From Agarophyton chilense (lineage: Eukaryota; Rhodophyta; Florideophyceae; Gracilariales; Gracilariaceae): a DNA stretch of 64,000 nt. The translations under genes were made by a program, and so were the position numbers. Positions 1-64,000 of this stretch are shown here, in pieces (the first letter of the stretch is position 1; every line of letters starts with the position of its first letter). The notes below the pieces were generated by a model. It was not told the DNA's origin and did no database searches. It saw only the letters and a program-made list of their open reading frames with translations. The stretch spans positions 1,488,001 through 1,552,000 of the forward strand of contig JARGXX010000071.1 in NCBI GenBank assembly GCA_030374765.1, in the 5' to 3' direction.

Positions 1-1
1 A

Positions 2-586
2 TGTCAAGCAGCAGTGGAAACTTTACAGTCTAGGGAAATGTTTAGGCTAATGGCACGAGACAATCTCGCCATTGCACAAGCACAGCAAGTATTCTATGCT
101 AATCAGAAGAGAAGACACGAAACTTTTGAAGTCGGAGACCTCCTTATGTTAAATCTCGAAGGCACCGGACTATCATCTAGGACGGATCTTCCCAAGAAGT
201 GGAGACCGAAGTTCGTCGGTCCCCTATCAGTCAAACAAATTATGGGACCAGTTACCTACGAAGTTGAACTCCCCCCAACAATGAAGCGTGCTCATAACGT
301 TTTCCATGTTTCCAAGTTGAAAAAGTATTTCAGGCCAGAAAACGACAAAGCCACACTCTCGGTAGTGATTGACGCTCAATGTAATGTAGAACAGGAAGTG
401 AAGAAGATTCTTGGCAAGAAGAAATCAAGACGCAAGGTTTACTACCTGGTCCAATTTGAGAACGATACGCCACAAGACGCAATTTGGATGCCGAAAAGCG
501 AGTTACAGAACTGCAAGGACAGTATTCGAGAGTATGAAGAATCAACGAGGACGCTTGATTCTAAAAAGGGGGTGAATGTAATATAG
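2..586 (+). CDS. Ty3/gypsy pol C-terminus: integrase C-terminal domain plus chromodomain (5' partial)
   Basis: The reading frame is open from the first bases of the window, so this is the tail of a pol polyprotein whose upstream part lies outside. It begins with the alpha-helical segment that follows the integrase core. It then has the integrase C-terminal fold (FEVGDLLMLN, then KFVGPLSV, then HNVFHVSKLKKY), which is typical of Ty3/gypsy integrases. Last comes a chromodomain-like stretch of about 50 residues (KKSRRKVYYLVQF, then DAIWMPKSEL). Chromodomains at this position mark chromoviruses and are thought to steer integration through chromatin marks. The frame has no internal stop. It is a different lineage from the three large elements further right, whose C-termini share little with it. 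Identification as a retroelement is firm; whether this copy is intact cannot be judged. Confidence 0.85.
   Translation, partial: CQAAVETLQSREMFRLMARDNLAIAQAQQVFYANQKRRHETFEVGDLLMLNLEGTGLSSRTDLPKKWRPKFVGPLSVKQIMGPVTYEVELPPTMKRAHNVFHVSKLKKYFRPENDKATLSVVIDAQCNVEQEVKKILGKKKSRRKVYYLVQFENDTPQDAIWMPKSELQNCKDSIREYEESTRTLDSKKGVNVI
563..580 (+). repeat. Polypurine tract and probable start of a 3' LTR
   Basis: A run of five A then five G at 563-572 lies just before the pol stop. It is followed by TGAATGTAATATAG, which offers two TG starts (573 and 577). This is the expected layout of a polypurine tract joined to a 3' LTR. The right end of the LTR cannot be fixed because the 5' partner is outside the window. 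Confidence 0.5.
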
Positions 587-822
587 TATTACGTGGCACC
601 CGCTCGCCTTAATTCATAGCACCCGTTGTTACAAATGCATATGTTTGAATTCGAAGCCATTCAAACATGGAGGTAACAAACCTTGTTATATAAGCTACGA
701 TAGAGTTAGCGTAACCGAAGAAGGACAGCGTCACGGCAACACGAACGTAAACGAAAACAAAAGCATTGATTGTGTTCCCACTCTTACACCTTCTTTAATG
801 GATAGATGCACACCGCGGATGT

Positions 823-3212
823 TTGGAGATGTATTACCGCTTATCGCTAAAAGAAGCAGTCATGGACAAGATCCTCAAGCAACTTCACTGTCCAGTAAAG
901 TGCTTGCAAAACCGTACGAAGAGTAATATGTTCTATGTATGGTATTGCAGAAAACTTGGAACACTTCGCGATCTGTCCTGGAAACATGGCCTTCGTCGAC
1001 CTTGCAGATGAATCAAATAAAAGTTGTGTGGTTTGTGGTAAAAAGCAACCTGCATCGCCGCATCAATGGAAGTTTAAATTGTCATATATTCCTCTCCTTC
1101 CCCGGCTACAGTCCATGTTCGCTTGCCCAGTTATATGCGAAGATCTGTATCGCTACAGACAAAGCCCCTTTTATGATGATGAAAAGAACGACTTGATTCA
1201 AGAATAATTTTATGGTGATCACTACAAAGGGCTCGCGGACTCTTATGGAGAGAAGAACCTCAAGTGAGATGTATTCATTTCGGCTTCTACAGATGGATTA
1301 GCGGTATATAAGAACAAGATGTACACTATGTGGGCGTTAGCAGCCGTAAACTTCAACCCCTCACCTTTCGTGAGGTACAGGTCTCATGATGTCCTTCCTC
1401 TCGCCTTCATTCCTGGCCCAAGTCAACCGAAAGATCTGCAATAGTTCTTGAAACCCTTGGTTAACGAGATAGCAGCCACCTTGACTGCCGAAAGATTGTT
1501 CTTCAGGTTCCATGATGGAACGAAGAGTAAATTACGGGTGCATTTTGGTTGCATTCAGTGGTGAACAGCCTGCAATCTCAAAAGTATCGGGCCTAAAAGG
1601 TAATAATGGCAAAGATCCATGCAGAGACTGCTTCATTTAAGGAGTTTGTATAAATCACTACTATTACCCATCCAGAATAATACGCGGCATCGACTCGAGT
1701 TCAATGGAAGTTCTGTACGATATTAAAAACCTCCCCGTGAGAAATCGGGAGAAGAACATTTCCATTTTGGAACAGTTGAGAACAATGGCCGATGCCGAGA
1801 GATCCGAGCTTTAGAAAAAGATGGGAGTCAGAGAAAGTTGTGTGTTGTTCAAAATCCCAGGGATTGAGCCCTACTTTTCATTCCCTCATGACGTGATGCA
1901 TCTATTCTATAACATCCAGAGAGAGATGTTCCACATCATATTTAGCGATCTTGATGAAGTCTTCTGCATATCGGTGCAGCAAGTACAACATCTGGATAAT
2001 GAGCTGGAAAAATGGGGAGTGGGAGTGTCTGGTCAGATCGCTCTGCGGCCACGGCCACCTAGTAAATATCGAGATTGGAAAGCAGCCGAGCACAAACGCT
2101 TTTCACTGTTGTACGGAGTGATAATCTTCGATGGCCTACTTCGCAGAGTGTATCTCGACAGCCTTCACATCTTTTCCGAGATTGTTGACATAACAACACG
2201 AAGTTTCGTGGTGGAAAGCGATATTTCTCGTGTTAAACATTTATGCATCACTTTCGTGCGACACTTCGAGACACACTACTATCACTATCGAGAAGATCGG
2301 ATATACATGCACAAGTAAGTTTTCCATATTCTTTTACATCTCCGCGACCACTTGCGAAGGTATGGACCTCTAATTAGCTTTTCATAATTCTGTGTAGAGG
2401 GCTGCATAGGTTGGATAATGGAAAGGCTGAATGCCAGGCACAGACCAGCAAAGTCAATGTTCTCAAGCGCTGTTTTCGCAGAGTCACTAAAGCTCGTGAG
2501 CTGTCGAGCCTACATCGAGAAGGATTCTCATTTCAAAGGCGTCGTAGCCTGTGGAGATGTACAAATTCTGGGACTGAAGAGAAAGATGAAGCTCGAGGAC
2601 ATAAGAGATGGCGGAAGAAGATTGAGGTGTTTGCTCGTGAGCTACCTCTGCCGAAATAACGACGGCTTGTCTGAACATGAAGCAAAAAAGATTATCGTAA
2701 GGATCAAACTTTGTACCTTCTGGGCCCGAGTCCGTTTTTTAGTTAGTGAAGAGATGCATACAGCGTCAGCGTACTTGAACATGGGTACAATAGAGCTCAT
2801 AAAACTGGGCAACAGGGCCAACTATTTCGTTGCAGTGGAGATAGATGACGATGAGACGAGTTCCGATATATATTATGGCAGAGTACTGCGTCTGCTGGAG
2901 ATGGATATTACTTCTAATGATTTCCCGATTTCGCAGCAGCTCTTCTCACCAGCATTGAATCGAACTTATAGTGTCGGAGTCTTCGACTGGGCGAACGAAC
3001 TTCGTGTTGGAAACCAGCGGCAGGTATTTCATTAAGGGATGATCAATACAGACTTTCGTCAGTCGACGGTTGAGGACGTCATTATACTACGTCGTTTGAT
3101 TGGAGTTGTAAAACATTCCGTCCCTCCGAACGAAGTACAGGATTCCTCTTACTCTGGAAGAAGGAAACTACAAACATACTTTATTGATGATCATGCTCGC
3201 GTCGACAGTTAG
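823..3212 (+). pseudogene. CACTA (CMC) transposon tnp2-type transposase, degenerate
   Basis: Fragments in several frames read in order as one tnp2 transposase. 823-930 gives YRLSLKEAVMDKILKQLHC. 935-1207 gives a zinc-ribbon-like KSCVVCGKKQP and a PLLPRLQSMF segment. 1209-1560 gives the hallmark STDGLAVYKNKMYTMWALA followed by AFIPGPSQPKDLQ. 1821-2318 carries DVMHLFYNIQ and FVRHFETHYYHYR. 2418-3035 starts at MERLNARHR, and 3039-3212 ends in YFIDDHARVDS. tnp2 proteins cut and paste CACTA elements. The copy is broken by stops (for example at about 1267, 1441 and 1561) and several frameshifts. A sequence with GTAAGT near 2314 and TGTAG near 2397 could be a fossil intron. Terminal CACTA repeats were not found, so the element borders are unknown. 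Confidence 0.8.
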
Positions 3213-5351
3213 CTTGAAGTGAACGGTGTCTCCTCAGACAGTGTCAACCGATGCTTTCGAGGCATGGCTGCAGACAGTGACGACGAATCACTTTGTTGAA
3301 GAACCAAATAGAATAGAACGGTGTCCTCGTGTGGGACGAGGTGGCGTCTATTGACTGCAGTTGCTGTGGAAATTATAACGGCTCATTCAAGTCGCAGCAT
3401 GAGGGATTGGTAATCGGTGACTGGGTTGGAACCCAGAACATTACTGGTATATTCTGCAATACGGCAGCAAAATCGTCGTGTTGAGATCCCAGCGCCGGTA
3501 TGAACATCGAGACCAATAAAAAAATGTCAATGTTACTTCCCTCACACAAAGCGCCGTACTTCCTCTGTTTCTGAGACCTCGTCTTCTCCGCTGTACCACC
3601 AAATTGCAAGCAACGAATACTGCATAAGCCGAGTTGTGAAGACTAACGATGGTAACATCAATTCCCAATCGCTGCGAATGAAATCTTTGGTCGTCAACAA
3701 CAGTGTCCAGACGCCATTGCCCGTTTTTATCAAGTTTTTGCTGAGATGGGAAGGGACAGTCGTGAGAAACGTGCAAGCACAAAGAAGGAAACTTTCGGAA
3801 ACTGTGCAAGATATGGCGAAGGTCATTAGGGCATCGAGTTGTTCCCAGTCCAACCGCACATGTAATGGTCCTCACAACATCATTCTCTTCCTCTCTCCTA
3901 GCCACACCACTGCCTTCCATCCTCAATGTTCATCAAGTTTTCCGCCGTTCTTATTGTATTAAGTACCATTTTCCACTTTCGTGGCACCCCTTATTACCAA
4001 CTCATTCGTTCATTCGTTCACCATGGCCTGTTCCCTTCAGCAACTCAAGTTTGGCTCCGACATCAACAGTTCCATCTGAGACGCCCAAGTGTCGTGGATG
4101 ACATTCCCCAACATCATCTTCGAGCTGGACATGTACACATCGACCATCAGTACGCCGTCGCCGACGGCCGACGACCCATGGCAAGTGTCCAAAGGTTCTG
4201 ATTGCGCACTGCCGTGGCAATCGTCGCACACAAGTGCTCTGACTCTACCAACTGCGCAACTTTACGAGAAGCATCATGTAGCCAAGCACAAACATTGCTT
4301 CGAGCCTATCACCCCCACCACTCTCAAAGAGCTGAACATATCTCACTGGCAGCGCGCCTCGGACAACAATGTAGGCAAGGTTGCGACTTTGTCGCGCCAT
4401 CGCGATCATAGTGCACGGGGGAGGACGAGGACACTGAATTACGTTGGGTTCCGTCCACGCCCGCCGTGAGCGCAGAGTCTCAAAAAAACTCCCGGTGCGG
4501 CTAAAGGAGGCCACTGGGAAGAGAATAGAATTAACAAGGGCTGCGATGAATAGAAATCGCAGTCTCCAGGAGGACGGATGCATGAAGACTGATGCTACGG
4601 TTGTCAAGTCGGACTCTGAACGGTCAGCAGAACCATGTTAAACGGTCAGAAGGGGATAAAATAGGTATTGTCGAGACAAGAGTACAATGAAACATACGGG
4701 TCATAAAGTTTATGTACACCAGTGAAATAGGGAGGAACCCACGAGACATAACGTCGATTTGGACCAGCAAAACAGAGGTTGTTTAGGGGTTCAAAACCAG
4801 GGAAAAGGGATTCGTTAGGCGAATTCAAATTTGGGTCAAAGGAGGCCGTGCCACGGGTCTCTAACGGGAGCAGAATTACACCAATGCACCCCTAAAGCCA
4901 ACCCACACTAGATGGTGAAATTTGTACTCTATTACCCCCATAAATTCTCAGCAAACATTCTGTTAGGGGATACCTCTGTGGGGAGGGCTGTCATCTAGTA
5001 GCAGTACACAGGAGTATGCGTGGTCGAGATCTGGAGTGGGACGGTTTGCGCTCGAGCGGTAGTTGACCATGTTGAAGGTAATGGTCTTTTTTGAAGATTA
5101 TTCCAACAAACTGCTGTCGTTCGAGGCGACAACTGGTTCCAAATTGTCGTCGCTACGATGTTCTAAGAACCATCAGCCACATATATGGCACTCGTGGCAG
5201 TTAAAGCGCCTTTTAAGAATAGCTAGTTGTTCTAAAGTAAGCATCTTCTTTGTTCTACCGCTGCTTCGAAATTGGGAGCTTCGAAAGGGCGAAAGGGGCT
5301 GTGCTGTGTGAACTATAAAATTTGGAGACCAAACTACACTTTCTGATTGTC
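3213..5351. other. No recognisable gene
   Basis: Short overlapping frames occur on both strands (longest about 160 codons near 3441-3926 minus), but none shows a domain I recognise or an extended open frame. The stretch sits between transposon relics and is probably further decayed transposon sequence. Confidence 0.5.
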
Positions 5352-5705
5352 TCACCTTATCGCATTGACGTGAAACAGAAGCAATAGAGCTGTATGTGCC
5401 CTTTTAAAAAACATCGTCTGTTGTTGCGTTGGGGGCAAAACCCTCGCCAGGACATGAGACAGAAGAGATAGAATTCGATGATTCACATCGACTTTTCCGG
5501 TGGCAAGCAGCCTGAAAGCTGTTAAAGCCTCAGAAAGCTTGTAACTGTTTCCATTCGAATTGAACTCGGCGACTTGGGTCAAAAATTTGGACACAGAGTT
5601 TCGAAAAAGCTCTTTTGAACCACGCCGTGTGTTCAGAAGAATGATTAAATCTTTGTAGACATCTTTTACAACAGCGAGCGGATCTTTCCAGTAGACAGCC
5701 TTCAA
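5352..5705 (-). pseudogene. Possible Ty1/copia gag (UBN2-like) fragment
   Basis: An open frame of 117 codons that starts with TTG, so it is not a normal gene start. The order LIILLNTRRGSKELFRN, then FLTQVAEF, then RILSLLSHVL resembles the helical gag polyprotein of copia elements, where a subdomain of this sort is followed by a zinc knuckle. No knuckle is visible downstream. The preceding bases in another frame give VPDEVVTSLVKTPS, which would suit the same domain and imply a frameshift near 5706. The resemblance is by eye only and the call is weak. Confidence 0.3.
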
Positions 5706-6541
5706 GATGGCGTTTTTACAAGAGACGTAACAACTTCGTCTGGAACTTGTAAAAATATCCCGCTCCTACATACACTTGCAACAGTATCATATCTCTTTGC
5801 AGATCTGTACGTATTTTGTTTCTGTTTGTGGGCCGTCACCTGTCATGAAATGCCAGTGGGACGCAATGGAGAGACGCCTGGCACGGAAAGCTGTTCTTTA
5901 GCCAATTTCAGACACTTCTGGAGAGACTGAACCCTGAGAGACCGCTTCTTCCCTTGCTACATCATTGCAAGGCGTTGTTTTAGTTGAGAGGCGTGTCGTC
6001 CTCTATATTTGTCTGTTTTTACGTTTGTCGCGAACGCAGCCCTTGGGGATCTGAAATTTCAGAACCTGCTTTCGAAAGGCAGAGTGGAGGAAAACAAGTA
6101 TATCAAAGAAAAAGAAAACGAGAGGGTACGCTTGGTCGAAGAAAATGATTTTGTATCTAACCTTCTAGACAAGGAAAATTTGGAGCACAGGGTAAAGTTG
6201 AAGAAGAGCCATTTAGCATCTTTGTCTCTCCAAATGGATCTTTGATAACGCTATCCGATTCAAATCCTCTTTACATATGCTCTAGTACACCCAAATGTCA
6301 TCGGAAACCTTTCTGATTGAGTTTCTACACCTTCATCGTCAGCATTCGGTACCACGACCAAAGATATCTGACTGTTGCTGTTCCTAACAATAGAAACAGT
6401 TCAAACCAAATATGGCGCCAAAACGGACGCCATCCAACGTGAATGCAACGCAAGTCCGCTCGTTAACTAATTTTGATATATTTTCTGTCTCCAGCTTTTG
6501 TGTGCAGATTGCCTCTTTGCTTAAGAAGTCAACTGTGCAAT
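5706..6541. other. No recognisable gene
   Basis: One short lysine/glutamate-rich frame (6009-6245 plus) has no recognisable domain. Nothing else can be supported. Confidence 0.4.
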
Positions 6542-7899
6542 ATGGTTTCTAAGTCAGGGCGAAAGCAATCTTCTTCCATTAAAAAGCGCCTATAACAACT
6601 CAACCAACTACCTGGACAACGAAAACAAGACGTAGTATTACTGAAACAACAGAAGTCCGTTCGAAGTGTTTGTGGTTGTACTGGTCTGTCAATTGGCACA
6701 GTTCATCGTCTGCGCAAAGCAATGGGGAAGTCCACAAAAAGTGGCACTACATATTGCGAAAGTATGCTCAATTCTCGTATTGGTCGTCTTAAAGTGCTCT
6801 CTGAGCACGAAGAGGAGATGATTGTTGACGGATTTAAGTTCATTGCGTCCCGAGGCTATGCAGCGACGGTTGACGTTCTGAAAGCTATTGCGAGTAAGAT
6901 TGCAAAAAATAAACCACAAGGTTTCCAGAACTGTTACCCATCCACCGACTGGGTGAGGAGCTTTCGAGCAAGGCACCGTGACATATCCCTTCGAAAGACA
7001 GAAAACAAGGAATCTACAAAACTAGCGGCAGAACATCCGCACCATGTTGAGAGCTTTGTCCGTGTTCTCGAAGAGTGCTAAAAAGCCAAACCAGGTATAT
7101 TGAATGACCCGTAACGCATCTTGAATATGGATGAAACAATGGTTGGAGGAGAGTACGCTAAGCTTACGAAGTCCTTCGTTGCATCATCCACACATTGCGG
7201 TGGATATGACATGTCTTTCACAAAGCCACGTAAGCATTTGACGGCTTGTGTGATAACTTCTGCATCTGGCGCTGTACGGCCCCCATTCCTCACATTTGAG
7301 GGAAAGAGGAATATGATGCGATGGTATGATCCACTCCCTCCTGAAATATTCAAAGACTATACCGGCTTCCCGAATTGGTTGGCATCTGAGGAATGGTATC
7401 CGGGCCATTCCTCAGCATGGGGCACAGAAAACGGCTCAATGAAGATGGAAATAATTGGATACGTTATGAGTCATATTGATGCAAACACCAGAAGGAAACC
7501 GAAACCAAATAACAAAGTGCTGCTTCTCCTTGATGGAAAAAGTCTCGAAACGGGTTTTTATGGTTAGAGAAGGCAAAAATCTTGGACATCGAGGTCATCC
7601 AGAGCCCGACAAATACTTCACAATTTCTGCAGGCCTGCGAAAACTCCATCAACCGTGTATTTCAGAAGACAGTGCGGCAAACGCATGACCATCTTAACTC
7701 GTTTTCAATATGTGACTTTTCTGATATGGCAATGCGCATTAAGCTTGCGGTTCCTGGATACCGCGCACTGACGAAATCTGTGGTGGAACAGGCCTTTGCA
7801 GACACTGATCTGTGGCCAATGGACTTCCACTTCTTAGATGTGCACGAACAAAGCATAGCGGAACCTAATCAATTCAAGACACGAAGGTTCAAAGACTGA
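6542..7899 (+). pseudogene. Pogo/Tigger-like (Tc1-mariner superfamily) transposase, degenerate
   Basis: An ATG at 6542 starts a frame that continues past a TAA near 6593 and runs on in register to 7567. It begins with a helix-turn-helix region (SIGTVHRLRKAMGKS). A CENP-B-like second DNA-binding segment follows (YPSTDWVRSFRARHRDISLR). The DDE_1 catalytic core shows NMDETMVGG (first Asp), LLLLDG (second Asp) and, after a frameshift between 7560 and 7582, SPTNTSQFLQACE. At the third catalytic site, where pogo elements usually have QPLD, this copy has a glutamate. Further stops are TAA at 7079 and near 7112. The gene is clearly dead. Terminal inverted repeats were not identified. Confidence 0.8.
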
Positions 7900-7991
7900 A
7901 AAAACGGAGAGCATTTTGTGGTACTCGACTGAAGACTGTAGAGGTCTCGGTGCAGTGGATATCCACAGGACCAATCGCTAAGAGCGGGTGT

Positions 7992-8914
7992 TGTAGAGCA
8001 ACGCCCAGTTAGGGGACACTTGAAGATGCAACTCATAGAATGAGGGTTGAACCCTCCGAGGGTTATGAATATGATCCCCTCTAAGGTGTGCTGAGGTGGC
8101 ACGGTTTTCTGGTTAGAGTTCGCCTATGAAGGAAAGATTCGGATGGCCCATGGTTGGATTGGCCCCGTGATACACGTGGCTTAATTTCGGCACCGATTAT
8201 CGGATATTTGTTAGAACGTCGGACTTTTGGGCCCTGACAGTGGGATCTCCACGTGTATGGCCTTGAGCAGGTGTGCACTACTGTAATTAGTAGAGTTTAG
8301 TTAGTGGGCCCTACTTAGGGAGACGAGATCTGACAGTCCGAAGCTCAGAGTAAAGGGGAACCAAGGTTGGTCTTCGATACCTTTAGAGGTTTTTCGTCGC
8401 CATTGTTTCGGCCTTACAACCCGGAACGGGCTCTGGTAAGCAACGCCTGCGTAGGGACACGACTCCACTTGGAGAGTGCCCACGTTTGGGTTCCGTGCAA
8501 CCACCCCCTCAGGACCGCTCAGAAGACCTGCGTGCACGATACCCCGTGGGGGTTCTGCTTACTTGTTGCGTGCTTTTTGTGTTTCCTTTCGAGGACAGGT
8601 TTTCGCCCCTGTATTGGGTTTCTTTTGTTGTTTCGCCCCTTTTCTGGTTCTCGGGTCCGGTGCCTGTTAGTACCCGACCCTCGCCCCGTTTTTCCTCTTC
8701 GCCGGATTTTCCCCCATTCTTTGGGATACCCATACCCATTCCCGACCCAACGGTTTCTACCCCTCACCTCCGTCGGTACTGCCGGAATCCCCCGTGGGAG
8801 TTACACCCCACACTACGGGTGGAACGGAGGGCTTTGTCTCTGAGTCTGCCTCCCCCAGGGAGCAAGGCTTCGAACACCTTTAGAGCACTTCCCGTCGCCG
8901 GGTTTTGCTCCACA
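7992..8914 (+). repeat. 5' LTR of E1
   Basis: 923 bp, TG...CA bounded, colinear with 17924-18846 and of the same length. Its start resembles that of the solo LTR at 19499 (TGAAGAGCAACG against TGTAGAGCAACG), which suggests related families. Open frames inside it also occur in the other LTR and are not genes. The bases just after it, beginning TGGTCTCCCG at 8917, are a possible primer-binding site, but I cannot name a matching tRNA. Confidence 0.95.
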
Positions 8915-9186
8915 AGTGGTCTCCCGACTTAGAATCCGTTCTCGGACTTTTGGGTTGGTCATGCACGTGTTGGAATATCTCTTGGAAGAGGAGGCACCGT
9001 CGTGAAGATTTGTTGTAGTGGTCCCCTTTGGAAAGGGTGGAATTGGTTTTTATTTTTGTTTTGTGTTACGTCATCCTTTCTCCGGGAATCCCGTGATCGA
9101 ATTTCATCGTTACCCCGAATCGTCGGTGTCGTGTCTGCAGCATATCGCCGCCTACCCGTGGTTCCAGGACTGGATCGAACCGTTAA

Positions 9187-11172
9187 GCGAATTCAGTGCC
9201 CCCGGCCCCGCATAGGTCGAGGAGCTCAATTCCCGAAGTCCGGAACGATTCCGGTATCGATCGGTACACTCGGAGAGCACCCTCAGTGGTTTCAGGTCCT
9301 CGAGAGGTCGTGGCTGTGGGCCCAGCTCCAGTGGTGGAGACCCCCTCCGCAGCACCCCGAAGTTGGGCCGACCCTGAATTACAGCGCCTGGAGACTCGAA
9401 TCGATATCGCCAACGCGGCTCACGTCGAGCTCCTTCAGGAGGTTACTACCCTCTGCCGCAAGGTGGAGGACGCCCAGGTGCGGGGAGTCGCCGATGATCT
9501 TCGTACCCTGAAGAGGGATGGGAACTCTTTTTTGGAAAGCTTTGGTATCCCTGGGGTCTTTATCCAGGAGTACCGGAGCCTCGTGGAGGAACACCGCGTG
9601 CAAGCGGGACGCTTCCGAGCTCGGCTGGACACCCTCGAGACTATTATCCGTATGGACGGAGACACAGAAGCCTCGAAGGATAAACCCGACGTTTCGGAAG
9701 ACGAAGAACACCGCTCCGCTAAACGGGACCGCCGCAATTCCAAGAAGAGGGTTCACCTCCAAGAGGATTTATCGGATTCCGATCCCAATCGCTCGTCATC
9801 GAGTTCGTCCTCCGAATCTTCGGATAGTGAAGATGGACGCCGGTCATCCCGGGCGACTCGGTCGAAGGCTACTTACACATCTCAAGGAGCAATGCGTACC
9901 CCGAAGAAGGGTAGGAAACACCTTGGATTAAGGGAGCTGAAGCCGACGAATCCTCTCTATCGGAAGCTGCTATCGTACCGCTATTACCGGTTGGATAACC
10001 CTTTGGGAGATCGAACATCCCGCGGAACGGGTAAGGTCAAGGACTACATCAAAAGGCTGAGCATCACCCTACAGAAGAGCGAGTTCACAGGAACAGACCC
10101 AATTCTGGTGCTCGATTTCCTTGGGAGGATCGTCCAGGAGGCTGACATCCTCGGTATGAGTGAAGCGCAAGCGTATCTTGCATTACCCTATTCCTTAAAG
10201 GGGATGGCTGAAGACCAGTTCAACTCCGTCCGTGGATCATCCTGAGCCTCGGAAGGGGGAGTCACGTGCTGGCCCGAAGCGGTGCAGTACCTCTTGAGGT
10301 CATACGCTACTGGAAATGCGATTCAGGAAGCAATCCTTGCATTAAGGGATACGCGGCAGAATCCGATGGAAACCGAAATGCTGTCTTCAACTCGCTTGAA
10401 TAAAACGTTTCGCCGATGCGGGAATGTATTCCCCGCCTACGAGAGATGCACCATGTTTGTGGATGGTTTGGACCCCCCGATAAGGGCATTGGTTGCCCGA
10501 CATCGGGAAGAGAAGCGCAAGCTGACCTACTTGGAACTGGTTCAGTACGCCCAGGCTGAGGGGGATACTCTCCGTGCCCGGCAGAACCGAAAGAGTCGGC
10601 CGACACGTGCACTCCTCGCCGATGGAGGTAACTCGTCTTTGTCACTCGCAGGAGGCCCTGCCCCTGTGGGGGTCAATGATAACATTCACTTCATGGGAAG
10701 TAACCCCGAATCTGTGGGTACGTCTGAGTTGCCGTCGACATCCGCTCCGACTAAGGATGAAGACCCTGCGCTCTATACCCACGGACGGAGGGTGCCAGCC
10801 GCATCGCTACCTTTTGCGAATACCGCTGCTCGGTTCTCTCGCCCCGGATGGAGGGATACAGCACCACGTCGCGTGGATTCACGTCCACACCCGAACCTGG
10901 CAGAGCTGATTTGCTATTTGTGTTACCTCCGTGGTCACAAAGCACCAGACTGCACATTTCCCCTGCGGGAGGGTTCACGAATTATCGCTCAGTACGAGGC
11001 TCTGACCCCTGAGGAGAAAGCTCGAGTCCCGAGTAGGTCCTATGAGGAACAAAGGATACTCCGAGCTCACCTTGCTGACGGGGATACAGAACTTGTACCC
11101 GCGAACGGGGAACAACCGGTCCCCTTCGAGGCAGCTGCACCGAATTCGGTGGGGTCCGCTTCGAAAAACTAA
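9187..11172 (+). pseudogene. E1 gag with CCHC zinc knuckle
   Basis: A single frame runs from after a TAA at 9184 to a TAA at 11170, interrupted by a TGA at 10243-10245. It has no early ATG in frame (the first is near 9652), so the start is lost or lies upstream in another frame. The N-terminal third is acidic and serine-rich. Next is a helical gag core (TGTDPILVLDFLGRIVQEAD, then YATGNAIQEAILALRD after the stop). A CX2CX4HX4C zinc knuckle follows (CYLCYLRGHKAPDC, near 10915-10955), which binds RNA in gag proteins. The last codons before the stop are TCG AAA AAC, where a -1 shift would enter pol. E2 keeps the same ending. Confidence 0.85.
11163..11169 (+). promoter_or_regulatory. Candidate -1 ribosomal frameshift site joining E1 gag to pol
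   Basis: The bases G AAA AAC are the last gag codons, immediately before the TAA at 11170. A -1 slip there continues as CTA AAC TTG GGA into the pol frame, which is otherwise open and lacks an early ATG. The heptamer differs from the classic A AAA AAC slippery site only at the first base. E2 keeps GAAAAAC followed by TAA at the same place (57056-57062). No stimulatory pseudoknot was worked out. Confidence 0.55.
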
Positions 11173-13232
11173 ACTTGGGAGTCTCCCCTGCGGGAGGGGC
11201 GTCTTCTAAGCCGGAGTTGAAGACGCCCGAGGCGCTCCAGCTTCGCTCCCCAGCTGTGACTATCCTTTCAAGGAAAACGGCTGACACCGACGTTAACTCG
11301 GGATACTTTAGTGTCCTCCGTCGCCCGTGGATACGGTCCCGTAATCTCCGTATTCCGGATCGAGTTATGGCAATGGCCAAGCGGAATTATAAAGTATTCG
11401 CCGACTTCGGCCTGTCCAACCAGTTTATGGTTCATCAAATATCTGTCCTGGATACAGGAGCCGCTCCTAACTTAATTCATGTTGAATTGTTACCCCCGCT
11501 GCTCCGGGTTCAAGTTCGTACCGGTCCACGTTTGGATATCGCCGATGCGAACAACAACCCGCTACGGACATTGGGTACAATTTCCCTCATGGTGAGGTTA
11601 GGCTCCTATCTCGTTCAACTGGAGTTTATTGTATGCAAGTCACTTGCAGCACCAGTCATACTGGGTTGTGACTTTTGCGACCGCTTCGTGGAAGCCATCC
11701 GTTCTCGGAATAGAACTGTGGAACTCGAAGACGGGTCTACGATCCCAATCGTTCGTAAACCCTTACAGGGAGCAGCGCGAACACGCGTTCCTCTCCCCGT
11801 CGCGCAGAAATCTGTGAAGAAGGACCCGGTGTCTACACGGGTAAAGGTTGCGAAGGCAGTGGCTATCCCGCCAGAAACCCAGGTTTGGGTCACAGTTGTT
11901 ACCAAGCAAATTGGTGTGCATGTGGTACAACCGAATCCGTCTCTGTATACGCGGCGTCAACTCGCCCTTGCGAATGGGGTTGTCTCCGTGGAACCGGATA
12001 AACCTTTCAAGGTTTTGGTAGCCAACTTTGGAAAGACAACGCAGCATTTGGTCAAACACCAGATCCTGGGTTCTGTTCTTCCACACCCGCATGCGGTCTT
12101 ACCTACAAAGATCTCTATCGCAGAGGCCCTTGGTGTGGCGGACCCTAAGGAGGGGGAGGATACTGCCGAAATCGCGGAAGACGGTGAGCATACGACTGCA
12201 GCTCCACACGCTGAACACTTTAAACCTCAGGAGGTTACGGCCTCTATCACAGGAGCAGACCAGACGGATCCTGTTCAGGAATTGGAGAAATGGGATCTCA
12301 ACCATGTACCCGCATCTCATCGGGAGAAGCTGAGGCACATGCTTCGTGAATTTACCCCCATGTGGGATGGTTCCCTTGGAACTATTGGGATTACAGAACA
12401 CCGCATCGACTTGTTACCGAACACTCGGCCTATTGCCCAACACCCTTACAGGGCTGGACCGAAAGCTCGGGAAGAGGAGATATCTCAGGTGGAGAAGATG
12501 CTTAAAGCGGGCGTTATTGAACCTGCCCAGTTCGCTTGGGCCTCACCAGTGGTGTTAGTTCCGAAACCGGATGGATCGTGGCGTTTCTGCATCGATTACA
12601 GACGCCTGAACGAGGTAACCATTAAGGATGTGTACCCGATCCCTCGGATGGACGAATACATCGACTCCCTTGGGAGCGCTACTGTTTTCTCTACCCTCGA
12701 CGCCAATTCGGGCTACTGGCAAGTCCTTATTAAGGAGGAAGATCGAGACAAAACGGCGTTCGTGTGTCATCAAGGACTTTTCCGATTCCGGAGGATGCCT
12801 TTTGGGTTGACAAATGCCCCCGCAACGTTTCAACGGGCGATAGACATTCTGTTGGCTCCCTTCAAGTGGAGGACGTGTCTAGTGTATTTAGACGACATTA
12901 TTGTCTTCTCCAACAACCTGGATGACCACCTCCAACACGTCAGGGACGTAATGAAGATACTCCGCGACGCGGGAATCACCTTGAAACTCAAGAAGTGCAA
13001 GTTTTTCACCGATTCGGTTAAGTATCTGGGTCATATCATCCGTCCCGGACAGCTTGCAATCGATGAAGTACGAGTGAAATCCTTGAAGGAAGCAAAACAC
13101 CCGAAAACTCAAACGGAGTTGCGATCCTTCTTAGGTCTGTGTAACGTGTATCGCCGATTTGTCCCGAACTTTGCGGATATTTTCACCCCCCTCAACAGGC
13201 TCCTGACGAAGGGACAACCAGTTGAACTGTAA
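11169..13232 (+). pseudogene. E1 pol, part 1: aspartic protease and reverse transcriptase
   Basis: In the -1 frame relative to gag. Protease: the active-site DTGA in SVLDTGAAPNLI, with the later hydrophobic signature VILGCDFCDRFV. A linker leads to the reverse transcriptase: WASPVVLVPKPDGSWRFC, then TLDANSGYWQ with the first catalytic Asp, then MPFGLTNAPATFQR, then the YLDD box with the other two catalytic residues, then the thumb/connection KYLGHIIRPG and FLGLCNVYRRF. All catalytic residues are present. The frame ends at TAA (13230-13232), where reading on would continue the normal protein. A CAA to TAA change would explain it. Confidence 0.9.
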
Positions 13233-14105
13233 CCTTTTGGCGACGCGGAAGCGTCTGCCTTCACGGCACTGGTGAATGCCGTAACATCCCCGCCAATCTT
13301 GGCTCTACCCAATCCTGAGCTCCCTTACGAAGTGGACACCGATGCTAGTGCAAACCAAGTAGGGTGTGCACTGTTCCAATCCTCTGAGGATGGTGAACGT
13401 CACCCTATTGTGTACTGGTCACGTTCCCTGAATGTCCATGAAAGGAACTACTCGGTCTCCGATAAAGAATGTTTAGCCGTTGTGTGGGCCTTAGCTACAC
13501 TTCGCCCCTATCTGATGGGTACTCGTTTCAAAGTCCATATGGACCACGCATGCTTGCGTTGGCTCCTGGAGATCTCCGAACCCTCGGGCCGCTTTATGCG
13601 CTGGCGTCTCCGACTGTCGGAATTCGACTTTGAGATCCTGTACAAGAAAGGGAAGCTGAACACTCAGGCTGATGCACTATCCCACTTGGGGACCACAGCG
13701 GAAACGGAACCCTACGAGGACGATGACATCCCATGTTTTATGGTATCGGACCTCGAGGGAGGAGCTCAACCGCTGACGGATGATGTTTGTGACGATATAC
13801 TCGTCAACGAGAGTCTGGATTCGCCGACCGGCTCTTTTATACCTATCTCTCCAGAGGAGATGATACGCGAGCAACAGCTCGACCCATTCTGTACACGGAT
13901 TCGGGCTCGCCTCAACGGAGGATTTCAGTTACCTTTCGAGGACGACGATCAGGGTTACCTAATCAGGACCGTTGGACCTCGCCCGAGGATAGTGGTGCCG
14001 CACACCCTACAAGAGAGGGTATTACACCTCACTCACTATGTGAAGGTTGGCGCCCACCCCGGGGGAAGAAAACTGTACCTAACGTTGAGAAGGGACTTTT
14101 ACTGA
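13233..14105 (+). pseudogene. E1 pol, part 2: RNase H and integrase zinc-binding region
   Basis: The same frame continues after the TAA. RNase H (Ty3-type) starts at YEVDTDASANQVGCALFQ, passes through YSVSDKECLAVVWAL with its catalytic Glu, and ends at QADALSHL. That ending has His where relatives usually have Arg, and MDHACL stands where TDHASL is usual. An acidic linker follows, then the start of the integrase HHCC zinc finger (HLTHYVK, HPGGRKLYLTLRRDFY). A TGA at 14103-14105 replaces the Trp seen at this point in E2 and E3 (DFYWP), which fits a TGG to TGA transition. Confidence 0.85.
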
Positions 14106-15707
14106 CCGGCAATGGCATTCGATTGTTACGCCGTCAGACGGGCCTGCGCCAATTGCGCCAAGAATGACGTCAAACTTCGAAAGCACTCTAAGAAGTTGAC
14201 GCTCTTCCCGGCACGGGCTCCACTCGAATTCGTGGCCATAGACATCCTAGGGGAGTTTATCAGGACGCCCCGAGGTCATCGGTATCTGCTTGTCATTTCT
14301 GACAGATTCTCTAAGTTAACGAGAACTGTGCCGCTGAAGCGGATCACCGCCGCTACCGTCGCGCAAGCGTTCGTGACCCATTGGGTGTTTGTATATGGAC
14401 CGCTGGTGCAGTTGTTATCCGACAACGGAGGGCAATTCGCATCAAAGTTCTTTCAGGATGTATGTCGAATCCTTGATGTAAGGAATTTATTGGTTACTAC
14501 GTATCACCCTCAGGGGAATGGCCAGGTAGAGAGGTTTAACCGCACGATACTCAACGCTTTGAGATCGTATGTTGCGGATCACCCCAAAAATTGGGACTTG
14601 TACACAGACGCTATCACGTATGCATACAACACCCAGGTAGATCGGGTTACATCGTTATCCCCATTTGAACTGGTACTGTCGAGGACACCGCCGCCGGTCG
14701 CCATCGAGGCTCAACCGACGCTGTCGACGTACCCGTCACCGGGATTGTACCGAGAAGCCTGGAAGGAGTGGCTTACGAAGATGGTGCCGATAGCCCGGAA
14801 AGCAATGGACAAAGCTCAACGCGCCTACAAGAAGGACTTTGACAATCGGGTTCGCAAACCTCTACCTCAGGTGGAGCCCGACGACTTCGTCTTCCTTCGA
14901 AAGGAATACTACAATCCTGAAAAGGAACGTAGGCACAAGCTTTCGCCAATTGTGGACGGACCCTATCGTGTGGTTTCTGTAGACCCGGACACGGTGGTAT
15001 TGGATATCGCTAACCGCCACGAACGGATCTCCAGGGACCGCATCACACGAGCGCCCAACCCAAATGTGGAAGTGGTGTCGGCACCAACGCCCTCCACAGG
15101 GGATGATTCAACGGAAGTTAACCCGTCAGGCGGAGATTCGAACACCCGCCCCGTTATACTTCCGCACCCGGAACGTGGTTTAACCGACCTACCGGAAACT
15201 TCAGATGCTCCCGAACCTGGGCCCGCTCCCTCAAGGGCCCAGTCAACGAACTATTACAGAGTTACTCCCCCACCGGAGGTAATCAAGCCTCCTCGCTCTC
15301 CGCCTAAGGAGGGGGAGGAGGACTTAGTTCCTTCGCAGGACGATGTTTCGGCGTCAGCCAGTCGCCCTAACAGGGAATCTAGTTCTCACAGTGAGACGGC
15401 GAGCCCGACCGAGCCGGCGACAGAGAAGTCACAACCCCAGCGTATGGGTAGCGACATCACCGCCAACCCAGCCGAGCACGACGTCAGAAAAGATGACGAA
15501 AACCCGCCTAGGGAGAGTCGTGTGGAGAACTCCGCACCCGGAACGCCTACAGAGCCGACGATCACCCGCCGCCGCGGACGAGACACTGAGGTGTCGCACA
15601 CTCAAACCCCGCTTTCTCGGGAACGAGCTGTGTCAGCGGACCCGCACGGGGAAGATTTCGACGACAAGGTTGACCAAATTTGGCTCTCCGTTATGGAAAG
15701 GGAATAG
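14106..15707 (+). pseudogene. E1 pol, part 3: integrase core and C-terminal domain
   Basis: Continues in frame from the zinc finger (CANCAK supplies the two Cys). The core shows the catalytic triad: Asp in FVAIDILGEF, Asp in LLSDNGGQF, Glu in GNGQVERFNRT. The usual YNTQVDRVTSLSPFELV segment follows, then the C-terminal domain (DDFVFLRKEYYNPEKERRHK, VDGPYRVVSV). A long Pro/Ser/Thr/Glu-rich tail follows to the stop at 15705. The integrase part is uninterrupted and catalytically complete. The chromodomain is not in this frame; it is reached downstream at 16257-16547 after disrupted linker sequence. Confidence 0.9.
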
Positions 15708-15872
15708 GAACTCCTATGGAGGCACTGGAACCCTCAGGAATGGGAAAGAAATGAGCGAGACCCGTCGGGGACAGCTCAGGAGAGTGCTAGCGCGTGCCGA
15801 AAGCGCCACCTCACATCCGCTTGCGGAGTGGGAACCGGCGCCCGCGCATTTATGTGGCACACGTCGAATGGC

Positions 15873-15972
15873 ACCGAGCCAATCAAAAGGCTCTGACGAC
15901 CAACCGTCGCGCAAACCGCCTCACCGAGCCAATCAAAAGGCTCTGACGACCAACCGTCGCGCAAACCGCCTC
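15873..15972 (+). repeat. Perfect tandem duplication, 2 x 50 bp
   Basis: The 50-bp unit beginning ACCGAGCCAATCAAAAGG at 15873 is repeated exactly at 15923. It lies in the linker between integrase and chromodomain. Because 50 is not a multiple of three it shifts the frame, and may be what cut the chromodomain off from pol. Confidence 0.9.
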
Positions 15973-16256
15973 CGTCGCACGGTGCATTGCACAAGAGCAA
16001 CCTTCGTCCCGGTAGCTAGGGTTGACGTTGAAGTCTTACCCCTCTGAGATTGGAGACGCTACCGCGTCGCGGTTTCTCAACTGTCACGGAATTTAAGAAC
16101 ACCGTTGTTATCGGGAAGATCTTAGCTTTAAGAAGAACCCAAAACTGGGCCGTTTTGACTCCGTAGACGGAAGTTACAACGTAGCCCACAAGCCACTCGG
16201 CGCCGTTCGGACGAAGTGCTGAGACCCGCTCGCAACACGGAAAAGAACCCACCGGG

Positions 16257-16547
16257 GTGTGTCTAGACCCTACGTTGACACCCTCAAGGGAACTAGAGCG
16301 TTCCAAGATGGAAGAGAAGCCCGAAAAGGGAAAAGTGTACCCGCAGGAATTCGTTATCGATCGCATCGTGCGTCACATCTACACCCCCGAGGGAGAAGTT
16401 CGCTACCAAGTCCGATGGTACGGATTCTCGCCTGATGAGGATACAGTGGAACCCATTGAGCACCTTCCGAGGTCTAAGGTTTTATCCTATCACCGACGCG
16501 CTCGGGTAACCTTGCCTCCAAATCTGGATCGTGCCCAAGTCGGGTAA
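16257..16547 (+). pseudogene. E1 chromodomain
   Basis: A frame containing EFVIDRIVRHIY, then YQVRWYGFSPDEDTVEP, then IEHLPRSKVLSYHRR: the beta-strand, aromatic and helix order of a chromodomain. Aromatic residues in such domains bind methylated histone tails. It ends DRAQVG, exactly as E2 does (52040 end). It is detached from integrase by frame-disrupting sequence between 15708 and 16256, including the 50-bp duplication. Confidence 0.85.
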
Positions 16548-16719
16548 GCCACCACGGGAACTGGTGTGGATGCGACCTCGAAGTGAGGAAGATGTTGGAC
16601 CTCTGAAGAGGAATTGAGGAGAGTATCCCGAAGAACACGTATTGAGAGGGAAGGTCTACTGGCCCTCGGCCTAGCGCCGTTAACCGGGGAACACAACACC
16701 GGTTATCGGGACAGTTTAT

Positions 16720-16890
16720 GATGAAAAAGGAAAAGAAGACCCACGAAGTGGAGAAGAAGATTAAGAAGAAGATTGGACCCTAGGAAGGGAAGAAGATGAA
16801 GACGAAGATGATGAAGATCCTAAGAAGGAAGAAGAGGAAGTAGAAGTTAAGATCCTAGGAAGGAAGAAGAAAAGAAGTTATGCAAATATC
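16720..16890 (+). repeat. Purine-rich, strand-asymmetric tract between pol and the antisense ORF of E1
   Basis: Almost pure A/G on the plus strand, built from AAGAAGAAG and GATGAAG motifs. It lies between the stop of pol/chromodomain and the stop of the antisense ORF. E2 (51900-52020) and E3 (60180-60375) have tracts of the same composition and polarity in the same place. Confidence 0.8.
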
Positions 16891-16944
16891 AGAAGTTTAC
16901 GATTGTCGCCAAGCTATGGACTCTACAATTGCCCGAAGGCGGAA

Positions 16945-17842
16945 CTACGGAAAGCCCGAGGAGGGACCCGCCCCACCGTTGGGATTCTGACCCTGATGGT
17001 ACGCCGAGGCGAAAGCCAACATCTGGCTCACATCCGTCATACCCGGGGGAATCGGAATGTTTGCGTTCACGAGGCCTTGTCGCACACTATCGGCTTGCGG
17101 AGTGGCAACCAGCGCCTGCACAAGGGTGTTCACACCCCACCCGGGGGGAGCAGATGGACCGCCACCGGATGCATTCGCCGCCGCAGCTGAGGTCGTTCCC
17201 ACTGGTTGGAAGGGTGCAGATGGCTCCACAGGGAGTACTCCACTAGGAGATGGCACGTCGTTATCCAACGCTGGATCGTCCAGGTCTACTGGAGGCTCGT
17301 ACTCGTAATCGTCGGTATAAATGAACCCCGTCGGGTGTCCCACCGGCATTGGTTGAGGCGAGTCAATCAGCGCCCGTGCTTGCGCCGCGCTGATGCGAAC
17401 CCCTTCAAAGGGATTGTAATAGACCCAGTTACCGGAGCCCGGATCGTACCGGCCAGGAGACTTGTCTCGCGCGGATCCTTCCCCTGCGGGCTGATTTGCA
17501 ACTGGAACTCGATCCCATTGGGTGTTGTCGATCACGTCCAAGATTGGATACAGGTCCTGCACGTTGCTGGCCGAACCCAACGCTGAGACAAGGTCGATCT
17601 GACGCATGATGGTCCGTAGCATCGGAGAAATCTCCACCCTGCTGGGGAGCTTCGTTGTCCGCCGGCGCGGAGGCCGACGGCCCCGAGAGTGGGTTGATGA
17701 CGTATGGGTTCATTCCCTTGAGAGGGCTGGTTGAGACTGCTGTTGCGAGAAGTTGCTTATCGCCGAAAGTCGGAGGAGTAGAAGAAAGTTGTACCGATGT
17801 GCCGGTTTTGTGGCGATCCTCAGAAGGGGTGAAGGACCCCAT
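16945..17842 (-). pseudogene. E1 antisense ORF (family-conserved, unknown function), internally shortened
   Basis: Runs opposite to gag-pol, with its ATG at 17842, about 80 bp inside the 3' LTR edge. The first 68 codons (MGSFTPSEDRHK...) are in one frame and the last 230 (to 16945) in another, joined near 17640. The C-terminal part contains VQDLYPILDVIDNTQWDRVP, then SPGRYDPGSGNWVYYNPFEG, then MPVGHPTGFIYTDDYEYEP. These align with the antisense products of E2 (IDIIGRVDWAVVP, FIFFNPWEQ, YGHPVGFVNSDDFYY) and E3 (DFVWYDPWTR). Relative to E2 and E3 the middle, about 300 residues, is missing. No catalytic motif, signal peptide or membrane segment is visible. Minus-strand TATATATAC lies about 10-20 bp upstream of the ATG. 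I do not recognise the family. Confidence 0.7.
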
Positions 17843-17910
17843 TGGGAGAAAAGTATATATAGTGACCGGAAAGCGAGACACCCGCGGCTCGGAATGTTCT
17901 TCCTCGTCTT

Positions 17911-17923
17911 AAGGAGGGGGAGA
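17911..17923 (+). other. Polypurine tract of E1
   Basis: AAGGAGGGGGAGA lies directly before the TG of the 3' LTR at 17924. It is the expected plus-strand DNA primer site for reverse transcription. E2 has the matching AAGGAGGGAGATA on its sense strand. Confidence 0.85.
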
Positions 17924-18846
17924 TGTAGAGCAACGCCCAGTTAGGGGATACTTGAAGATGCAACTCATAGAATGAGGGTTGAACCCTCCGAGGGTTATGA
18001 ATATGATCCCCTCTAAGGTGTGCTGAGGTGGCACGGTTTTCTGGTTAGAGTTCGCCTATGAAGGGAAGATTCGGATGGCCCATGGTTGGATTGGCCTCAT
18101 GATACACGTGGCTCAATTTCGGCACCGATTTTCGGATATTTGTTAGAACGTTGGACTTTTGGGCCCTGACAGTGGGATCTCCACGTGTATGGCCTTGAGC
18201 AGGTGTGCACTACTGTAATTAGTAGAGTTTAGTTAGTGGGCCCTACTTAGGGAGACGAGATCTGACAGTCCGAAGCTCAGAGTAAAGGGGAACCAAGGTT
18301 GGTCTTCGATACCTTTAGAGGTTCTTCGTCGCCATCGTTTCGGCCTTACAACCCGGAACGGGCTCTGGTTAGCAACGCCTGCGTAGGGACAAGACTCCAC
18401 TTGGAGAGTGCCCACATTTGGGTTTCGTGCAACCACCCCCTTGGGACCGCTCAGACGACCTGCGTGCACGATACCCCGTGGGGGTTCTGCTTACTTGTTG
18501 CGTGCTTTTTGTGTTTCCTTTCGAGGACAGGTTTTCGCCCCTGTATTGGGTTTCTTTTGTTGTTTCGCCTCTTTTCTGGTTCTCGGGTCCGGTGCCTGTC
18601 AGTGCCCGACCCTTGCCCCGTTTTTCCTCTTCGCCGGATTTTCCCCCATTCTTTGGGATACCCATACCCATTCCCGACCCAACGGTTTCTACCCCTCACC
18701 TCCGTCGGTACTGCCAGAATCCCCCGTGGGAGTTACACCCCACACTACGGGTGGAACGGAGGGCTTTGTCTCTGAGTCTGCCTCCCCCAGGGAGCAAGGC
18801 TTCGAACACCTTTAGAGCACTTCCCGTCGCCGGGTTTTGCTCCACA
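17924..18846 (+). repeat. 3' LTR of E1
   Basis: 923 bp, the same length as the 5' LTR, with about 21 substitutions and no obvious indels. It is followed at once by the target duplication GGTGT. Confidence 0.95.
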
Positions 18847-19039
18847 GGTGTCGCCTTTCGAGCGACGGTTCTTAGATAAGAAGAGAGTGTGCGGAAAGCG
18901 GCCAGGTATTCCTGAACAATGTGGATAAAATCTGTATTCAAGATGCAGATGTACAGATTGGGCGGTACGTTATGCACACGAAATCGGCTCGAAAACCCTT
19001 GTGACAACACAAATAACCAGGTAACAGTAGAGAAAACAA

Positions 19040-19168
<129 letters not shown>

Positions 19169-19498
19169 AGAAGGCTGTAAAAAAGGGGCGGTGATTAAGA
19201 AACACTAGAGCGTATCCTCGGAACAAGAGCTATAGCTTAGAACGGTTAAGAACTGATATTATAACTGACTTTTTGTGGTAAACCACTTCAGGATTTCTAG
19301 CACTCACCAAGATGGCGTTTAGGTTGGTTGGTTGTTGGTTGGCTTTCGCTGTCTTCACCTGGGCCTTGCGCCCTTTAATGGGGCTAGAGGCAAAACATAT
19401 ACTGTACAGTAAGGCATACACGTGGCGTGCCACAACATAATTATCTAAACACTACCAAATAAAACATTTGGTGATGGAACCTTACGGTGTACATTAAA

Positions 19499-20362
19499 TG
19501 AAGAGCAACGTCCTTCAGGGAGGTTTTTGGGGACTTAAGTTTTTTCCGGAGCCTCCGGCGTGCAACCTCGTTATGAGTAGGAGTAATCCGTTTCACGGCG
19601 ATGGCCGGAACGCCGGTGATGCACCGGCGGGACCGGGTGCCATACACGTGGCCGCAGCGCCCGCGCGACACGTGGCCGCCAGATTGGCCCCTTTTGTTAG
19701 ACGGACATTTAGCTATTTAGGATAGACTTTATTTATTGTATTCTACGGTGACTACAGTACTTAGGCCGCCGGCCTCGCGGCCGCCGGTCCAGTAAAGTCT
19801 CCCCAACAAGGGTGATCTTGGTCTTCCAGATCTTGGCTCTGGGTCGAACCGCCTGCGCGGATATACAACTCCTTACGGAGGGATTTCCCGTGGTGCACGG
19901 CTTCCCAACCCCCTTGGACGTTCAAGCAGCCTTCGTGTGTGGGGTATCTATTCCCACTTTCGTGGTTCCGCCCGTGTATACGGTTTGCTACACCCGGCAG
20001 TGACGGCTATTCCCGAGTCCCCTCTTGCGACTCGTGGTCAAACTCGCCCTCTTGCCTCCGTTCCCATTTTCCTTCCCTTTTCCTCCCCTTCATTGGGCAA
20101 TTCCCGCTCTTGCGGCTCGCATTGACACCTGTCGTGCTCGCCACTCTCGTGGGTTTTGCCTCCTCAGAGGATACGCAAGCACGGCTTCAGCGGATATCCT
20201 CGGCTTCTTTCAGCCTCCCTGCGCCCGTCGCGACGGTTCGGCTCCGGCTTACACCCGGCATTGCGCGCCGATCCCTGGGAGGGCTCCACCGCGCCGGTTA
20301 CCTCGTGAGAGGAAGATCTGGACGTCTTCGTGGGCTTTTTCCCTTGGGGGCATTGTCCTACA
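19499..20362 (+). mobile_element. Solo LTR of an E2-related family
   Basis: 864 bp beginning TGAAGAGCAACGTCCTTCAG and ending GTCCTACA, flanked on both sides by TTAAA (19494-19498 and 20363-20367). The termini match those of the E2 LTR (49037-49924 read on the minus strand: TGAAGTGCAATGTTCTTC ... GTCCTACA), and internal blocks match too. A lone LTR inside one target duplication is the product of recombination between the two LTRs of a former full element. The open frames inside (such as 19939-20382) are not genes. Confidence 0.9.
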
Positions 20363-20367
20363 TTAAA

Positions 20368-22642
20368 TACAGTACTTCCTAATAAACATTCTCCTGTCCA
20401 TATCTTTCCATGAAGTAATTCTTCTCATAACTTCTTGTATTCGAGTATAGCCCAAGCAATAGCTTATGAATGCCCTATGACGACTTCGTAATATGTCGAT
20501 CAGTCGAACTGAGGTGCATCCAGAATGCTACACATTCCAACACGTGAAAAAAGCGAAGGGTATTCTCAATGACCACACGCCTCCCCCAAAACTTGAATTT
20601 TACTTAATGCGTACGTGTAAAAAGCAACAAAGGTAAAGGATAAAAACGAAAAATGCACACCAACAACCAAACGGGTTTTTACTTATGCGGTAAAGAACAG
20701 GTCTGGTTTTGCGCCCTCGACCGCCGCACTTGCTGCCAACTTAATTCATAATCAAGTGATTGAATGACGCAAGAGAAAGGTCTAAGAAGCCTAGAAAGCA
20801 GCGGAAACAAATGAAAAACGTGCGCAAGATTGACATGAAAAGCAACTAGAATCGGATATTGGAAAAAAGAAACGCAAGCGCGAAAAGGCAACCAAGCAGG
20901 AGAAGAAGCAGAAACAACTTGCTCTCAAGCGACATTTGAAGAACGAAAAAAACAGTTCCAGAGCTCAAGCAAATGCGCAGACTGTGCAAGAGAAGAAGAA
21001 AAATTCAATCGTTTAATGTAGTGCAGGTCCAAGTAAAACCAGGCTGCAAAAGTTCGAAGCGTCTAACAAAAACGCATAACCGTGGAAAAGATTTCACAAC
21101 CGTTCTGAAACCTTTGTCACCTTTAATAAAAAGTTGAAAATATCAAGAGCTCAATGGAAATTGGATGAGGTTCACAACAAAGAAAAGGGCAACATCGCGC
21201 AAAATTCTGCACGGGCGGTGTTATAGGTGCGCAATTTGGATCGTGAACTTGCGGTTACGCATGATCTGATATTTGATTATTCAGTTGGTGACCGGATCTG
21301 TTTTGATGACGTTGAGTTTAAGCCATTCACGGTAGTTAGGAATCTAATTTATGTTTAACATTGGCGTAAGGAGGTATTAGAGAAAGAAACAGGGAAAAGG
21401 GCAAGAAGTTATTGTAGCTCGCTTCACAAGCAAATAATTGGCGTTGAACTTCGTCTTAGCGTTTGGAGAAGCCTTTTCTACCCGGTAATTAAAATTGTGT
21501 TTAAATTGGTGCATCGTCGATCTCCAGAGCCTGAACGAAACAGAAAGCTGTTCCAATTTACCCTGGTCTGGAAGGGTACATCTTAAATCTACTGTTTTAA
21601 CGCTTTCCTTGAATAGCATTTTTTCTGTGAAAATTGCTTAAAAAGTGCTGTCAATATTTTAACGACAAAGACATTTTTTTAACAACGTGCAAAATGACAC
21701 AGAAAATTGACCAGGAACACGTAGATCAAGCGCAAACTGCAAAAAAATCTTTGTGGATTTAAATATGTCAGAAAATGATGTAAGATAAATATATTTTTTA
21801 ATCAGGTTAGCGCCAAAGCCCGAATTCGGCGTATAATTGACCGAGCAAACCTTAGCACCATTGTCCAAGACACTATCATTCCTCCCCTACAATTCTAGGG
21901 AAAATCGTCCGCCTATTCATAATTTCTATTTTATTTTGTTGCAAAGACTGGGACATAACAACTAAGCACTCGCAAAAGCCTGAATATGTGCTTCGGCAGA
22001 TCCTATAGAAGAGTTCAGGATGGGCAATGATTACCAGACAGTTCAAGAAACCCGGGGTAGGGTAAGGCAAAGCTATCTTAACCTAACGGTTATAAACGTA
22101 ATAGTGATCCAATGATAGACATACATGTGTGCAATGAAATAGCAGCATAGAATTATCCGGTAGAGATGCCCGAAGTCTTTTTTATGGCCGAAATATCTAG
22201 CTTTCTCATCCATTGTTACAGATCATAAACGCATTGTCAAGATGAAAAGTTTTTAGGACGTGCCTCTCCCATTACCAAGAGGTGATAGACCACAATCTTA
22301 GGTATCTAATTCAAGTAGGTCACAATCGCAAGTAATCGAATTGTGGGAGTCCAGGATAGTAAGTTTATATCGCGGATGACGAAATGAACTTGCGTGCTCT
22401 TTGTTTAAATAAGGTACAACTCACAATTTCCTGAACATATACTTTGCGACAAACAAATAAAATTGAGGCGTCGCAGAGGCAAGCATGCTCTTCACTAACA
22501 TTCATATTGGCCGCCAAAGATGTTTTTGCCGTCTGAGCGTCACCTTTGCTCTTTAGACATGAGATTTTTTGTGAAATCGAAAGGGCAAGACAATTCTATG
22601 AAACTACACACACACCAATGATGACCTCTACAATTGTCGGGT
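20368..22642. other. Intergenic, no recognisable gene
   Basis: AT-richer sequence with many stops in all frames. A lysine/glutamine-rich stretch near 20860-21060 on the plus strand (QEKKQKQLALKRHLKN) looks like coding sequence but is short and broken. The right end presumably contains the 3' untranslated region of the kinase. Confidence 0.5.
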
Positions 22643-25600
22643 TCAACCCATACCCTTGCCATTGGAAATTGGCTCAGCAACCTGTGCATTACGCTCTCGA
22701 TCCACCATCTTGCCACGTTTTCGTCTTGATGCCCCGGAGGTTTGAAGTCTGCTAGATGGGTATTGAATCTCTGCTTCGCGTACAAAATTGGAGCGCACTT
22801 CCTGGTAAAATCTATGGAACGACTCGGTATCTGTTTTGCCTCGATCTGCCTTAGAACGTCTGAAAGCAACCGTGCGAAGACCGTCTTCAGACTCATTAAC
22901 TTCAATTCCAGCGTGCAAATTCCAACCACCCATGGACATCTCGCACTTGATTTTCTTCCGGGTGTCTATGTTCACTTTCACTTCAGCTCCCATATTCTTC
23001 AATACAGTCGCTAGTATCCTAATAATAGCATCCGTCGGAAAAGGTGATTTAAACTGGGCGTGATGTTCCCCTAAACGATGGTTCTTGGCCTTCATATTGT
23101 GGAGAACCCCTAGTAACTTGTGTGCCATACCGTTCTTGCGATCAGAAGTGTAGTACTCCACGTCGTGCATTCCCATTGAGCCCGCCATTTTCGTCTTCCG
23201 CTTCCTATAGTCTATGCTGGATCTGCCACCTCCGTTCGATTCGTGGGGGGCATTGTTCGAGTCCATTACAATATTCTTTCGCAAACCTTCACTGGCGATT
23301 GCAGATGAACCTGGAATCACGTTTTCGTTATTGCTTCGCCCTCTTCTCGAACCGGTGGCACTGGATTCTCTGAACCTACCTGGAACATACTCTGGGGGTA
23401 GAGAAGAGTTGTTCGACGTGTTTCGAATAGCACCAGTCCCATTTCTTGCACTATGCTGGCCATTCCAGTTGGGAGAGGCACCATTACCATGCCTCCAATT
23501 GTACTGCTCGCCATGACGAGGATCACCATGCCGTGGGGTATGAGCAGTGGAGGCCATGCTCGATGAACTGGGGGTACTTCCTGGTCCGTATGTTGGGACA
23601 CATGAACCGGGTGTGTCCTCGGCGTTGCTCATCATACGCAGAAGATCGTCAGCCAGATTCGATTCTTCTCGCCCACTGTGCTGCTCTCGCATAACGCGCT
23701 GCAGGTCTCTTAGATCATACCCTATATTTTGTTCTTCGGCTTCCAAATGATCCGTTCCGCCAGAAGTATAGAAGTCAGTGCGATGAATCCACTGGTTCAA
23801 TAAGTCCGACATCTCACGGCGACGCGCAATATCACTGCTGCGCGGTCCACTCGCTTCCACAACGACCGGGCTCCAGGACATTGGTTCCTCTTCGCTGGAT
23901 ATATCAGTGGCCGCCAGGCGAATGTTTCCGATACGATTATCTCCCACATTAGCATGTACTTCCCCTTCTTCGCCGTGCAGTCGGCGACCTTCGGCATTTG
24001 AAGGCAGCGCTTCACCTAACGCTAGTTGCTCAAACATGTGAAGAAAGCTGCTAAACAAGTTTGCTCGATCTTCTAAGTTTGTGATTTGTTTCAATTCCTC
24101 TACCGTCAGCAACATGTCTTTCCGAAGATCGATGGCCAACTCTCTAGACACAGGTTCAGAAGAACCTCTCCATTTGGTAAGCATTCCCCAATGGTGTCGG
24201 AGCAGCAGCTCAGCTTGTAGAGCTTTTGCGTTCAACGAATTGGAATCTTCCCTCATCGGCTGATATCCATTAGGGGTAGAGCGCCCAGTAGAATACCAAG
24301 CTGCGCTTCCTCCCCCAAGTCCTCCGCGGAGGGCATCGGGGCTGCTGGGCATTCCTTCATTCAGCCCTCCTGGCCTCGTGTTCCCAAATCCTGGAGAAGC
24401 CGAGCGAAAGCGGTCATATGATGACGGACCACTCATGGTGGATGGAGAGTACACAAGTGATGGGGATGAAGGAACATCAGGAGTTCGAGATGCTCGCAAC
24501 GATCTTGGGTCATTCACGCCGCTTTGATTGAAGGCCTCGCGTCCGTACCTGTTTCGAGACCGAGGAAGTGCAGACAAGGACGAGCTCCCGTTCTCAAGTG
24601 GATTAGCATATGCTGGAATTGGACTCTGTCTGGTCGTGCTCACGAGCTCGGATCTTTGACGAGCTGCGATGTGTTGAGGTAAGGACTGGAGATAATGACG
24701 ATCAGAGCTTTTCCCATATAATGCTTGACGTGGGTCAAGAGGCATCTCCAATGGAAGCGCTGGCTTTTCCTCATAGTCTTCAACACTATCTTCTTCACTA
24801 ATCGACCCTTCGTCCATACCACGGGGCGGCACTTCGACATGCTGATAACCGACGTTTGGGATTCTGTTCAGCATCATAGGGCCCGGTATAGGGTGTTGCT
24901 GCGAGGATGATGTCCCATCGGTGGGCACAATCGGCGTCAGTGAGCGAGAGGCAGGAGATCTTCTGCTGGGAGATTGTGGATTGTAGGGCTTCGCGGGTAA
25001 TTGATTGGGTGACTTTGGAGTACCATCTGGGGCATACAATGCGGCAGCAGCGGCAGCAGCTTTGAATGCGGCGGAAGCCGTGGCCGCAGTTTGGCGACGT
25101 GCAGGAATAACCGGTCGATCGTGCACTCTAGTGTAAACCTCTGGCGATGGTGGGGTTGGAGCGCGGGCTTGTTCATGCAGCGCGGATAGCGGCGAGGGAG
25201 AGAGAGGGGGATAGGGCTGTTCGTCTCGATATCTGGTTGTACCTGATGGCGGCCGACTCTGCGAATATATATTTCGGGGGTTGCCCGCATCAACCAACTG
25301 CATGGGAGAGCCTTGGGTCCTTTTCCTCTCATTGTTGGTCAGGGGTTCATTGCGTAAACGACTTGCCGAAGTATCCTTCCCTTCCGAGCCGGTGGATTTT
25401 CGCAACGACCTTGAAGCTGGTACTGTGTTACTGGCGAAAGGTGGTGCTCCAGGAGGGTTGGCCGCTGTCGTACTTGTCAGTAACGACTCAGAGCGTGACG
25501 CGTCCTTTCGCTTCCTGAAAAACGGCGTCTTTTTCAAGAGTCGAGCGTCGTCACCATCATAATCGACCAAAAACCATGGGTGGCGTTTAACATTCGGAAG

Positions 25601-26933
25601 TGCAAAGCGTTTTTTTGGGTCTCGAATAAGCAAATTTTCAAGCAAGTCACGGGCGTTCCGAGAAAGGTGCGACGGGTACTTGACTTTGCAAGCCAGAATT
25701 TGATCATAGAGCTTTTCGACGTCCTGATCGAGGAACGGAAGACGGCCGCAAAGAAGGGCGAACAGAATGATTCCACAGGACCATGCGTCGACTTTTGATC
25801 CAGTGTAGCCTTCTTGCGCAATATCTATGATCTCTGGTGCACAGTAGTCCGGGGTTCCACACTGGGTATGAAGCAAGCCAGTTTGCACATCCATACCTTT
25901 CATAGAGGAGAAACCAAAATCGGTAATCTTGATGTTTCCCTTCTCGTCAACAAGAAGGTTTTCCGGCTTGAGGTCACGATGAACGATGCCCTTCTTGTGG
26001 CAGAAATGAACTCCATCCACAAGTTGTTGAAAGAAGTGGCGGGCAGTGCTCTCATCGAGGCGACCTTTGGAAATGCGATCAAACAATTCTCCGCCGTTGA
26101 CGAGCTCCATAACAATGTAAAGCCTCTTATCAGAGGTGAGTACCTCAAACATTCTGACAATATGACGATGCTTCAAACTGCGCATGATGTAAATCTCGCG
26201 GCGCACTTGGTGGGCAAGTTCGTGAGCGCGAATTTCGTTCTTTTCCATAATCTTGATGGCAACACGCATGCCTGTTGGTTTGTGCACGGCCATTCTAACC
26301 CTGAGAAATAAAGCGAGAGAGAGAGAGAGAGAGAGAGAAAGAAAGAAAGAAAAAGCGAGTGGTGGGGTAAGGATGAAAAAAAGTTAGGACACGAACGGAA
26401 ACGGACGGGGCGACGGAAGAACTGTGACAAAACAGCGCGCACCGTAAGGCAAAAACTTACTTTCCGAAGGCTCCCTCGCCAATAATGCCGTACATGGAGT
26501 AGCTCCCGACGTAGGCGCTTGCCAGTGCACCTGGAGGCGGACCGTACATACATCCAGGAATGGGATGCAAGGCCAAGTTCTTCAAGATATCATCGTTCGG
26601 TCTGGTCTTGGCGCCAGCGTAATACTCGGTGGTTGAGGGCGGGGCATCCGGGTTGACGCTCGGGTTTGACGGCGATGCGGATGACAAGAGGGCGGGGGTA
26701 GAGGAAGACGGCGGGTCAGCGTGGGTGGAATGATTGGGCATCGCAGAGGCAAGCATGGTTGGCGGGGGCATCGCGGGCGATGGCATCGCGGGGGGCGGGA
26801 TGGCGGGCGCGGACATGGCGGGCGCGGGCATGGCGGGCGCGGGCATTGCGGGAGGAGGCATTGCAGGTGGAGGCATTGAGGGCGGGAGCTCGGGCGGCAA
26901 GATGGCAAGTGGAGCACGGTAGACGGAATGCAT
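22643..26933 (-). CDS. SNF1/CIPK-type Ser/Thr protein kinase with long linker and C-terminal KA1-like domain (two exons)
   Basis: Exon 1 runs 26933-26461 and exon 2 26300-22643. The 160-bp intron (26460-26301) has GTAAGT and TTTCTCAG borders and a CT-rich tract. Splicing rebuilds GEGAFGKVRMAV across the junction, and the total is an exact 1,377 codons (1,376 aa). The N-terminus is Pro/Ala/Met-rich. Kinase domain is about residues 146-405: VAIK lysine near 174, HRDLKPEN near 265-272, DFG near 285-287, CAPE near 312-314. A disordered Ser/Pro-rich middle of about 780 residues follows. A KA1-like end near 1200-1335 (IRILATVLKNMGAEVKVNID, IKCEMSMGGW) is as in SNF1/MARK relatives, where it autoinhibits or binds membranes. 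The start is the first in-frame ATG after non-ATG upstream sequence. All catalytic residues are present. The exact subfamily is uncertain. Confidence 0.88.
26311..26358 (+). repeat. GA-rich microsatellite in the kinase intron
   Basis: (GA)n followed by (GAAA)n on the plus strand. On the coding (minus) strand it forms the pyrimidine-rich tract just before the 3' splice site at 26301. Confidence 0.85.
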
Positions 26934-29244
26934 GCCGGAAGGGCCGAGACAAAAACGGAGACGGAGACTCAAGACAATGACGATGAAGACGCTCGCGGGT
27001 GGTAGAGTGATGGGGGGGAGCGCACGGGCACGAAGAAACGCGAGGGGCCGCAGCTGCGCGCAAGCGGCCAAACGGCGAGGAGACGGGGACGGTGCGATGG
27101 GTGGCACTGTCGCACACGCGCACGCTTATGATATATAACAAGGAGGTTTTCGGTTCGCGCAGCAAGTGCTAGCGGCGGTGGGCGCGCGATTGCTGCAACG
27201 CACGCAGTTTGTTTGGCTAGCTAGGCGAGTGCTGGCGCGGCACGAACAGCCGGCACGCGTGTACAGTACACCGGTGCCGATCAGCCGAACGGTAACTTTT
27301 TTGCATGTGGCAGCCGTGCTCGCCGCTGCCGCTGCCGCTGCCGCTGCCGCCGCCGCCAGACTCCCCGCGCGTGCCACGGCTGTTTGGGCCGCGCACCTGC
27401 GCACGTCGCTCCGCGTGCTGTAACGTGCGGAACAACAAGCAGCGCGAGAAGTCGCCAACGTGGGATATGTACGTATCGGGGCTTGTAAAGGGGGGTAGCA
27501 ATCGCCGCTTGCGGCCGCCCTTTGCGCAACTCGCATGTACACACACGCCGCGTGCCGCTGACGGTATCGGGCGGGACGTGGGCGCCGCGGCCGGGCCGGA
27601 AGCGGCGCGCCAGGCCCGCGGCCCTGAGCACGACGGCGAATGCGGCGGCGGCGGCACGTGCAAGCGCCACCTCCCTCGCCAGCTGCGCCAGACACCGCTG
27701 CACGTGACGTGTCGCGAGCCGCCCAGCAAGGCGTCTGTAAGCGCCTCGCTGTCAGCGTGCCGCTGTACCGCTTTTTTTGGAGATTATGATGTGAGAGTGA
27801 CGCCCGTATGGGTGCCTGCCGCGTATCGGTGCTTGCCGCGCCTCGCGCATTTTTTGGTTTTTGAATCGTCTCGCACGTGGCGCGCCGAGCAGTCAACAGC
27901 CCATTGGCGGGAACGTCGTGTGCCCGGCTGTGCGTCGCTCGAAGCGCGCCGATTTGCTCCTGAGCTTGATGCGCATGCTTGGCTCTTTTCGGTGCCTTTT
28001 TGAGTTCGACCTGTCCCGAACTGCGATTTTGGCGTCAGCCAACCGGCGCGCCATGTACCTTCGTAGCAGTGAGCTTCACTGCCGGGGAGCAACCTTTCTT
28101 AACCTCCCTTAAGCTGCGTGCAGCACCTTCATCCACATCTCCACTGAAACCGTGGCGACCGAGAAACTGATTGCAACCCCGAAAATGTATCCGAGGCAGT
28201 TGCACGCCGAGAAAACCTCAAATCCATCATTTCAAATGATTCATTTCGCCCACACTCCCCCTTCGTGCCACCTCCGCCAATTAGCACGCGCGTCGTGGTG
28301 CTTGTCTTACATCTTCGCAATCACCTGCCAAGCGTTTCAACAAATGAACACTTCATTTGTTCACTTTTGCTCTCCATCCATCCAACGCTAACATTTCCAC
28401 TTTGCCGAGCGTACGGCACTTGTTCCCCCTGCCGACGCCCAAGCGTATGTATCTATTTCAAATCATTCAAACGTTCCGTTTCGGTGCACTTCTCGCCTAC
28501 GTGCTCCCGAGGCCCTGCAGCGTTCAAACAATCCCGTTCACACTTTCATCCATCTCACACCACCTCTTATTAAACGTTTATTAAAGCTAAAGTGCTCAGC
28601 ACCGCCAGTTCAGCCATCCACTGTACTATTTATATGCCGCCGCGCAATTTCATTGCTCGAGCACCACTGTCTCACCAATTCCAACTGTTGCACCACCAGT
28701 TGCACCAGTTGTGTTCTCACGTCAACAGAGTCGAACCTTGTCCCTGCCCGTTACATCCATACAAACCACCGTTTCTCAGCCTCCCCAAATCACTCATTTA
28801 CTTTTACCTAAGCATCGTACACTTGCGTACCTTTTATAACAGCTCTAGAGCTAGTATCTTACTCTGCTGCCCGCTCCGGATAGTCGACTGTCGGATGGTG
28901 TGACAACATGTACCAACACTGCGTGCGAATACAATTTGAAGTGTCATATCACAACGAAAAGTGTGCCAAGGACGCCCCAGCCCGTCAAAACGGGCAGCGT
29001 TCATGTATACATAATCCAACTTATGTTCACGTCCATCCAAAAGCCCTTCTCTTGTAAGCAAGCTGTCGTGACATGTCATATTTTCATTCGTTCTACAAAG
29101 TGCACCATATCAATAATTCACAACTCAACATACTACCAGGGGTAAGGGTTAGATTGCTACCTCTCAAACAGTGCTATCCCTCATAGTCCTTTCACATCCT
29201 CATGAGATGCCATTGCAACTTCACCCTTTCTTGTTGCCCAACGC
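26934..29244. other. Intergenic region: GC-rich kinase upstream region, then C/T-rich spacer
   Basis: 26934-28090 is very GC-rich and contains a GCT/GCC triplet run near 27318-27357. Frames on both strands here (up to 256 codons) are compositional: alanine, arginine and cysteine runs without domains. A minus-strand TTATATATCAT near 27127-27138 is a possible TATA element for the kinase, about 200 bp before its ATG. 28090-29244 shows no gene and probably ends in the SPO11 3' untranslated region. Confidence 0.5.
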
Positions 29245-30485
29245 TTACTCCTGGCAAGTGAATTTTGCCTGCGTGTTCGGTGTCTCCAAATAAAAAATCC
29301 TGAGCAGCACGTATTCAAGCAGTCCGGATCTCTCCCACATTGTTGCGCTATTGGCAGCGAGCGCTTCCATCTCAAATTTTGTTTGGGACTCCTTCATTGT
29401 TCTTGCTTCTTTCAAAAGTACTTCTTTGGGGGCTTGTCCACCTGTACTTTGTTTCCATCGCTCCATCACACCATCGAGCAACGTGTTTTCTGGTTCGGTC
29501 AAACGCAATATTTGTGAGTCCTGTAATCCGAACATCTTGCCATAATCTGTGTGTCTGACTCCGAGCCAATGAACCTGGCGGCCTCGAAGACTATCCATGT
29601 AGCATTGAGCAATGCTGAGCCCGTGAGGGTCCGCATCTGTCAAGATATATATCGGCAGTTCTCTTTGAACACATTCATGTACCTCACATATTGTATTTAG
29701 GAACAGCCGCGTCCCGAGATCTGGATAGCCTACAAAAAGATTGTCCTGTTAGACTCGCTCCACGGTCATGATACTACGTTCCAAACATATCTGGACGTGC
29801 TACAATTCACGTACCCTTGCCTGTGACAACCAGAAACGACGATAACGCCCCGCGGCCTCGAGATTCGTCAATCAAAGAATGAAACGCTGCCTCCTTCTCC
29901 ACTCTTTGTTTCAAAGGTAGCATACTAGTCAGATACTTCGATTCCATCGTTTGTAATATGGTAAAAACCTCTCCAAGAGGACACAAATCTAACTTACACG
30001 ATCACCCCACGGGCATCCACAACGACTTTCTTCAAGCGCTCAGGTCTCGCAGGAATCAAACAGCCAGTGTCCCCAAACATCTCAACTTCAACGGAGTTTC
30101 CGAATTCATCGACATAAGTGACTCTTCCGACTACTAGACCTTTGGGCGCGGCCACAATATTGAGCTCGTTTCTGTGAATATTCAGAGAAGAACTGAGGTG
30201 AGATAAAGCTCGATCGACAGATGCAGGAGTAGGAAAAAGGGGGCGACATAGATAGTACACATCTCTCTTTGTCAGCAGTTTTCGAGCGCGGATGCTATTG
30301 TGAGCGAGAAAGGCGACATAAGAAAACCGCAAAGCAACCTTTGGATTATGTGGCACAAGCGGCGAAGCACGGCGCTCATTACCTCGGCTGTGCTTTTGGC
30401 CTTGGATAATAAGTCTGACTGCATTCAGCGTGATAGACTCTAGTTTCTCCAAGACCTCACACTCAGTTCGAGAGTTTACTTCCAT
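29245..30485 (-). CDS. SPO11: SPO11 / topoisomerase VI subunit A homologue (three exons)
   Basis: Joined from 30485-29998, 29903-29815 and 29729-29245, giving 353 aa. Introns of 94 and 85 bp have GTAAGT and GTACGT donors and AG acceptors. Joining them restores GVIVVEKEAAF and VVTGKGYPDLGTRLF, both core SPO11 signatures, and keeps the frame exactly. SPO11 makes the double-strand breaks that start meiotic recombination. The winged-helix part has TKRDVYY (residues 72-78), where one of the paired tyrosines is the DNA-attacking residue. The Toprim part has VEKE (first metal-binding Glu) and LTDADPHG (residues 222-229), the acidic metal site. KGLVVG lies between them. Nothing is missing, so this is probably a working gene. 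It starts 68 bp downstream of the Nudix gene on the same strand. Which SPO11 paralogue it is cannot be told by eye. Confidence 0.93.
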
Positions 30486-30553
30486 TGTTTACATCGAAGA
30501 CTACTTCTTGACTGATCTCCCTCACATTCAGAGTCTCTCTACACTGGGAGGGT

Positions 30554-31426
30554 TTAGCGCTGGGTGTACATCACTGCAGTTTCGTTTCGAAGGTGACGGA
30601 AAAACGACCTGATGTGAAAAGCTAATTCCCACAATTGCCATACCACTGCGTCTACGAAACGAAACGGGGGATGTACATGTGGGCGATCAACTCTTGGTAT
30701 ACCAAACGAGTCCAATACGTCTCCTAAACAGTCCAAAGACATTCCCCATAATACGGTATGTGGAGGATCTATGTTTGGAGCTTGTACCATGTCCAAGGCA
30801 TGAGGAATGACATCCAGCGCTGGCATTCTGTGATATTTAATCCCAAGCTTTCGCAGAACTGCACCCGCTATGTGTATGGGAGAGATCGTCATCATTTCTG
30901 GGATCTGAATGGAGCAATGTGTTACATTTGGGGACCATCGATGTAAATGAGACAATGGAACCCAAAAAGCTGACGCAACCTCTGTGTGGTCCAAAGCCAT
31001 CATTGAGTGATTACCGTGTTTCTGAAGAAACACAAAAGTAGACAAAACTCCTCGCTTCCGTTGGTTTGATACAATTGGACGGTCTTGAATTCGAGATATA
31101 AGCTCGTATGCAGATGAATTCAAATCCAACCCAACTTCTTCCTTGGTTTCGCGGAGTGCTGTTGAGAGGTCACTAGTATCTTCCACATTATACCTACCCC
31201 CCGGAAACGCTATGTGGGCGGACCACGGGTCTCCTTCTCTGGGAGCACGCTGAATGAACAGCAGGTCAAAAGGCACAGATGCAGTCATGGACACTGATGG
31301 ACGGAAAACCATCGCAATTGAGGCTCTCCATGATCCTTCTTCTAGATTTGGAACAGGAAATCGTCGTTTGAGATTTTCGACAAGCTTACATTTGACATTG
31401 TTTTCCGATGAAAATGCGTGGTTCAT
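30554..31426 (-). CDS. Nudix hydrolase, CoA-pyrophosphatase-like
   Basis: A 290-aa product if started at the ATG at 31426. The frame is open a further 34 codons upstream, but those begin with GTG after a TAG, so the ATG is preferred unless an upstream exon exists. The Nudix box is clear at about residues 76-100: AFPGGRYNVEDTSDL followed by TALRETKEEVGL, with the REXXEE metal-binding glutamates. The preceding LLFIQRAPREGDPWSAHIAF and the TALRE spacing fit the branch that cleaves coenzyme A and its esters into phosphopantetheine and 3',5'-ADP (human NUDT7/8, yeast Pcd1). A C-terminal extension of about 100 residues (ending RNETAVMYTQR) is not part of the core fold. Substrate is inferred from family likeness only. 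Confidence 0.85.
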   Translation of the reverse strand: MNHAFSSENNVKCKLVENLKRRFPVPNLEEGSWRASIAMVFRPSVSMTASVPFDLLFIQRAPREGDPWSAHIAFPGGRYNVEDTSDLSTALRETKEEVGLDLNSSAYELISRIQDRPIVSNQRKRGVLSTFVFLQKHGNHSMMALDHTEVASAFWVPLSHLHRWSPNVTHCSIQIPEMMTISPIHIAGAVLRKLGIKYHRMPALDVIPHALDMVQAPNIDPPHTVLWGMSLDCLGDVLDSFGIPRVDRPHVHPPFRFVDAVVWQLWELAFHIRSFFRHLRNETAVMYTQR

Positions 31427-31673
31427 GATGGACCGAATTTTGGATAGCCAGGAAGTCAGCGTGTTCCAAAGATCTGGTTTACTTTCACTAACTTCAGCCT
31501 TCAGAGGTGGGAGGATTGGGAGATGCACCCAAGGCTAACAGAAGACCTAGGGGCTGTTCGAGTTGTTGACTTGGCGTGACAACGACAAGTGCATGGAAGG
31601 GAAGAAGAATGATTTCGCTTGGCGCCATGATTTTAGTTAAGAAAAGTTAGTTCGCATTCAGATTAAGTAAGCT

Positions 31674-34600
31674 TTATCGTGAAACTATCAGAGATCGCTC
31701 TGATTGGGTCAACCTGCGACGCTTCTTGAGAAGTTCGATAGTTGAATCGATCTCGTTCCCAAAAGCCTCCGCTTCGGCTACCATAAATTCAAGCCTTTCT
31801 GACCACGTCTGGCTTCCAAATGTCTTCCACGGAAGACTGTAACGTCTTTTTGGAGTTTCACCGCCACCCCTGTACTCTTCGATAAGAGACAGCCTTCGCC
31901 TTCTACTTGGAGATCCCAGTTCCTTTTGACGAACACCTTCTTTTGCATTGTCAACATCATTACGGTACCTTTTCCCAAGATTGGAATCGTTTTTGTTTCG
32001 ATCCCCGACATCCCTGCCTTTACTGTTACCGTCATCAGCAAAAACTGTTGAAAACAAAAGATTCAGGCGACGAACTCTTGACCTCGCTTCCTCTCCTTGG
32101 ATGATTCTTGAAAACGGGACTTTCACATCCTTCAAATCCCTGAGCAATGATGATACAATTCTGGGCATAATGAAGCCCATAGAGCGACAAAACTCTGCCA
32201 GTCCTTTAAATCCATCATGCTGAAGTCTGGGGAACGCGATACCAGCTTCGGTACAAAGAAGACGAAGATATCCGGCATAACTCTGTCCGTCTCTCTCAGT
32301 CGGTGTAGGAAGTTTCAATCTCTGCATCAGTTCTGCCCCCACTTCAGCAAAGTGAACTCTGTGTTGTGTTAACTCCACTGGCCACGTTTTCGCGGTGTTC
32401 GATACGCTTTCCGCCACTCTCTGCCACTTCTTATTTATGTTTCTTATCACATCAACAAGTTCACTGCACTTGTTGGAATGATAAGATCGGGAAAGCTGTC
32501 GATCCAAAACGTCCATCCAAGCATTGTTGCCAACCTCGACCAGCCTTTCGTCCAACCGATGAAGTTGTGTGTCAACTCCGTGAGACATAGACAGACGTTG
32601 ATGAGAAGTTACGCTTTCTTGAATATCTTTTGTAAACTGGCAGTCTTCTGCAAGTTCCATAACTATTTCTCGAGAAAGCGCGACTGACCGCACTCCGCAC
32701 ACAAGGCCCTGGTTCAGAAGAAACATAGACCATGGTGAAGAACATCCTTGGTCCAACTTCGCCTTCAGACCAGGCGACATTGGGCCCTTGGAGTTGAAGC
32801 AAACCAAAATCAAAAACGGTGGAGGTTTTAAAACAGCTCGCGATTGAGAATGTAAAGTATGCAAACATTCTTCAATGATTTTTTGTTCCTCTTGGAATCC
32901 CGACTCACCACTAGAACCGTCCATTGACCAGATAATTGTGGAAGCAGTGACCGGTAAGTCATCCTGACTGTCCATTTGCAAAATGGAAAGACATGGATAT
33001 TGCACTAAGTCCTTATTTCTCGCATTGATGACCATTTCATTTCCCCTGAGCTTCTCTCCCAATCGGCTACGAAGCCAGGCCGTAGTGATGGCATTTGAAC
33101 CGAATGATTTTTGCTGCTCCCCGACGATAACGGCTTGCCATTGTAAAACACCACGTCTCTTCAATGTCTGAAACACTGTATCAACCTCCAAACCAGGACT
33201 TTGTACAGGTTTGTTAGTAGGTAAAGACGAAATTGGAATTCTGTCCGCCATCTTCTTTAAGAACATTTCCAATTGCAAGGGCATATCTCTCATTTGTTTT
33301 CTGTTTTCGAATCCCTTCCTCACATACTCAGCATCTTCAAAAGCTTCAGGACTTTTTAACAATAGTTCTTTTCGGCACTCCCTCATCTTTTCCCAGGCTG
33401 CACGACCTTTTTCTCGAAGCTCTGAAATCGCTACGAACGGCGATTGGGGGAACTCTTTTCCTTCCCATGACCAGCCCTTGGCCCCTTCTAGGAAATCTTC
33501 TGCTCCTTTTATCAGAGATACACTGCGATCAAGGAGCTCAAATCCAGAATGGCAAGTGTTCAATCCGTCTGAGCGACTCATTTCTTCTGCATTCAAAGAC
33601 CGAAGAACAGCGTTGACCGTCTCAAGGCTACGCTCAATGTGCTTTGCGTACATTGCAAATTCTTTGAGAACTTCCTCGCATCGGCGTTTGTAGCGGTCTT
33701 CGCGTGTCTTTCTCGCTATTGCAACTACCCGCTGCCGTTCTTCTACAACCTTTGATGCCCTTTCTCGAAGCCTTTTCTGGTCATCTCTCTCACGTTCAAT
33801 TTCGGATTTCCCAGATACATCCTTTGCACTTCTGGGATCAACGGACTTGACCTGACCTCCTTGTTGTTCAAGCGTCAGATGAGATGCTTGTTTCTCAGCC
33901 CTCTCAGTGGTCAGCGGTTCAACGACATTTTGCTGACATATATTGGCATCATGTTCACCAACACCTTTAGAGGTATTGCTGGGGATGTGAGAATCGCCAA
34001 ATAAATTCAAGGAACTTGAGGCAGCATTGCTGTTTGCAGGAGAGGCACTTGGAACGTCAGACCCCAATCTATCCGCCTTTCGTTTGTGAATATGGATCGC
34101 GGCGGATAGATGAGTATCTGTAGCATGTTGGACAGAAGAAATAAGCTTCCCCGAGTTGTAAACGTTTTCCTGGAAAGCTGTGGGGTTCGCTTCGGTCGAG
34201 GTCTGCTTGTCATCTATTTGGGTCACCATTGACTCGTTGATGGACCGGGCTGACCGCGTAGACATGCTGGGTTTCACCATATCATGAAGCGGTGTTTCTT
34301 CACCACAGCTCTGCCTTGATGCGCTTATACCCCCAACATGAGAGATAGGATCAAGCGATGATCCCCTTTCCCCTTTTTCAGAAGCTTGGACATTAAGCTT
34401 TGATGGTCTTTCATTCCAGGAGACGTATCCCAGGTTGCCATCGTCGGATGCATTCCCTTCAATTTTCGAAAGAAAGGATTTCGTTTCACGTTTCCTCGGG
34501 GCACGAATCCCGATTGCGTTTGGTTGTTGGAGGAGATTTTGTGGAGCAAAAATTGCTTCCTGAAGCTTTCCACCGTTGGTACGCTTATTGATTTCGCCAT

Positions 34601-37370
34601 CACTGTTTACGTTCAGAAATTCCTTGGCATCATCGGAAAAACTACGGTTCGTTGCTCCGTTGATAATATCTGACGGTCCAAGTTGACATGCTTTGGCCTC
34701 GATTACTTTGTCTGACCTGATTTTCCTACACAACGAAACCCTAGTTGTGTCGAAATCTCGGCAAGGTGGTGCTACTACTTGCTCGGAAATATCTTCCCGT
34801 ACCACAGAGAAAACTTCAAAGCCAACCAGTTCACAAAAACGTTGGGTTTCTTCTTCATCCTCAAAGCATAGGCTCTTGGTAAGTGTGCCGATCGAAATTT
34901 CATCTCGGCTATTTGTGCTGCCATGTGTCGCATTCAGCAGCCGGAGAGCCTGTGCTCTCATTTCGGTAAATCTCGAATGCATTAGACATGCCATCAGATA
35001 CGATGCCTTTCGAACGCAAAGGAAGAATTTGACGGGGTTGACAAATTGTCCTCCTGCAGCCTTAACGACTTCCAAAGCAAACCTCACAGGGGCACTCTGA
35101 CGAACATCTCTGGCAAAGGCTGTCCAGAGTTGAACGCACGTCTGAGGGTCGGACAATTGTGTTAGGATATAGTAAGCTTGCATTTCCGGTTCGTTCGGTG
35201 ATGTCGCCAGTTTGTGTTCCCTTCGCAAATCATACATTTCCCGAAGTGAAATCAAACACTTATCAAGCTGCTCCAGGTTCTGCTTTGAAGAGAATTTTTC
35301 CGGGTTTGTGCCGAATAGCCGATGTTCTGACATAATGTGAAAACGAACACTCTCTTCATGTATCTTGATACAGCACTCATCCTGCAACCCTTGCAAAGTG
35401 AAGTCCTGTCGTATCGACCGTGTTCTGTCTCTTACGAAGTTGTGTACCTCATAAAACTCTGCGTGCTTAGAGTTACAAATCTGCTTTAAGTGATCCATTG
35501 TCCTTGCAAGAACAGAAGGCGGTCGCACTTCCTCAGGCTTTTGCTCTTCACTTATAGCTGCTGAGCGCCTATACTTCTTGACAGCGTTTTTCGGATCTGG
35601 TTCTGATCCAGGTCCGTTCTGTAACTCGAAAAGCGAAATGTCCCTTTGCTCCACTCTAGCTTCGAACTCGGACAACGGGCACATTTTCTGACACACCCCC
35701 ACGAGCTGCTTTGCATCTTGTATGTCCATCTTCTTCCCTACCTTTCGCCATTGTTCACTCTCTGACATGGTGCTTGATTGCTGTGGTCCGTACTTTGGAA
35801 GTTTGGCGTCCACTTTGCTTTGCTGTGCATCGGATTGTGAATTCTCGTACTGCTCTTCAGAGATTATGTCTCGTTTCTGCTTCTGCTGGAAGCGCTTCTC
35901 TCTGCGAGCTTCTTGCTGTCGCTTCCGTTCCTCAATTCTGGCAATCTCTCGTCGAAGCATCTCCATTTCTCGGAGTCGTTCTTCTTCCAGCATTTTTTGC
36001 TTACTTTCCTTGCGAGACGCCCGCCGTGCTGCGCTAGCTGCCTTTTCCTTTTTCTGTACCACATCGTCATCATCTACTTTTGTATCATCGAGATAAGAAA
36101 TGTTCAGTCGTTTGTCATTGAACTGGGGTTGGTTTTTCAAGAGTATTTCTGCGGCCTCTTCGTCCCACAAAGTAATAATTGCTACTCTTTCCATTCCATC
36201 GGAATTATGTCTTTGCGTTAACTTAACGTCAGCAACAACAACTCCGAAACCTTGCAGCACTCGCTTTATCTGCCTTCCAGATCCAAGTCCCCTTGGTATG
36301 TGAGTGAAAATTAGCTTAGGAAGATTGCTTTCTTCTTTTCGCCTCTCCATTCTTTTGCTTCGTGAATCCTTTCGTAATCCGTATGGTTCATAAAATTCCG
36401 CATTCAGTACTATTCCGTTGTATACGCGACCTTTTGAGAGGGCAAGAGAGGCTTCTTGCTCTGATTCGAAAGTGACAACGGCTGTCCGATTAGCTTCTTT
36501 CTGTTTAGATCCTCGAAGGCTAACATATGAAACAGTTACAGGTAACCTTTCGAAATGTTCGGATACAGCTCGCGTTGAAAACAAAGATACAGGCACTGAT
36601 CTAATGAACAACGATAGGCGCTCACCTGTGTGAGCCTTCACTTTTCCTTCAGAATCATCCCCCTTCCAGGACTGATTATTGAAATGCTCCCTTTCTGGAT
36701 CTGGCCACTCATCAACTTTATCTTGGTTCCATGAGTTGCCGAATGATGTAAATTGCTTGCGAGGCGCCAACCCTTGGTTTCCTTGTGACCCTCCGGATGA
36801 AGCAGCTGGTTGGTTGCGCCGATTCTTGAAGGGATACTTCGGGGGTTTGGCAGCTTCGCTGGGGTTTGGGAATGCAAAACCCGTTTCCGCAGAGTTTCCA
36901 GGGATTTCAAACGCTGTTTCAGAGGCGAACCCTGTAACATTTGCATGAAACAAATCCATCCCTTGTGGGGCAGAAGCGGAAAAGACGTTCGCGCCTCCAC
37001 TGTGGTGGCGTTGCAGTAGGTGCGCAGCGAAAGAATTCGGGGCGTTTGGGACAGAAGCCGGAGCCTCTTGCCACTGCTGACTGGACGCATATTGCGCTCG
37101 GTTTCGAGCTCGTGCATCAGCGAAGGGGTCTTCATACTGTTGCGTATCGAAGACGTCCTCAGGCTCTGCAGCTTGAAATTGAAATGGATTCGGATTGGAA
37201 AAGGCATTGCGGCTTCGCTGCGGACGACTTCCGCCCCGACCGCCTCTCGAATATACGGGTGTGATTTCATCGGCAAAGGGATCTTCGGCTTCTTCTTCCT
37301 GGGCCGAATCGAATTTACGTTCTCTTCCTGGCCATGAGTTGCTCATATGTCCCTGTCTTTCGGGCTGCAT
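31674..37370 (-). CDS. SAC3: SAC3/GANP-family mRNA export factor with two RRM-like domains
   Basis: A single open frame of 1,898 aa from ATG at 37370, with no intron. The SAC3/GANP core spans about residues 555-860: LVGVCQKMCPLSEFEARV opens it, then HNFVRDRTRSIRQDFT, and YILTQLSDPQTC follows. In yeast and animals this protein is the scaffold of TREX-2, which couples transcription to mRNA export at nuclear pores. Before it lie two RRM-like folds (about 252-327, RLSLFIRSVPVSLFS; and 351-427, KLIFTHIPRGLGSGRQ) and a highly charged coiled coil (440-500). The N-terminus is Asn/Phe/Pro-rich with two DPFAD motifs, compatible with pore or disorder functions. A second charged helix lies near 1,230-1,310. 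The C-terminal third resembles the GANP tail only loosely. Long and intact, probably functional. Confidence 0.9.
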   Translation of the reverse strand: MQPERQGHMSNSWPGRERKFDSAQEEEAEDPFADEITPVYSRGGRGGSRPQRSRNAFSNPNPFQFQAAEPEDVFDTQQYEDPFADARARNRAQYASSQQWQEAPASVPNAPNSFAAHLLQRHHSGGANVFSASAPQGMDLFHANVTGFASETAFEIPGNSAETGFAFPNPSEAAKPPKYPFKNRRNQPAASSGGSQGNQGLAPRKQFTSFGNSWNQDKVDEWPDPEREHFNNQSWKGDDSEGKVKAHTGERLSLFIRSVPVSLFSTRAVSEHFERLPVTVSYVSLRGSKQKEANRTAVVTFESEQEASLALSKGRVYNGIVLNAEFYEPYGLRKDSRSKRMERRKEESNLPKLIFTHIPRGLGSGRQIKRVLQGFGVVVADVKLTQRHNSDGMERVAIITLWDEEAAEILLKNQPQFNDKRLNISYLDDTKVDDDDVVQKKEKAASAARRASRKESKQKMLEEERLREMEMLRREIARIEERKRQQEARREKRFQQKQKRDIISEEQYENSQSDAQQSKVDAKLPKYGPQQSSTMSESEQWRKVGKKMDIQDAKQLVGVCQKMCPLSEFEARVEQRDISLFELQNGPGSEPDPKNAVKKYRRSAAISEEQKPEEVRPPSVLARTMDHLKQICNSKHAEFYEVHNFVRDRTRSIRQDFTLQGLQDECCIKIHEESVRFHIMSEHRLFGTNPEKFSSKQNLEQLDKCLISLREMYDLRREHKLATSPNEPEMQAYYILTQLSDPQTCVQLWTAFARDVRQSAPVRFALEVVKAAGGQFVNPVKFFLCVRKASYLMACLMHSRFTEMRAQALRLLNATHGSTNSRDEISIGTLTKSLCFEDEEETQRFCELVGFEVFSVVREDISEQVVAPPCRDFDTTRVSLCRKIRSDKVIEAKACQLGPSDIINGATNRSFSDDAKEFLNVNSDGEINKRTNGGKLQEAIFAPQNLLQQPNAIGIRAPRKRETKSFLSKIEGNASDDGNLGYVSWNERPSKLNVQASEKGERGSSLDPISHVGGISASRQSCGEETPLHDMVKPSMSTRSARSINESMVTQIDDKQTSTEANPTAFQENVYNSGKLISSVQHATDTHLSAAIHIHKRKADRLGSDVPSASPANSNAASSSLNLFGDSHIPSNTSKGVGEHDANICQQNVVEPLTTERAEKQASHLTLEQQGGQVKSVDPRSAKDVSGKSEIERERDDQKRLRERASKVVEERQRVVAIARKTREDRYKRRCEEVLKEFAMYAKHIERSLETVNAVLRSLNAEEMSRSDGLNTCHSGFELLDRSVSLIKGAEDFLEGAKGWSWEGKEFPQSPFVAISELREKGRAAWEKMRECRKELLLKSPEAFEDAEYVRKGFENRKQMRDMPLQLEMFLKKMADRIPISSLPTNKPVQSPGLEVDTVFQTLKRRGVLQWQAVIVGEQQKSFGSNAITTAWLRSRLGEKLRGNEMVINARNKDLVQYPCLSILQMDSQDDLPVTASTIIWSMDGSSGESGFQEEQKIIEECLHTLHSQSRAVLKPPPFLILVCFNSKGPMSPGLKAKLDQGCSSPWSMFLLNQGLVCGVRSVALSREIVMELAEDCQFTKDIQESVTSHQRLSMSHGVDTQLHRLDERLVEVGNNAWMDVLDRQLSRSYHSNKCSELVDVIRNINKKWQRVAESVSNTAKTWPVELTQHRVHFAEVGAELMQRLKLPTPTERDGQSYAGYLRLLCTEAGIAFPRLQHDGFKGLAEFCRSMGFIMPRIVSSLLRDLKDVKVPFSRIIQGEEARSRVRRLNLLFSTVFADDGNSKGRDVGDRNKNDSNLGKRYRNDVDNAKEGVRQKELGSPSRRRRLSLIEEYRGGGETPKRRYSLPWKTFGSQTWSERLEFMVAEAEAFGNEIDSTIELLKKRRRLTQSERSLIVSR

Positions 37371-38733
37371 TTTAGCACTTTCAACGAAGAATGACTATTA
37401 TTCACAGTTCACAGTATTGAGGAAGATGTTCTGAACAGGCTGTGCAATTTACGACACGGATGGTTGAGATCTCTGAAGGCCGTTGGGTCGCAGAGGCATG
37501 CAACCGCATATTACGAGTACATGGGAGCCGATAGTGCTTTTACACTTGTTCGCGCCGAACTCCTTTCCAACAAAACTTCATCATCTCGGTGTCGGGGTGA
37601 TGCAATCCTCATAATTACTTGAAAGTCTTTGCTATTCTGATTTTATATTTCACCAAAAAGACTAAATAATTAGGTTCTTTTTGCAGGACCTGTCACACAG
37701 ACGTGTCAAAGGCCACCTCCGTCTGACAAAAGTATTTATTTAATGACACGATTTGGGAGGTGACATCTTGCAGATTTAGGGGTTTTTGGGGTTGTTTGCA
37801 CCTGTCACCCCCCGAATCGCACTAACCTTATTTAATACGGTTCTAGCTTTGACAGCAAGGCGTTTCACGCGTTCCAGGACCGAAGCAGGGCGCGGCAACG
37901 CGGCAACGCTGAGCATTTCTGCTTTGCCTTCCCGCTCTGCTTAGGGCGGGAACCTTTCGGATTCTAGAGCAAGCTGTAGCCGTAGTGTAGGGAGGGGAGG
38001 CTGGGAAAGAAAAGAGAGACAGACAAAAAGCAGCTGTCGAAAGCACGCGGCGTCCAAGAGCGACTTTGATCGATCGCGATGGGCCGTCGAGCTTCTCGAC
38101 GGCGATCGTCGCGATAAGATCGAAGTCGCGCTTGAGCATTGAAATAAATTCTTTTCCGCGTGCCTCGAAACCCTACTCATCCCTCCGACAAAAACTGCAA
38201 AAAGTGAAGAATGGAGATGGCGTGTGGTTGACGCAGAGCTCAATTCCGAGCAAAACCTGGTTACCCAATGTTTGCCCTTGTCCTTTGCAACTACGCTTCA
38301 CTCGCCGTCACGCACTTCGTTAAACGTTGATTGCTCTGGGCTCTTCAGCACGATTGGATCAGGACAAAGGTGATTCGAAAGTTTAAAGCACCGCCGGAAC
38401 GCGCGATTGATGGAGATTTCGAATTAAATTTAAAACCAGAGAGAACACCCAATTGACCTGTGGAAAGCATGCCGCATAATTCCAGACTGTAGCCACCAAA
38501 GTGCGAAGCGCTCCGGCTACTTAGGTTACCGCAACCACCCCATACAATTGGTTACGCCCGGCTTGCATTGCCGTTAGCAACCAACCCTCCCTTCGCTGGT
38601 AGTAAGCCACCGCCCGGACCCTTCATTGCCTCACCTTGCTACTTCAAGCGCCCCGTGCCTCTCGCCCATCTTCAGCGCCGCAAGGCGTAGCTGCATGGTT
38701 AACTTTCGTTCGTAAGTCTTCCGCAATCGCTCT
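37371..38733. other. Divergent intergenic region between SAC3 and the coiled-coil gene
   Basis: No gene seen. The two neighbours are transcribed away from each other, so promoters of both must lie here. It contains a strong inverted repeat at 38054-38136, listed separately. Confidence 0.55.
38054..38136. repeat. Imperfect inverted repeat (hairpin) upstream of SAC3
   Basis: The left arm GCGACTTTGATCGATCGCGA (38060 on) and the right arm ending GATCGAAGTCGC (38129) are reverse complements with a few mismatches. They meet around GTCGAGCTTCTCGAC. Outer bases (CAAGAG and CTTGA) extend the pairing, so each arm is about 35-40 bp with almost no loop. Confidence 0.7.
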
Positions 38734-40353
38734 ATGCAGACACTCGCGCCGTGCGAAGGACCATTAAGCCCAGTTCTCACAAGTCTCCGAGAAGTGCCGA
38801 AAAGGCCGCGCCTAATCATTGTTTCACCTGCCATAGCCATGCCTGCTACCGAAAATGTCCTTGTCATGGATGATTGCTTTGGAAATTCCCCTCCACCGGA
38901 GACAGAGAGCGAGCTTGCCCAGTTCGAGCACCTCAAAGCTTCAGAAACTATTCCTGGGGGTCAACATTTTGATGGCGGAAGCATAGATTTAAATGAGTAC
39001 AAACGCCAACCAAATGGGCGCCAACAAAGCTCTCCGCTTACGGATGCGGCCGATTTTTCGCAATCTACAATTAAATCAGGGGATCCGGAGGATGTGACCC
39101 AACAGTCTGAGCCGCCTGAACAACCTGAGCCGCCTGAACAACCTGAGCAGCCTGAACAACCTGAGCAGCCTGAACAGCCCCAGCAGCCTGAACAGCCCCA
39201 GCAGCCTGAACAGCCCCAGCAGCCTGAACAGCCCCAGCAGCCTGAACAGCCCCAGCAGCCTGAACAGCCCCAGCAGCCTGAACAGCCCCAGCAGCCTGAA
39301 CAGCCCCAGCAGTTTGAACAGCCCCAGCAGCCGGAGCAAACCGATCAGCCTGAACAGCCCCAGCAATTTGAACAGCCCCAGCAGCCGGAGCAAACCGAAC
39401 AGCCTGAACAGCCCAAGCAGTCCACGCAGCCCGAGAAGCCTGGTATACACGTGATTGCGAAAAAGACTGAACCGCGTTCATCTTCGATCCCAGTCATCCC
39501 AAGCTTGGACTCGAATGTTCGATACTTTGACTGTTCAACTTGTCAGTCGTTGAGGGGCGAAAATGATCGACTTACCCGCCTCGTCGCGCGCTTGCGAATG
39601 CAGATAAGTGAAGTTCGTGCCACCTCACAAACACATGGGCAACGTCTTCTAAGGGCTGCGTATCAAGACAGAATTAGGGAAATGAACAATGAACACGCGC
39701 AGCAGACTACCGAACTGCTCAATAGACAGAAGGTCTGTTTTGAGGAAGAGCTAGAAGCTCTCGAGAAAGAATCGCATGCCGCAATACATGCACTCCATTC
39801 TCAGCTAGAACTGGAGCGTATGGAGAAGGAAAAAATGAGTCGCGCCTTTGCGAACGAACGCGACGAAGCTATAGAAAAAACAAATATAACCATGCAAGCT
39901 GTGCAACGCAAACTAGCTCATCTACATGCTAAAGTTGTCAGATTGGAACGACAAAATGCAGCACTTTCAGCCTCCCACAAGGAAAAGCAAGTAATGGTTG
40001 AAGTTTTGGCCTCCGCTACTGCTGCTAGAGATGTTGATCGTCGTGAAAGAGAAATGGTATCAAAATCAGAGCAAGATGAGCGTAATCGCAAAAACATGTT
40101 GATCGACAGTATGCACACCGAAATTAAGCAGTTACGTGCTCGTCTATTAGAAGAGACAGAGTGCCGGAGAGCTTTGCTCAGCAAAATAGAGGAGATGCAT
40201 AACGAAAGAGAGCATGAAATGGAGAAGCATGCGGAAGATCTTGCAGACTGCAAGAACCAATCACAGAAGGAGAGCGACCGTCTTGGGCGTCTTTTTGCCA
40301 GTGTCATCCAAGATTTCGCGAACGTTCAATCTGATGTATCCACGAATGACTAA
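38734..40353 (+). CDS. Coiled-coil protein with PEQPQQ tandem repeats, unknown function
   Basis: 539 aa from ATG at 38734; a second ATG at 38839 is also possible. The N-terminal 125 residues are unremarkable. A Pro/Glu/Gln repeat region follows (about residues 127-230), at first PEPPEQ-like and then at least eight near-perfect copies of PEQPQQ, with PEQTEQ and FEQPQQ variants. After a CSTCQ pair of cysteines the rest (about 275-535) is a long charged heptad-like helix (ENDRLTRLVARLRMQISEVR, KLAHLHAKVVRLERQ), typical of a coiled coil. No catalytic domain is visible and I do not recognise a family. A structural or tethering role is only a guess from shape. The frame is intact and the sequence outside the repeat is not compositionally odd, which supports a real gene. 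Confidence 0.75.
   Translation: MQTLAPCEGPLSPVLTSLREVPKRPRLIIVSPAIAMPATENVLVMDDCFGNSPPPETESELAQFEHLKASETIPGGQHFDGGSIDLNEYKRQPNGRQQSSPLTDAADFSQSTIKSGDPEDVTQQSEPPEQPEPPEQPEQPEQPEQPEQPQQPEQPQQPEQPQQPEQPQQPEQPQQPEQPQQPEQPQQPEQPQQFEQPQQPEQTDQPEQPQQFEQPQQPEQTEQPEQPKQSTQPEKPGIHVIAKKTEPRSSSIPVIPSLDSNVRYFDCSTCQSLRGENDRLTRLVARLRMQISEVRATSQTHGQRLLRAAYQDRIREMNNEHAQQTTELLNRQKVCFEEELEALEKESHAAIHALHSQLELERMEKEKMSRAFANERDEAIEKTNITMQAVQRKLAHLHAKVVRLERQNAALSASHKEKQVMVEVLASATAARDVDRREREMVSKSEQDERNRKNMLIDSMHTEIKQLRARLLEETECRRALLSKIEEMHNEREHEMEKHAEDLADCKNQSQKESDRLGRLFASVIQDFANVQSDVSTND
39109..39430 (+). repeat. 18-bp coding minisatellite (PEQPQQ)
   Basis: Tandem CCTGAACAGCCCCAGCAG units, nearly identical in DNA as well as protein between about 39160 and 39310, with degenerate edges. 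DNA-level identity points to recent expansion by slippage or unequal exchange. On the opposite strand it yields spurious Leu/Phe/Gly-rich and Ala/Gly/Val-rich frames. Confidence 0.9.
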
Positions 40354-41876
40354 CTGTATTCTTGAGTTTGTATCACGCATCTTACTCGAGGATTTTGGAA
40401 GTGCGGAACTTTTCACATGAGTTCATCGGGCTTGGAGAAGAAGCACAACTGCCGGCCGAACATGTGTATATCAGTAGATTAGAGCTTAAAAAAGTATGTG
40501 ACGACTTCATAACTGTTGTATAGACTTAGGCTTCGGAACAATCGTTCTGTGGAGATTTTAAACCGAGTACTACGCTACCAACGATTTATGATTTACGGAA
40601 TGCCTTTCGCGATCATGCTCATTTTTCGGCCTACGGGATACGACTCGGCCCGAGCGGGAAGCCCTGTCCATGTTTCTACAATCGCACGTTGCTGTCGTTT
40701 GCACAGCGAAAGATGCTAAAGCTCTCACAGATTTCAGCAACGTTTGTAAGCATATTGGGTAAACTGTTTCCGCGAATGCAGGCCTACCATACCTGCTCTT
40801 TTGCTCTTATGCTCTCAATAGAGTGTGCAGGTTTTTTACTCACGGAAACAAAAAGTGAGAACCTTCGCGAGACCTAAAGCACGTCATGCGCTTTGGTGAA
40901 AATTTTGCCCTGTATCTACAGTTTCTCAAGGAGAACAAAGAAATATATTTCAAAACAGAAAGAGAGAGAAACGCAGAGTTGGATTGTTTTTGTTCTGTAA
41001 TCCAATACGCTGTCTACTTTTCTCGGAACATATGTATTCAAAGAAACCGAAACGAAGGATGACGCGAGCAATATCACTTTGGATTCTTAAGCGAAGCAAT
41101 GAACTCAGTACAACGAACCCTATTTGTGTGTATTGTGACATAAAAGCGTATCTCGGCCAGGAAAAGCACTTGCTTACGACATAATGGCATGCAGGAATGA
41201 CAAAAATGAACCGATATAGTGCCAGAGCTTTCGGCCTTAATGAATACCCTCGAGCCGTCGATTTGTTACCGATTGCCGTTGCGGGCATGGATAGGACGTC
41301 GATAAAATAGCTCTTACTATACGTAGCTGCACGAACGCAGTAGGGCAAAATGTTACGAGCCCCCCATCGGAACACGATCCTACAACTGGGTTCCCTGAAT
41401 TGTTCTTCGAATATGGTGCTTCCATAGAGCTCACGGACTGGGGTCCCCCAAGGATTTCCTCGAAGGAAATGCGCTTGGATCTGATGTCGATGGGAGGATA
41501 CGCGCTGACTCTTCCACCTTATTTCGCCGATTGTACGACTTGTACGTTGTACGGGAAAGGCGTTTGATTTCTTTGGCGACAAAAATATGGTTCATGCGAA
41601 GAACTTTCTCATGGTGTATCTCTTAGCTGACAATCTCATGAGAATAGATGTCAGTACTTCAAAAAATAGGGCGAAAGCGACAGTCGTCAGGGACAAAACG
41701 TTTTTTTAGTTGGATACATTTTACGGACTGGTTCTTTTCATATGAACTCTTTACCATTCTTGTCAGTGCTTCGAATGTAGAAGCCCATGTGTTTAGCGTG
41801 ACCGGTTTTGTAGATGATGGCCGTGGTTTAGAGGGTAGCTTTGAAGGTTATCGGGTCATAAGCTTCTTCTACTAGG
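40354..41876. other. No recognisable gene
   Basis: A 210-codon minus-strand frame (40950-41582) lacks any known domain. The opposite strand holds only fragments. It could be the lost upstream part of the decarboxylase pseudogene that follows, but I could not align it. Confidence 0.4.
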
Positions 41877-43058
41877 GCCACAAACAAGGAGAGAGCTTAC
41901 AAGCTGCCATAATGTACATGCTTTAGTTTTGTCTGGTGCAACACCGGTTTGGGTAGCCCCCCCGATATGACTCACAATATGATCTCGTGCACAGCATTAA
42001 GGCGGAGGAAGTAACAGCGGTGCTAAGCCAGCAGAATGGCGAGGTAGACGCAGTACTACTCGTTTCGCCAACATATCACTGAGTATGCCCAGACATTGAG
42101 GCAGTGGCAAAGGTCGTCAAGAGTTTGGTGCCAGGCTTAATGTAGACGAAGCTCTTAGGGCCCACTTGAACTTTCACAATCTCTTGCCGAAGTCTGGAAC
42201 CGATTCCAAAGCCGATATTGTTGTCCAGAGTACTAATAAGACACTGACAGCCATGTCACGAGCGGCTATGATGCTTGTTCGAAGATCATCCTTTGTATGG
42301 ATCGAATCAGTGCCCCTCTTCAACTGGTCCAAAGCACGAGCCCGAATTATTTGCTCCAGGGCATCTTTGGATGGTGCTCGCGCTGTAGTGGAAAAAAAAG
42401 GAGAAGCCTTAATGTCACAAACTGTAAGTCTCGTCGAGCGTTGTGGGAATCGAATTGCCAACATTTAAGGGTTTTGAAGTGTTGGGTATCAATGGTTCGG
42501 GATTAGGAAAGGACAGACATCATGTTTACGATTTGGACCCTACCAGAGGCTACCGTCCTGTTACCCGCGGGAACACAAGGTTACGACCTCGACGATTTGT
42601 GATATCTCAGTTTGATGTCTACGCTGAGCCATCACTCTGTCATTTAAAGTCGCATTTTCTCCCGGAACAACACAAAATGAGGCCGATGTATTTGTAAGTG
42701 CACTATCCATGTACGATACCACCACACGCACTAAAAGTGCATCGATACCCATACCGACAACGGCCTGGAAGAGATACGATGCTTCGAAAAAAGAAAGTGG
42801 GATATCTCCGCAAGAGGCTTTCTTTTTTGATTCTTTCGGAATGAGCACACAAGATGATATCGGTCACATCAGTGTCGAAACACTTTGTCCTTTCCCTCCA
42901 GGAATCCCGCTAATTATTGTCGGTGAGCGAGTGATCCAAGAAAGCATTGATGTTCTCAGGCAATTCTAAAGTCCGACGGAAGCATTTCTGGAGCAAGTGA
43001 TGAAACGCTTTCCGCGATTCAAGTCGACACTACATGACCAGGAATTTCGTCTCAGTTA
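41877..43058 (+). pseudogene. Orn/Lys/Arg decarboxylase (PLP fold-type I) pseudogene
   Basis: Fragments in three frames read in family order. Near 41935 LSGATPVWVAPP leads to YDSQYDLVHSIKAEEVTAVL, then DAVLLVSPTYH followed by a stop. From about 42140 LNVDEALRAHLNFHNLLPKS runs into DIVVQSTNKTLTAMS, where the Lys of the STHKTL-like motif is the PLP-binding residue (here Asn replaces the His). From 42443 comes IELPTFKGFEVLG, then YDLDPTR. From 42709 the C-terminal domain ends in ISVETLCPFPPGIPLIIVGE, the usual CPYPPGIP-like motif. Such enzymes decarboxylate basic amino acids to polyamine precursors. Several frameshifts and stops kill it. The N-terminal part is not identifiable. The tail overlaps the 3' end of the uL11 gene region. 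Confidence 0.8.
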
Positions 43059-43568
43059 TCATGAGGCATTCACTTCATTCGCGAACTCTCTCCCTTCCTC
43101 TTTACACGGAAACATTTTTTGTTGATCAGTGGGCTTCTCTACTTCGATTCCGCAGTTTCTGGCAGTGGTCATGATGGATTTGCACAAGGCCTCTAAAGAA
43201 AGGTGTGACAGATGTATATCCTTCTGTTTCAATTTCGCAATCTCATAGACGTGCTTAAGGCACACGGACCCAACCACTTCGTTCCCGGGACTTGATGCTC
43301 CCTTTTCCACACCAGCAGCTCTTTTCAGAAGATGTGACACAGGAGGAGAGCGGATGTTGAAAGAAGCGGATCTGTCTGTGTACGCTGTAACTTTGGTGGT
43401 AAGTGGGGTTCCGTCTACGTAGTGAGCGGTAGCAGCATTGAAATCCTTGCAAAATTGCATGATGTTGACTCCCATCTGGCCTAAGCGTGGACCGACAGGT
43501 GGTGCTGGTGCAGCCTTCCCAGCCGGTAATGTGAATTTCAAGACCTGCTTTACCACTCTTCGTGCCAT
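43059..43568 (-). CDS. Bacterial-type ribosomal protein uL11, probably mitochondrial
   Basis: 169 aa from ATG at 43568. Near the start it has LPAGKAAPAPPVGPRLGQMG and VNIMQFCKDFNAATAHY, the diagnostic N-terminal domain of uL11. The C-terminal rRNA-binding domain follows (SFNIRSPPVSHLLKRAAG, then the KHVYEIAKLKQKD helix). uL11 forms the L7/L12 stalk base and the GTPase centre of the ribosome. The protein starts directly at the mature-like sequence without an obvious long targeting peptide, which is common for mitochondrial uL11. Red-algal plastids usually encode their own copy, so mitochondrial use is more likely. A short charged tail of about 20 residues extends beyond the bacterial length. 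Intact. Confidence 0.92.
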   Translation of the reverse strand: MARRVVKQVLKFTLPAGKAAPAPPVGPRLGQMGVNIMQFCKDFNAATAHYVDGTPLTTKVTAYTDRSASFNIRSPPVSHLLKRAAGVEKGASSPGNEVVGSVCLKHVYEIAKLKQKDIHLSHLSLEALCKSIMTTARNCGIEVEKPTDQQKMFPCKEEGREFANEVNAS

Positions 43569-44059
43569 GACGAGAATTTATCTTTTCTTCGTCGCAGCCC
43601 CGTCGCTCTCAGCATTGAATCTTGAAGCTGCCAAAGAGCTTTAACCGTGGAGGTATATGGATGAGGCACGTCTTAGTGCTCCCTGCAGAAGATCTCTACC
43701 CTTTCTACGTGGAAGGGCGGAAAAAACGGGTTGCGTACTGCGAGCAATAAGATGTCGAGGTACGACAAAACTGTTTTAGCCCTGTAGTGCTGAAGTGATG
43801 ATTTGTTTAAGGTTTCATTCAGTGATGAAACGTGGCAGACATTGGTAGATCTGCCACATACAGTAGGAGCCGTCACCAAACCATCACCGAAAGTAACCGT
43901 GGTGAGCGCCCTTTGTGGACTGAATACCTCTTTCTCTGGTCTTTACTTGTCGTCGTCGTCGTCGTGTTCTTAAGTACAGTACTGCTTCTCACTGTAATGC
44001 TGTTTGACATTCAAAAATGTGATGCAGCAAGAGATGGAGATGTTGCCTGACAGTCCCCG
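43569..44059. other. Short intergenic spacer upstream of uL11
   Basis: No gene recognised. It contains a short CGT triplet run near 43946-43963. Confidence 0.4.
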
Positions 44060-44540
44060 GTTAGTGCGTCGCATTTTTGTGTTGGGCGAGGTGTGACGCT
44101 CATTCGCTTGCGGAGGTGCTCGTGTCGTTCTGTGTGTAGGGGTTTGGTGAATATGTCGGCAATCATTTCCGTTGTAGATATGCGGTGTACCGAATTGGTG
44201 TTGTTCTGGACGTGATGCTGGAGATAGTGATGTCTTATGTCAATATATTTGCGTTGCTTTGTCGGGCTCTTTATTTCTGCAATAAGAACCGCTGATCAGT
44301 TGTCTATGTAGGAAGGTGCGGCTTTGCTTTCATGCGTGTTAGCGTCTTTGAAAAGTTTCTATATCCATGTTGTTTGTCGTGTGGTGTTCGCAGCCGCGAT
44401 ATATTCCGCCTCCGTCGTTGAGAGTGAAACAATGTTTTGCTTGCGATATGTTAAAGAAATGGGCGTGCTGTTGATACAGTGTACTGTTCCTTTGATTGAC
44501 TTGCAATTGGCTCTTATCGCAAAATCGGCGTCGCTGTAGG
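44060..44540 (-). pseudogene. Ty1/copia RNase H C-terminal fragment
   Basis: The minus-strand translation starting near 44540 reads YSDADFAIRANCKSIKGTV, then RKQNIVSLSTTEAEYIAAA with the catalytic Glu, then KYIDIRHHYLQHHVQNNTN, and ends ISTTEMIADIFTKPLHTERH. This is the unmistakable end of copia-type pol. It carries stops (for example near 44377 and 44296) and lacks everything upstream. The fragment begins abruptly where the tyrosine-recombinase fragment starts on the other strand. Confidence 0.88.
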
Positions 44541-45089
44541 TATCTCAGGCTAGGGGATTTATTGCAGCTAAAAGTATTGGACGTCGCCATGCTGCCACTA
44601 ACCGAAAAGCGGCCGCACTATGGGATGCTCAACATTGTGATAGGAAAAAGTGGCCGAAATGAATCTGTCACGATAAGGCCGTATTTTTTGGCAGTTTTGT
44701 TAAACAAATTAGTTAGAAGAAGGAAGTTGGCAGAATCAGAAGTTATTTTCCCGTATCAACCAGCCCGATTTCGGGCCGGTCTCCGAAGAGCCGTCGAACG
44801 TCTAGGGATTCCGTTCGCGATCACTCTACACATGCTTAGGTACGGCGGGGCGACCACCGACAAGCTTTATGCTCGTCTCGCCGACCAGGATATAAAATGC
44901 CGAGGACGTTGGCAAAGCGATAAAAATTTTAAGGGATGTATTCAACCACACAAATTATACCACGCGCTCAAGGAACTATCCCCGGCCCAACGTCAGTCAT
45001 TTGAGGCGGTTTACAGCAGGGCATACACATCTTTCAACGTGCCGCCGCCAGATTGGGCTGGGGGTTTGGATTATCATGTGGAAACTTAA
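44541..45089 (+). pseudogene. Tyrosine recombinase catalytic-domain fragment
   Basis: An open frame whose recognisable part starts LRLGDLLQLKVLDVAML with an Arg at the expected first catalytic position. It continues through NIVIGKSGRNESVTIRP and a helix to LHMLRYGGATT, the HxLR motif (catalytic His and Arg). It ends DIKCRGRWQSDKNFKGCIQ. In relatives the last motif normally carries the tyrosine nucleophile (YIQ); here it is Cys. The N-terminal DNA-binding half is missing because the sequence is cut at the copia fragment. Such recombinases belong to Crypton, DIRS or related elements, or to cellular genes of algae; which one cannot be told. The upstream extension of the frame to 44496 has no ATG. 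Confidence 0.65.
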
Positions 45090-45551
45090 GCCGAAAATCG
45101 TTTTTCGTTTAAGTCAGTTCGTCAGAATTCTGCACCCGACTCGCAGACTTCTGACACTCGGAATCAGTTTTCTGAAAAAATTATTATAACAGAAAACTGT
45201 CTCCTGGAATATCAACTTAGAGCTTGGAACCTATATCAGAAGGAAGTTTAGTTTGGATAGTAGTAGTGGACTTGGTTGTAGGAATTTAATGGGTTTTGGT
45301 CTAGGATTGGTTTTTGGGGAGTGGGTGTGAGCTGGCTGGGACTTAGTTATTATTTGGTTAAGTCGCTCGGATGCCATCGCGTGGTAGTTTAAAACACTAT
45401 AGCTTCGTATTAAAAATTGAAATGTTGTTGTCAAAAAATTATTTTTTTACCTTGTCAATAGTACTTAAAAATGCGAAGCGTAATAGTACGAGCGTAGCGA
45501 GCTGTCATGTAGTCAATGAGAGGAAATGGACAATAGAAGGTTTTGGCACAG
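45090..45551. other. No recognisable gene
   Basis: AT-rich spacer between the recombinase fragment and the Harbinger-like element. No features supported. Confidence 0.4.
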
Positions 45552-45751
45552 AGTTCGGATAAAAATTTCGGTAGCTAGGTTACAATTTTTGAACCGTTAC
45601 CGAACAAAAGAAAATTATTTTGGCGTGCAGTTCGGTATTTTGGGATGGGTGGGGAGGTCGGCAAGGTGCCAACGAACTCACTCCGCTTGTCAAGATGCGG
45701 ATCAAGGATGGCGCCATCACGAAAGTGAGGCGTCGAGCAATCGAGCAACTA

Positions 45752-46823
45752 TGGCCCTGCTGTGTCTCGTGCGTTCTCGAAAAGCGGATGCAACTAACCT
45801 GATTGCAGCTCTTTTCATGCGTATGGTGCAGTACGGAGCAATGGAAGAGGTGCTGTACACCGAACGAATTTTACAAGTGAGCTCTACTTGGTTTAACTTA
45901 CAAGCTTCAGACGATTCTATGTGTCTGAAGCGGTTTCGATTTGTTAAAGCCGATATATACAGGATCATTAACATGTTGTCCTGGCATGCCAGTAAGAATT
46001 CTACTGCAAGAAGACGTTACAGAACTAACGCTGTGTTCTCATTCTGTGTCTTGTGTAGAAAGCTGTGTACGATGAGCAGGTGGTGGGATCTGGAAGAAGG
46101 GTTTGGTATGAGGGCGCCAGCGTTAAATGAGATCTTCTACGAAGCGCTAGAATTCACGTTTGATCGTTTCAATAAAGTTATGACCGAGTATCGAGATGAG
46201 TTCATACAAGAGCGCGCTCTTTTGTATGCAGAATGCGTGAAACAGGCAGGTGCTCCCCTGGAGAGCTGTGTTGGGTTCATCGATGGTAGGAATATTTACA
46301 TCGCGCGGTCTAAAGGGAGACAACAGAGAGCCACTTTCAGTGGCCACAAGCGCAGAAACTTCCTTAATTTTCAAGCCATAAGTCTACCGGATGGCCTCAT
46401 CTTTAACTTATATGGTCCTTTAGAAGGAAGACCTCATGATATGACGCTATATATAAAGTCAAATATAGCTGCTGATCTCCAAAGATCGCTACTAGTTGGA
46501 AACAGATAGTTTTACTTGTACGGGGACCCGCCCTATGTTCTTCGAAGTTATTTGCAAGTCGGATTTCAACGTGCGTCTTTGATGCAAGAACAAAAGTATT
46601 TCAACGAACAAATTTCTGCTTGTAGGATAGCTTTAGAGTGGGCGTTAAAAGACATCAAGAATTACTCTACTCACGGACTCCTGCTGGCCTTTGGTACCAT
46701 TTGGCTGCTATTCTTTGGAATATTCGAACTTGCTTGTATAGCTTCCCAAGCTCGCACTTCTTCAAATTCACACCACCGTCGCTTGAGACTTACCTGAGCA
46801 CCATGGGTGCCCTAAATAACTAG
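45752..46823 (+). pseudogene. PIF/Harbinger transposase (HARBI1-like DDE), broken
   Basis: From ATG at 45752 (MALLCLVRSRKADATN) the frame runs to a TAG at 46507-46509. The next fragment (46516-46797) continues the protein, and a last frame ends at 46823 with TPPSLETYL. Core motifs: CVGFIDGRNIYIARSKGRQQ (first Asp), GPLEGRPHDMTLYIKS, YGDPPYVLRSYL (second Asp), and RIALEWALKDIK (Glu). This is the DDE nuclease that excises Harbinger elements with the help of a Myb-like partner. All three acidic residues remain, but the stop and the frameshift after the EWALKD motif inactivate it. The damage is light, which suggests fairly recent loss. Confidence 0.85.
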
Positions 46824-46928
46824 ACAGCCTTTAAAAGGCCCACGTTGGGCTCTTCAAAATCTCTTAACTCGAGCCATCAATCCTCGAATGGGCACACGCT
46901 CCTGGTTGGCAGAAGTAAACACACTAAC

Positions 46929-47918
46929 TTAGTTTTCCTTGGCCTTTAAGTCTCTGATCAACTCCAACAAAGAACGTTGGACCTCCAATCTCAATCGACG
47001 CTCTGCTGCAGCCTCCGCAGATCTCTTTTTCTCCTCTGCAAACCGTTGCGCCTCCAAATCCACCCGACTCTTCTCGATATCATTGCGGCGCTCTGCAACA
47101 ATTGATTCAGTCTGAATACAGTGCTCTTCTAGCGCAATGCGCTTTTCCTCGAAGTCTAACCGCTTCTCGTTCCGAACTTCCCGCCGACAAAGCAGACTTA
47201 GACGCTCCACCTTTGCTTTCTCCACCACTGAAATAGCTCGGCTCATATCCGTTGTCGCTTGGGTATGACTTGTCTTCTGCTTCTTCGGCGCTCTTGCCTC
47301 CCCATCCCCATCCGGACTTTCAAGTGTTGAAGCTCTGGCCATTACCATGTCCCTTACCTGTTCCCCCTCAGCAATAAGTGCGGCTTCTTTATCTGACGCT
47401 TCCGCTTTGGCTTTTGACTTTTTCGTCCTTGTAGTCATCGATTAACGTGACTAGATCTTGACAAAGCTGCTCGTACTCTCCGTATTCTTCCTCACCGCCA
47501 GACGCAGCCGCTTAATGACCATCATCCTTCCTGAACTTGTTCACCAAAAGCTTGAAAAGGTCTTGGCAATGTTTTCCATCCGTCTTCTAACTAACCAACT
47601 TGGGAGTGTTTAATTGCTTCGCCACTTCTTCGAAGAGCACCAAAGTTTGCCCGTGTGGCGCGCGATGTGCCCCTGCTGCTTGTAGCTCTTTCAGAAGAGC
47701 CAGATCGAGGTTTGCTGTGAACTTGCAACGAGCAGGGCCGTTACGAGTGGCCGGATTGCTCCCAGGCTGCGCGTCAGCAGTAGAAGGCTGTATGTATTTG
47801 GTCTGGGGGGGGGGGGGGGGTGGGGGGGTGGGCATTGATGCTGATGTTCCGTCTCAGAAACGGCAACCGCCCCTAATGGGGCTTGTCTAGTAGGGGGCTG
47901 GTTTTCAATGGTTGACAT
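46929..47918 (-). pseudogene. Harbinger-associated Myb/SANT-like DNA-binding protein with C-terminal coiled coil, broken
   Basis: An ATG at 47918 (MSTIENQPPTRQ) leads into a proline run encoded by the C/G homopolymer at 47807-47829, after which the frame changes. The Myb/SANT-like part follows (RCKFTANLDLALLKELQAAG, then LFEEVAKQLNTPK, then after a TAG at 47587 HCQDLFKLLVNKFRKDDGH). A TAA near 47512 and a frameshift near 47430 come next. The last frame (47438-46929) is a Lys/Glu/Arg-rich coiled coil (RRNDIEKSRVDLEAQRFAEE). In active Harbinger elements this partner recruits the transposase to element ends. It faces the transposase tail to tail. Confidence 0.72.
47807..47829 (+). repeat. G homopolymer run in the Harbinger element
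   Basis: Fourteen G, one T, seven G (about 23 bp), encoding the proline run of the Myb-like protein on the other strand. A slippage-prone tract that changes the reading frame. Confidence 0.9.
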
Positions 47919-48090
47919 GGTGGTGGTGGTGCAGTCTGTGAAATGTCGGATAGGGCCTGTGTATGGGATACCGAAAAGCCACTTCGGTAGAAAGGGGCAG
48001 ATACCGAAATTTCGGTCGACGATTTCGGTGGGGGATGGCTAACCCTAATTTAGGACCGAAATGTCTACCGAAATATGACCGAACGGCACC

Positions 48091-48365
48091 GGCCAAAACC
48101 CTCTAATATCTCTGGAATATGTTCGAAATTTATTGGATCAATCTATTCGATATGCCCCCTGGTATGTTAATATCCGTACACCTCATGCAAGGCGAAGGCG
48201 CAGCACGACACATGTATCATTACGTGTACACTGCGCCTTGTTCTGTAGCGTGCACTGAAACAAATAAAATGCACGGCCGCCGACAGTGGTCACACCCACC
48301 GTCGTAGAGGCCAAGGGAGGGAGGCTCCAGCGCTCCAGTTCCAACATGGTAGCATTCGCCTGGGT
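48091..48365. other. No recognisable gene
   Basis: Spacer between the Harbinger element and the minisatellite; nothing supported. Confidence 0.4.
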
Positions 48366-48975
48366 TTGCGCACCACTGCAGCGCCTCGAATGGCGGCCTT
48401 GCGCACCTCTCCTCCGGGCGCATCCTTGGTTTTCCGGCCTCCGCGCTTCTTAGGTTTCAGCCTCCGCGCATCCTCGGCCTCCCGGCCTCCGCACTTCGTA
48501 AGAACTCTTGGCTTCCGCGCATCCTTGGCCTTCTGTCCTCTGCACTTCGGCAGTTTGTAAAAACACTCGGCTTCTACGCTTCCTCGGCCTTCCGGCGTCC
48601 GCACTTTGTAAGAGCTCTCGGCTTCCGCACATCTTTGTCTTTCCGGCTTCCGCGCATCTTCGTCTTTCCGGCTTCCGCACTTCGGCACTTCGTAAGAACT
48701 TTCGGGTTCCGCCCTTCCTCGGCCTTTTGGCCTCCGCGTTTCGCCAACCTACGGCTTCCGCTCTTTATCGGCCTCCAGCCTCCACGCATCTTGGCATTTG
48801 GCCTCTGCATGTCTTCAACATTACAGTCTCACCTCGGCGCATCGGTTCCTTGGATTTCGCCTCCCCTCTGCGCCTTGGTTCCTCGGCTTGCGCCTCGCCT
48901 CCGCGCATCGATTCTTTGGCTTGCGTCTCTTCTCTGTGTGCGCATTGGTTACTCGTCTTGCACCTTTCCTGCTTC
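48366..48975. repeat. Degenerate GC-rich minisatellite
   Basis: Repeated blocks of the type CTTCCGCGCATCCT, GGCCTTCCGGC, CTCCGCACTTCGTAAGAACT recur about every 70-80 bp with many point changes. The right part has a CGCCTCNNCTCTGCGC-like variant. Frames on both strands (such as 48508-48984 and 48290-48688) are artefacts of the repeat. Confidence 0.75.
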
Positions 48976-49036
48976 GAGGTTTGAACTCCTGGGGCTATCG
49001 TAGTCCTTCGAGTCTAAAGTTTTATCTCTCGAGAGA

Positions 49037-49924
49037 TGTAGGACAACGCTTGGAGCGGAGACACCACGAAGATGTTCAGGATCTTCCTCTCTTGAGAGAC
49101 ACGCCTCAGGCGGAGGAGACGCGTCCCGGTGGAGCACAGAAACAGAGCCACTCTGGAAAGGCACGACGGAGTCGGGTGTAAGACCGAGGCCAATCCGGCG
49201 GGATATACCTAGAGTGTTTAGGTGAGCACGGCACAGTCCGGTGTGTGGCCAATCCTAAGCGGAGCGGTATCACGGCGATTGTCGGAAAAGAGGAGAGGAA
49301 ACAATCGTATGAGGGGGACGAGCGGGGTGAGTGAGGCGGCCATTCACGAGAGCCAAAAAGGAGAACAAGAGGAAAACGGGGGCGAAACCCTATACAGGGG
49401 CGAGACTACGACAATTGTCGTCGATTAAGTATGAACCCACGGTGGTGGTAGCACTCTAGTCGACAGAGGGGTGGATGAACTAATGTGCAACGCGCGCTCA
49501 CGCAGTATGCGGTGAAGACGCGCTGAAGGCGAAAAGTTTAGAGCCAAGACCCCCTTCTTCGGATCTTCCAAGAGGCTGTTTAGTGGGGAGCAGTGCTCAA
49601 CCTTCTGAGTAGTGTGGCGTGCGGCCCCTGACAGTGGACGCGCGCCCGAAAAATAGACACTAAATAGCGATAGCGTAGCTAAATAAATACTAAAAAATAC
49701 TGAATAATACTAACCATTAGGTAGAATCCGGGCCACGTGTGGCACGCCTCGCACTCGAGCGCCGGCATCCGTGCAGTCCACGTATTCCAGCAGTGTGCAC
49801 CTCCGGTCCTAACCGGCCGTCGGCACGCAATAGCGGTATAGCTTGTCATAGACCAAGCTAGTCCTCAAGCGAGCAAAGTCTCTAAGTCCGAGGAAGAAAC
49901 CCCCTTGAAGAACATTGCACTTCA
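49037..49924 (-). repeat. 3' LTR of E2
   Basis: 888 bp. On the minus strand it begins TGAAGTGCAATGTTCTTC directly after the polypurine tract AAGGAGGGAGATA and ends GTCCTACA. Its ends and internal blocks match the solo LTR at 19499-20362 (864 bp). The partner 5' LTR is not in the window. Confidence 0.85.
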
Positions 49925-49959
49925 TATCTCCCTCCTTAGGTGACGAACACGCCGTCGAC

Positions 49960-51827
49960 ATGACGGGGAGGCAACGGTCCAACCGGCATAAAAGCGAGCC
50001 GCGTAACGCGTCCAGCGACCACTCGACTGTCGAAGGCAGAGCTGCACAACCGAACAACAAACGCACCAACGCGGTAAACACTCCTCGAACTTCGAGCGTT
50101 CTTCTGCATCGTACACCAACTTCCAGCGAACGCATTCCGATACGTCGGCGACCAGTATTCTCTATGAACGGTGGTAACAATCCCCGCCGGGGATACTTCT
50201 CCAGTTTCCATTCGGCTTACCTTCCGCGGGGGAGTGCCTCGGCAACCGCGCCGAGCCGATCCCGGGGTCCTGTTGAAGCTTCAAGCCACATCATTCCTGC
50301 AGAGGAAACTTGGCCCACTTACGACGAACTCGTCGGGTTAAACCCGCGTCAACATGCGGCGATTCTCCGGAGAGCTCCGTGGTTCCATCCGACAGCGGTC
50401 TTCGACGAAGAACTCGGGGCGTCGTATGCTGATGGCAATGCGCGTCTCCCGGGCGAGCTGCCGGCTTTGATCATCACCTCGTGGGATTGGCGACGCCGTG
50501 TGGCGGTTCCCGTTCACGCGATTCTGCGGCGAAGGCGCGAGTCGACGGAGGAGGCGCATTGCGTATTTGTCCGCATCGGCTATTCACGGATCAACCGGGC
50601 GAACTTTCAATACCCCATCCCCGAAGAATTCGGCTTCGACCTACGGATGTACCGGACTCAGGGTGAGATCGGCTACTGTGACCGCCTTGCGGCGTTGGAA
50701 ACTTACGCATGGCGCAGTCAACCGCGAACGCGTCAAGGAGCGATCTGCTGGGTCCGTCCGATCATTCGTGCCGAGTTCCGTCATCTTCGTCGTGAGTCCC
50801 GGTATCGGTGGTTACAGAACTTCATCCGCGAGGAGCGTCGGGGCAGATCCCGCTTTGGGTTCCTTGTCCCTTATCAGAACACGGAGATAAACCGGACTAG
50901 TCCCTTCTATCAGTTCGGGCGATACGCTTCCCTGCCTGGGTGGTGGTCCTCCGTCGAGGTGTGCCGGGGATGTTACGTGAAGTTGCCTCCAGTCGTCTCC
51001 TATCTGGGCTCGTACCTCATCGAAGATCCACACTCCGGCTCATGGTCCGTGGTCCTAACCGAATGGGCAGTCCGCGCCGCGGCGTACATCTTGTGGGAAG
51101 CCTACGACCAGTATCGACTGTGGTATCTTCCTCCGCGTTTGCGTGGTTACTCAGGCAGCTGGACCTTCAACTCCCTCTTGGAGGTGTCAATAACGCTAAT
51201 GAAGCTCAGGAGCTCATCGACATCATTGGGCGTGTCGACTGGGCTGTCGTGCCTGTCCGGCAGAGCGGCCGTGGTCAAGAAGCCGGTGGGGCTGATCGGT
51301 CTCCGGGGCGTCGCACGCCGTTGGCGGGAGATTTCATCTTCTTTAACCCATGGGAGCAGCAAGAGATCTTTAAGGCGGAGGCGTCGGCACTCCGGATGGC
51401 TCCGCGAGGCATACCATACGGGCACCCCGTGGGGTTTGTCAACTCGGATGACTTCTACTACGCCTATGGCAGTGATGATCTTCCGGAGGAGGAGGGCGAA
51501 TACCGTGGCGACGAGGTCATGGAAGACGTGGGAGACCCCGATGGTGCCGATACTACGGCGAAGCCGTCGCAGGGAGCGACTCACGCAGGTGCAGTCGTCG
51601 ATCCAGTGGCGGCGGCGTTGCCGGACGAACCGGAACTTATCGAGGTTCCCATACGCCCAGAGGCGGTCGTGATCTCCCAGTTCCTTCGGGGTGCTGGACT
51701 GAACGCGCAAGCGGCGAGCGGCGACATCGGTACGATGAGAGACGCCCTCGTGTCAAGCCTGGCCGGCGGGAGTTACTCGGCTAGCGATTCGGCTGGCGCG
51801 CACGGTAATCCGGGTTCTTCCAACTGA
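49960..51827 (+). pseudogene. E2 antisense ORF (family-conserved, unknown function), one frameshift
   Basis: Opposite to E2 gag-pol. The ATG at 49960 (MTGRQRSNRHK) lies 36 bp inside the LTR edge. The first frame covers about 400 residues: RAPWFHPTAVFDEE, LVPYQNTEINRTSPF, VVSYLGSYLIEDPHSGSWSV, AAAYILWEAYDQYRLWYL. Near 51150-51180 a one-base shift moves to the frame that continues NANEAQELIDIIGRVDWAVV, GDFIFFNPWEQQ, IPYGHPVGFVNSDDFYY and ends NPGSSN at 51827, about 620 aa in all. E3 matches nearly the whole length and E1 the C-terminal third. It is tryptophan- and tyrosine-rich, and arginine-rich in the middle. No transmembrane segment, signal peptide or known catalytic motif is seen. Apart from the frameshift it has no stop, although pol of the same element is heavily damaged. 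Function unknown. Confidence 0.75.
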
Positions 51828-51899
51828 TCCCTTGGGAACTTGGTTAGTACATCCCGTTTTGCGGTAGTGTGTGCAGCAACTTCGAAAATAATAAACTGC

Positions 51900-52020
51900 T
51901 TCCGTCTATGACGTATTTGTTTTCTTTCTTCTCTTCCACTTCTTCTGAATGTTTTTCTCCAGGTCTTCTGTGCATCTTCTCCTTCTTCCAAGGGTCCTTA
52001 TCCAGATCTTCTGTTCCTTT
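51900..52020 (+). repeat. Pyrimidine-rich tract (purine-rich on the E2 sense strand)
   Basis: TTTCTTTCTTCTCTTCC-like sequence between the stops of the convergent antisense ORF and pol, equivalent to 16720-16890 of E1. No gene. Confidence 0.75.
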
Positions 52021-52039
52021 ATCCCCATCGGGTTTCTTC

Positions 52040-53458
52040 TTATCCCACTTGGGCTCGGTCTATGGTGGCTGGCAAAGCCGTGATAATACGACGATGATAC
52101 TGTACCACCTTCGACCGGGGCAGGTGCTCTATCGGTTCGTCTGAATCCCAGTCGGGGCCGTACCCGTACCAACGGACCAAGTATTGGATATACCCCTTTG
52201 GGTGGGAGGAGTGCTCCAAAATGCGTCCTACCACGAACTCTTGTCGGTACACTTCCCGGCCATCCCGTATGACGGTGTCGCTATCTCCGGGTGGTACCCG
52301 TCCTGAGCCAGGGGGTACCGAAGTGATCACGCGTCGGGCGGCTTCGCTCCGGTCGGACCGTGTAGCGCGCAAGGCAGTCCTCGGCTGAGTAGAATGTCGA
52401 CCCGACTTCGGCGGTTCATCTTCCGCAAGTTCTTGGTTTGCTTCGGCGTTTCCCACTCCGGTTGGAGGGCCCACACCGGCGGGTAGCCCGGGTTGTCGTT
52501 CCGCTAATCGGCGTGGTGAAGCTCGCTTCGGCGGTGAGATTCGCTGGGGCAGTGGCGCATTGTCGCACCTCTCTGTCCCACGGCGAGGTTCCGTGTAGAC
52601 ACGTGAGGGTTCCAATGGCTGGGTGTCCGGCGTCGGCGCCGTGGATGTATCCGCCTCCCTGTGCAGGGTACTTGGCGGTGCGTCGTCCACTCGTACTGTA
52701 TCAGGCTCCGGTGCGTCGAGCGCATTTTCATTCCGTGTTGCACGTGTGGTGACACCTCTGCGAGTGTTGGTGGCGTTATCCGCAGCTGCGTTCTGAGGCA
52801 TGGAGAGCGACTGCTTTGAGTCGTGCAGGACGCCGGTATCAGGCACCCCTGATGGGCGAAGAATGACACGCGACGGTGCAACGTTTCCAGTGACGGTATC
52901 GACCGGATTACGACGGCTGTCGGGCGCCTCGCTCTCCATAGACGATTCACCAGGGTTGGTGTCCGTCGGGTGGACTGGGGAGGAGCGACGGATGTGCGAC
53001 ACGATTCTTTGCGGGCTGGGCGCCGCGGGTAGCGGAAGGTCAGACAAACCCCGAGATGGGTGTGGTAACGCGTAGGGACGCGGGTGGACCTGGGGTAAGG
53101 GGGTCGATGAATCCATTTCAACGGGAGCAGTCACACCAGTAGGTTGGGATGTCATCGGCGGAGGAGCCGATACCACGCTATCGCGGGAGATGCGTTCGTG
53201 ATTACCAGCGAGTTCAACAACCACACTGTCGGGAGCCACCGAAATAACCCGAAAGGGGCCGTCGGCAACGGGTGACAGCTTGTGGCGTTTCTCCTTCCCT
53301 GGGTTCCAATACTCCTTGCGGATGAATACATAACCGTCGGGGGCGAGACGTGGTGGCGAGCGAGGGGCTTTGATATCAAAGTCACGCTTGTAAGCAGCGT
53401 GGGCTCGCCCCATTGAACGCCGTGCGGCGGAACGAGCTTCGTAAGCCAAGTTTTCCAC
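52040..53458 (-). pseudogene. E2 pol: integrase C-terminal domain, long linker and chromodomain
   Basis: The frame starts within the integrase tail (SMGRAHAAYKRDFDIKAPRS, then GYVFIRKEYWNPGKEKRHK, then FRVISVAPDSVVVE). It runs through about 250 residues of Pro/Ser/Thr/Arg-rich linker and ends with a chromodomain: EFVVGRILEHSSHPKGYIQ, YLVRWYGYGPDWDSDEPI, EHLPRSKVVQYHRR. The end DRAQVG equals that of E1. Unlike in E1 the chromodomain is still in frame with the integrase tail. The frame is offset from the integrase core by a frameshift near 53450. Confidence 0.85.
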
Positions 53459-54538
53459 GCTTCGCGGTAAGCAGTCGGTGACGGAAAGGTATCCAGCGTG
53501 GGCTGTGGTTCCAGCGCCACGGGCGGTGGGGTACGGGACAGTACCAGCTCGAAGGGCGTTAATCCAGTTGTCTTGTGCACCTGCGTATTGTACGCAAAGG
53601 TGAGCGCATCAGTGAACAAGTCCCAATCTTTGGGGTGGTCGGCAACGTATGAAGGGAGTGTCGAAAGTAATGTCCGGTTGAACTGTTCGGCCTGCCCATT
53701 AGTTTGGGGGTGGTAAGTGGTTGTGAACAGGTTCTTAATGTCCAAGATGCGACACACATCCTCGAAGAAACGAGAGGCGAACTGTCTCCCGTTATCGGAG
53801 AGGAGGTTGAGCGGTGGGTCGTAGACGAAGACCCAGTGTAGGACGAAGGCTTGAGCCACGCTCATAGCGGAGATCTTCCGTAACGGTACGGTCCGGACCA
53901 GCTTGGAGAAGCGATCCGTAATTAAGAGTAAGAACTTGTATTTCCGCTTATTGGTAAGGAAGGGACCGAGTATATTGATGGCCAAAAACTCCAATGGAGC
54001 GCGAGCTGGAAATAGCTTCAACTCCGTCGCGTGACGGCGAAGCTTGACACGGTTCCGAGGGCAATCGGTACAAAAACGCGCCGTTGCGAAGCAGTCCACT
54101 GCCATGGCAGGCCAGTAGAAGTTACGGCGTAGGGTGAGGTAAAGTTTCCGCCCCCCGACGTGGCCACTCAGTTTGGAGTAGTGCGACAACCGCAAGACTC
54201 TCGACTGGAGGTTAAGTGGTGCCACGATTTGTGGGTGCGATCCGACGGTCCGTACAAGGTACCCAGCGTCATTCACCTGAAAGGGGAGAGTACCCTCTCC
54301 ATTGAGTTGAGCGCGGACCTTGGCGCAGAACGGGTCAGCGAATTGCTCCCGTATCATCTACTCTGGAGTAATAGGCACGAAGTTCCCTGGTAAGGGTTTC
54401 TCGGAATCTTCCGAGAGAAGAAAGTCGTCCAATTCGGAACCTGAATCTGAAGGGTCCGTGTCTCGTTCCTCGTCCTCGATGGTAGCGTCGTCGCCATTCA
54501 CTGCAAAGCAGGGTATTGTATTTCATCGTCTTTGACGG
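53450..54538 (-). pseudogene. E2 pol: integrase zinc finger and core, catalytic Asp lost
   Basis: Open from about 54357. It shows the HHCC finger (RLSHYSKLSGHVGGRKLYLT, CTDCPRN) and the core. The first catalytic residue is changed: FLAINILGPF has Asn where E1 and E3 have Asp (AIDILGE, SIDILGE). The second Asp (LLSDNGRQF) and the Glu (NGQAEQFNRT) remain. Upstream, between RNase H and the finger, the frame is broken (TGA after IQYPALQ near 54510). The C-terminus shifts frame near 53450. An integrase without its first Asp cannot join DNA strands. Confidence 0.85.
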
Positions 54539-56177
54539 GTAGTGCTTCACCAGTAGTGACCAGGTGGGAGAGAGCATCGGCTTGGGTGTTGCACGATCCT
54601 TTTCGCTACTGCACGCCAAAGTCAACTTCCGCTAGACGAAAATGCCAACGCATCAAGCGGCCTGAAGGCTCCGAGATGGAGAGTAGACATCGAAGCGATG
54701 CGTGGTCCGTAAAAACGGTAAAACGATTACCCATGAGATAGGGGCGCAACGTTTGTAATGCCCATACTACTGCAAGGCATTCCTTCTCCGAGACGGAGTA
54801 ATTCTTCTCGTGGACGTTGAGCGATCGGGAACAGTACCATACGGGGCGTCTTTCCCCATTGGGTGCAGTTTGAAACAGTGCACAACCTACTTGGTAGTCG
54901 CTGGCGTCCGTATCTACGGTGAAGGGCCTTCCAGGCTTGGGCAACGAGAGGATCGGGGCGGAAACGACAGAATCCTTAAGAGAGGTGAAAGATTCCGTTT
55001 GAACGGGGGTTATGGGGTCCAGTTTTGGTGGTTGGCCTTTCTGCAAAAGCGCGTTTAACGGTGCAGCCTTGTCCGCAAAGTGCAAGATGATACGTCGGTA
55101 GACGTTTGCGAGTCCCAGAAAGGAACGAAGCTCGGTTTGCGCCCGCGCTTCTTTAGCCTCTTTGAGTGACTTAACACGAGTCTCCTCGATTGTAACACGT
55201 CCTGGACGGATAACATGGCCGAGATACTTGACGGTGTCCGTGAATAAGTCACATTTCTTCAACTTAAGAGTGACACCCGCATCTCGAAGCGTGGTCATTA
55301 TATCCCTCACATGAGTGAGATGTTTGTCCAGATTATCTGAGAAGACGATTATGTCATCCAGGTAGACCAGGCAGGTACTCCATTTTGAGCGGGCCAATAG
55401 GATGTCAATAGCTCGCTGGGAAGTAGCGGGGGCGTTGGTAAGACCAAAAGGCATCCGTTTGAAACGGTAGAGACCGGAGTGACACGCGAAAGCAGTTTTA
55501 TCCTGGTCATGCTTTTTTACCGGAACTTGCCAGCATCCCCAATTGGCTTCCAGGGTTGTAAAGACGGTGGCGGTGCCTAGCGAGTCAATGTACTCGTCCA
55601 TTCTTGGGATTGGATACACTTCCTTGACGGTGACGGCATTCAACCGACGGTAGTCGACGCAAAACCTCCAGGAACCATCCTGCTTTGAAGCAAGTACTAC
55701 TGGAGAAGCCCAAGGCGACTGAGCCGGTTCAATGACTGCTGCTCGAAGAATTTTATCCACCTGTGCCTTTTCCTCCGCGCGTGCGGCGGGTCCGGCACGG
55801 TATGGGTGCTGAGAGATGGGTCGGGTGTCTGGTAGCAAATCAATCCGGTGTTCCGTAGTGGCAATCTCACCAAGGGAGCCGTCCCACATAGTGGTGAAGT
55901 CCCTTAAAAGTTCTCGCATTCGATGGCGGTAAGACTCCGGGACGTGGCTGAGATCCAAATCCTCGAGCTCTTGGACTGGATCGGGGCGATCACCACTCGT
56001 TGAAACGGGCTGCGTCCCTGATGTTACAGGTTGAACCCCGGGTACCGGCGATGAAACGGTTTCCGGGCTGTACCCCTCCTTAGAGTGAACGAGTCCGAGA
56101 ACGTCAGCTGCGGTCAGCTTTGTCGGCACCATGGCGATGGGGTGCGGCATGACGGACCCGATCACTTGGTTCTTCAC
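54539..56177 (-). pseudogene. E2 pol: reverse transcriptase and RNase H
   Basis: Continuous from QVIGSVMPHP to FGVQ, where a TAG (54606-54608) stops it; the next bases still encode NTQADALSHLVTTGE. RT motifs: WASPVVLASKQDGSWRFCVD, MPFGLTNAPATSQRAID, and an intact YLDD. The first catalytic Asp motif reads TTLEANWGCWQV, with Glu for the Asp present in E1 (TLDANSGYWQ). RNase H: FTVDTDASDYQVGCALFQ, YSVSEKECLAVVWAL, FTDHASLRCLLSIS. Loss of an RT catalytic Asp should abolish polymerisation. Confidence 0.88.
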
Positions 56178-57062
56178 CAGATACTATGGTACAGTCCCTA
56201 GATCAACGATCAGCACGTGAAACGGTTGGTTTGGCTCCACATGGACGATTCCATTTGCAATTGCGAGGCTATGCCTGTTATACAGTGACGACACTGGTTG
56301 TAAGACCCGGAGTCCGTGTTGACGGGAGGTTACTTTCACCATCATTTGGGACTCAGGCGGGACTCACAACAACGCTGCGACGCGGAGCTTATTAGACTCA
56401 CGGTTATCCGGTCCAGGTTCCTGTGCTGCCGGTAGCGGAACATGCTTCTTCGTGGCACGCCTAAGCGGACGACGAACGATCGGAGTGGACGATCCATCCT
56501 CCATCTCGAAACGCCGTTGGCGGGGGAAGATCGCTTCGACGAAGCGGTCGCAAAAGTCACAACCCAAGATGACTGAGGCGGCTTGGTTCCGACATACGAC
56601 GAAGTCGAGTTTCACCACGTGAGTGCCAACGCGAACTACCAGTTCTATGAAACCCACCGTATCTAACGGTTTGTTGTTCGCGTCAGCGACCTCCGGGACT
56701 TGGTCGCGGCGGATCCTAGACCGCAAAGCAGGCGGTAACACTTCCTCCACGACAAAGTTCGGACCGGCACCGTTGTCTAAGACGGTAAGGTGTCGCACCA
56801 TAAACTGGGGTGAAAGGCCAATGTCAGCATAGACCTTGTAATTTCTTTTGGCCATCACCAGAACTCTATCCGGGAATCGGTTATGGAAAACACGTTTCCA
56901 CGGACGACGCAGAACGCTAAAGTGTTCCGAGTTAACGTCATTGACGGCATCTTTTCTTGAAAGGATTTTGACCGGGGAGCGAGGCTTGGACGCCTCGGGC
57001 GCCGTCGACCTCGACTTTGAGGGCGCCCCTCCTTGAGAGGAGACTCCCACATTTAGTTTTTC
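56178..57062 (-). pseudogene. E2 pol: N-terminus and aspartic protease
   Basis: Enters in the -1 frame from gag at 57056-57062 (GAAAAAC before TAA) and starts LNVGVSSQGGAPSKS, like E1. The protease region has the active-site position as TVLDNGAGPNFV, with Asn for the Thr of E1 (DTGA), then VILGCDFCDRFVEAI. It ends VAALL near 56364. The following 190 bases still encode recognisable protein in another frame (RQHGLRVLQPVSSLYNRHSL, FHVLIVDLGTVP) but contain a TAG before YLVKNQVIGS. Confidence 0.82.
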
Positions 57063-57780
57063 TGGGCCTGCTCCGCCGGAGGCGGCTGCTCAGGGCGTTG
57101 AGCGGGCAACGCCTGGGCATCAGGTCCAGAAGGTACCGCAGAAGCGGTGGGGTGACCGACCACGTCGGTGACACGGGATTCCGGTGCAGGTACCACCCGA
57201 GCTCGGTGAAGCGACACATGACGTGGAACTTCCGTTCGAGCACGGATATACGATGTAATCGGAACAGCTGCTTTGTCCTCCGGGGATAGGGCCTCGTAAT
57301 TGACTACGACTTGTGCCCATTCTCGAAGAGACAACACACACTTTGGAGAAGTATGGCCTGGTTTGTAGCAGAGATGTCAAATCAGGCCAGAAGCCGGTTT
57401 TGGGTGGCGAGGCTCAGCGAACTTCACCGCTGGGCGGGTATCTCTCCAACCAGGACGCGAAAAGCGGACATTACCACTCTCATGTGGGACACGTGGCGCA
57501 CGGACGTGACCATTATCCGCATAGAGTAGCGTGTCATACTCAATCACGTATTGTGACTCGTCCAAGATTGAGGGTAACTCCGTTGTCAGGATGGAATGAA
57601 CGTCGCTATGGGCTAGCTGCACGTTATCATAATCTCTTCGAGAGGCCTGTTCGTCGATCTGTAGTATCCGCTCTAACGGAGAGAGCAGACTCCTGCGACA
57701 TCGTTCGGACTGCCGATGGGTCGCTTGTGGCGAAGGAAAAGGGGTGGTAGAGCTACAGCACCAGCGAGCTGGAAGTGGGG
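57053..57780 (-). pseudogene. E2 gag C-terminus with damaged zinc knuckle (5' truncated)
   Basis: One frame from about 57622 to 57053, interrupted by TGA at 57377-57379. It aligns with E1 gag at VRFSRPGWRDTRPAVKF. The knuckle reads stop-HLCYKPGHTSPKC, so the first Cys of CX2CX4HX4C has become the stop. After VNYEALSPEDKAAVPI it ends QAQKN just before the TAA, as E1 ends SASKN. Upstream of 57622 likeness fades and at about 57780 gag sequence ends against the putative E3 LTR. Confidence 0.75.
57056..57062 (-). promoter_or_regulatory. Candidate -1 frameshift site in E2
   Basis: On the minus strand CAG AAA AAC TAA ends gag; the heptamer GAAAAAC and the following TAA are the same as in E1 (11163-11172). 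A -1 slip enters the protease frame. The bases after the stop (A-TGGGAGTCTCC) are also shared with E1. Confidence 0.55.
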
Positions 57781-58251
57781 TGTAAGGCCATTACTCGCCA
57801 GCGAGGGTGAACAGTGCAACTGTAAAACGTTGATGGAACGTAAATACGAGACGGCTCGTGAAGTGGTTGGGGGCTGATTATCTATTATAGCTCGTCCGGA
57901 TCTCCGGTTAAGGAATCCTAAGCGAGCAACAGAATAGTCATGATGCCCATGTTGTCTCCTTTACTTGGAGTCGGTGCTCACCTCTGGTACACTATATACT
58001 GTGTGCGAGGGTGAGTGTCCAAATAATACGTAGAAAATACCCAGTGGTCAGCCACTTAGCCAAACCACTGTATGGGTATGGTACCTAATGAACATCTAGC
58101 TACAAAGGGTAGTAAAACCTGCCACGTGGATCGCCACTACATGCGCCGTTGCAAGCCACTCCACTCGTGATACCACATGTCCCAACAATGTACCCTGCCT
58201 CCTGGCATCCTACGCGGTGTACCGTCTCATAGCACAATGCTGATGATATCA
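57781..58251 (-). repeat. Putative 3' LTR of E3
   Basis: On the minus strand it starts TGATATCATCAGC directly after a short purine run (ATAAGGGAG, 58252-58260) and could end at GGCCTTACA (57781), about 471 bp. The left end is chosen because the TG...CA rule fits and E2 gag likeness stops there. A minus-strand TATATAGTGTA near 57990-58000 could be its TATA element. Without the partner LTR this is provisional. Confidence 0.45.
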
Positions 58252-58258
58252 CTCCCTT

Positions 58259-60119
58259 ATGAGTTCCAACCGCGACTTCGCGAAAAACCAACCCATCGGA
58301 TTCCCCGACATAGTAGAATACTACATACCCCTTTCGTTAAGCGCGAACCATGGGGGACGCAAGAAGCGTTTATACGCAGTCGGACCGGTGTTCCGGGTAC
58401 TCATCGTCCTCATGAATTCCTCGCCGCCCGACCAACTCTTACAGTTCCCAACAGCATTCTGTTCCTCACCGCTCTTCAGCTCGATCTCTTGCGATGGATC
58501 CGAACGCCGGGTCCAACCGTTCCAGCCCTCTTCTGAGGATGTGCCTTCTGGGGCTCCGTTCAAAACTGCTGGTTATGCGTCGCATCCTACTGCTCAACTC
58601 GGTCCATACCGTTCGTTCTCCACACCGTACACCGGATTCCGGTCGGTACCATTACCTCAGCCAACCGTGGCTCCGATGCCGAACGCGGCTTCCGTTGTCT
58701 CTGCGGGTGTGATTCGAGATTTTTCTCGTCGTGCTCAGCGGAGCTACCCGCACCCTGCGGATTTCTATGGACGAGATCCTCGCGAAAACGTTGAACTGTT
58801 CGCGCAAGCGCCCTGGTTTGATCCAGTTGCTATCCGCGATGACGCGATTTATCGCGACGGCGAGGCGAGCCATATTGCTTTGCCAGACAACGCAATTGCG
58901 CGATATTCAGCGGAAACCTTGCTCGAAGCCCGTACGCGGTTCACCAAGCTGATTTACCAGCGTCTTCACCGATTCATCAGTACGGTTCTCCTCTCGCAGG
59001 ACTGGGAACTAGATACCTGGAAAGCCCATACCAACGGTAAAGGTTACTCGTATATCGAGACACTCGTTGAAGTCGATATTAGCGGTTGGCGCGGTGTGCG
59101 CGGTGTGCGTGATGCAGCTCTCTGTTTTCGGCAAACTCTTCTCCGTGCGGAGTTCTGCTTCCTTCGAAAGCGTGACATTCCCTATTGGGATTATCCCCGT
59201 TGGGAACGTCGTACTCGATCACGTTTGGGCTATTTGGTGCCGCATCAAATGATCGAGATTGACCGCACCCGGTGGAACGCGCGCTTCGGGCGCTACATCG
59301 GTATTCCGGAGAATTGGGCGGCGATCGAGAGTCCTCGTGGTTTCCGGGTGGAGCACCCACCGGCGATCTCCTACATCGGGTCCGCGTTGGTTAACGACCC
59401 GTTCTCGGGATATTGGACGGTGGTTTGTACTGAGTTTATCGCCAAGATGGCCGTCTTCCTCCTGTGAGATTCTTATGATACCTTTAGAGTTTGGTACATG
59501 TCGCCCACAGCGCGAAAGTAAGCGAGAGAACTCGATATTTCCCTTGTCCTGGGATCCCGTGCGAACTAAGCTGACTTCTTCCATCTTGTGGATTTGATCG
59601 ACAGTGTCGATTAGTCTGGAGTGCCAGCTGAGCAATCCGCTCGCGGAACCCGTGCAAGACACCCCGACCATTCTCCTGGACGAACAGTAAGTGCTGGAGA
59701 TTTCGTTTGGTACGACCCCTGGACGCGCCAGTTGATCACGTCCGAGCACGCTCGCTTTCTTCGGGGGAACCCACGTGACATGCCACCGAACCAGCTTACT
59801 AGATACGTGTACGATGCTACTCCATCCGAGAACGGAGAGGAATCGTATGAGGAAGCGACGGGAGCTGAGGCTGAACTCGGTTACGAGGAGGAGCCAGAGC
59901 TGGCAGGCGTAGCGACTTCCGTCAATCAATCTGCAGCGGCGGGAGTTTCTCAAGAGTACTTTCATGGGTTTACCCAACAACCGAGTGCAGTGCCGGTCTA
60001 AGATCCAGGCTTGGATCCGGTGAGGCAGTTCCTCTTAGATGCGGGCTTTCTCGTGGACCAAGTTGAGGGTGATTGCGCACAGCTTCTTGCGAACCTGCGT
60101 GATCGCACGTCTCTTTGAT
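58259..60119 (+). pseudogene. E3 antisense ORF (family-conserved, unknown function), several stops
   Basis: The ATG at 58259 (MSSNRDFAKNQ) overlaps the complement of the polypurine tract, 8 bp from the LTR edge. One frame holds for the whole length. It is open to 59465, then has TGA (59465-59467), two TAAs, a TAG and a TAA at 59999-60001. The frame continues (DPGLDPVRQFLLDAGFLVDQ) to about 60119. Conserved blocks shared with E2: QAPWFDPVAIRDD, RTRSRLGYLVPHQMIEIDRT, AISYIGSALVNDPFSGYWTV, DSYDTFRVWYM, GDFVWYDPWTRQ. Two stops fall on Trp codons kept in E2 (LWEAYDQY, GRVDWAVV), so TGG to TGA and TGG to TAG transitions explain them. About 620 codons in all. The function is unknown; no known domain is visible. 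Confidence 0.75.
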
Positions 60120-60179
60120 GATCCCAGAAAAGACTCCTAGTCAACACCCTTGCGGTGGTATCTTGATACCAATAAAACT

Positions 60180-60375
60180 CCGGTGACTTCGTGTCTTCAC
60201 GTTCCCTTCTTATCTTCTAGTCTTCATCTCTTCTCGCTTCTCGAGTTCTTAACTTCTTCTTCTCGCTTCTCGAGTTTGTCATAGCTGATAATCAGTAAAT
60301 GTCCTTTGCTTGCGTGTCTTCACGTTTCCTCTTCATGATTTCTTGTTTTCTTCTCGCCTTTCGAGTTTTTACTAC
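60180..60375 (+). repeat. Pyrimidine-rich tract of E3 with short direct repeats
   Basis: CTTCTCGCTTCTCGAGTT occurs twice (about 60231 and 60261), and TTCTCGCCTTTCGAGTTTT a third time near 60352. Like E1 and E2, it separates the convergent antisense ORF and pol; the E3 sense strand is the purine strand. Confidence 0.75.
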
Positions 60376-60390
60376 CCTTGTAGCCCATAC

Positions 60391-61887
60391 TTAAAAATGG
60401 GATGTGCCCATGAGCCCGACTATCAAGGATTCGCTCTCCCTGGAGAGTGGTAATCGCATGCACCGATGATATCTCACGAGTTGCGAACGGGGGATATGAG
60501 CTATAGGTTCCCATGTATCCGCTTCCGGAGGAAAACCGTACCAACGGACTAGATACAGTAATTCTCTAGTATCTTCATGCTCGCCATGTTCACATATGCG
60601 ATCCATAACATATTCATGGGCGTTTCCCAATGCTTTCGATGTTGGCGCGAGACTCCTGTTAACAGGTTTGAAATGCCTTAGGGCTGACCCAAGCGTCTCT
60701 GTGTTAGCAGTCTCAGCGTCGCTAAGCGTTCGCTCGTCGACTAACTGTCGTTCTGCCCTCAGGGGCAGTGTACTCATTCCTTGAGAACCTTTCTCAGATA
60801 AAGAGCTATCCTGTTTTCCAGGTTCCATAGAAGCGTAGTTCTTGCTACTTCTCAATTCCATTCGTGGATGAACTTCCTTCGGTTTATCCGATTCTGACCG
60901 CTGTTGGGTGGACGATGGTGCTTGCACCACGACAGGAGGCGATACCTCTTCTTCTTCCTGCTCACGAGGGATGGGAGCCGATATCGGTGGAGCAGCAAGT
61001 GGCGCTTCACCTGACGGTTCAGCCTGAAGCGGCAACGGCGCGTTTTCGCGTGCCCTCGTTTCCAAGTCCTTGGGGCCAAATTCCAGAACATCTTTCCTAC
61101 ATTCAGGTTCCATTTCTGTACTTACGGGTGTGCGCGTGCCACGGGGCATATCCCGATACTTCGGAAGCTGTCCGTGATTGGCGTACGCAACCGCCGGTGG
61201 TGGGAGATCAGGAGCTTTCTCCTCCGCTCGAGCCATTGGTGGCGGTTCACTCTCCCCAGAGTCACTTGGTCTTTTGCCTTGACGTTCCGTCGCACTTGCC
61301 TCCTTAGTTATACCAGATACCTGGACTTCCACTTGCGGGTCAGGCGCGACTTCAACGCGATCGCGCGATACACGTTCAACGTCCTCACATGTCTTGATGA
61401 CCACTGTGTCTTCATTGAGGTCCACCACTTTGAAGGGTCCAGCAGCTATCGGCAACAACTTATGACGAGATTCTTCCTGTTTGTCAGGTCTTTCGAATCG
61501 CACGAAGACGTGACCTCCTACTCGGATTGCCGGATTTCCTCTTCGCCTTCTGGCGTCATAGTTTCGATTATAGCGAGCTTGCGTCTTTGGGAACTCCTTA
61601 GCGGCTTCTTCCGCTCTGGCCTTCAGGTCATTCCTCCATTTCAGATGGTACTTAGCAGGGGTCGGCGCGTCCAATTCTGTCTCGTCGTCGAGCGCAACCG
61701 GTGAAGCCGGAGGGTTACGTGAGCGCACGAGGTCGAACGGTGCCGTCTTTGTAGAGGTATGAACTTGCGTATTGTACGCGTAGCAAAAAGTGTCTGTAAA
61801 CATGTCCCATTCTTTTGGTGGTCCGCGATGTAGTGTCGTAATGATGCTATCAGCGTGCGGTTGAAACGCTCCACCTGACCGTTGCAT
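60391..61887 (-). pseudogene. E3 pol: integrase C-terminal half, linker and chromodomain
   Basis: Begins (after a one-base deletion near 61824 that separates it from the core) with PKEWDMFTDTFCYAYNTQVH. The C-terminal integrase domain follows (GGHVFVRFERPDKQEESRHK, GPFKVVDLNEDTVVIK), then a Pro/Glu-rich linker. It ends with a chromodomain: EYVMDRICEHGEHEDTRELL, YLVRWYGFPPEADTWEPIAH, IPRSQLVRYHR. It extends about 18 residues past the point where E1 and E2 stop. Uninterrupted in itself. Confidence 0.85.
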
Positions 61888-62704
61888 TGCGGATTATAGG
61901 TCGTGGTAAACACGTTTCGAATGCCCATAATGCGGCAAACATTCTGAAAGAACTTCGCAACGAATTGCTTCCCACTATCTGATAACAGAACTTCTGGTGG
62001 TCCGTATATAAATACCCAGTGTTTGATAAAATTCTGTGCGATTACGGTTGCGGTTATCCGCTTCAGCGGCACAGCCCGCACTAGCTTCGAGAAGCGGTCG
62101 GTGATTACCAATAGGTAGCGATAACCTCGCCTTGAGCGAATCAATTCCCCTAGGATGTCGATACTGACGTATTGTAAAGTCGCTTTCGCCTGGAATAACG
62201 TCATCTGTTTCCGCTTCCTGTAAAGCTTCACGCGATTTTTCGCACATGTTGTACACAACCTCACTGTAGCATGGCAGTCCATTGCCAAAGTAGGCCAATA
62301 AAAATCTCTTCTTAGAGTCATGAACAACTTCGTTCCTCCTGGATGTCCAGAAAGCCTGCTGTAGTGTGCCAGATGGAGTACTCGACTCTTCAAGACGTGT
62401 GGAATCACGATTTGATCATTCTTTTCGACATGTCTTAACAGTATTCCTCTTGAATCGAGTGAAAAGGGGAGCTCCTCCCCCCGTTAAGACGAGAGCGTAT
62501 TGACGCACAAAACGTATCGGCGTGTTTCTCATTGAGGAGCTCAGTGCACGAGATTCGCTCGAGTTGAACTGAAAGGTCATTTTCTGCTAATGCAAGGAAC
62601 GGGTCTGCATCCGAATAATCATCAAGGGTCTCTTGTTCCTCTTCTTCAAAAGATGGCGAATGGGTGTCTATGTAGAAGCAAGGTATCTCTTCATCGATTT
62701 CGCC
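61806..62704 (-). pseudogene. E3 pol: integrase zinc finger and core
   Basis: From about 62480 the frame reads FSLDSRGILLRHVEKNDQIV, then the HHCC finger (HLAHYSRLSGHPGGTKLFMT, CTTCAKNR) and the core with all three acidic residues: VSIDILGELI, LLSDSGKQF, CNGQVERFNRT. A one-base deletion near 62482 (in a G run) breaks the link to RNase H, and another near 61824 breaks the link to the C-terminal domain. Both breaks are single-base. Confidence 0.85.
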
Positions 62705-63256
62705 TTAGGTTTCGCCCAGTGTTATGAGTCGCGATAGCGCGTCAGCTTGGACATTGGCCAATCCCTTCTTATACTTCACTTCGAAATCGAATTCAGAAAG
62801 GCGTAAGCGCCATCGTGTGAGACGACCAGACAGGTCTGTAATGGTCAGTAACCATCGTAGAGACGAATGATCCGTGTTGACGGTAAAACGTTCTCCCTGG
62901 AGATACGGTCGCAATGTGGTTAGAGCCCAAACGACTGCAAGGTATTCCTTTTCTGAAACTGAATACTTCTTCTCAGCTGCGTTCAGCGATCTTGACCAGT
63001 AACCAATGGGTTTGCGTTCACCATCAGGGTGTGTTTGAAAAAGGGCACACCCTACTTGGTACTCGCTAGAGTCGGTATCCACTGAGTATGGCAGGTTGGG
63101 GATGGGCAGTGCCAAGACTGGGGCTGTAATAATCCTTGTCTTCAGCGTGTCGAACGCTTCCAGTTCAGCTTGTCTGAATTGTTCCAGCTGTACTGGTTGT
63201 CCTTTACGCAGCTTTGCGTTGAGCGGTGCCGCTATATGCGAGTATCGCGGCACGAA
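62705..63256 (-). pseudogene. E3 pol: RNase H
   Basis: Starts just after a TGA (63257-63259) that falls between NVYR and FVPR; E1 has NVYRRFVP here, so CGA to TGA explains it. The domain has YSVDTDSSEYQVGCALFQ, YSVSEKEYLAVVWALTTL, NTDHSSLRWLLTI and QADALSRL. It ends at TAA (62705-62707), after which GEIDEEIPCFYI still continues the protein. Confidence 0.88.
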
Positions 63257-64000
63257 TCATCGGTAGACGTTGCACAAGCCGAGGAAAGAACGCAATTGCT
63301 TCTGTTTCGACGGAGGTTGTACTTCGCTGAGAGCCGCTGTTTGTGCCTCTTGAATGGCTAGCTGTCCCGATTTGATCACATGTCCTAAGTACCGGACGGT
63401 GCCAGCGAACCATTCGCATTTCTTGAACTTCAAGGTGATACAGGCGCTCGGTAGTGCTTTGAGGATCTCCTCGACATGCCGTAAATGGCTTTCCACATCC
63501 TGGGAAAAGATGATCACATCGTCCAAATAGACTAAACAAGTCTTCCACTTGTATCTTGGGAGCAAGATGTCCATAGTACGCTGGAAAGTAGCCCGTGCAT
63601 TCGTTAATCCAAAAGGCATCCTTTTGAAACGGTAGAGACCGGCGTGACACGCAAATGCAGTTTTATCTTGGTCTTCTTCCGCTACAGGCACCTGCCAATA
63701 GCCAGAGTTGGCGTCCGACGTGGTGAACACGTTCGCTTCTCCTAAGCTGTCAATACATTCGTCCATTCGAGGCAACGGGTAGGTATCTCGAACTGAAACT
63801 GCGTTCAGTTTTCGATAATCGATACAGAATCGTAAAGAACCATCAGGTTTTGGAACCAGCACCACTGGTGAGGCCCAGGAAGATTGAGCTGCTTCGATTA
63901 CTCCTTCTTCCAGCATTTTGCTGACATTCTCCTCCTCGATTTGGCGAGTTCGCGGTCCCGCTCTGTAGGGTGGTTGGGAGATGGGTCGTGACCCTGAGAC
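63257..64000 (-). pseudogene. E3 pol: reverse transcriptase (N-terminus beyond the window)
   Basis: The frame is open to the window edge: SRPISQPPYRAGPRTRQIEE, then SWASPVVLVPKPDGSLRF, then TTSDANSGYWQVPV with the first catalytic Asp, then MPFGLTNARATFQRTMDI, then YLDD and KYLGHVIK-like VRYLGHVIKSG. All RT catalytic residues are present, unlike in E2. Protease and gag must lie further right. Confidence 0.88.

Follow-up and report, generated by a model that had tools for sequence, protein, structure and literature searches.

Three chromodomain-containing Ty3/gypsy elements (E1, E2 and E3) in the analysed window, i.e., the whole 64-kb stretch of DNA from Agarophyton chilense, carry an additional open reading frame antisense to gag-pol. 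This ORF is a gene and not a chance reading frame, and the data support selection on its protein. The gene lies between the chromodomain and the 3′ LTR in all three elements, is regularly present in genomic copies, co-diverges with pol and has relatives elsewhere in the Gracilariaceae. The antisense protein matches no known protein family and is apparently new. With a probability of roughly 60%, we regard it as a trans-acting accessory protein, expressed from the LTR in antisense direction, that favours propagation of the element, likely in a regulatory or protective manner. LTR retrotransposons of plants and fungi are known to carry antisense genes as well, for which no function has been found (PMC7264820). 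The apparently unrelated antisense gene of this red alga occurs in very many copies, with evidence of selection on the protein and not just on the RNA, and it is accompanied by a naturally amplified deletion form and by a striking lysine poverty. As full and deleted forms exist side by side in one genome, the role of such genes, and whether they act in trans, become testable.

Position, orientation and regular presence of the antisense ORF

RT, RNaseH and the integrase with chromodomain of E1, E2 and E3 are encoded on the strand opposite to the antisense ORF (Table 1). They are arranged in the order RT-RNaseH-IN with a C-terminal chromodomain, the arrangement by which chromoviruses are recognized. 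The Chromo domain scored above the cut-off in E2 and E3, and E1 pol aligns with E2 pol over its full length, including the chromodomain end. The position and orientation of the ORF, as proposed in an initial annotation of this DNA, are therefore real, with its coordinates being amended here, and the sequence blocks quoted there for the three products (GDFIFFNPWE, GDFVWYDPWT and GNWVYYNPFE) do align.

The best preserved of the three genes is that of E2, which starts with an ATG at 49960 and remains open up to about 51.16 kb, where the expected single frameshift was indeed located; the same frameshift occurs in at least one other copy (L010). Open frames of 639–667 codons were present in four other E2 copies among those fetched. 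For E3 a long ORF at 58259–60119 had been proposed. The ORF itself exists, but as 58259 falls inside the LTR as its edge was read, the start is better set at 58350, and the gene is more decayed than had been implied: the first frame reaches 59467, a second piece covers 59615–60001, and an alignment with an open relative contains six in-frame stops and 58 gap columns. The E1 gene had likewise been described as one long ORF. It consists, however, of two different frames (16945–17709 and 17429–17908). Relative to the 640-codon form, about 0.96 kb of the gene is missing from E1, so that only the gene ends are kept.

Table 1. Features of E1, E2 and E3, given as positions in the window.
Feature	Position	Strand	Remarks
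E1 target-site duplication GGTGT	left 7987..7991, right 18847-18851	.	read from sequence
E1 5′ LTR	7992..8914	+	923 bp, TG...CA
E1 gag region	9187..11172	+	single frame, in-frame stop 10243-10245; CCHC knuckle recognised by eye
E1 pol	11079..15707	+	one reading frame, two in-frame stops
E1 antisense gene, internally deleted	16945..17842	-	N- and C-terminal pieces in different frames
E1 polypurine tract	17911..17923	+	between LTR and antisense start codon
E1 3′ LTR	17924..18846	+	923 bp; probable antisense promoter site
E2 antisense gene	49960..51827	+	one frameshift near 51.16 kb; contains core block and GDFIFFNPWE block
E2 pol C-terminal part with chromodomain	52040..53608	-	Pfam (PF00385, E 1e-5)
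E2 protease region, RT, RNaseH, integrase	53152..57089	-	Pfam matches for RT, RNaseH, integrase
E3 antisense gene, decayed	58350..60001	+	earlier coordinates 58259-60119
E3 integrase end and chromodomain	60391..61893	-	Pfam (PF00385, E 7e-9)

Absence of the ORF from other family members had been named as an observation that would speak against a conserved gene. Among 150 E2-type chromodomain matches found in the genome, 148 were examined and 144 of these are followed downstream by the ORF or a remnant of it on the opposite strand. A listed antisense match accounts for 128 of the 150; of the remaining 22, 20 were fetched, and 16 of them exhibited the ORF or a remnant on the opposite strand. None of the listed matches placed the antisense core on the same strand in the downstream range of the 150 chromodomains. 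Matches listed in this genome also include further families besides E1, E2 and E3.

The LTR pair together with target-site duplication and polypurine tract could be shown for E1 (937-bp match between the LTRs, 97.3% identical); no LTR pair was found for E2 and E3 within the 64-kb window. The antisense start codon lies 81 (E1), 35 (E2) and 24 nt (E3) inward of the 3′ LTR edge, and as it is that close, the antisense promoter is most likely located within the 3′ LTR. CACGTG boxes are found upstream in all 29 placed copies of E2 and in 28 of 29 copies of E3.

Selection on the antisense protein and the deleted form of E1

Selection on the protein in active ancestors, as suggested by the initial annotation, is supported by variants within families, by dN/dS between families and by a six-frame control. 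Relative to expectation, the ratio of nonsynonymous to synonymous changes (N/S) was near neutral for private variants (0.92 in E2, 1.10 in E3), 0.92 and 0.79 for variants in two to three copies, and 0.52 and 0.62 for variants in at least four copies. For E2 and E3 pooled, amino-acid changes in the antisense frame are depleted among variants shared by at least four copies (odds ratio 0.43, P = 3.5e-5), and the other two forward frames showed no such effect. The copies sampled were the best protein matches, which may bias N/S, though private variants look neutral. Between families, dN/dS was 0.23–0.33 (computable in four of six comparisons; 31–36% identity, 569 codon columns) and not near 1, the value previously named as counting against selection.

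It is highly improbable that this conservation is due to the sense strand or the DNA itself, be it a sense gene, an RNA structure or a packaging signal, with the antisense frame as a by-product. The reverse frame which shares the wobble position does retain 172, 114 and 109 bits in the six-frame comparison, where it is the best of the other frames, and in E3 it is depleted similarly (odds ratio 0.45, P = 0.02), as expected from geometry, so that in E3 the selected strand cannot be told from the variant test by itself. The antisense frame, however, reached 352, 269 and 283 bits, a two- to threefold higher score in each comparison, and its third positions differ between families at 0.67–0.71, compared to 0.42–0.51 at first and second positions. 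In one open copy per family, it is open over 611–640 codons, whereas the sense frames across the region contain 11–34 stops; the conservation is thus not explained by overlapping sense coding, which had been raised as a possible objection. The longest open stretch in any other frame is 283 codons, in E2, and the reverse frames were rejected as coding. The databases also contain predicted proteins from other genomes that use the antisense frame.

The stops of E2 pol and of the antisense gene are 212 bp apart, and as both genes are tail to tail, sense and antisense transcripts could overlap. Noncoding antisense RNAs of retrotransposons are known (PMC7264820), and the antisense transcript might itself be functional, for example via dsRNA or control of gag-pol, with the protein being secondary. 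We consider this unlikely, as neither selection against amino-acid changes nor 611–640 open codons in three families sharing 31–36% identity would be expected from an RNA role alone.

RT identity for E1-E2, E1-E3 and E2-E3 is 75, 64 and 62%, and that of the antisense product follows the same order with 36, 34 and 31%; the product thus co-diverges with pol over the three families. A host gene captured as a passenger would fit a protein of no known family that diverges fast relative to pol, but this co-divergence and the identical place in three families and in 144 of the 148 E2-type copies analysed make such an origin very unlikely.

The frame-destroying deletion of E1 is common to at least 42 genomic copies, the one in the window included. 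Pairwise divergence is 2.0% for the deletion form and 1.9% for full-length copies. On the tree, deletion-form copies do not constitute one group apart from the full-length copies; six label changes are needed, at least three of them forced by well-supported branches, compared to an average of 13.9 for shuffled labels. Both forms are hence clustered and not freely mixed. There is no support for the deletion form being a lineage that arose later or evolves more freely, given the similar divergence of about 2%, the six label changes and too few shared variants: in the E1 C-terminal sample these amount to 8 N to 5 S for the full form and 3 N to 1 S for the deletion form, tiny counts exhibiting no depletion. 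From the amplification of a form which lost the frame we infer that the antisense protein is supplied in trans; it could also mean that the protein is dispensable and not supplied in trans.

Relatives, predicted fold and lysine poverty

The initial annotation recognized no homologue of the antisense product. This holds for known families, as no Pfam family matches the antisense products, but related hypothetical proteins exist in Gracilariopsis chorda and Gracilaria domingensis, which may themselves be element copies. The Gracilaria domingensis protein P0004 shares 60% identity at best with this genome among the matches listed. A PF02817 match in one of six proteins (E 0.23) and a DUF7462 match of one E3 piece (E 0.14) were set aside as weak, a PDB sequence search yielded nothing acceptable (one match at E 0.78 was dismissed), and IMG/VR contained no relative of the protein. 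A structure model from seven sequences was not usable (mean pLDDT 33.8). With 17 rows a mean pLDDT of 65.8 and a pTM of 0.64 were reached, and this medium-confidence model had no fold match. As the remaining four models of the same run scored just 43–55, the missing fold matches are weak evidence. Since relatives of known function were not recognized, the protein is a candidate for a new fold.

The gene is located where env would be expected, between pol and 3′ LTR, which could point to an envelope- or capsid-like structural protein. Such a function is most unlikely, as the gene is antisense, none of eight proteins contains a membrane-span-like segment (the 19-residue hydropathy mean does not exceed 1.45), E1 encodes a gag region containing a CCHC knuckle on its sense strand, and fold matches to viral proteins were likewise absent. 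No Pfam match was obtained for E1 gag at 10246–11169.

The nine open copies of E1, E2 and E3 contain 2–9 lysines per 611–667 residues (whole stop-to-stop frames), and lysine is the commonest residue in just two of the 639 E2 codon columns and five of the 611 E3 columns. The 617 residues of Gracilariopsis P0002 include a single lysine, with a lysine-free run of 610. K/(K+R) is 0.02–0.15 in the E1-E3 copies, P0002 and the other closest relatives P0001 and P0003, versus 0.16–0.43 in ten pieces of E1-E3 gag and pol. These values would fit a lysine-poor adaptor which, much as retroviral accessory proteins such as Vif do, directs a ubiquitin ligase of the host against one of its silencing or restriction factors. 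Cullin-ligase receptors and other proteins of the ubiquitin system typically have lysine deserts (PMC10665810, PMC10169902). Nevertheless, such an adaptor appears distinctly unlikely. Six of 13 relatives contain 7–13 lysines, with the desert being weak in several distant ones, and lysine poverty is partly explained by the low A content of first codon positions, from which 11–13 lysines are expected. New lysines among nonsynonymous variants (39 of 1258 private, 20 of 332 in two to three copies, two of 60 in at least four copies) are not rarer among shared variants but if anything commoner (P = 0.03, the wrong direction for purging), so that active lysine purging within families is unsupported. 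The boldest version, a new family with a new fold, encoded antisense to gag-pol in algal chromoviruses and kept nearly lysine-free to sit unmarked on a host ubiquitin ligase, which it turns against a silencing factor of the host, is a long shot. If true, accessory proteins of the Vif or Vpx type would have a counterpart that evolved independently and is encoded backwards.

For the preferred accessory protein, a promoter within the 3′ LTR would drive transcription of the antisense gene. Its product is predicted to be soluble, lysine-poor and about 600 residues long, with a folded core of about 300 residues and disordered ends. It would act in trans to aid propagation of the element, and would most likely regulate or protect the sense genomic RNA or its chromatin.

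Comparison with known systems

Long lysine-free stretches with arginine being kept, pronounced in E1-E3 and Gracilariopsis and weak in several more distant relatives, are also described for lysine-desert proteins from the ubiquitin system and from mycobacteriophages (PMC10169902, PMC10665810). No sequence relation of these to the E1-E3 product is known.

In retroviruses, antisense genes such as HTLV-1 HBZ are reported to be driven from the 3′ LTR (PMC7264820). For E1-E3 such drive is deduced from the start codon being 24–81 nt off the LTR. HBZ contains a bZIP domain; the antisense products yielded no bZIP-type or other Pfam match and consist of one long frame of 611–640 codons. The Gypsy-type element Boty/BcGypsy1 of the fungus Botrytis cinerea likewise carries an extra gene in antisense orientation, brtn (PMC7264820, PMC8365987).

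Antisense ORFs between pol and 3′ LTR (aORF-3R) are described for maize Grande (GENE23), rice RIRE2, Silene Retand (ORF4) and bean PvRetro13 (PMC7264820). They share with E1-E3 position, orientation, presence in most family copies, sequence conservation and a function that was not found. Retand is described as belonging to a non-chromovirus lineage, whereas E1-E3 have a chromodomain. As the Pfam domain search was empty, the E1-E3 products match neither TRP28 (PF04195) nor SMC, and PF04195 was absent from all six proteins at E up to 10. The comparison with Grande drawn in the initial annotation is apt as to the kind of gene: the antisense gene of E1-E3 is of the same kind as Grande GENE23 and Retand ORF4, with an apparently unrelated protein.

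The three elements and their antisense frames

E1, one of three chromodomain Ty3/gypsy elements in the window, is a complete element with LTR pair, target-site duplication and polypurine tract all being present. For E2 and E3 no LTR pair was found within the window, and their LTR edges were placed by resemblance to the polypurine tract and the TG of E1. E1 may have been inserted into or beside another transposon, putative frames of which adjoin its left end (see table).

The initial annotation had described a long ORF opposite to gag-pol, between chromodomain and 3′ LTR, in each element. This holds for E2, with the single frameshift that had been claimed lying near 51.16 kb, and for E3, the frame of which is broken several times. 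E1 retains only the ends of the ORF, in two different frames, with about 0.96 kb absent between them. In the 79.8 Mb of genome searched for copies, full-length open copies comprise 640-650 codons in the E1 family (eight of eight copies picked for an open frame), 639-667 codons in the E2 family and 611 codons in the E3 family. The antisense stop codon of E2 is located 212 bp from the pol stop, the two genes being arranged tail to tail.

Features of the window (C71:1488001-1552000)
Feature	Position	Strand	Remarks
Frames adjoining E1 left end	7115-7899		resemble DDE-type transposase by eye; no Pfam match
E1 LTRs	7992-8914 and 17924-18846		97.3% identity across the 937-bp match detected
E1 target-site duplication			GGTGT, 5 bp, read from sequence at element ends
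E1 polypurine tract	17911-17923		read from sequence
E1 gag		plus	single frame, one in-frame stop
E1 pol		plus	single frame, two in-frame stops
Dinucleotide repeat near E1 right end	18696-19229		GT/CA type; CVCVCV run in minus-strand frame
Open frame with protein kinase domain	22643-26383	minus	1246 codons; probably a host gene
Dense tandem array	39047-39478		9/18-base spacing, 30 overlapping matches to 162-base unit
E2 antisense ORF	49960-51827	plus
E2 pol domains		minus	RT, RNaseH, integrase, chromodomain
E3 antisense ORF start	58350	plus	adjoins LTR edge
E3 pol domains		minus	at least RT, integrase, chromodomain
CACGTG boxes, LTR regions of all three families	8173, 8250, 18105, 18182, 49734, 58123

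Presence among copies and selection on the protein

A conserved antisense protein-coding gene under selection is present in nearly all E2-type copies examined. With the E2 chromodomain as query, which is blind to the ORF and covers the E2 type only, 150 matches from 2126 candidates were scored. A listed antisense match lay downstream on the opposite strand in 128 of them, and no same-strand core match occurred in the downstream range among the matches listed. Of the remaining 22, 20 were read over 1 kb each (one over 500 bp). On the opposite strand, 16 of these exhibited the ORF or remains of it; three had no trace of it, and one had only a same-strand piece of 32% identity. Absence of the ORF from other family members, which had been named beforehand as an outcome that would count against the proposal, is not what was observed: 144 of 148 E2-type copies examined (150 found) have the ORF or a remnant.

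Variants were compared among 30 E2 and 30 E3 copies, a biased sample consisting of the best protein matches, with single-copy variants as neutral yardstick and an expectation that took the mutation spectrum and its CpG context into account. Nonsynonymous to synonymous counts of single-copy variants were 595:260 (E2) and 606:206 (E3), 0.92 and 1.10 times the expectation. The ratio was 0.92 and 0.79 for variants in two to three copies, and 0.52 (36:34) and 0.62 (23:19) for those in at least four copies, which mostly date from active lineages. Pooled odds ratios were 0.43 for the latter (Fisher P = 3.5e-5) and 0.66 for all shared variants (P = 3.3e-5). In the same test, neither of the remaining forward frames showed a depletion; the wobble-sharing reverse frame gave an echo in E3 (0.45, P = 0.02) and a weaker one in E2 (0.68, P = 0.17).

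Between families, the antisense proteins are 31-36% identical (569 codon columns), and differences amount to 0.67-0.71 at third positions and 0.42-0.51 at first and second positions. dN/dS was 0.23-0.33 in the four of six comparisons in which it was computable, with synonymous sites near saturation. When a single open copy from each family was compared in all six frames, the antisense frame scored 352, 269 and 283 bits, and the best other frame, the stop-filled wobble-sharing reverse frame, 172, 114 and 109 bits. RT identities (75, 64 and 62%) rank the family pairs as the antisense protein does. The depletion among shared variants, the dN/dS values and the six-frame scores all bear out the selection that had been proposed for this protein.

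Spread of the E1 deletion form

At least 42 copies, the window copy included, were counted by eye across one common deletion junction that destroys the antisense frame; as the query was this deletion form itself, the count is no estimate of abundance. Twenty deletion copies plus the window copy were compared with 20 full-length copies. Divergence within the groups was alike (2.0% and 1.9%), and the tree interleaves both forms with six label changes, at least three of them forced by well-supported branches, which argues that the deletion form multiplied alongside the full form. Labels were still more clustered than shuffled ones (6 versus 13.9 changes). This spread is consistent with the protein being supplied in trans, and would also be consistent with it being dispensable. 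Shared variants showed no nonsynonymous depletion in the full (8:5) or the deletion form (3:1), counts too few to be compared.

Probable promoter, possible function and known systems

The antisense start codons lie 81, 35 and 24 nt inward of the inner 3′ LTR edge in E1, E2 and E3, so that the polypurine tract is upstream of the start and the antisense promoter, judged from this position, is most likely located within the LTR. At least one CACGTG precedes the start in 29 of 29 placeable E2 copies and one was found in 28 of 29 placeable E3 copies (of 30 each), mostly at about 180 bp (E2) and 226 bp (E3) in the 12 rows shown for each; each E1 LTR contains two, 263 and 340 bp from the start. The rates for E2 and E3 are 2.5 and 1.9 per kb versus 0.36 per kb in the window. 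These boxes, which recur in the LTR regions of all three families, are perhaps a shared, strand-symmetric promoter element. An LTR-driven antisense mRNA would yield a stable soluble accessory protein, which would act in trans on the expression or fate of its own element. Such a regulatory role is suggested by analogy to plant aORF-3R proteins, encoded antisense between pol and 3′ LTR, and to retroviral antisense genes (PMC7264820; PMC11963269). The poverty in lysine, together with the meaning of lysine deserts elsewhere (PMC10169902; PMC10665810), might point to a ubiquitin adaptor.

Species-named relatives of the antisense protein are hypothetical proteins from Gracilariopsis chorda and Gracilaria domingensis, which makes a red alga from their group the most probable host. 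The G. domingensis protein P0004 reached a best identity of 60% in this genome among the matches listed. At least two further copy groups are related to it (e.g., C16:132564-133889 and C71:1463217-1464623), and their listed copies include many frames open over 600-685 codons; these groups are perhaps younger than E1-E3. A literature search confined to open-licence papers yielded no report of such a gene in elements of red algae or of Gracilariales. Unlike the plant system with TRP28 (PF04195), the antisense protein has no match to this domain. As a kind, the antisense additional ORF is known, having already been described in plants and in the Botrytis element Boty (PMC7264820; PMC8365987).
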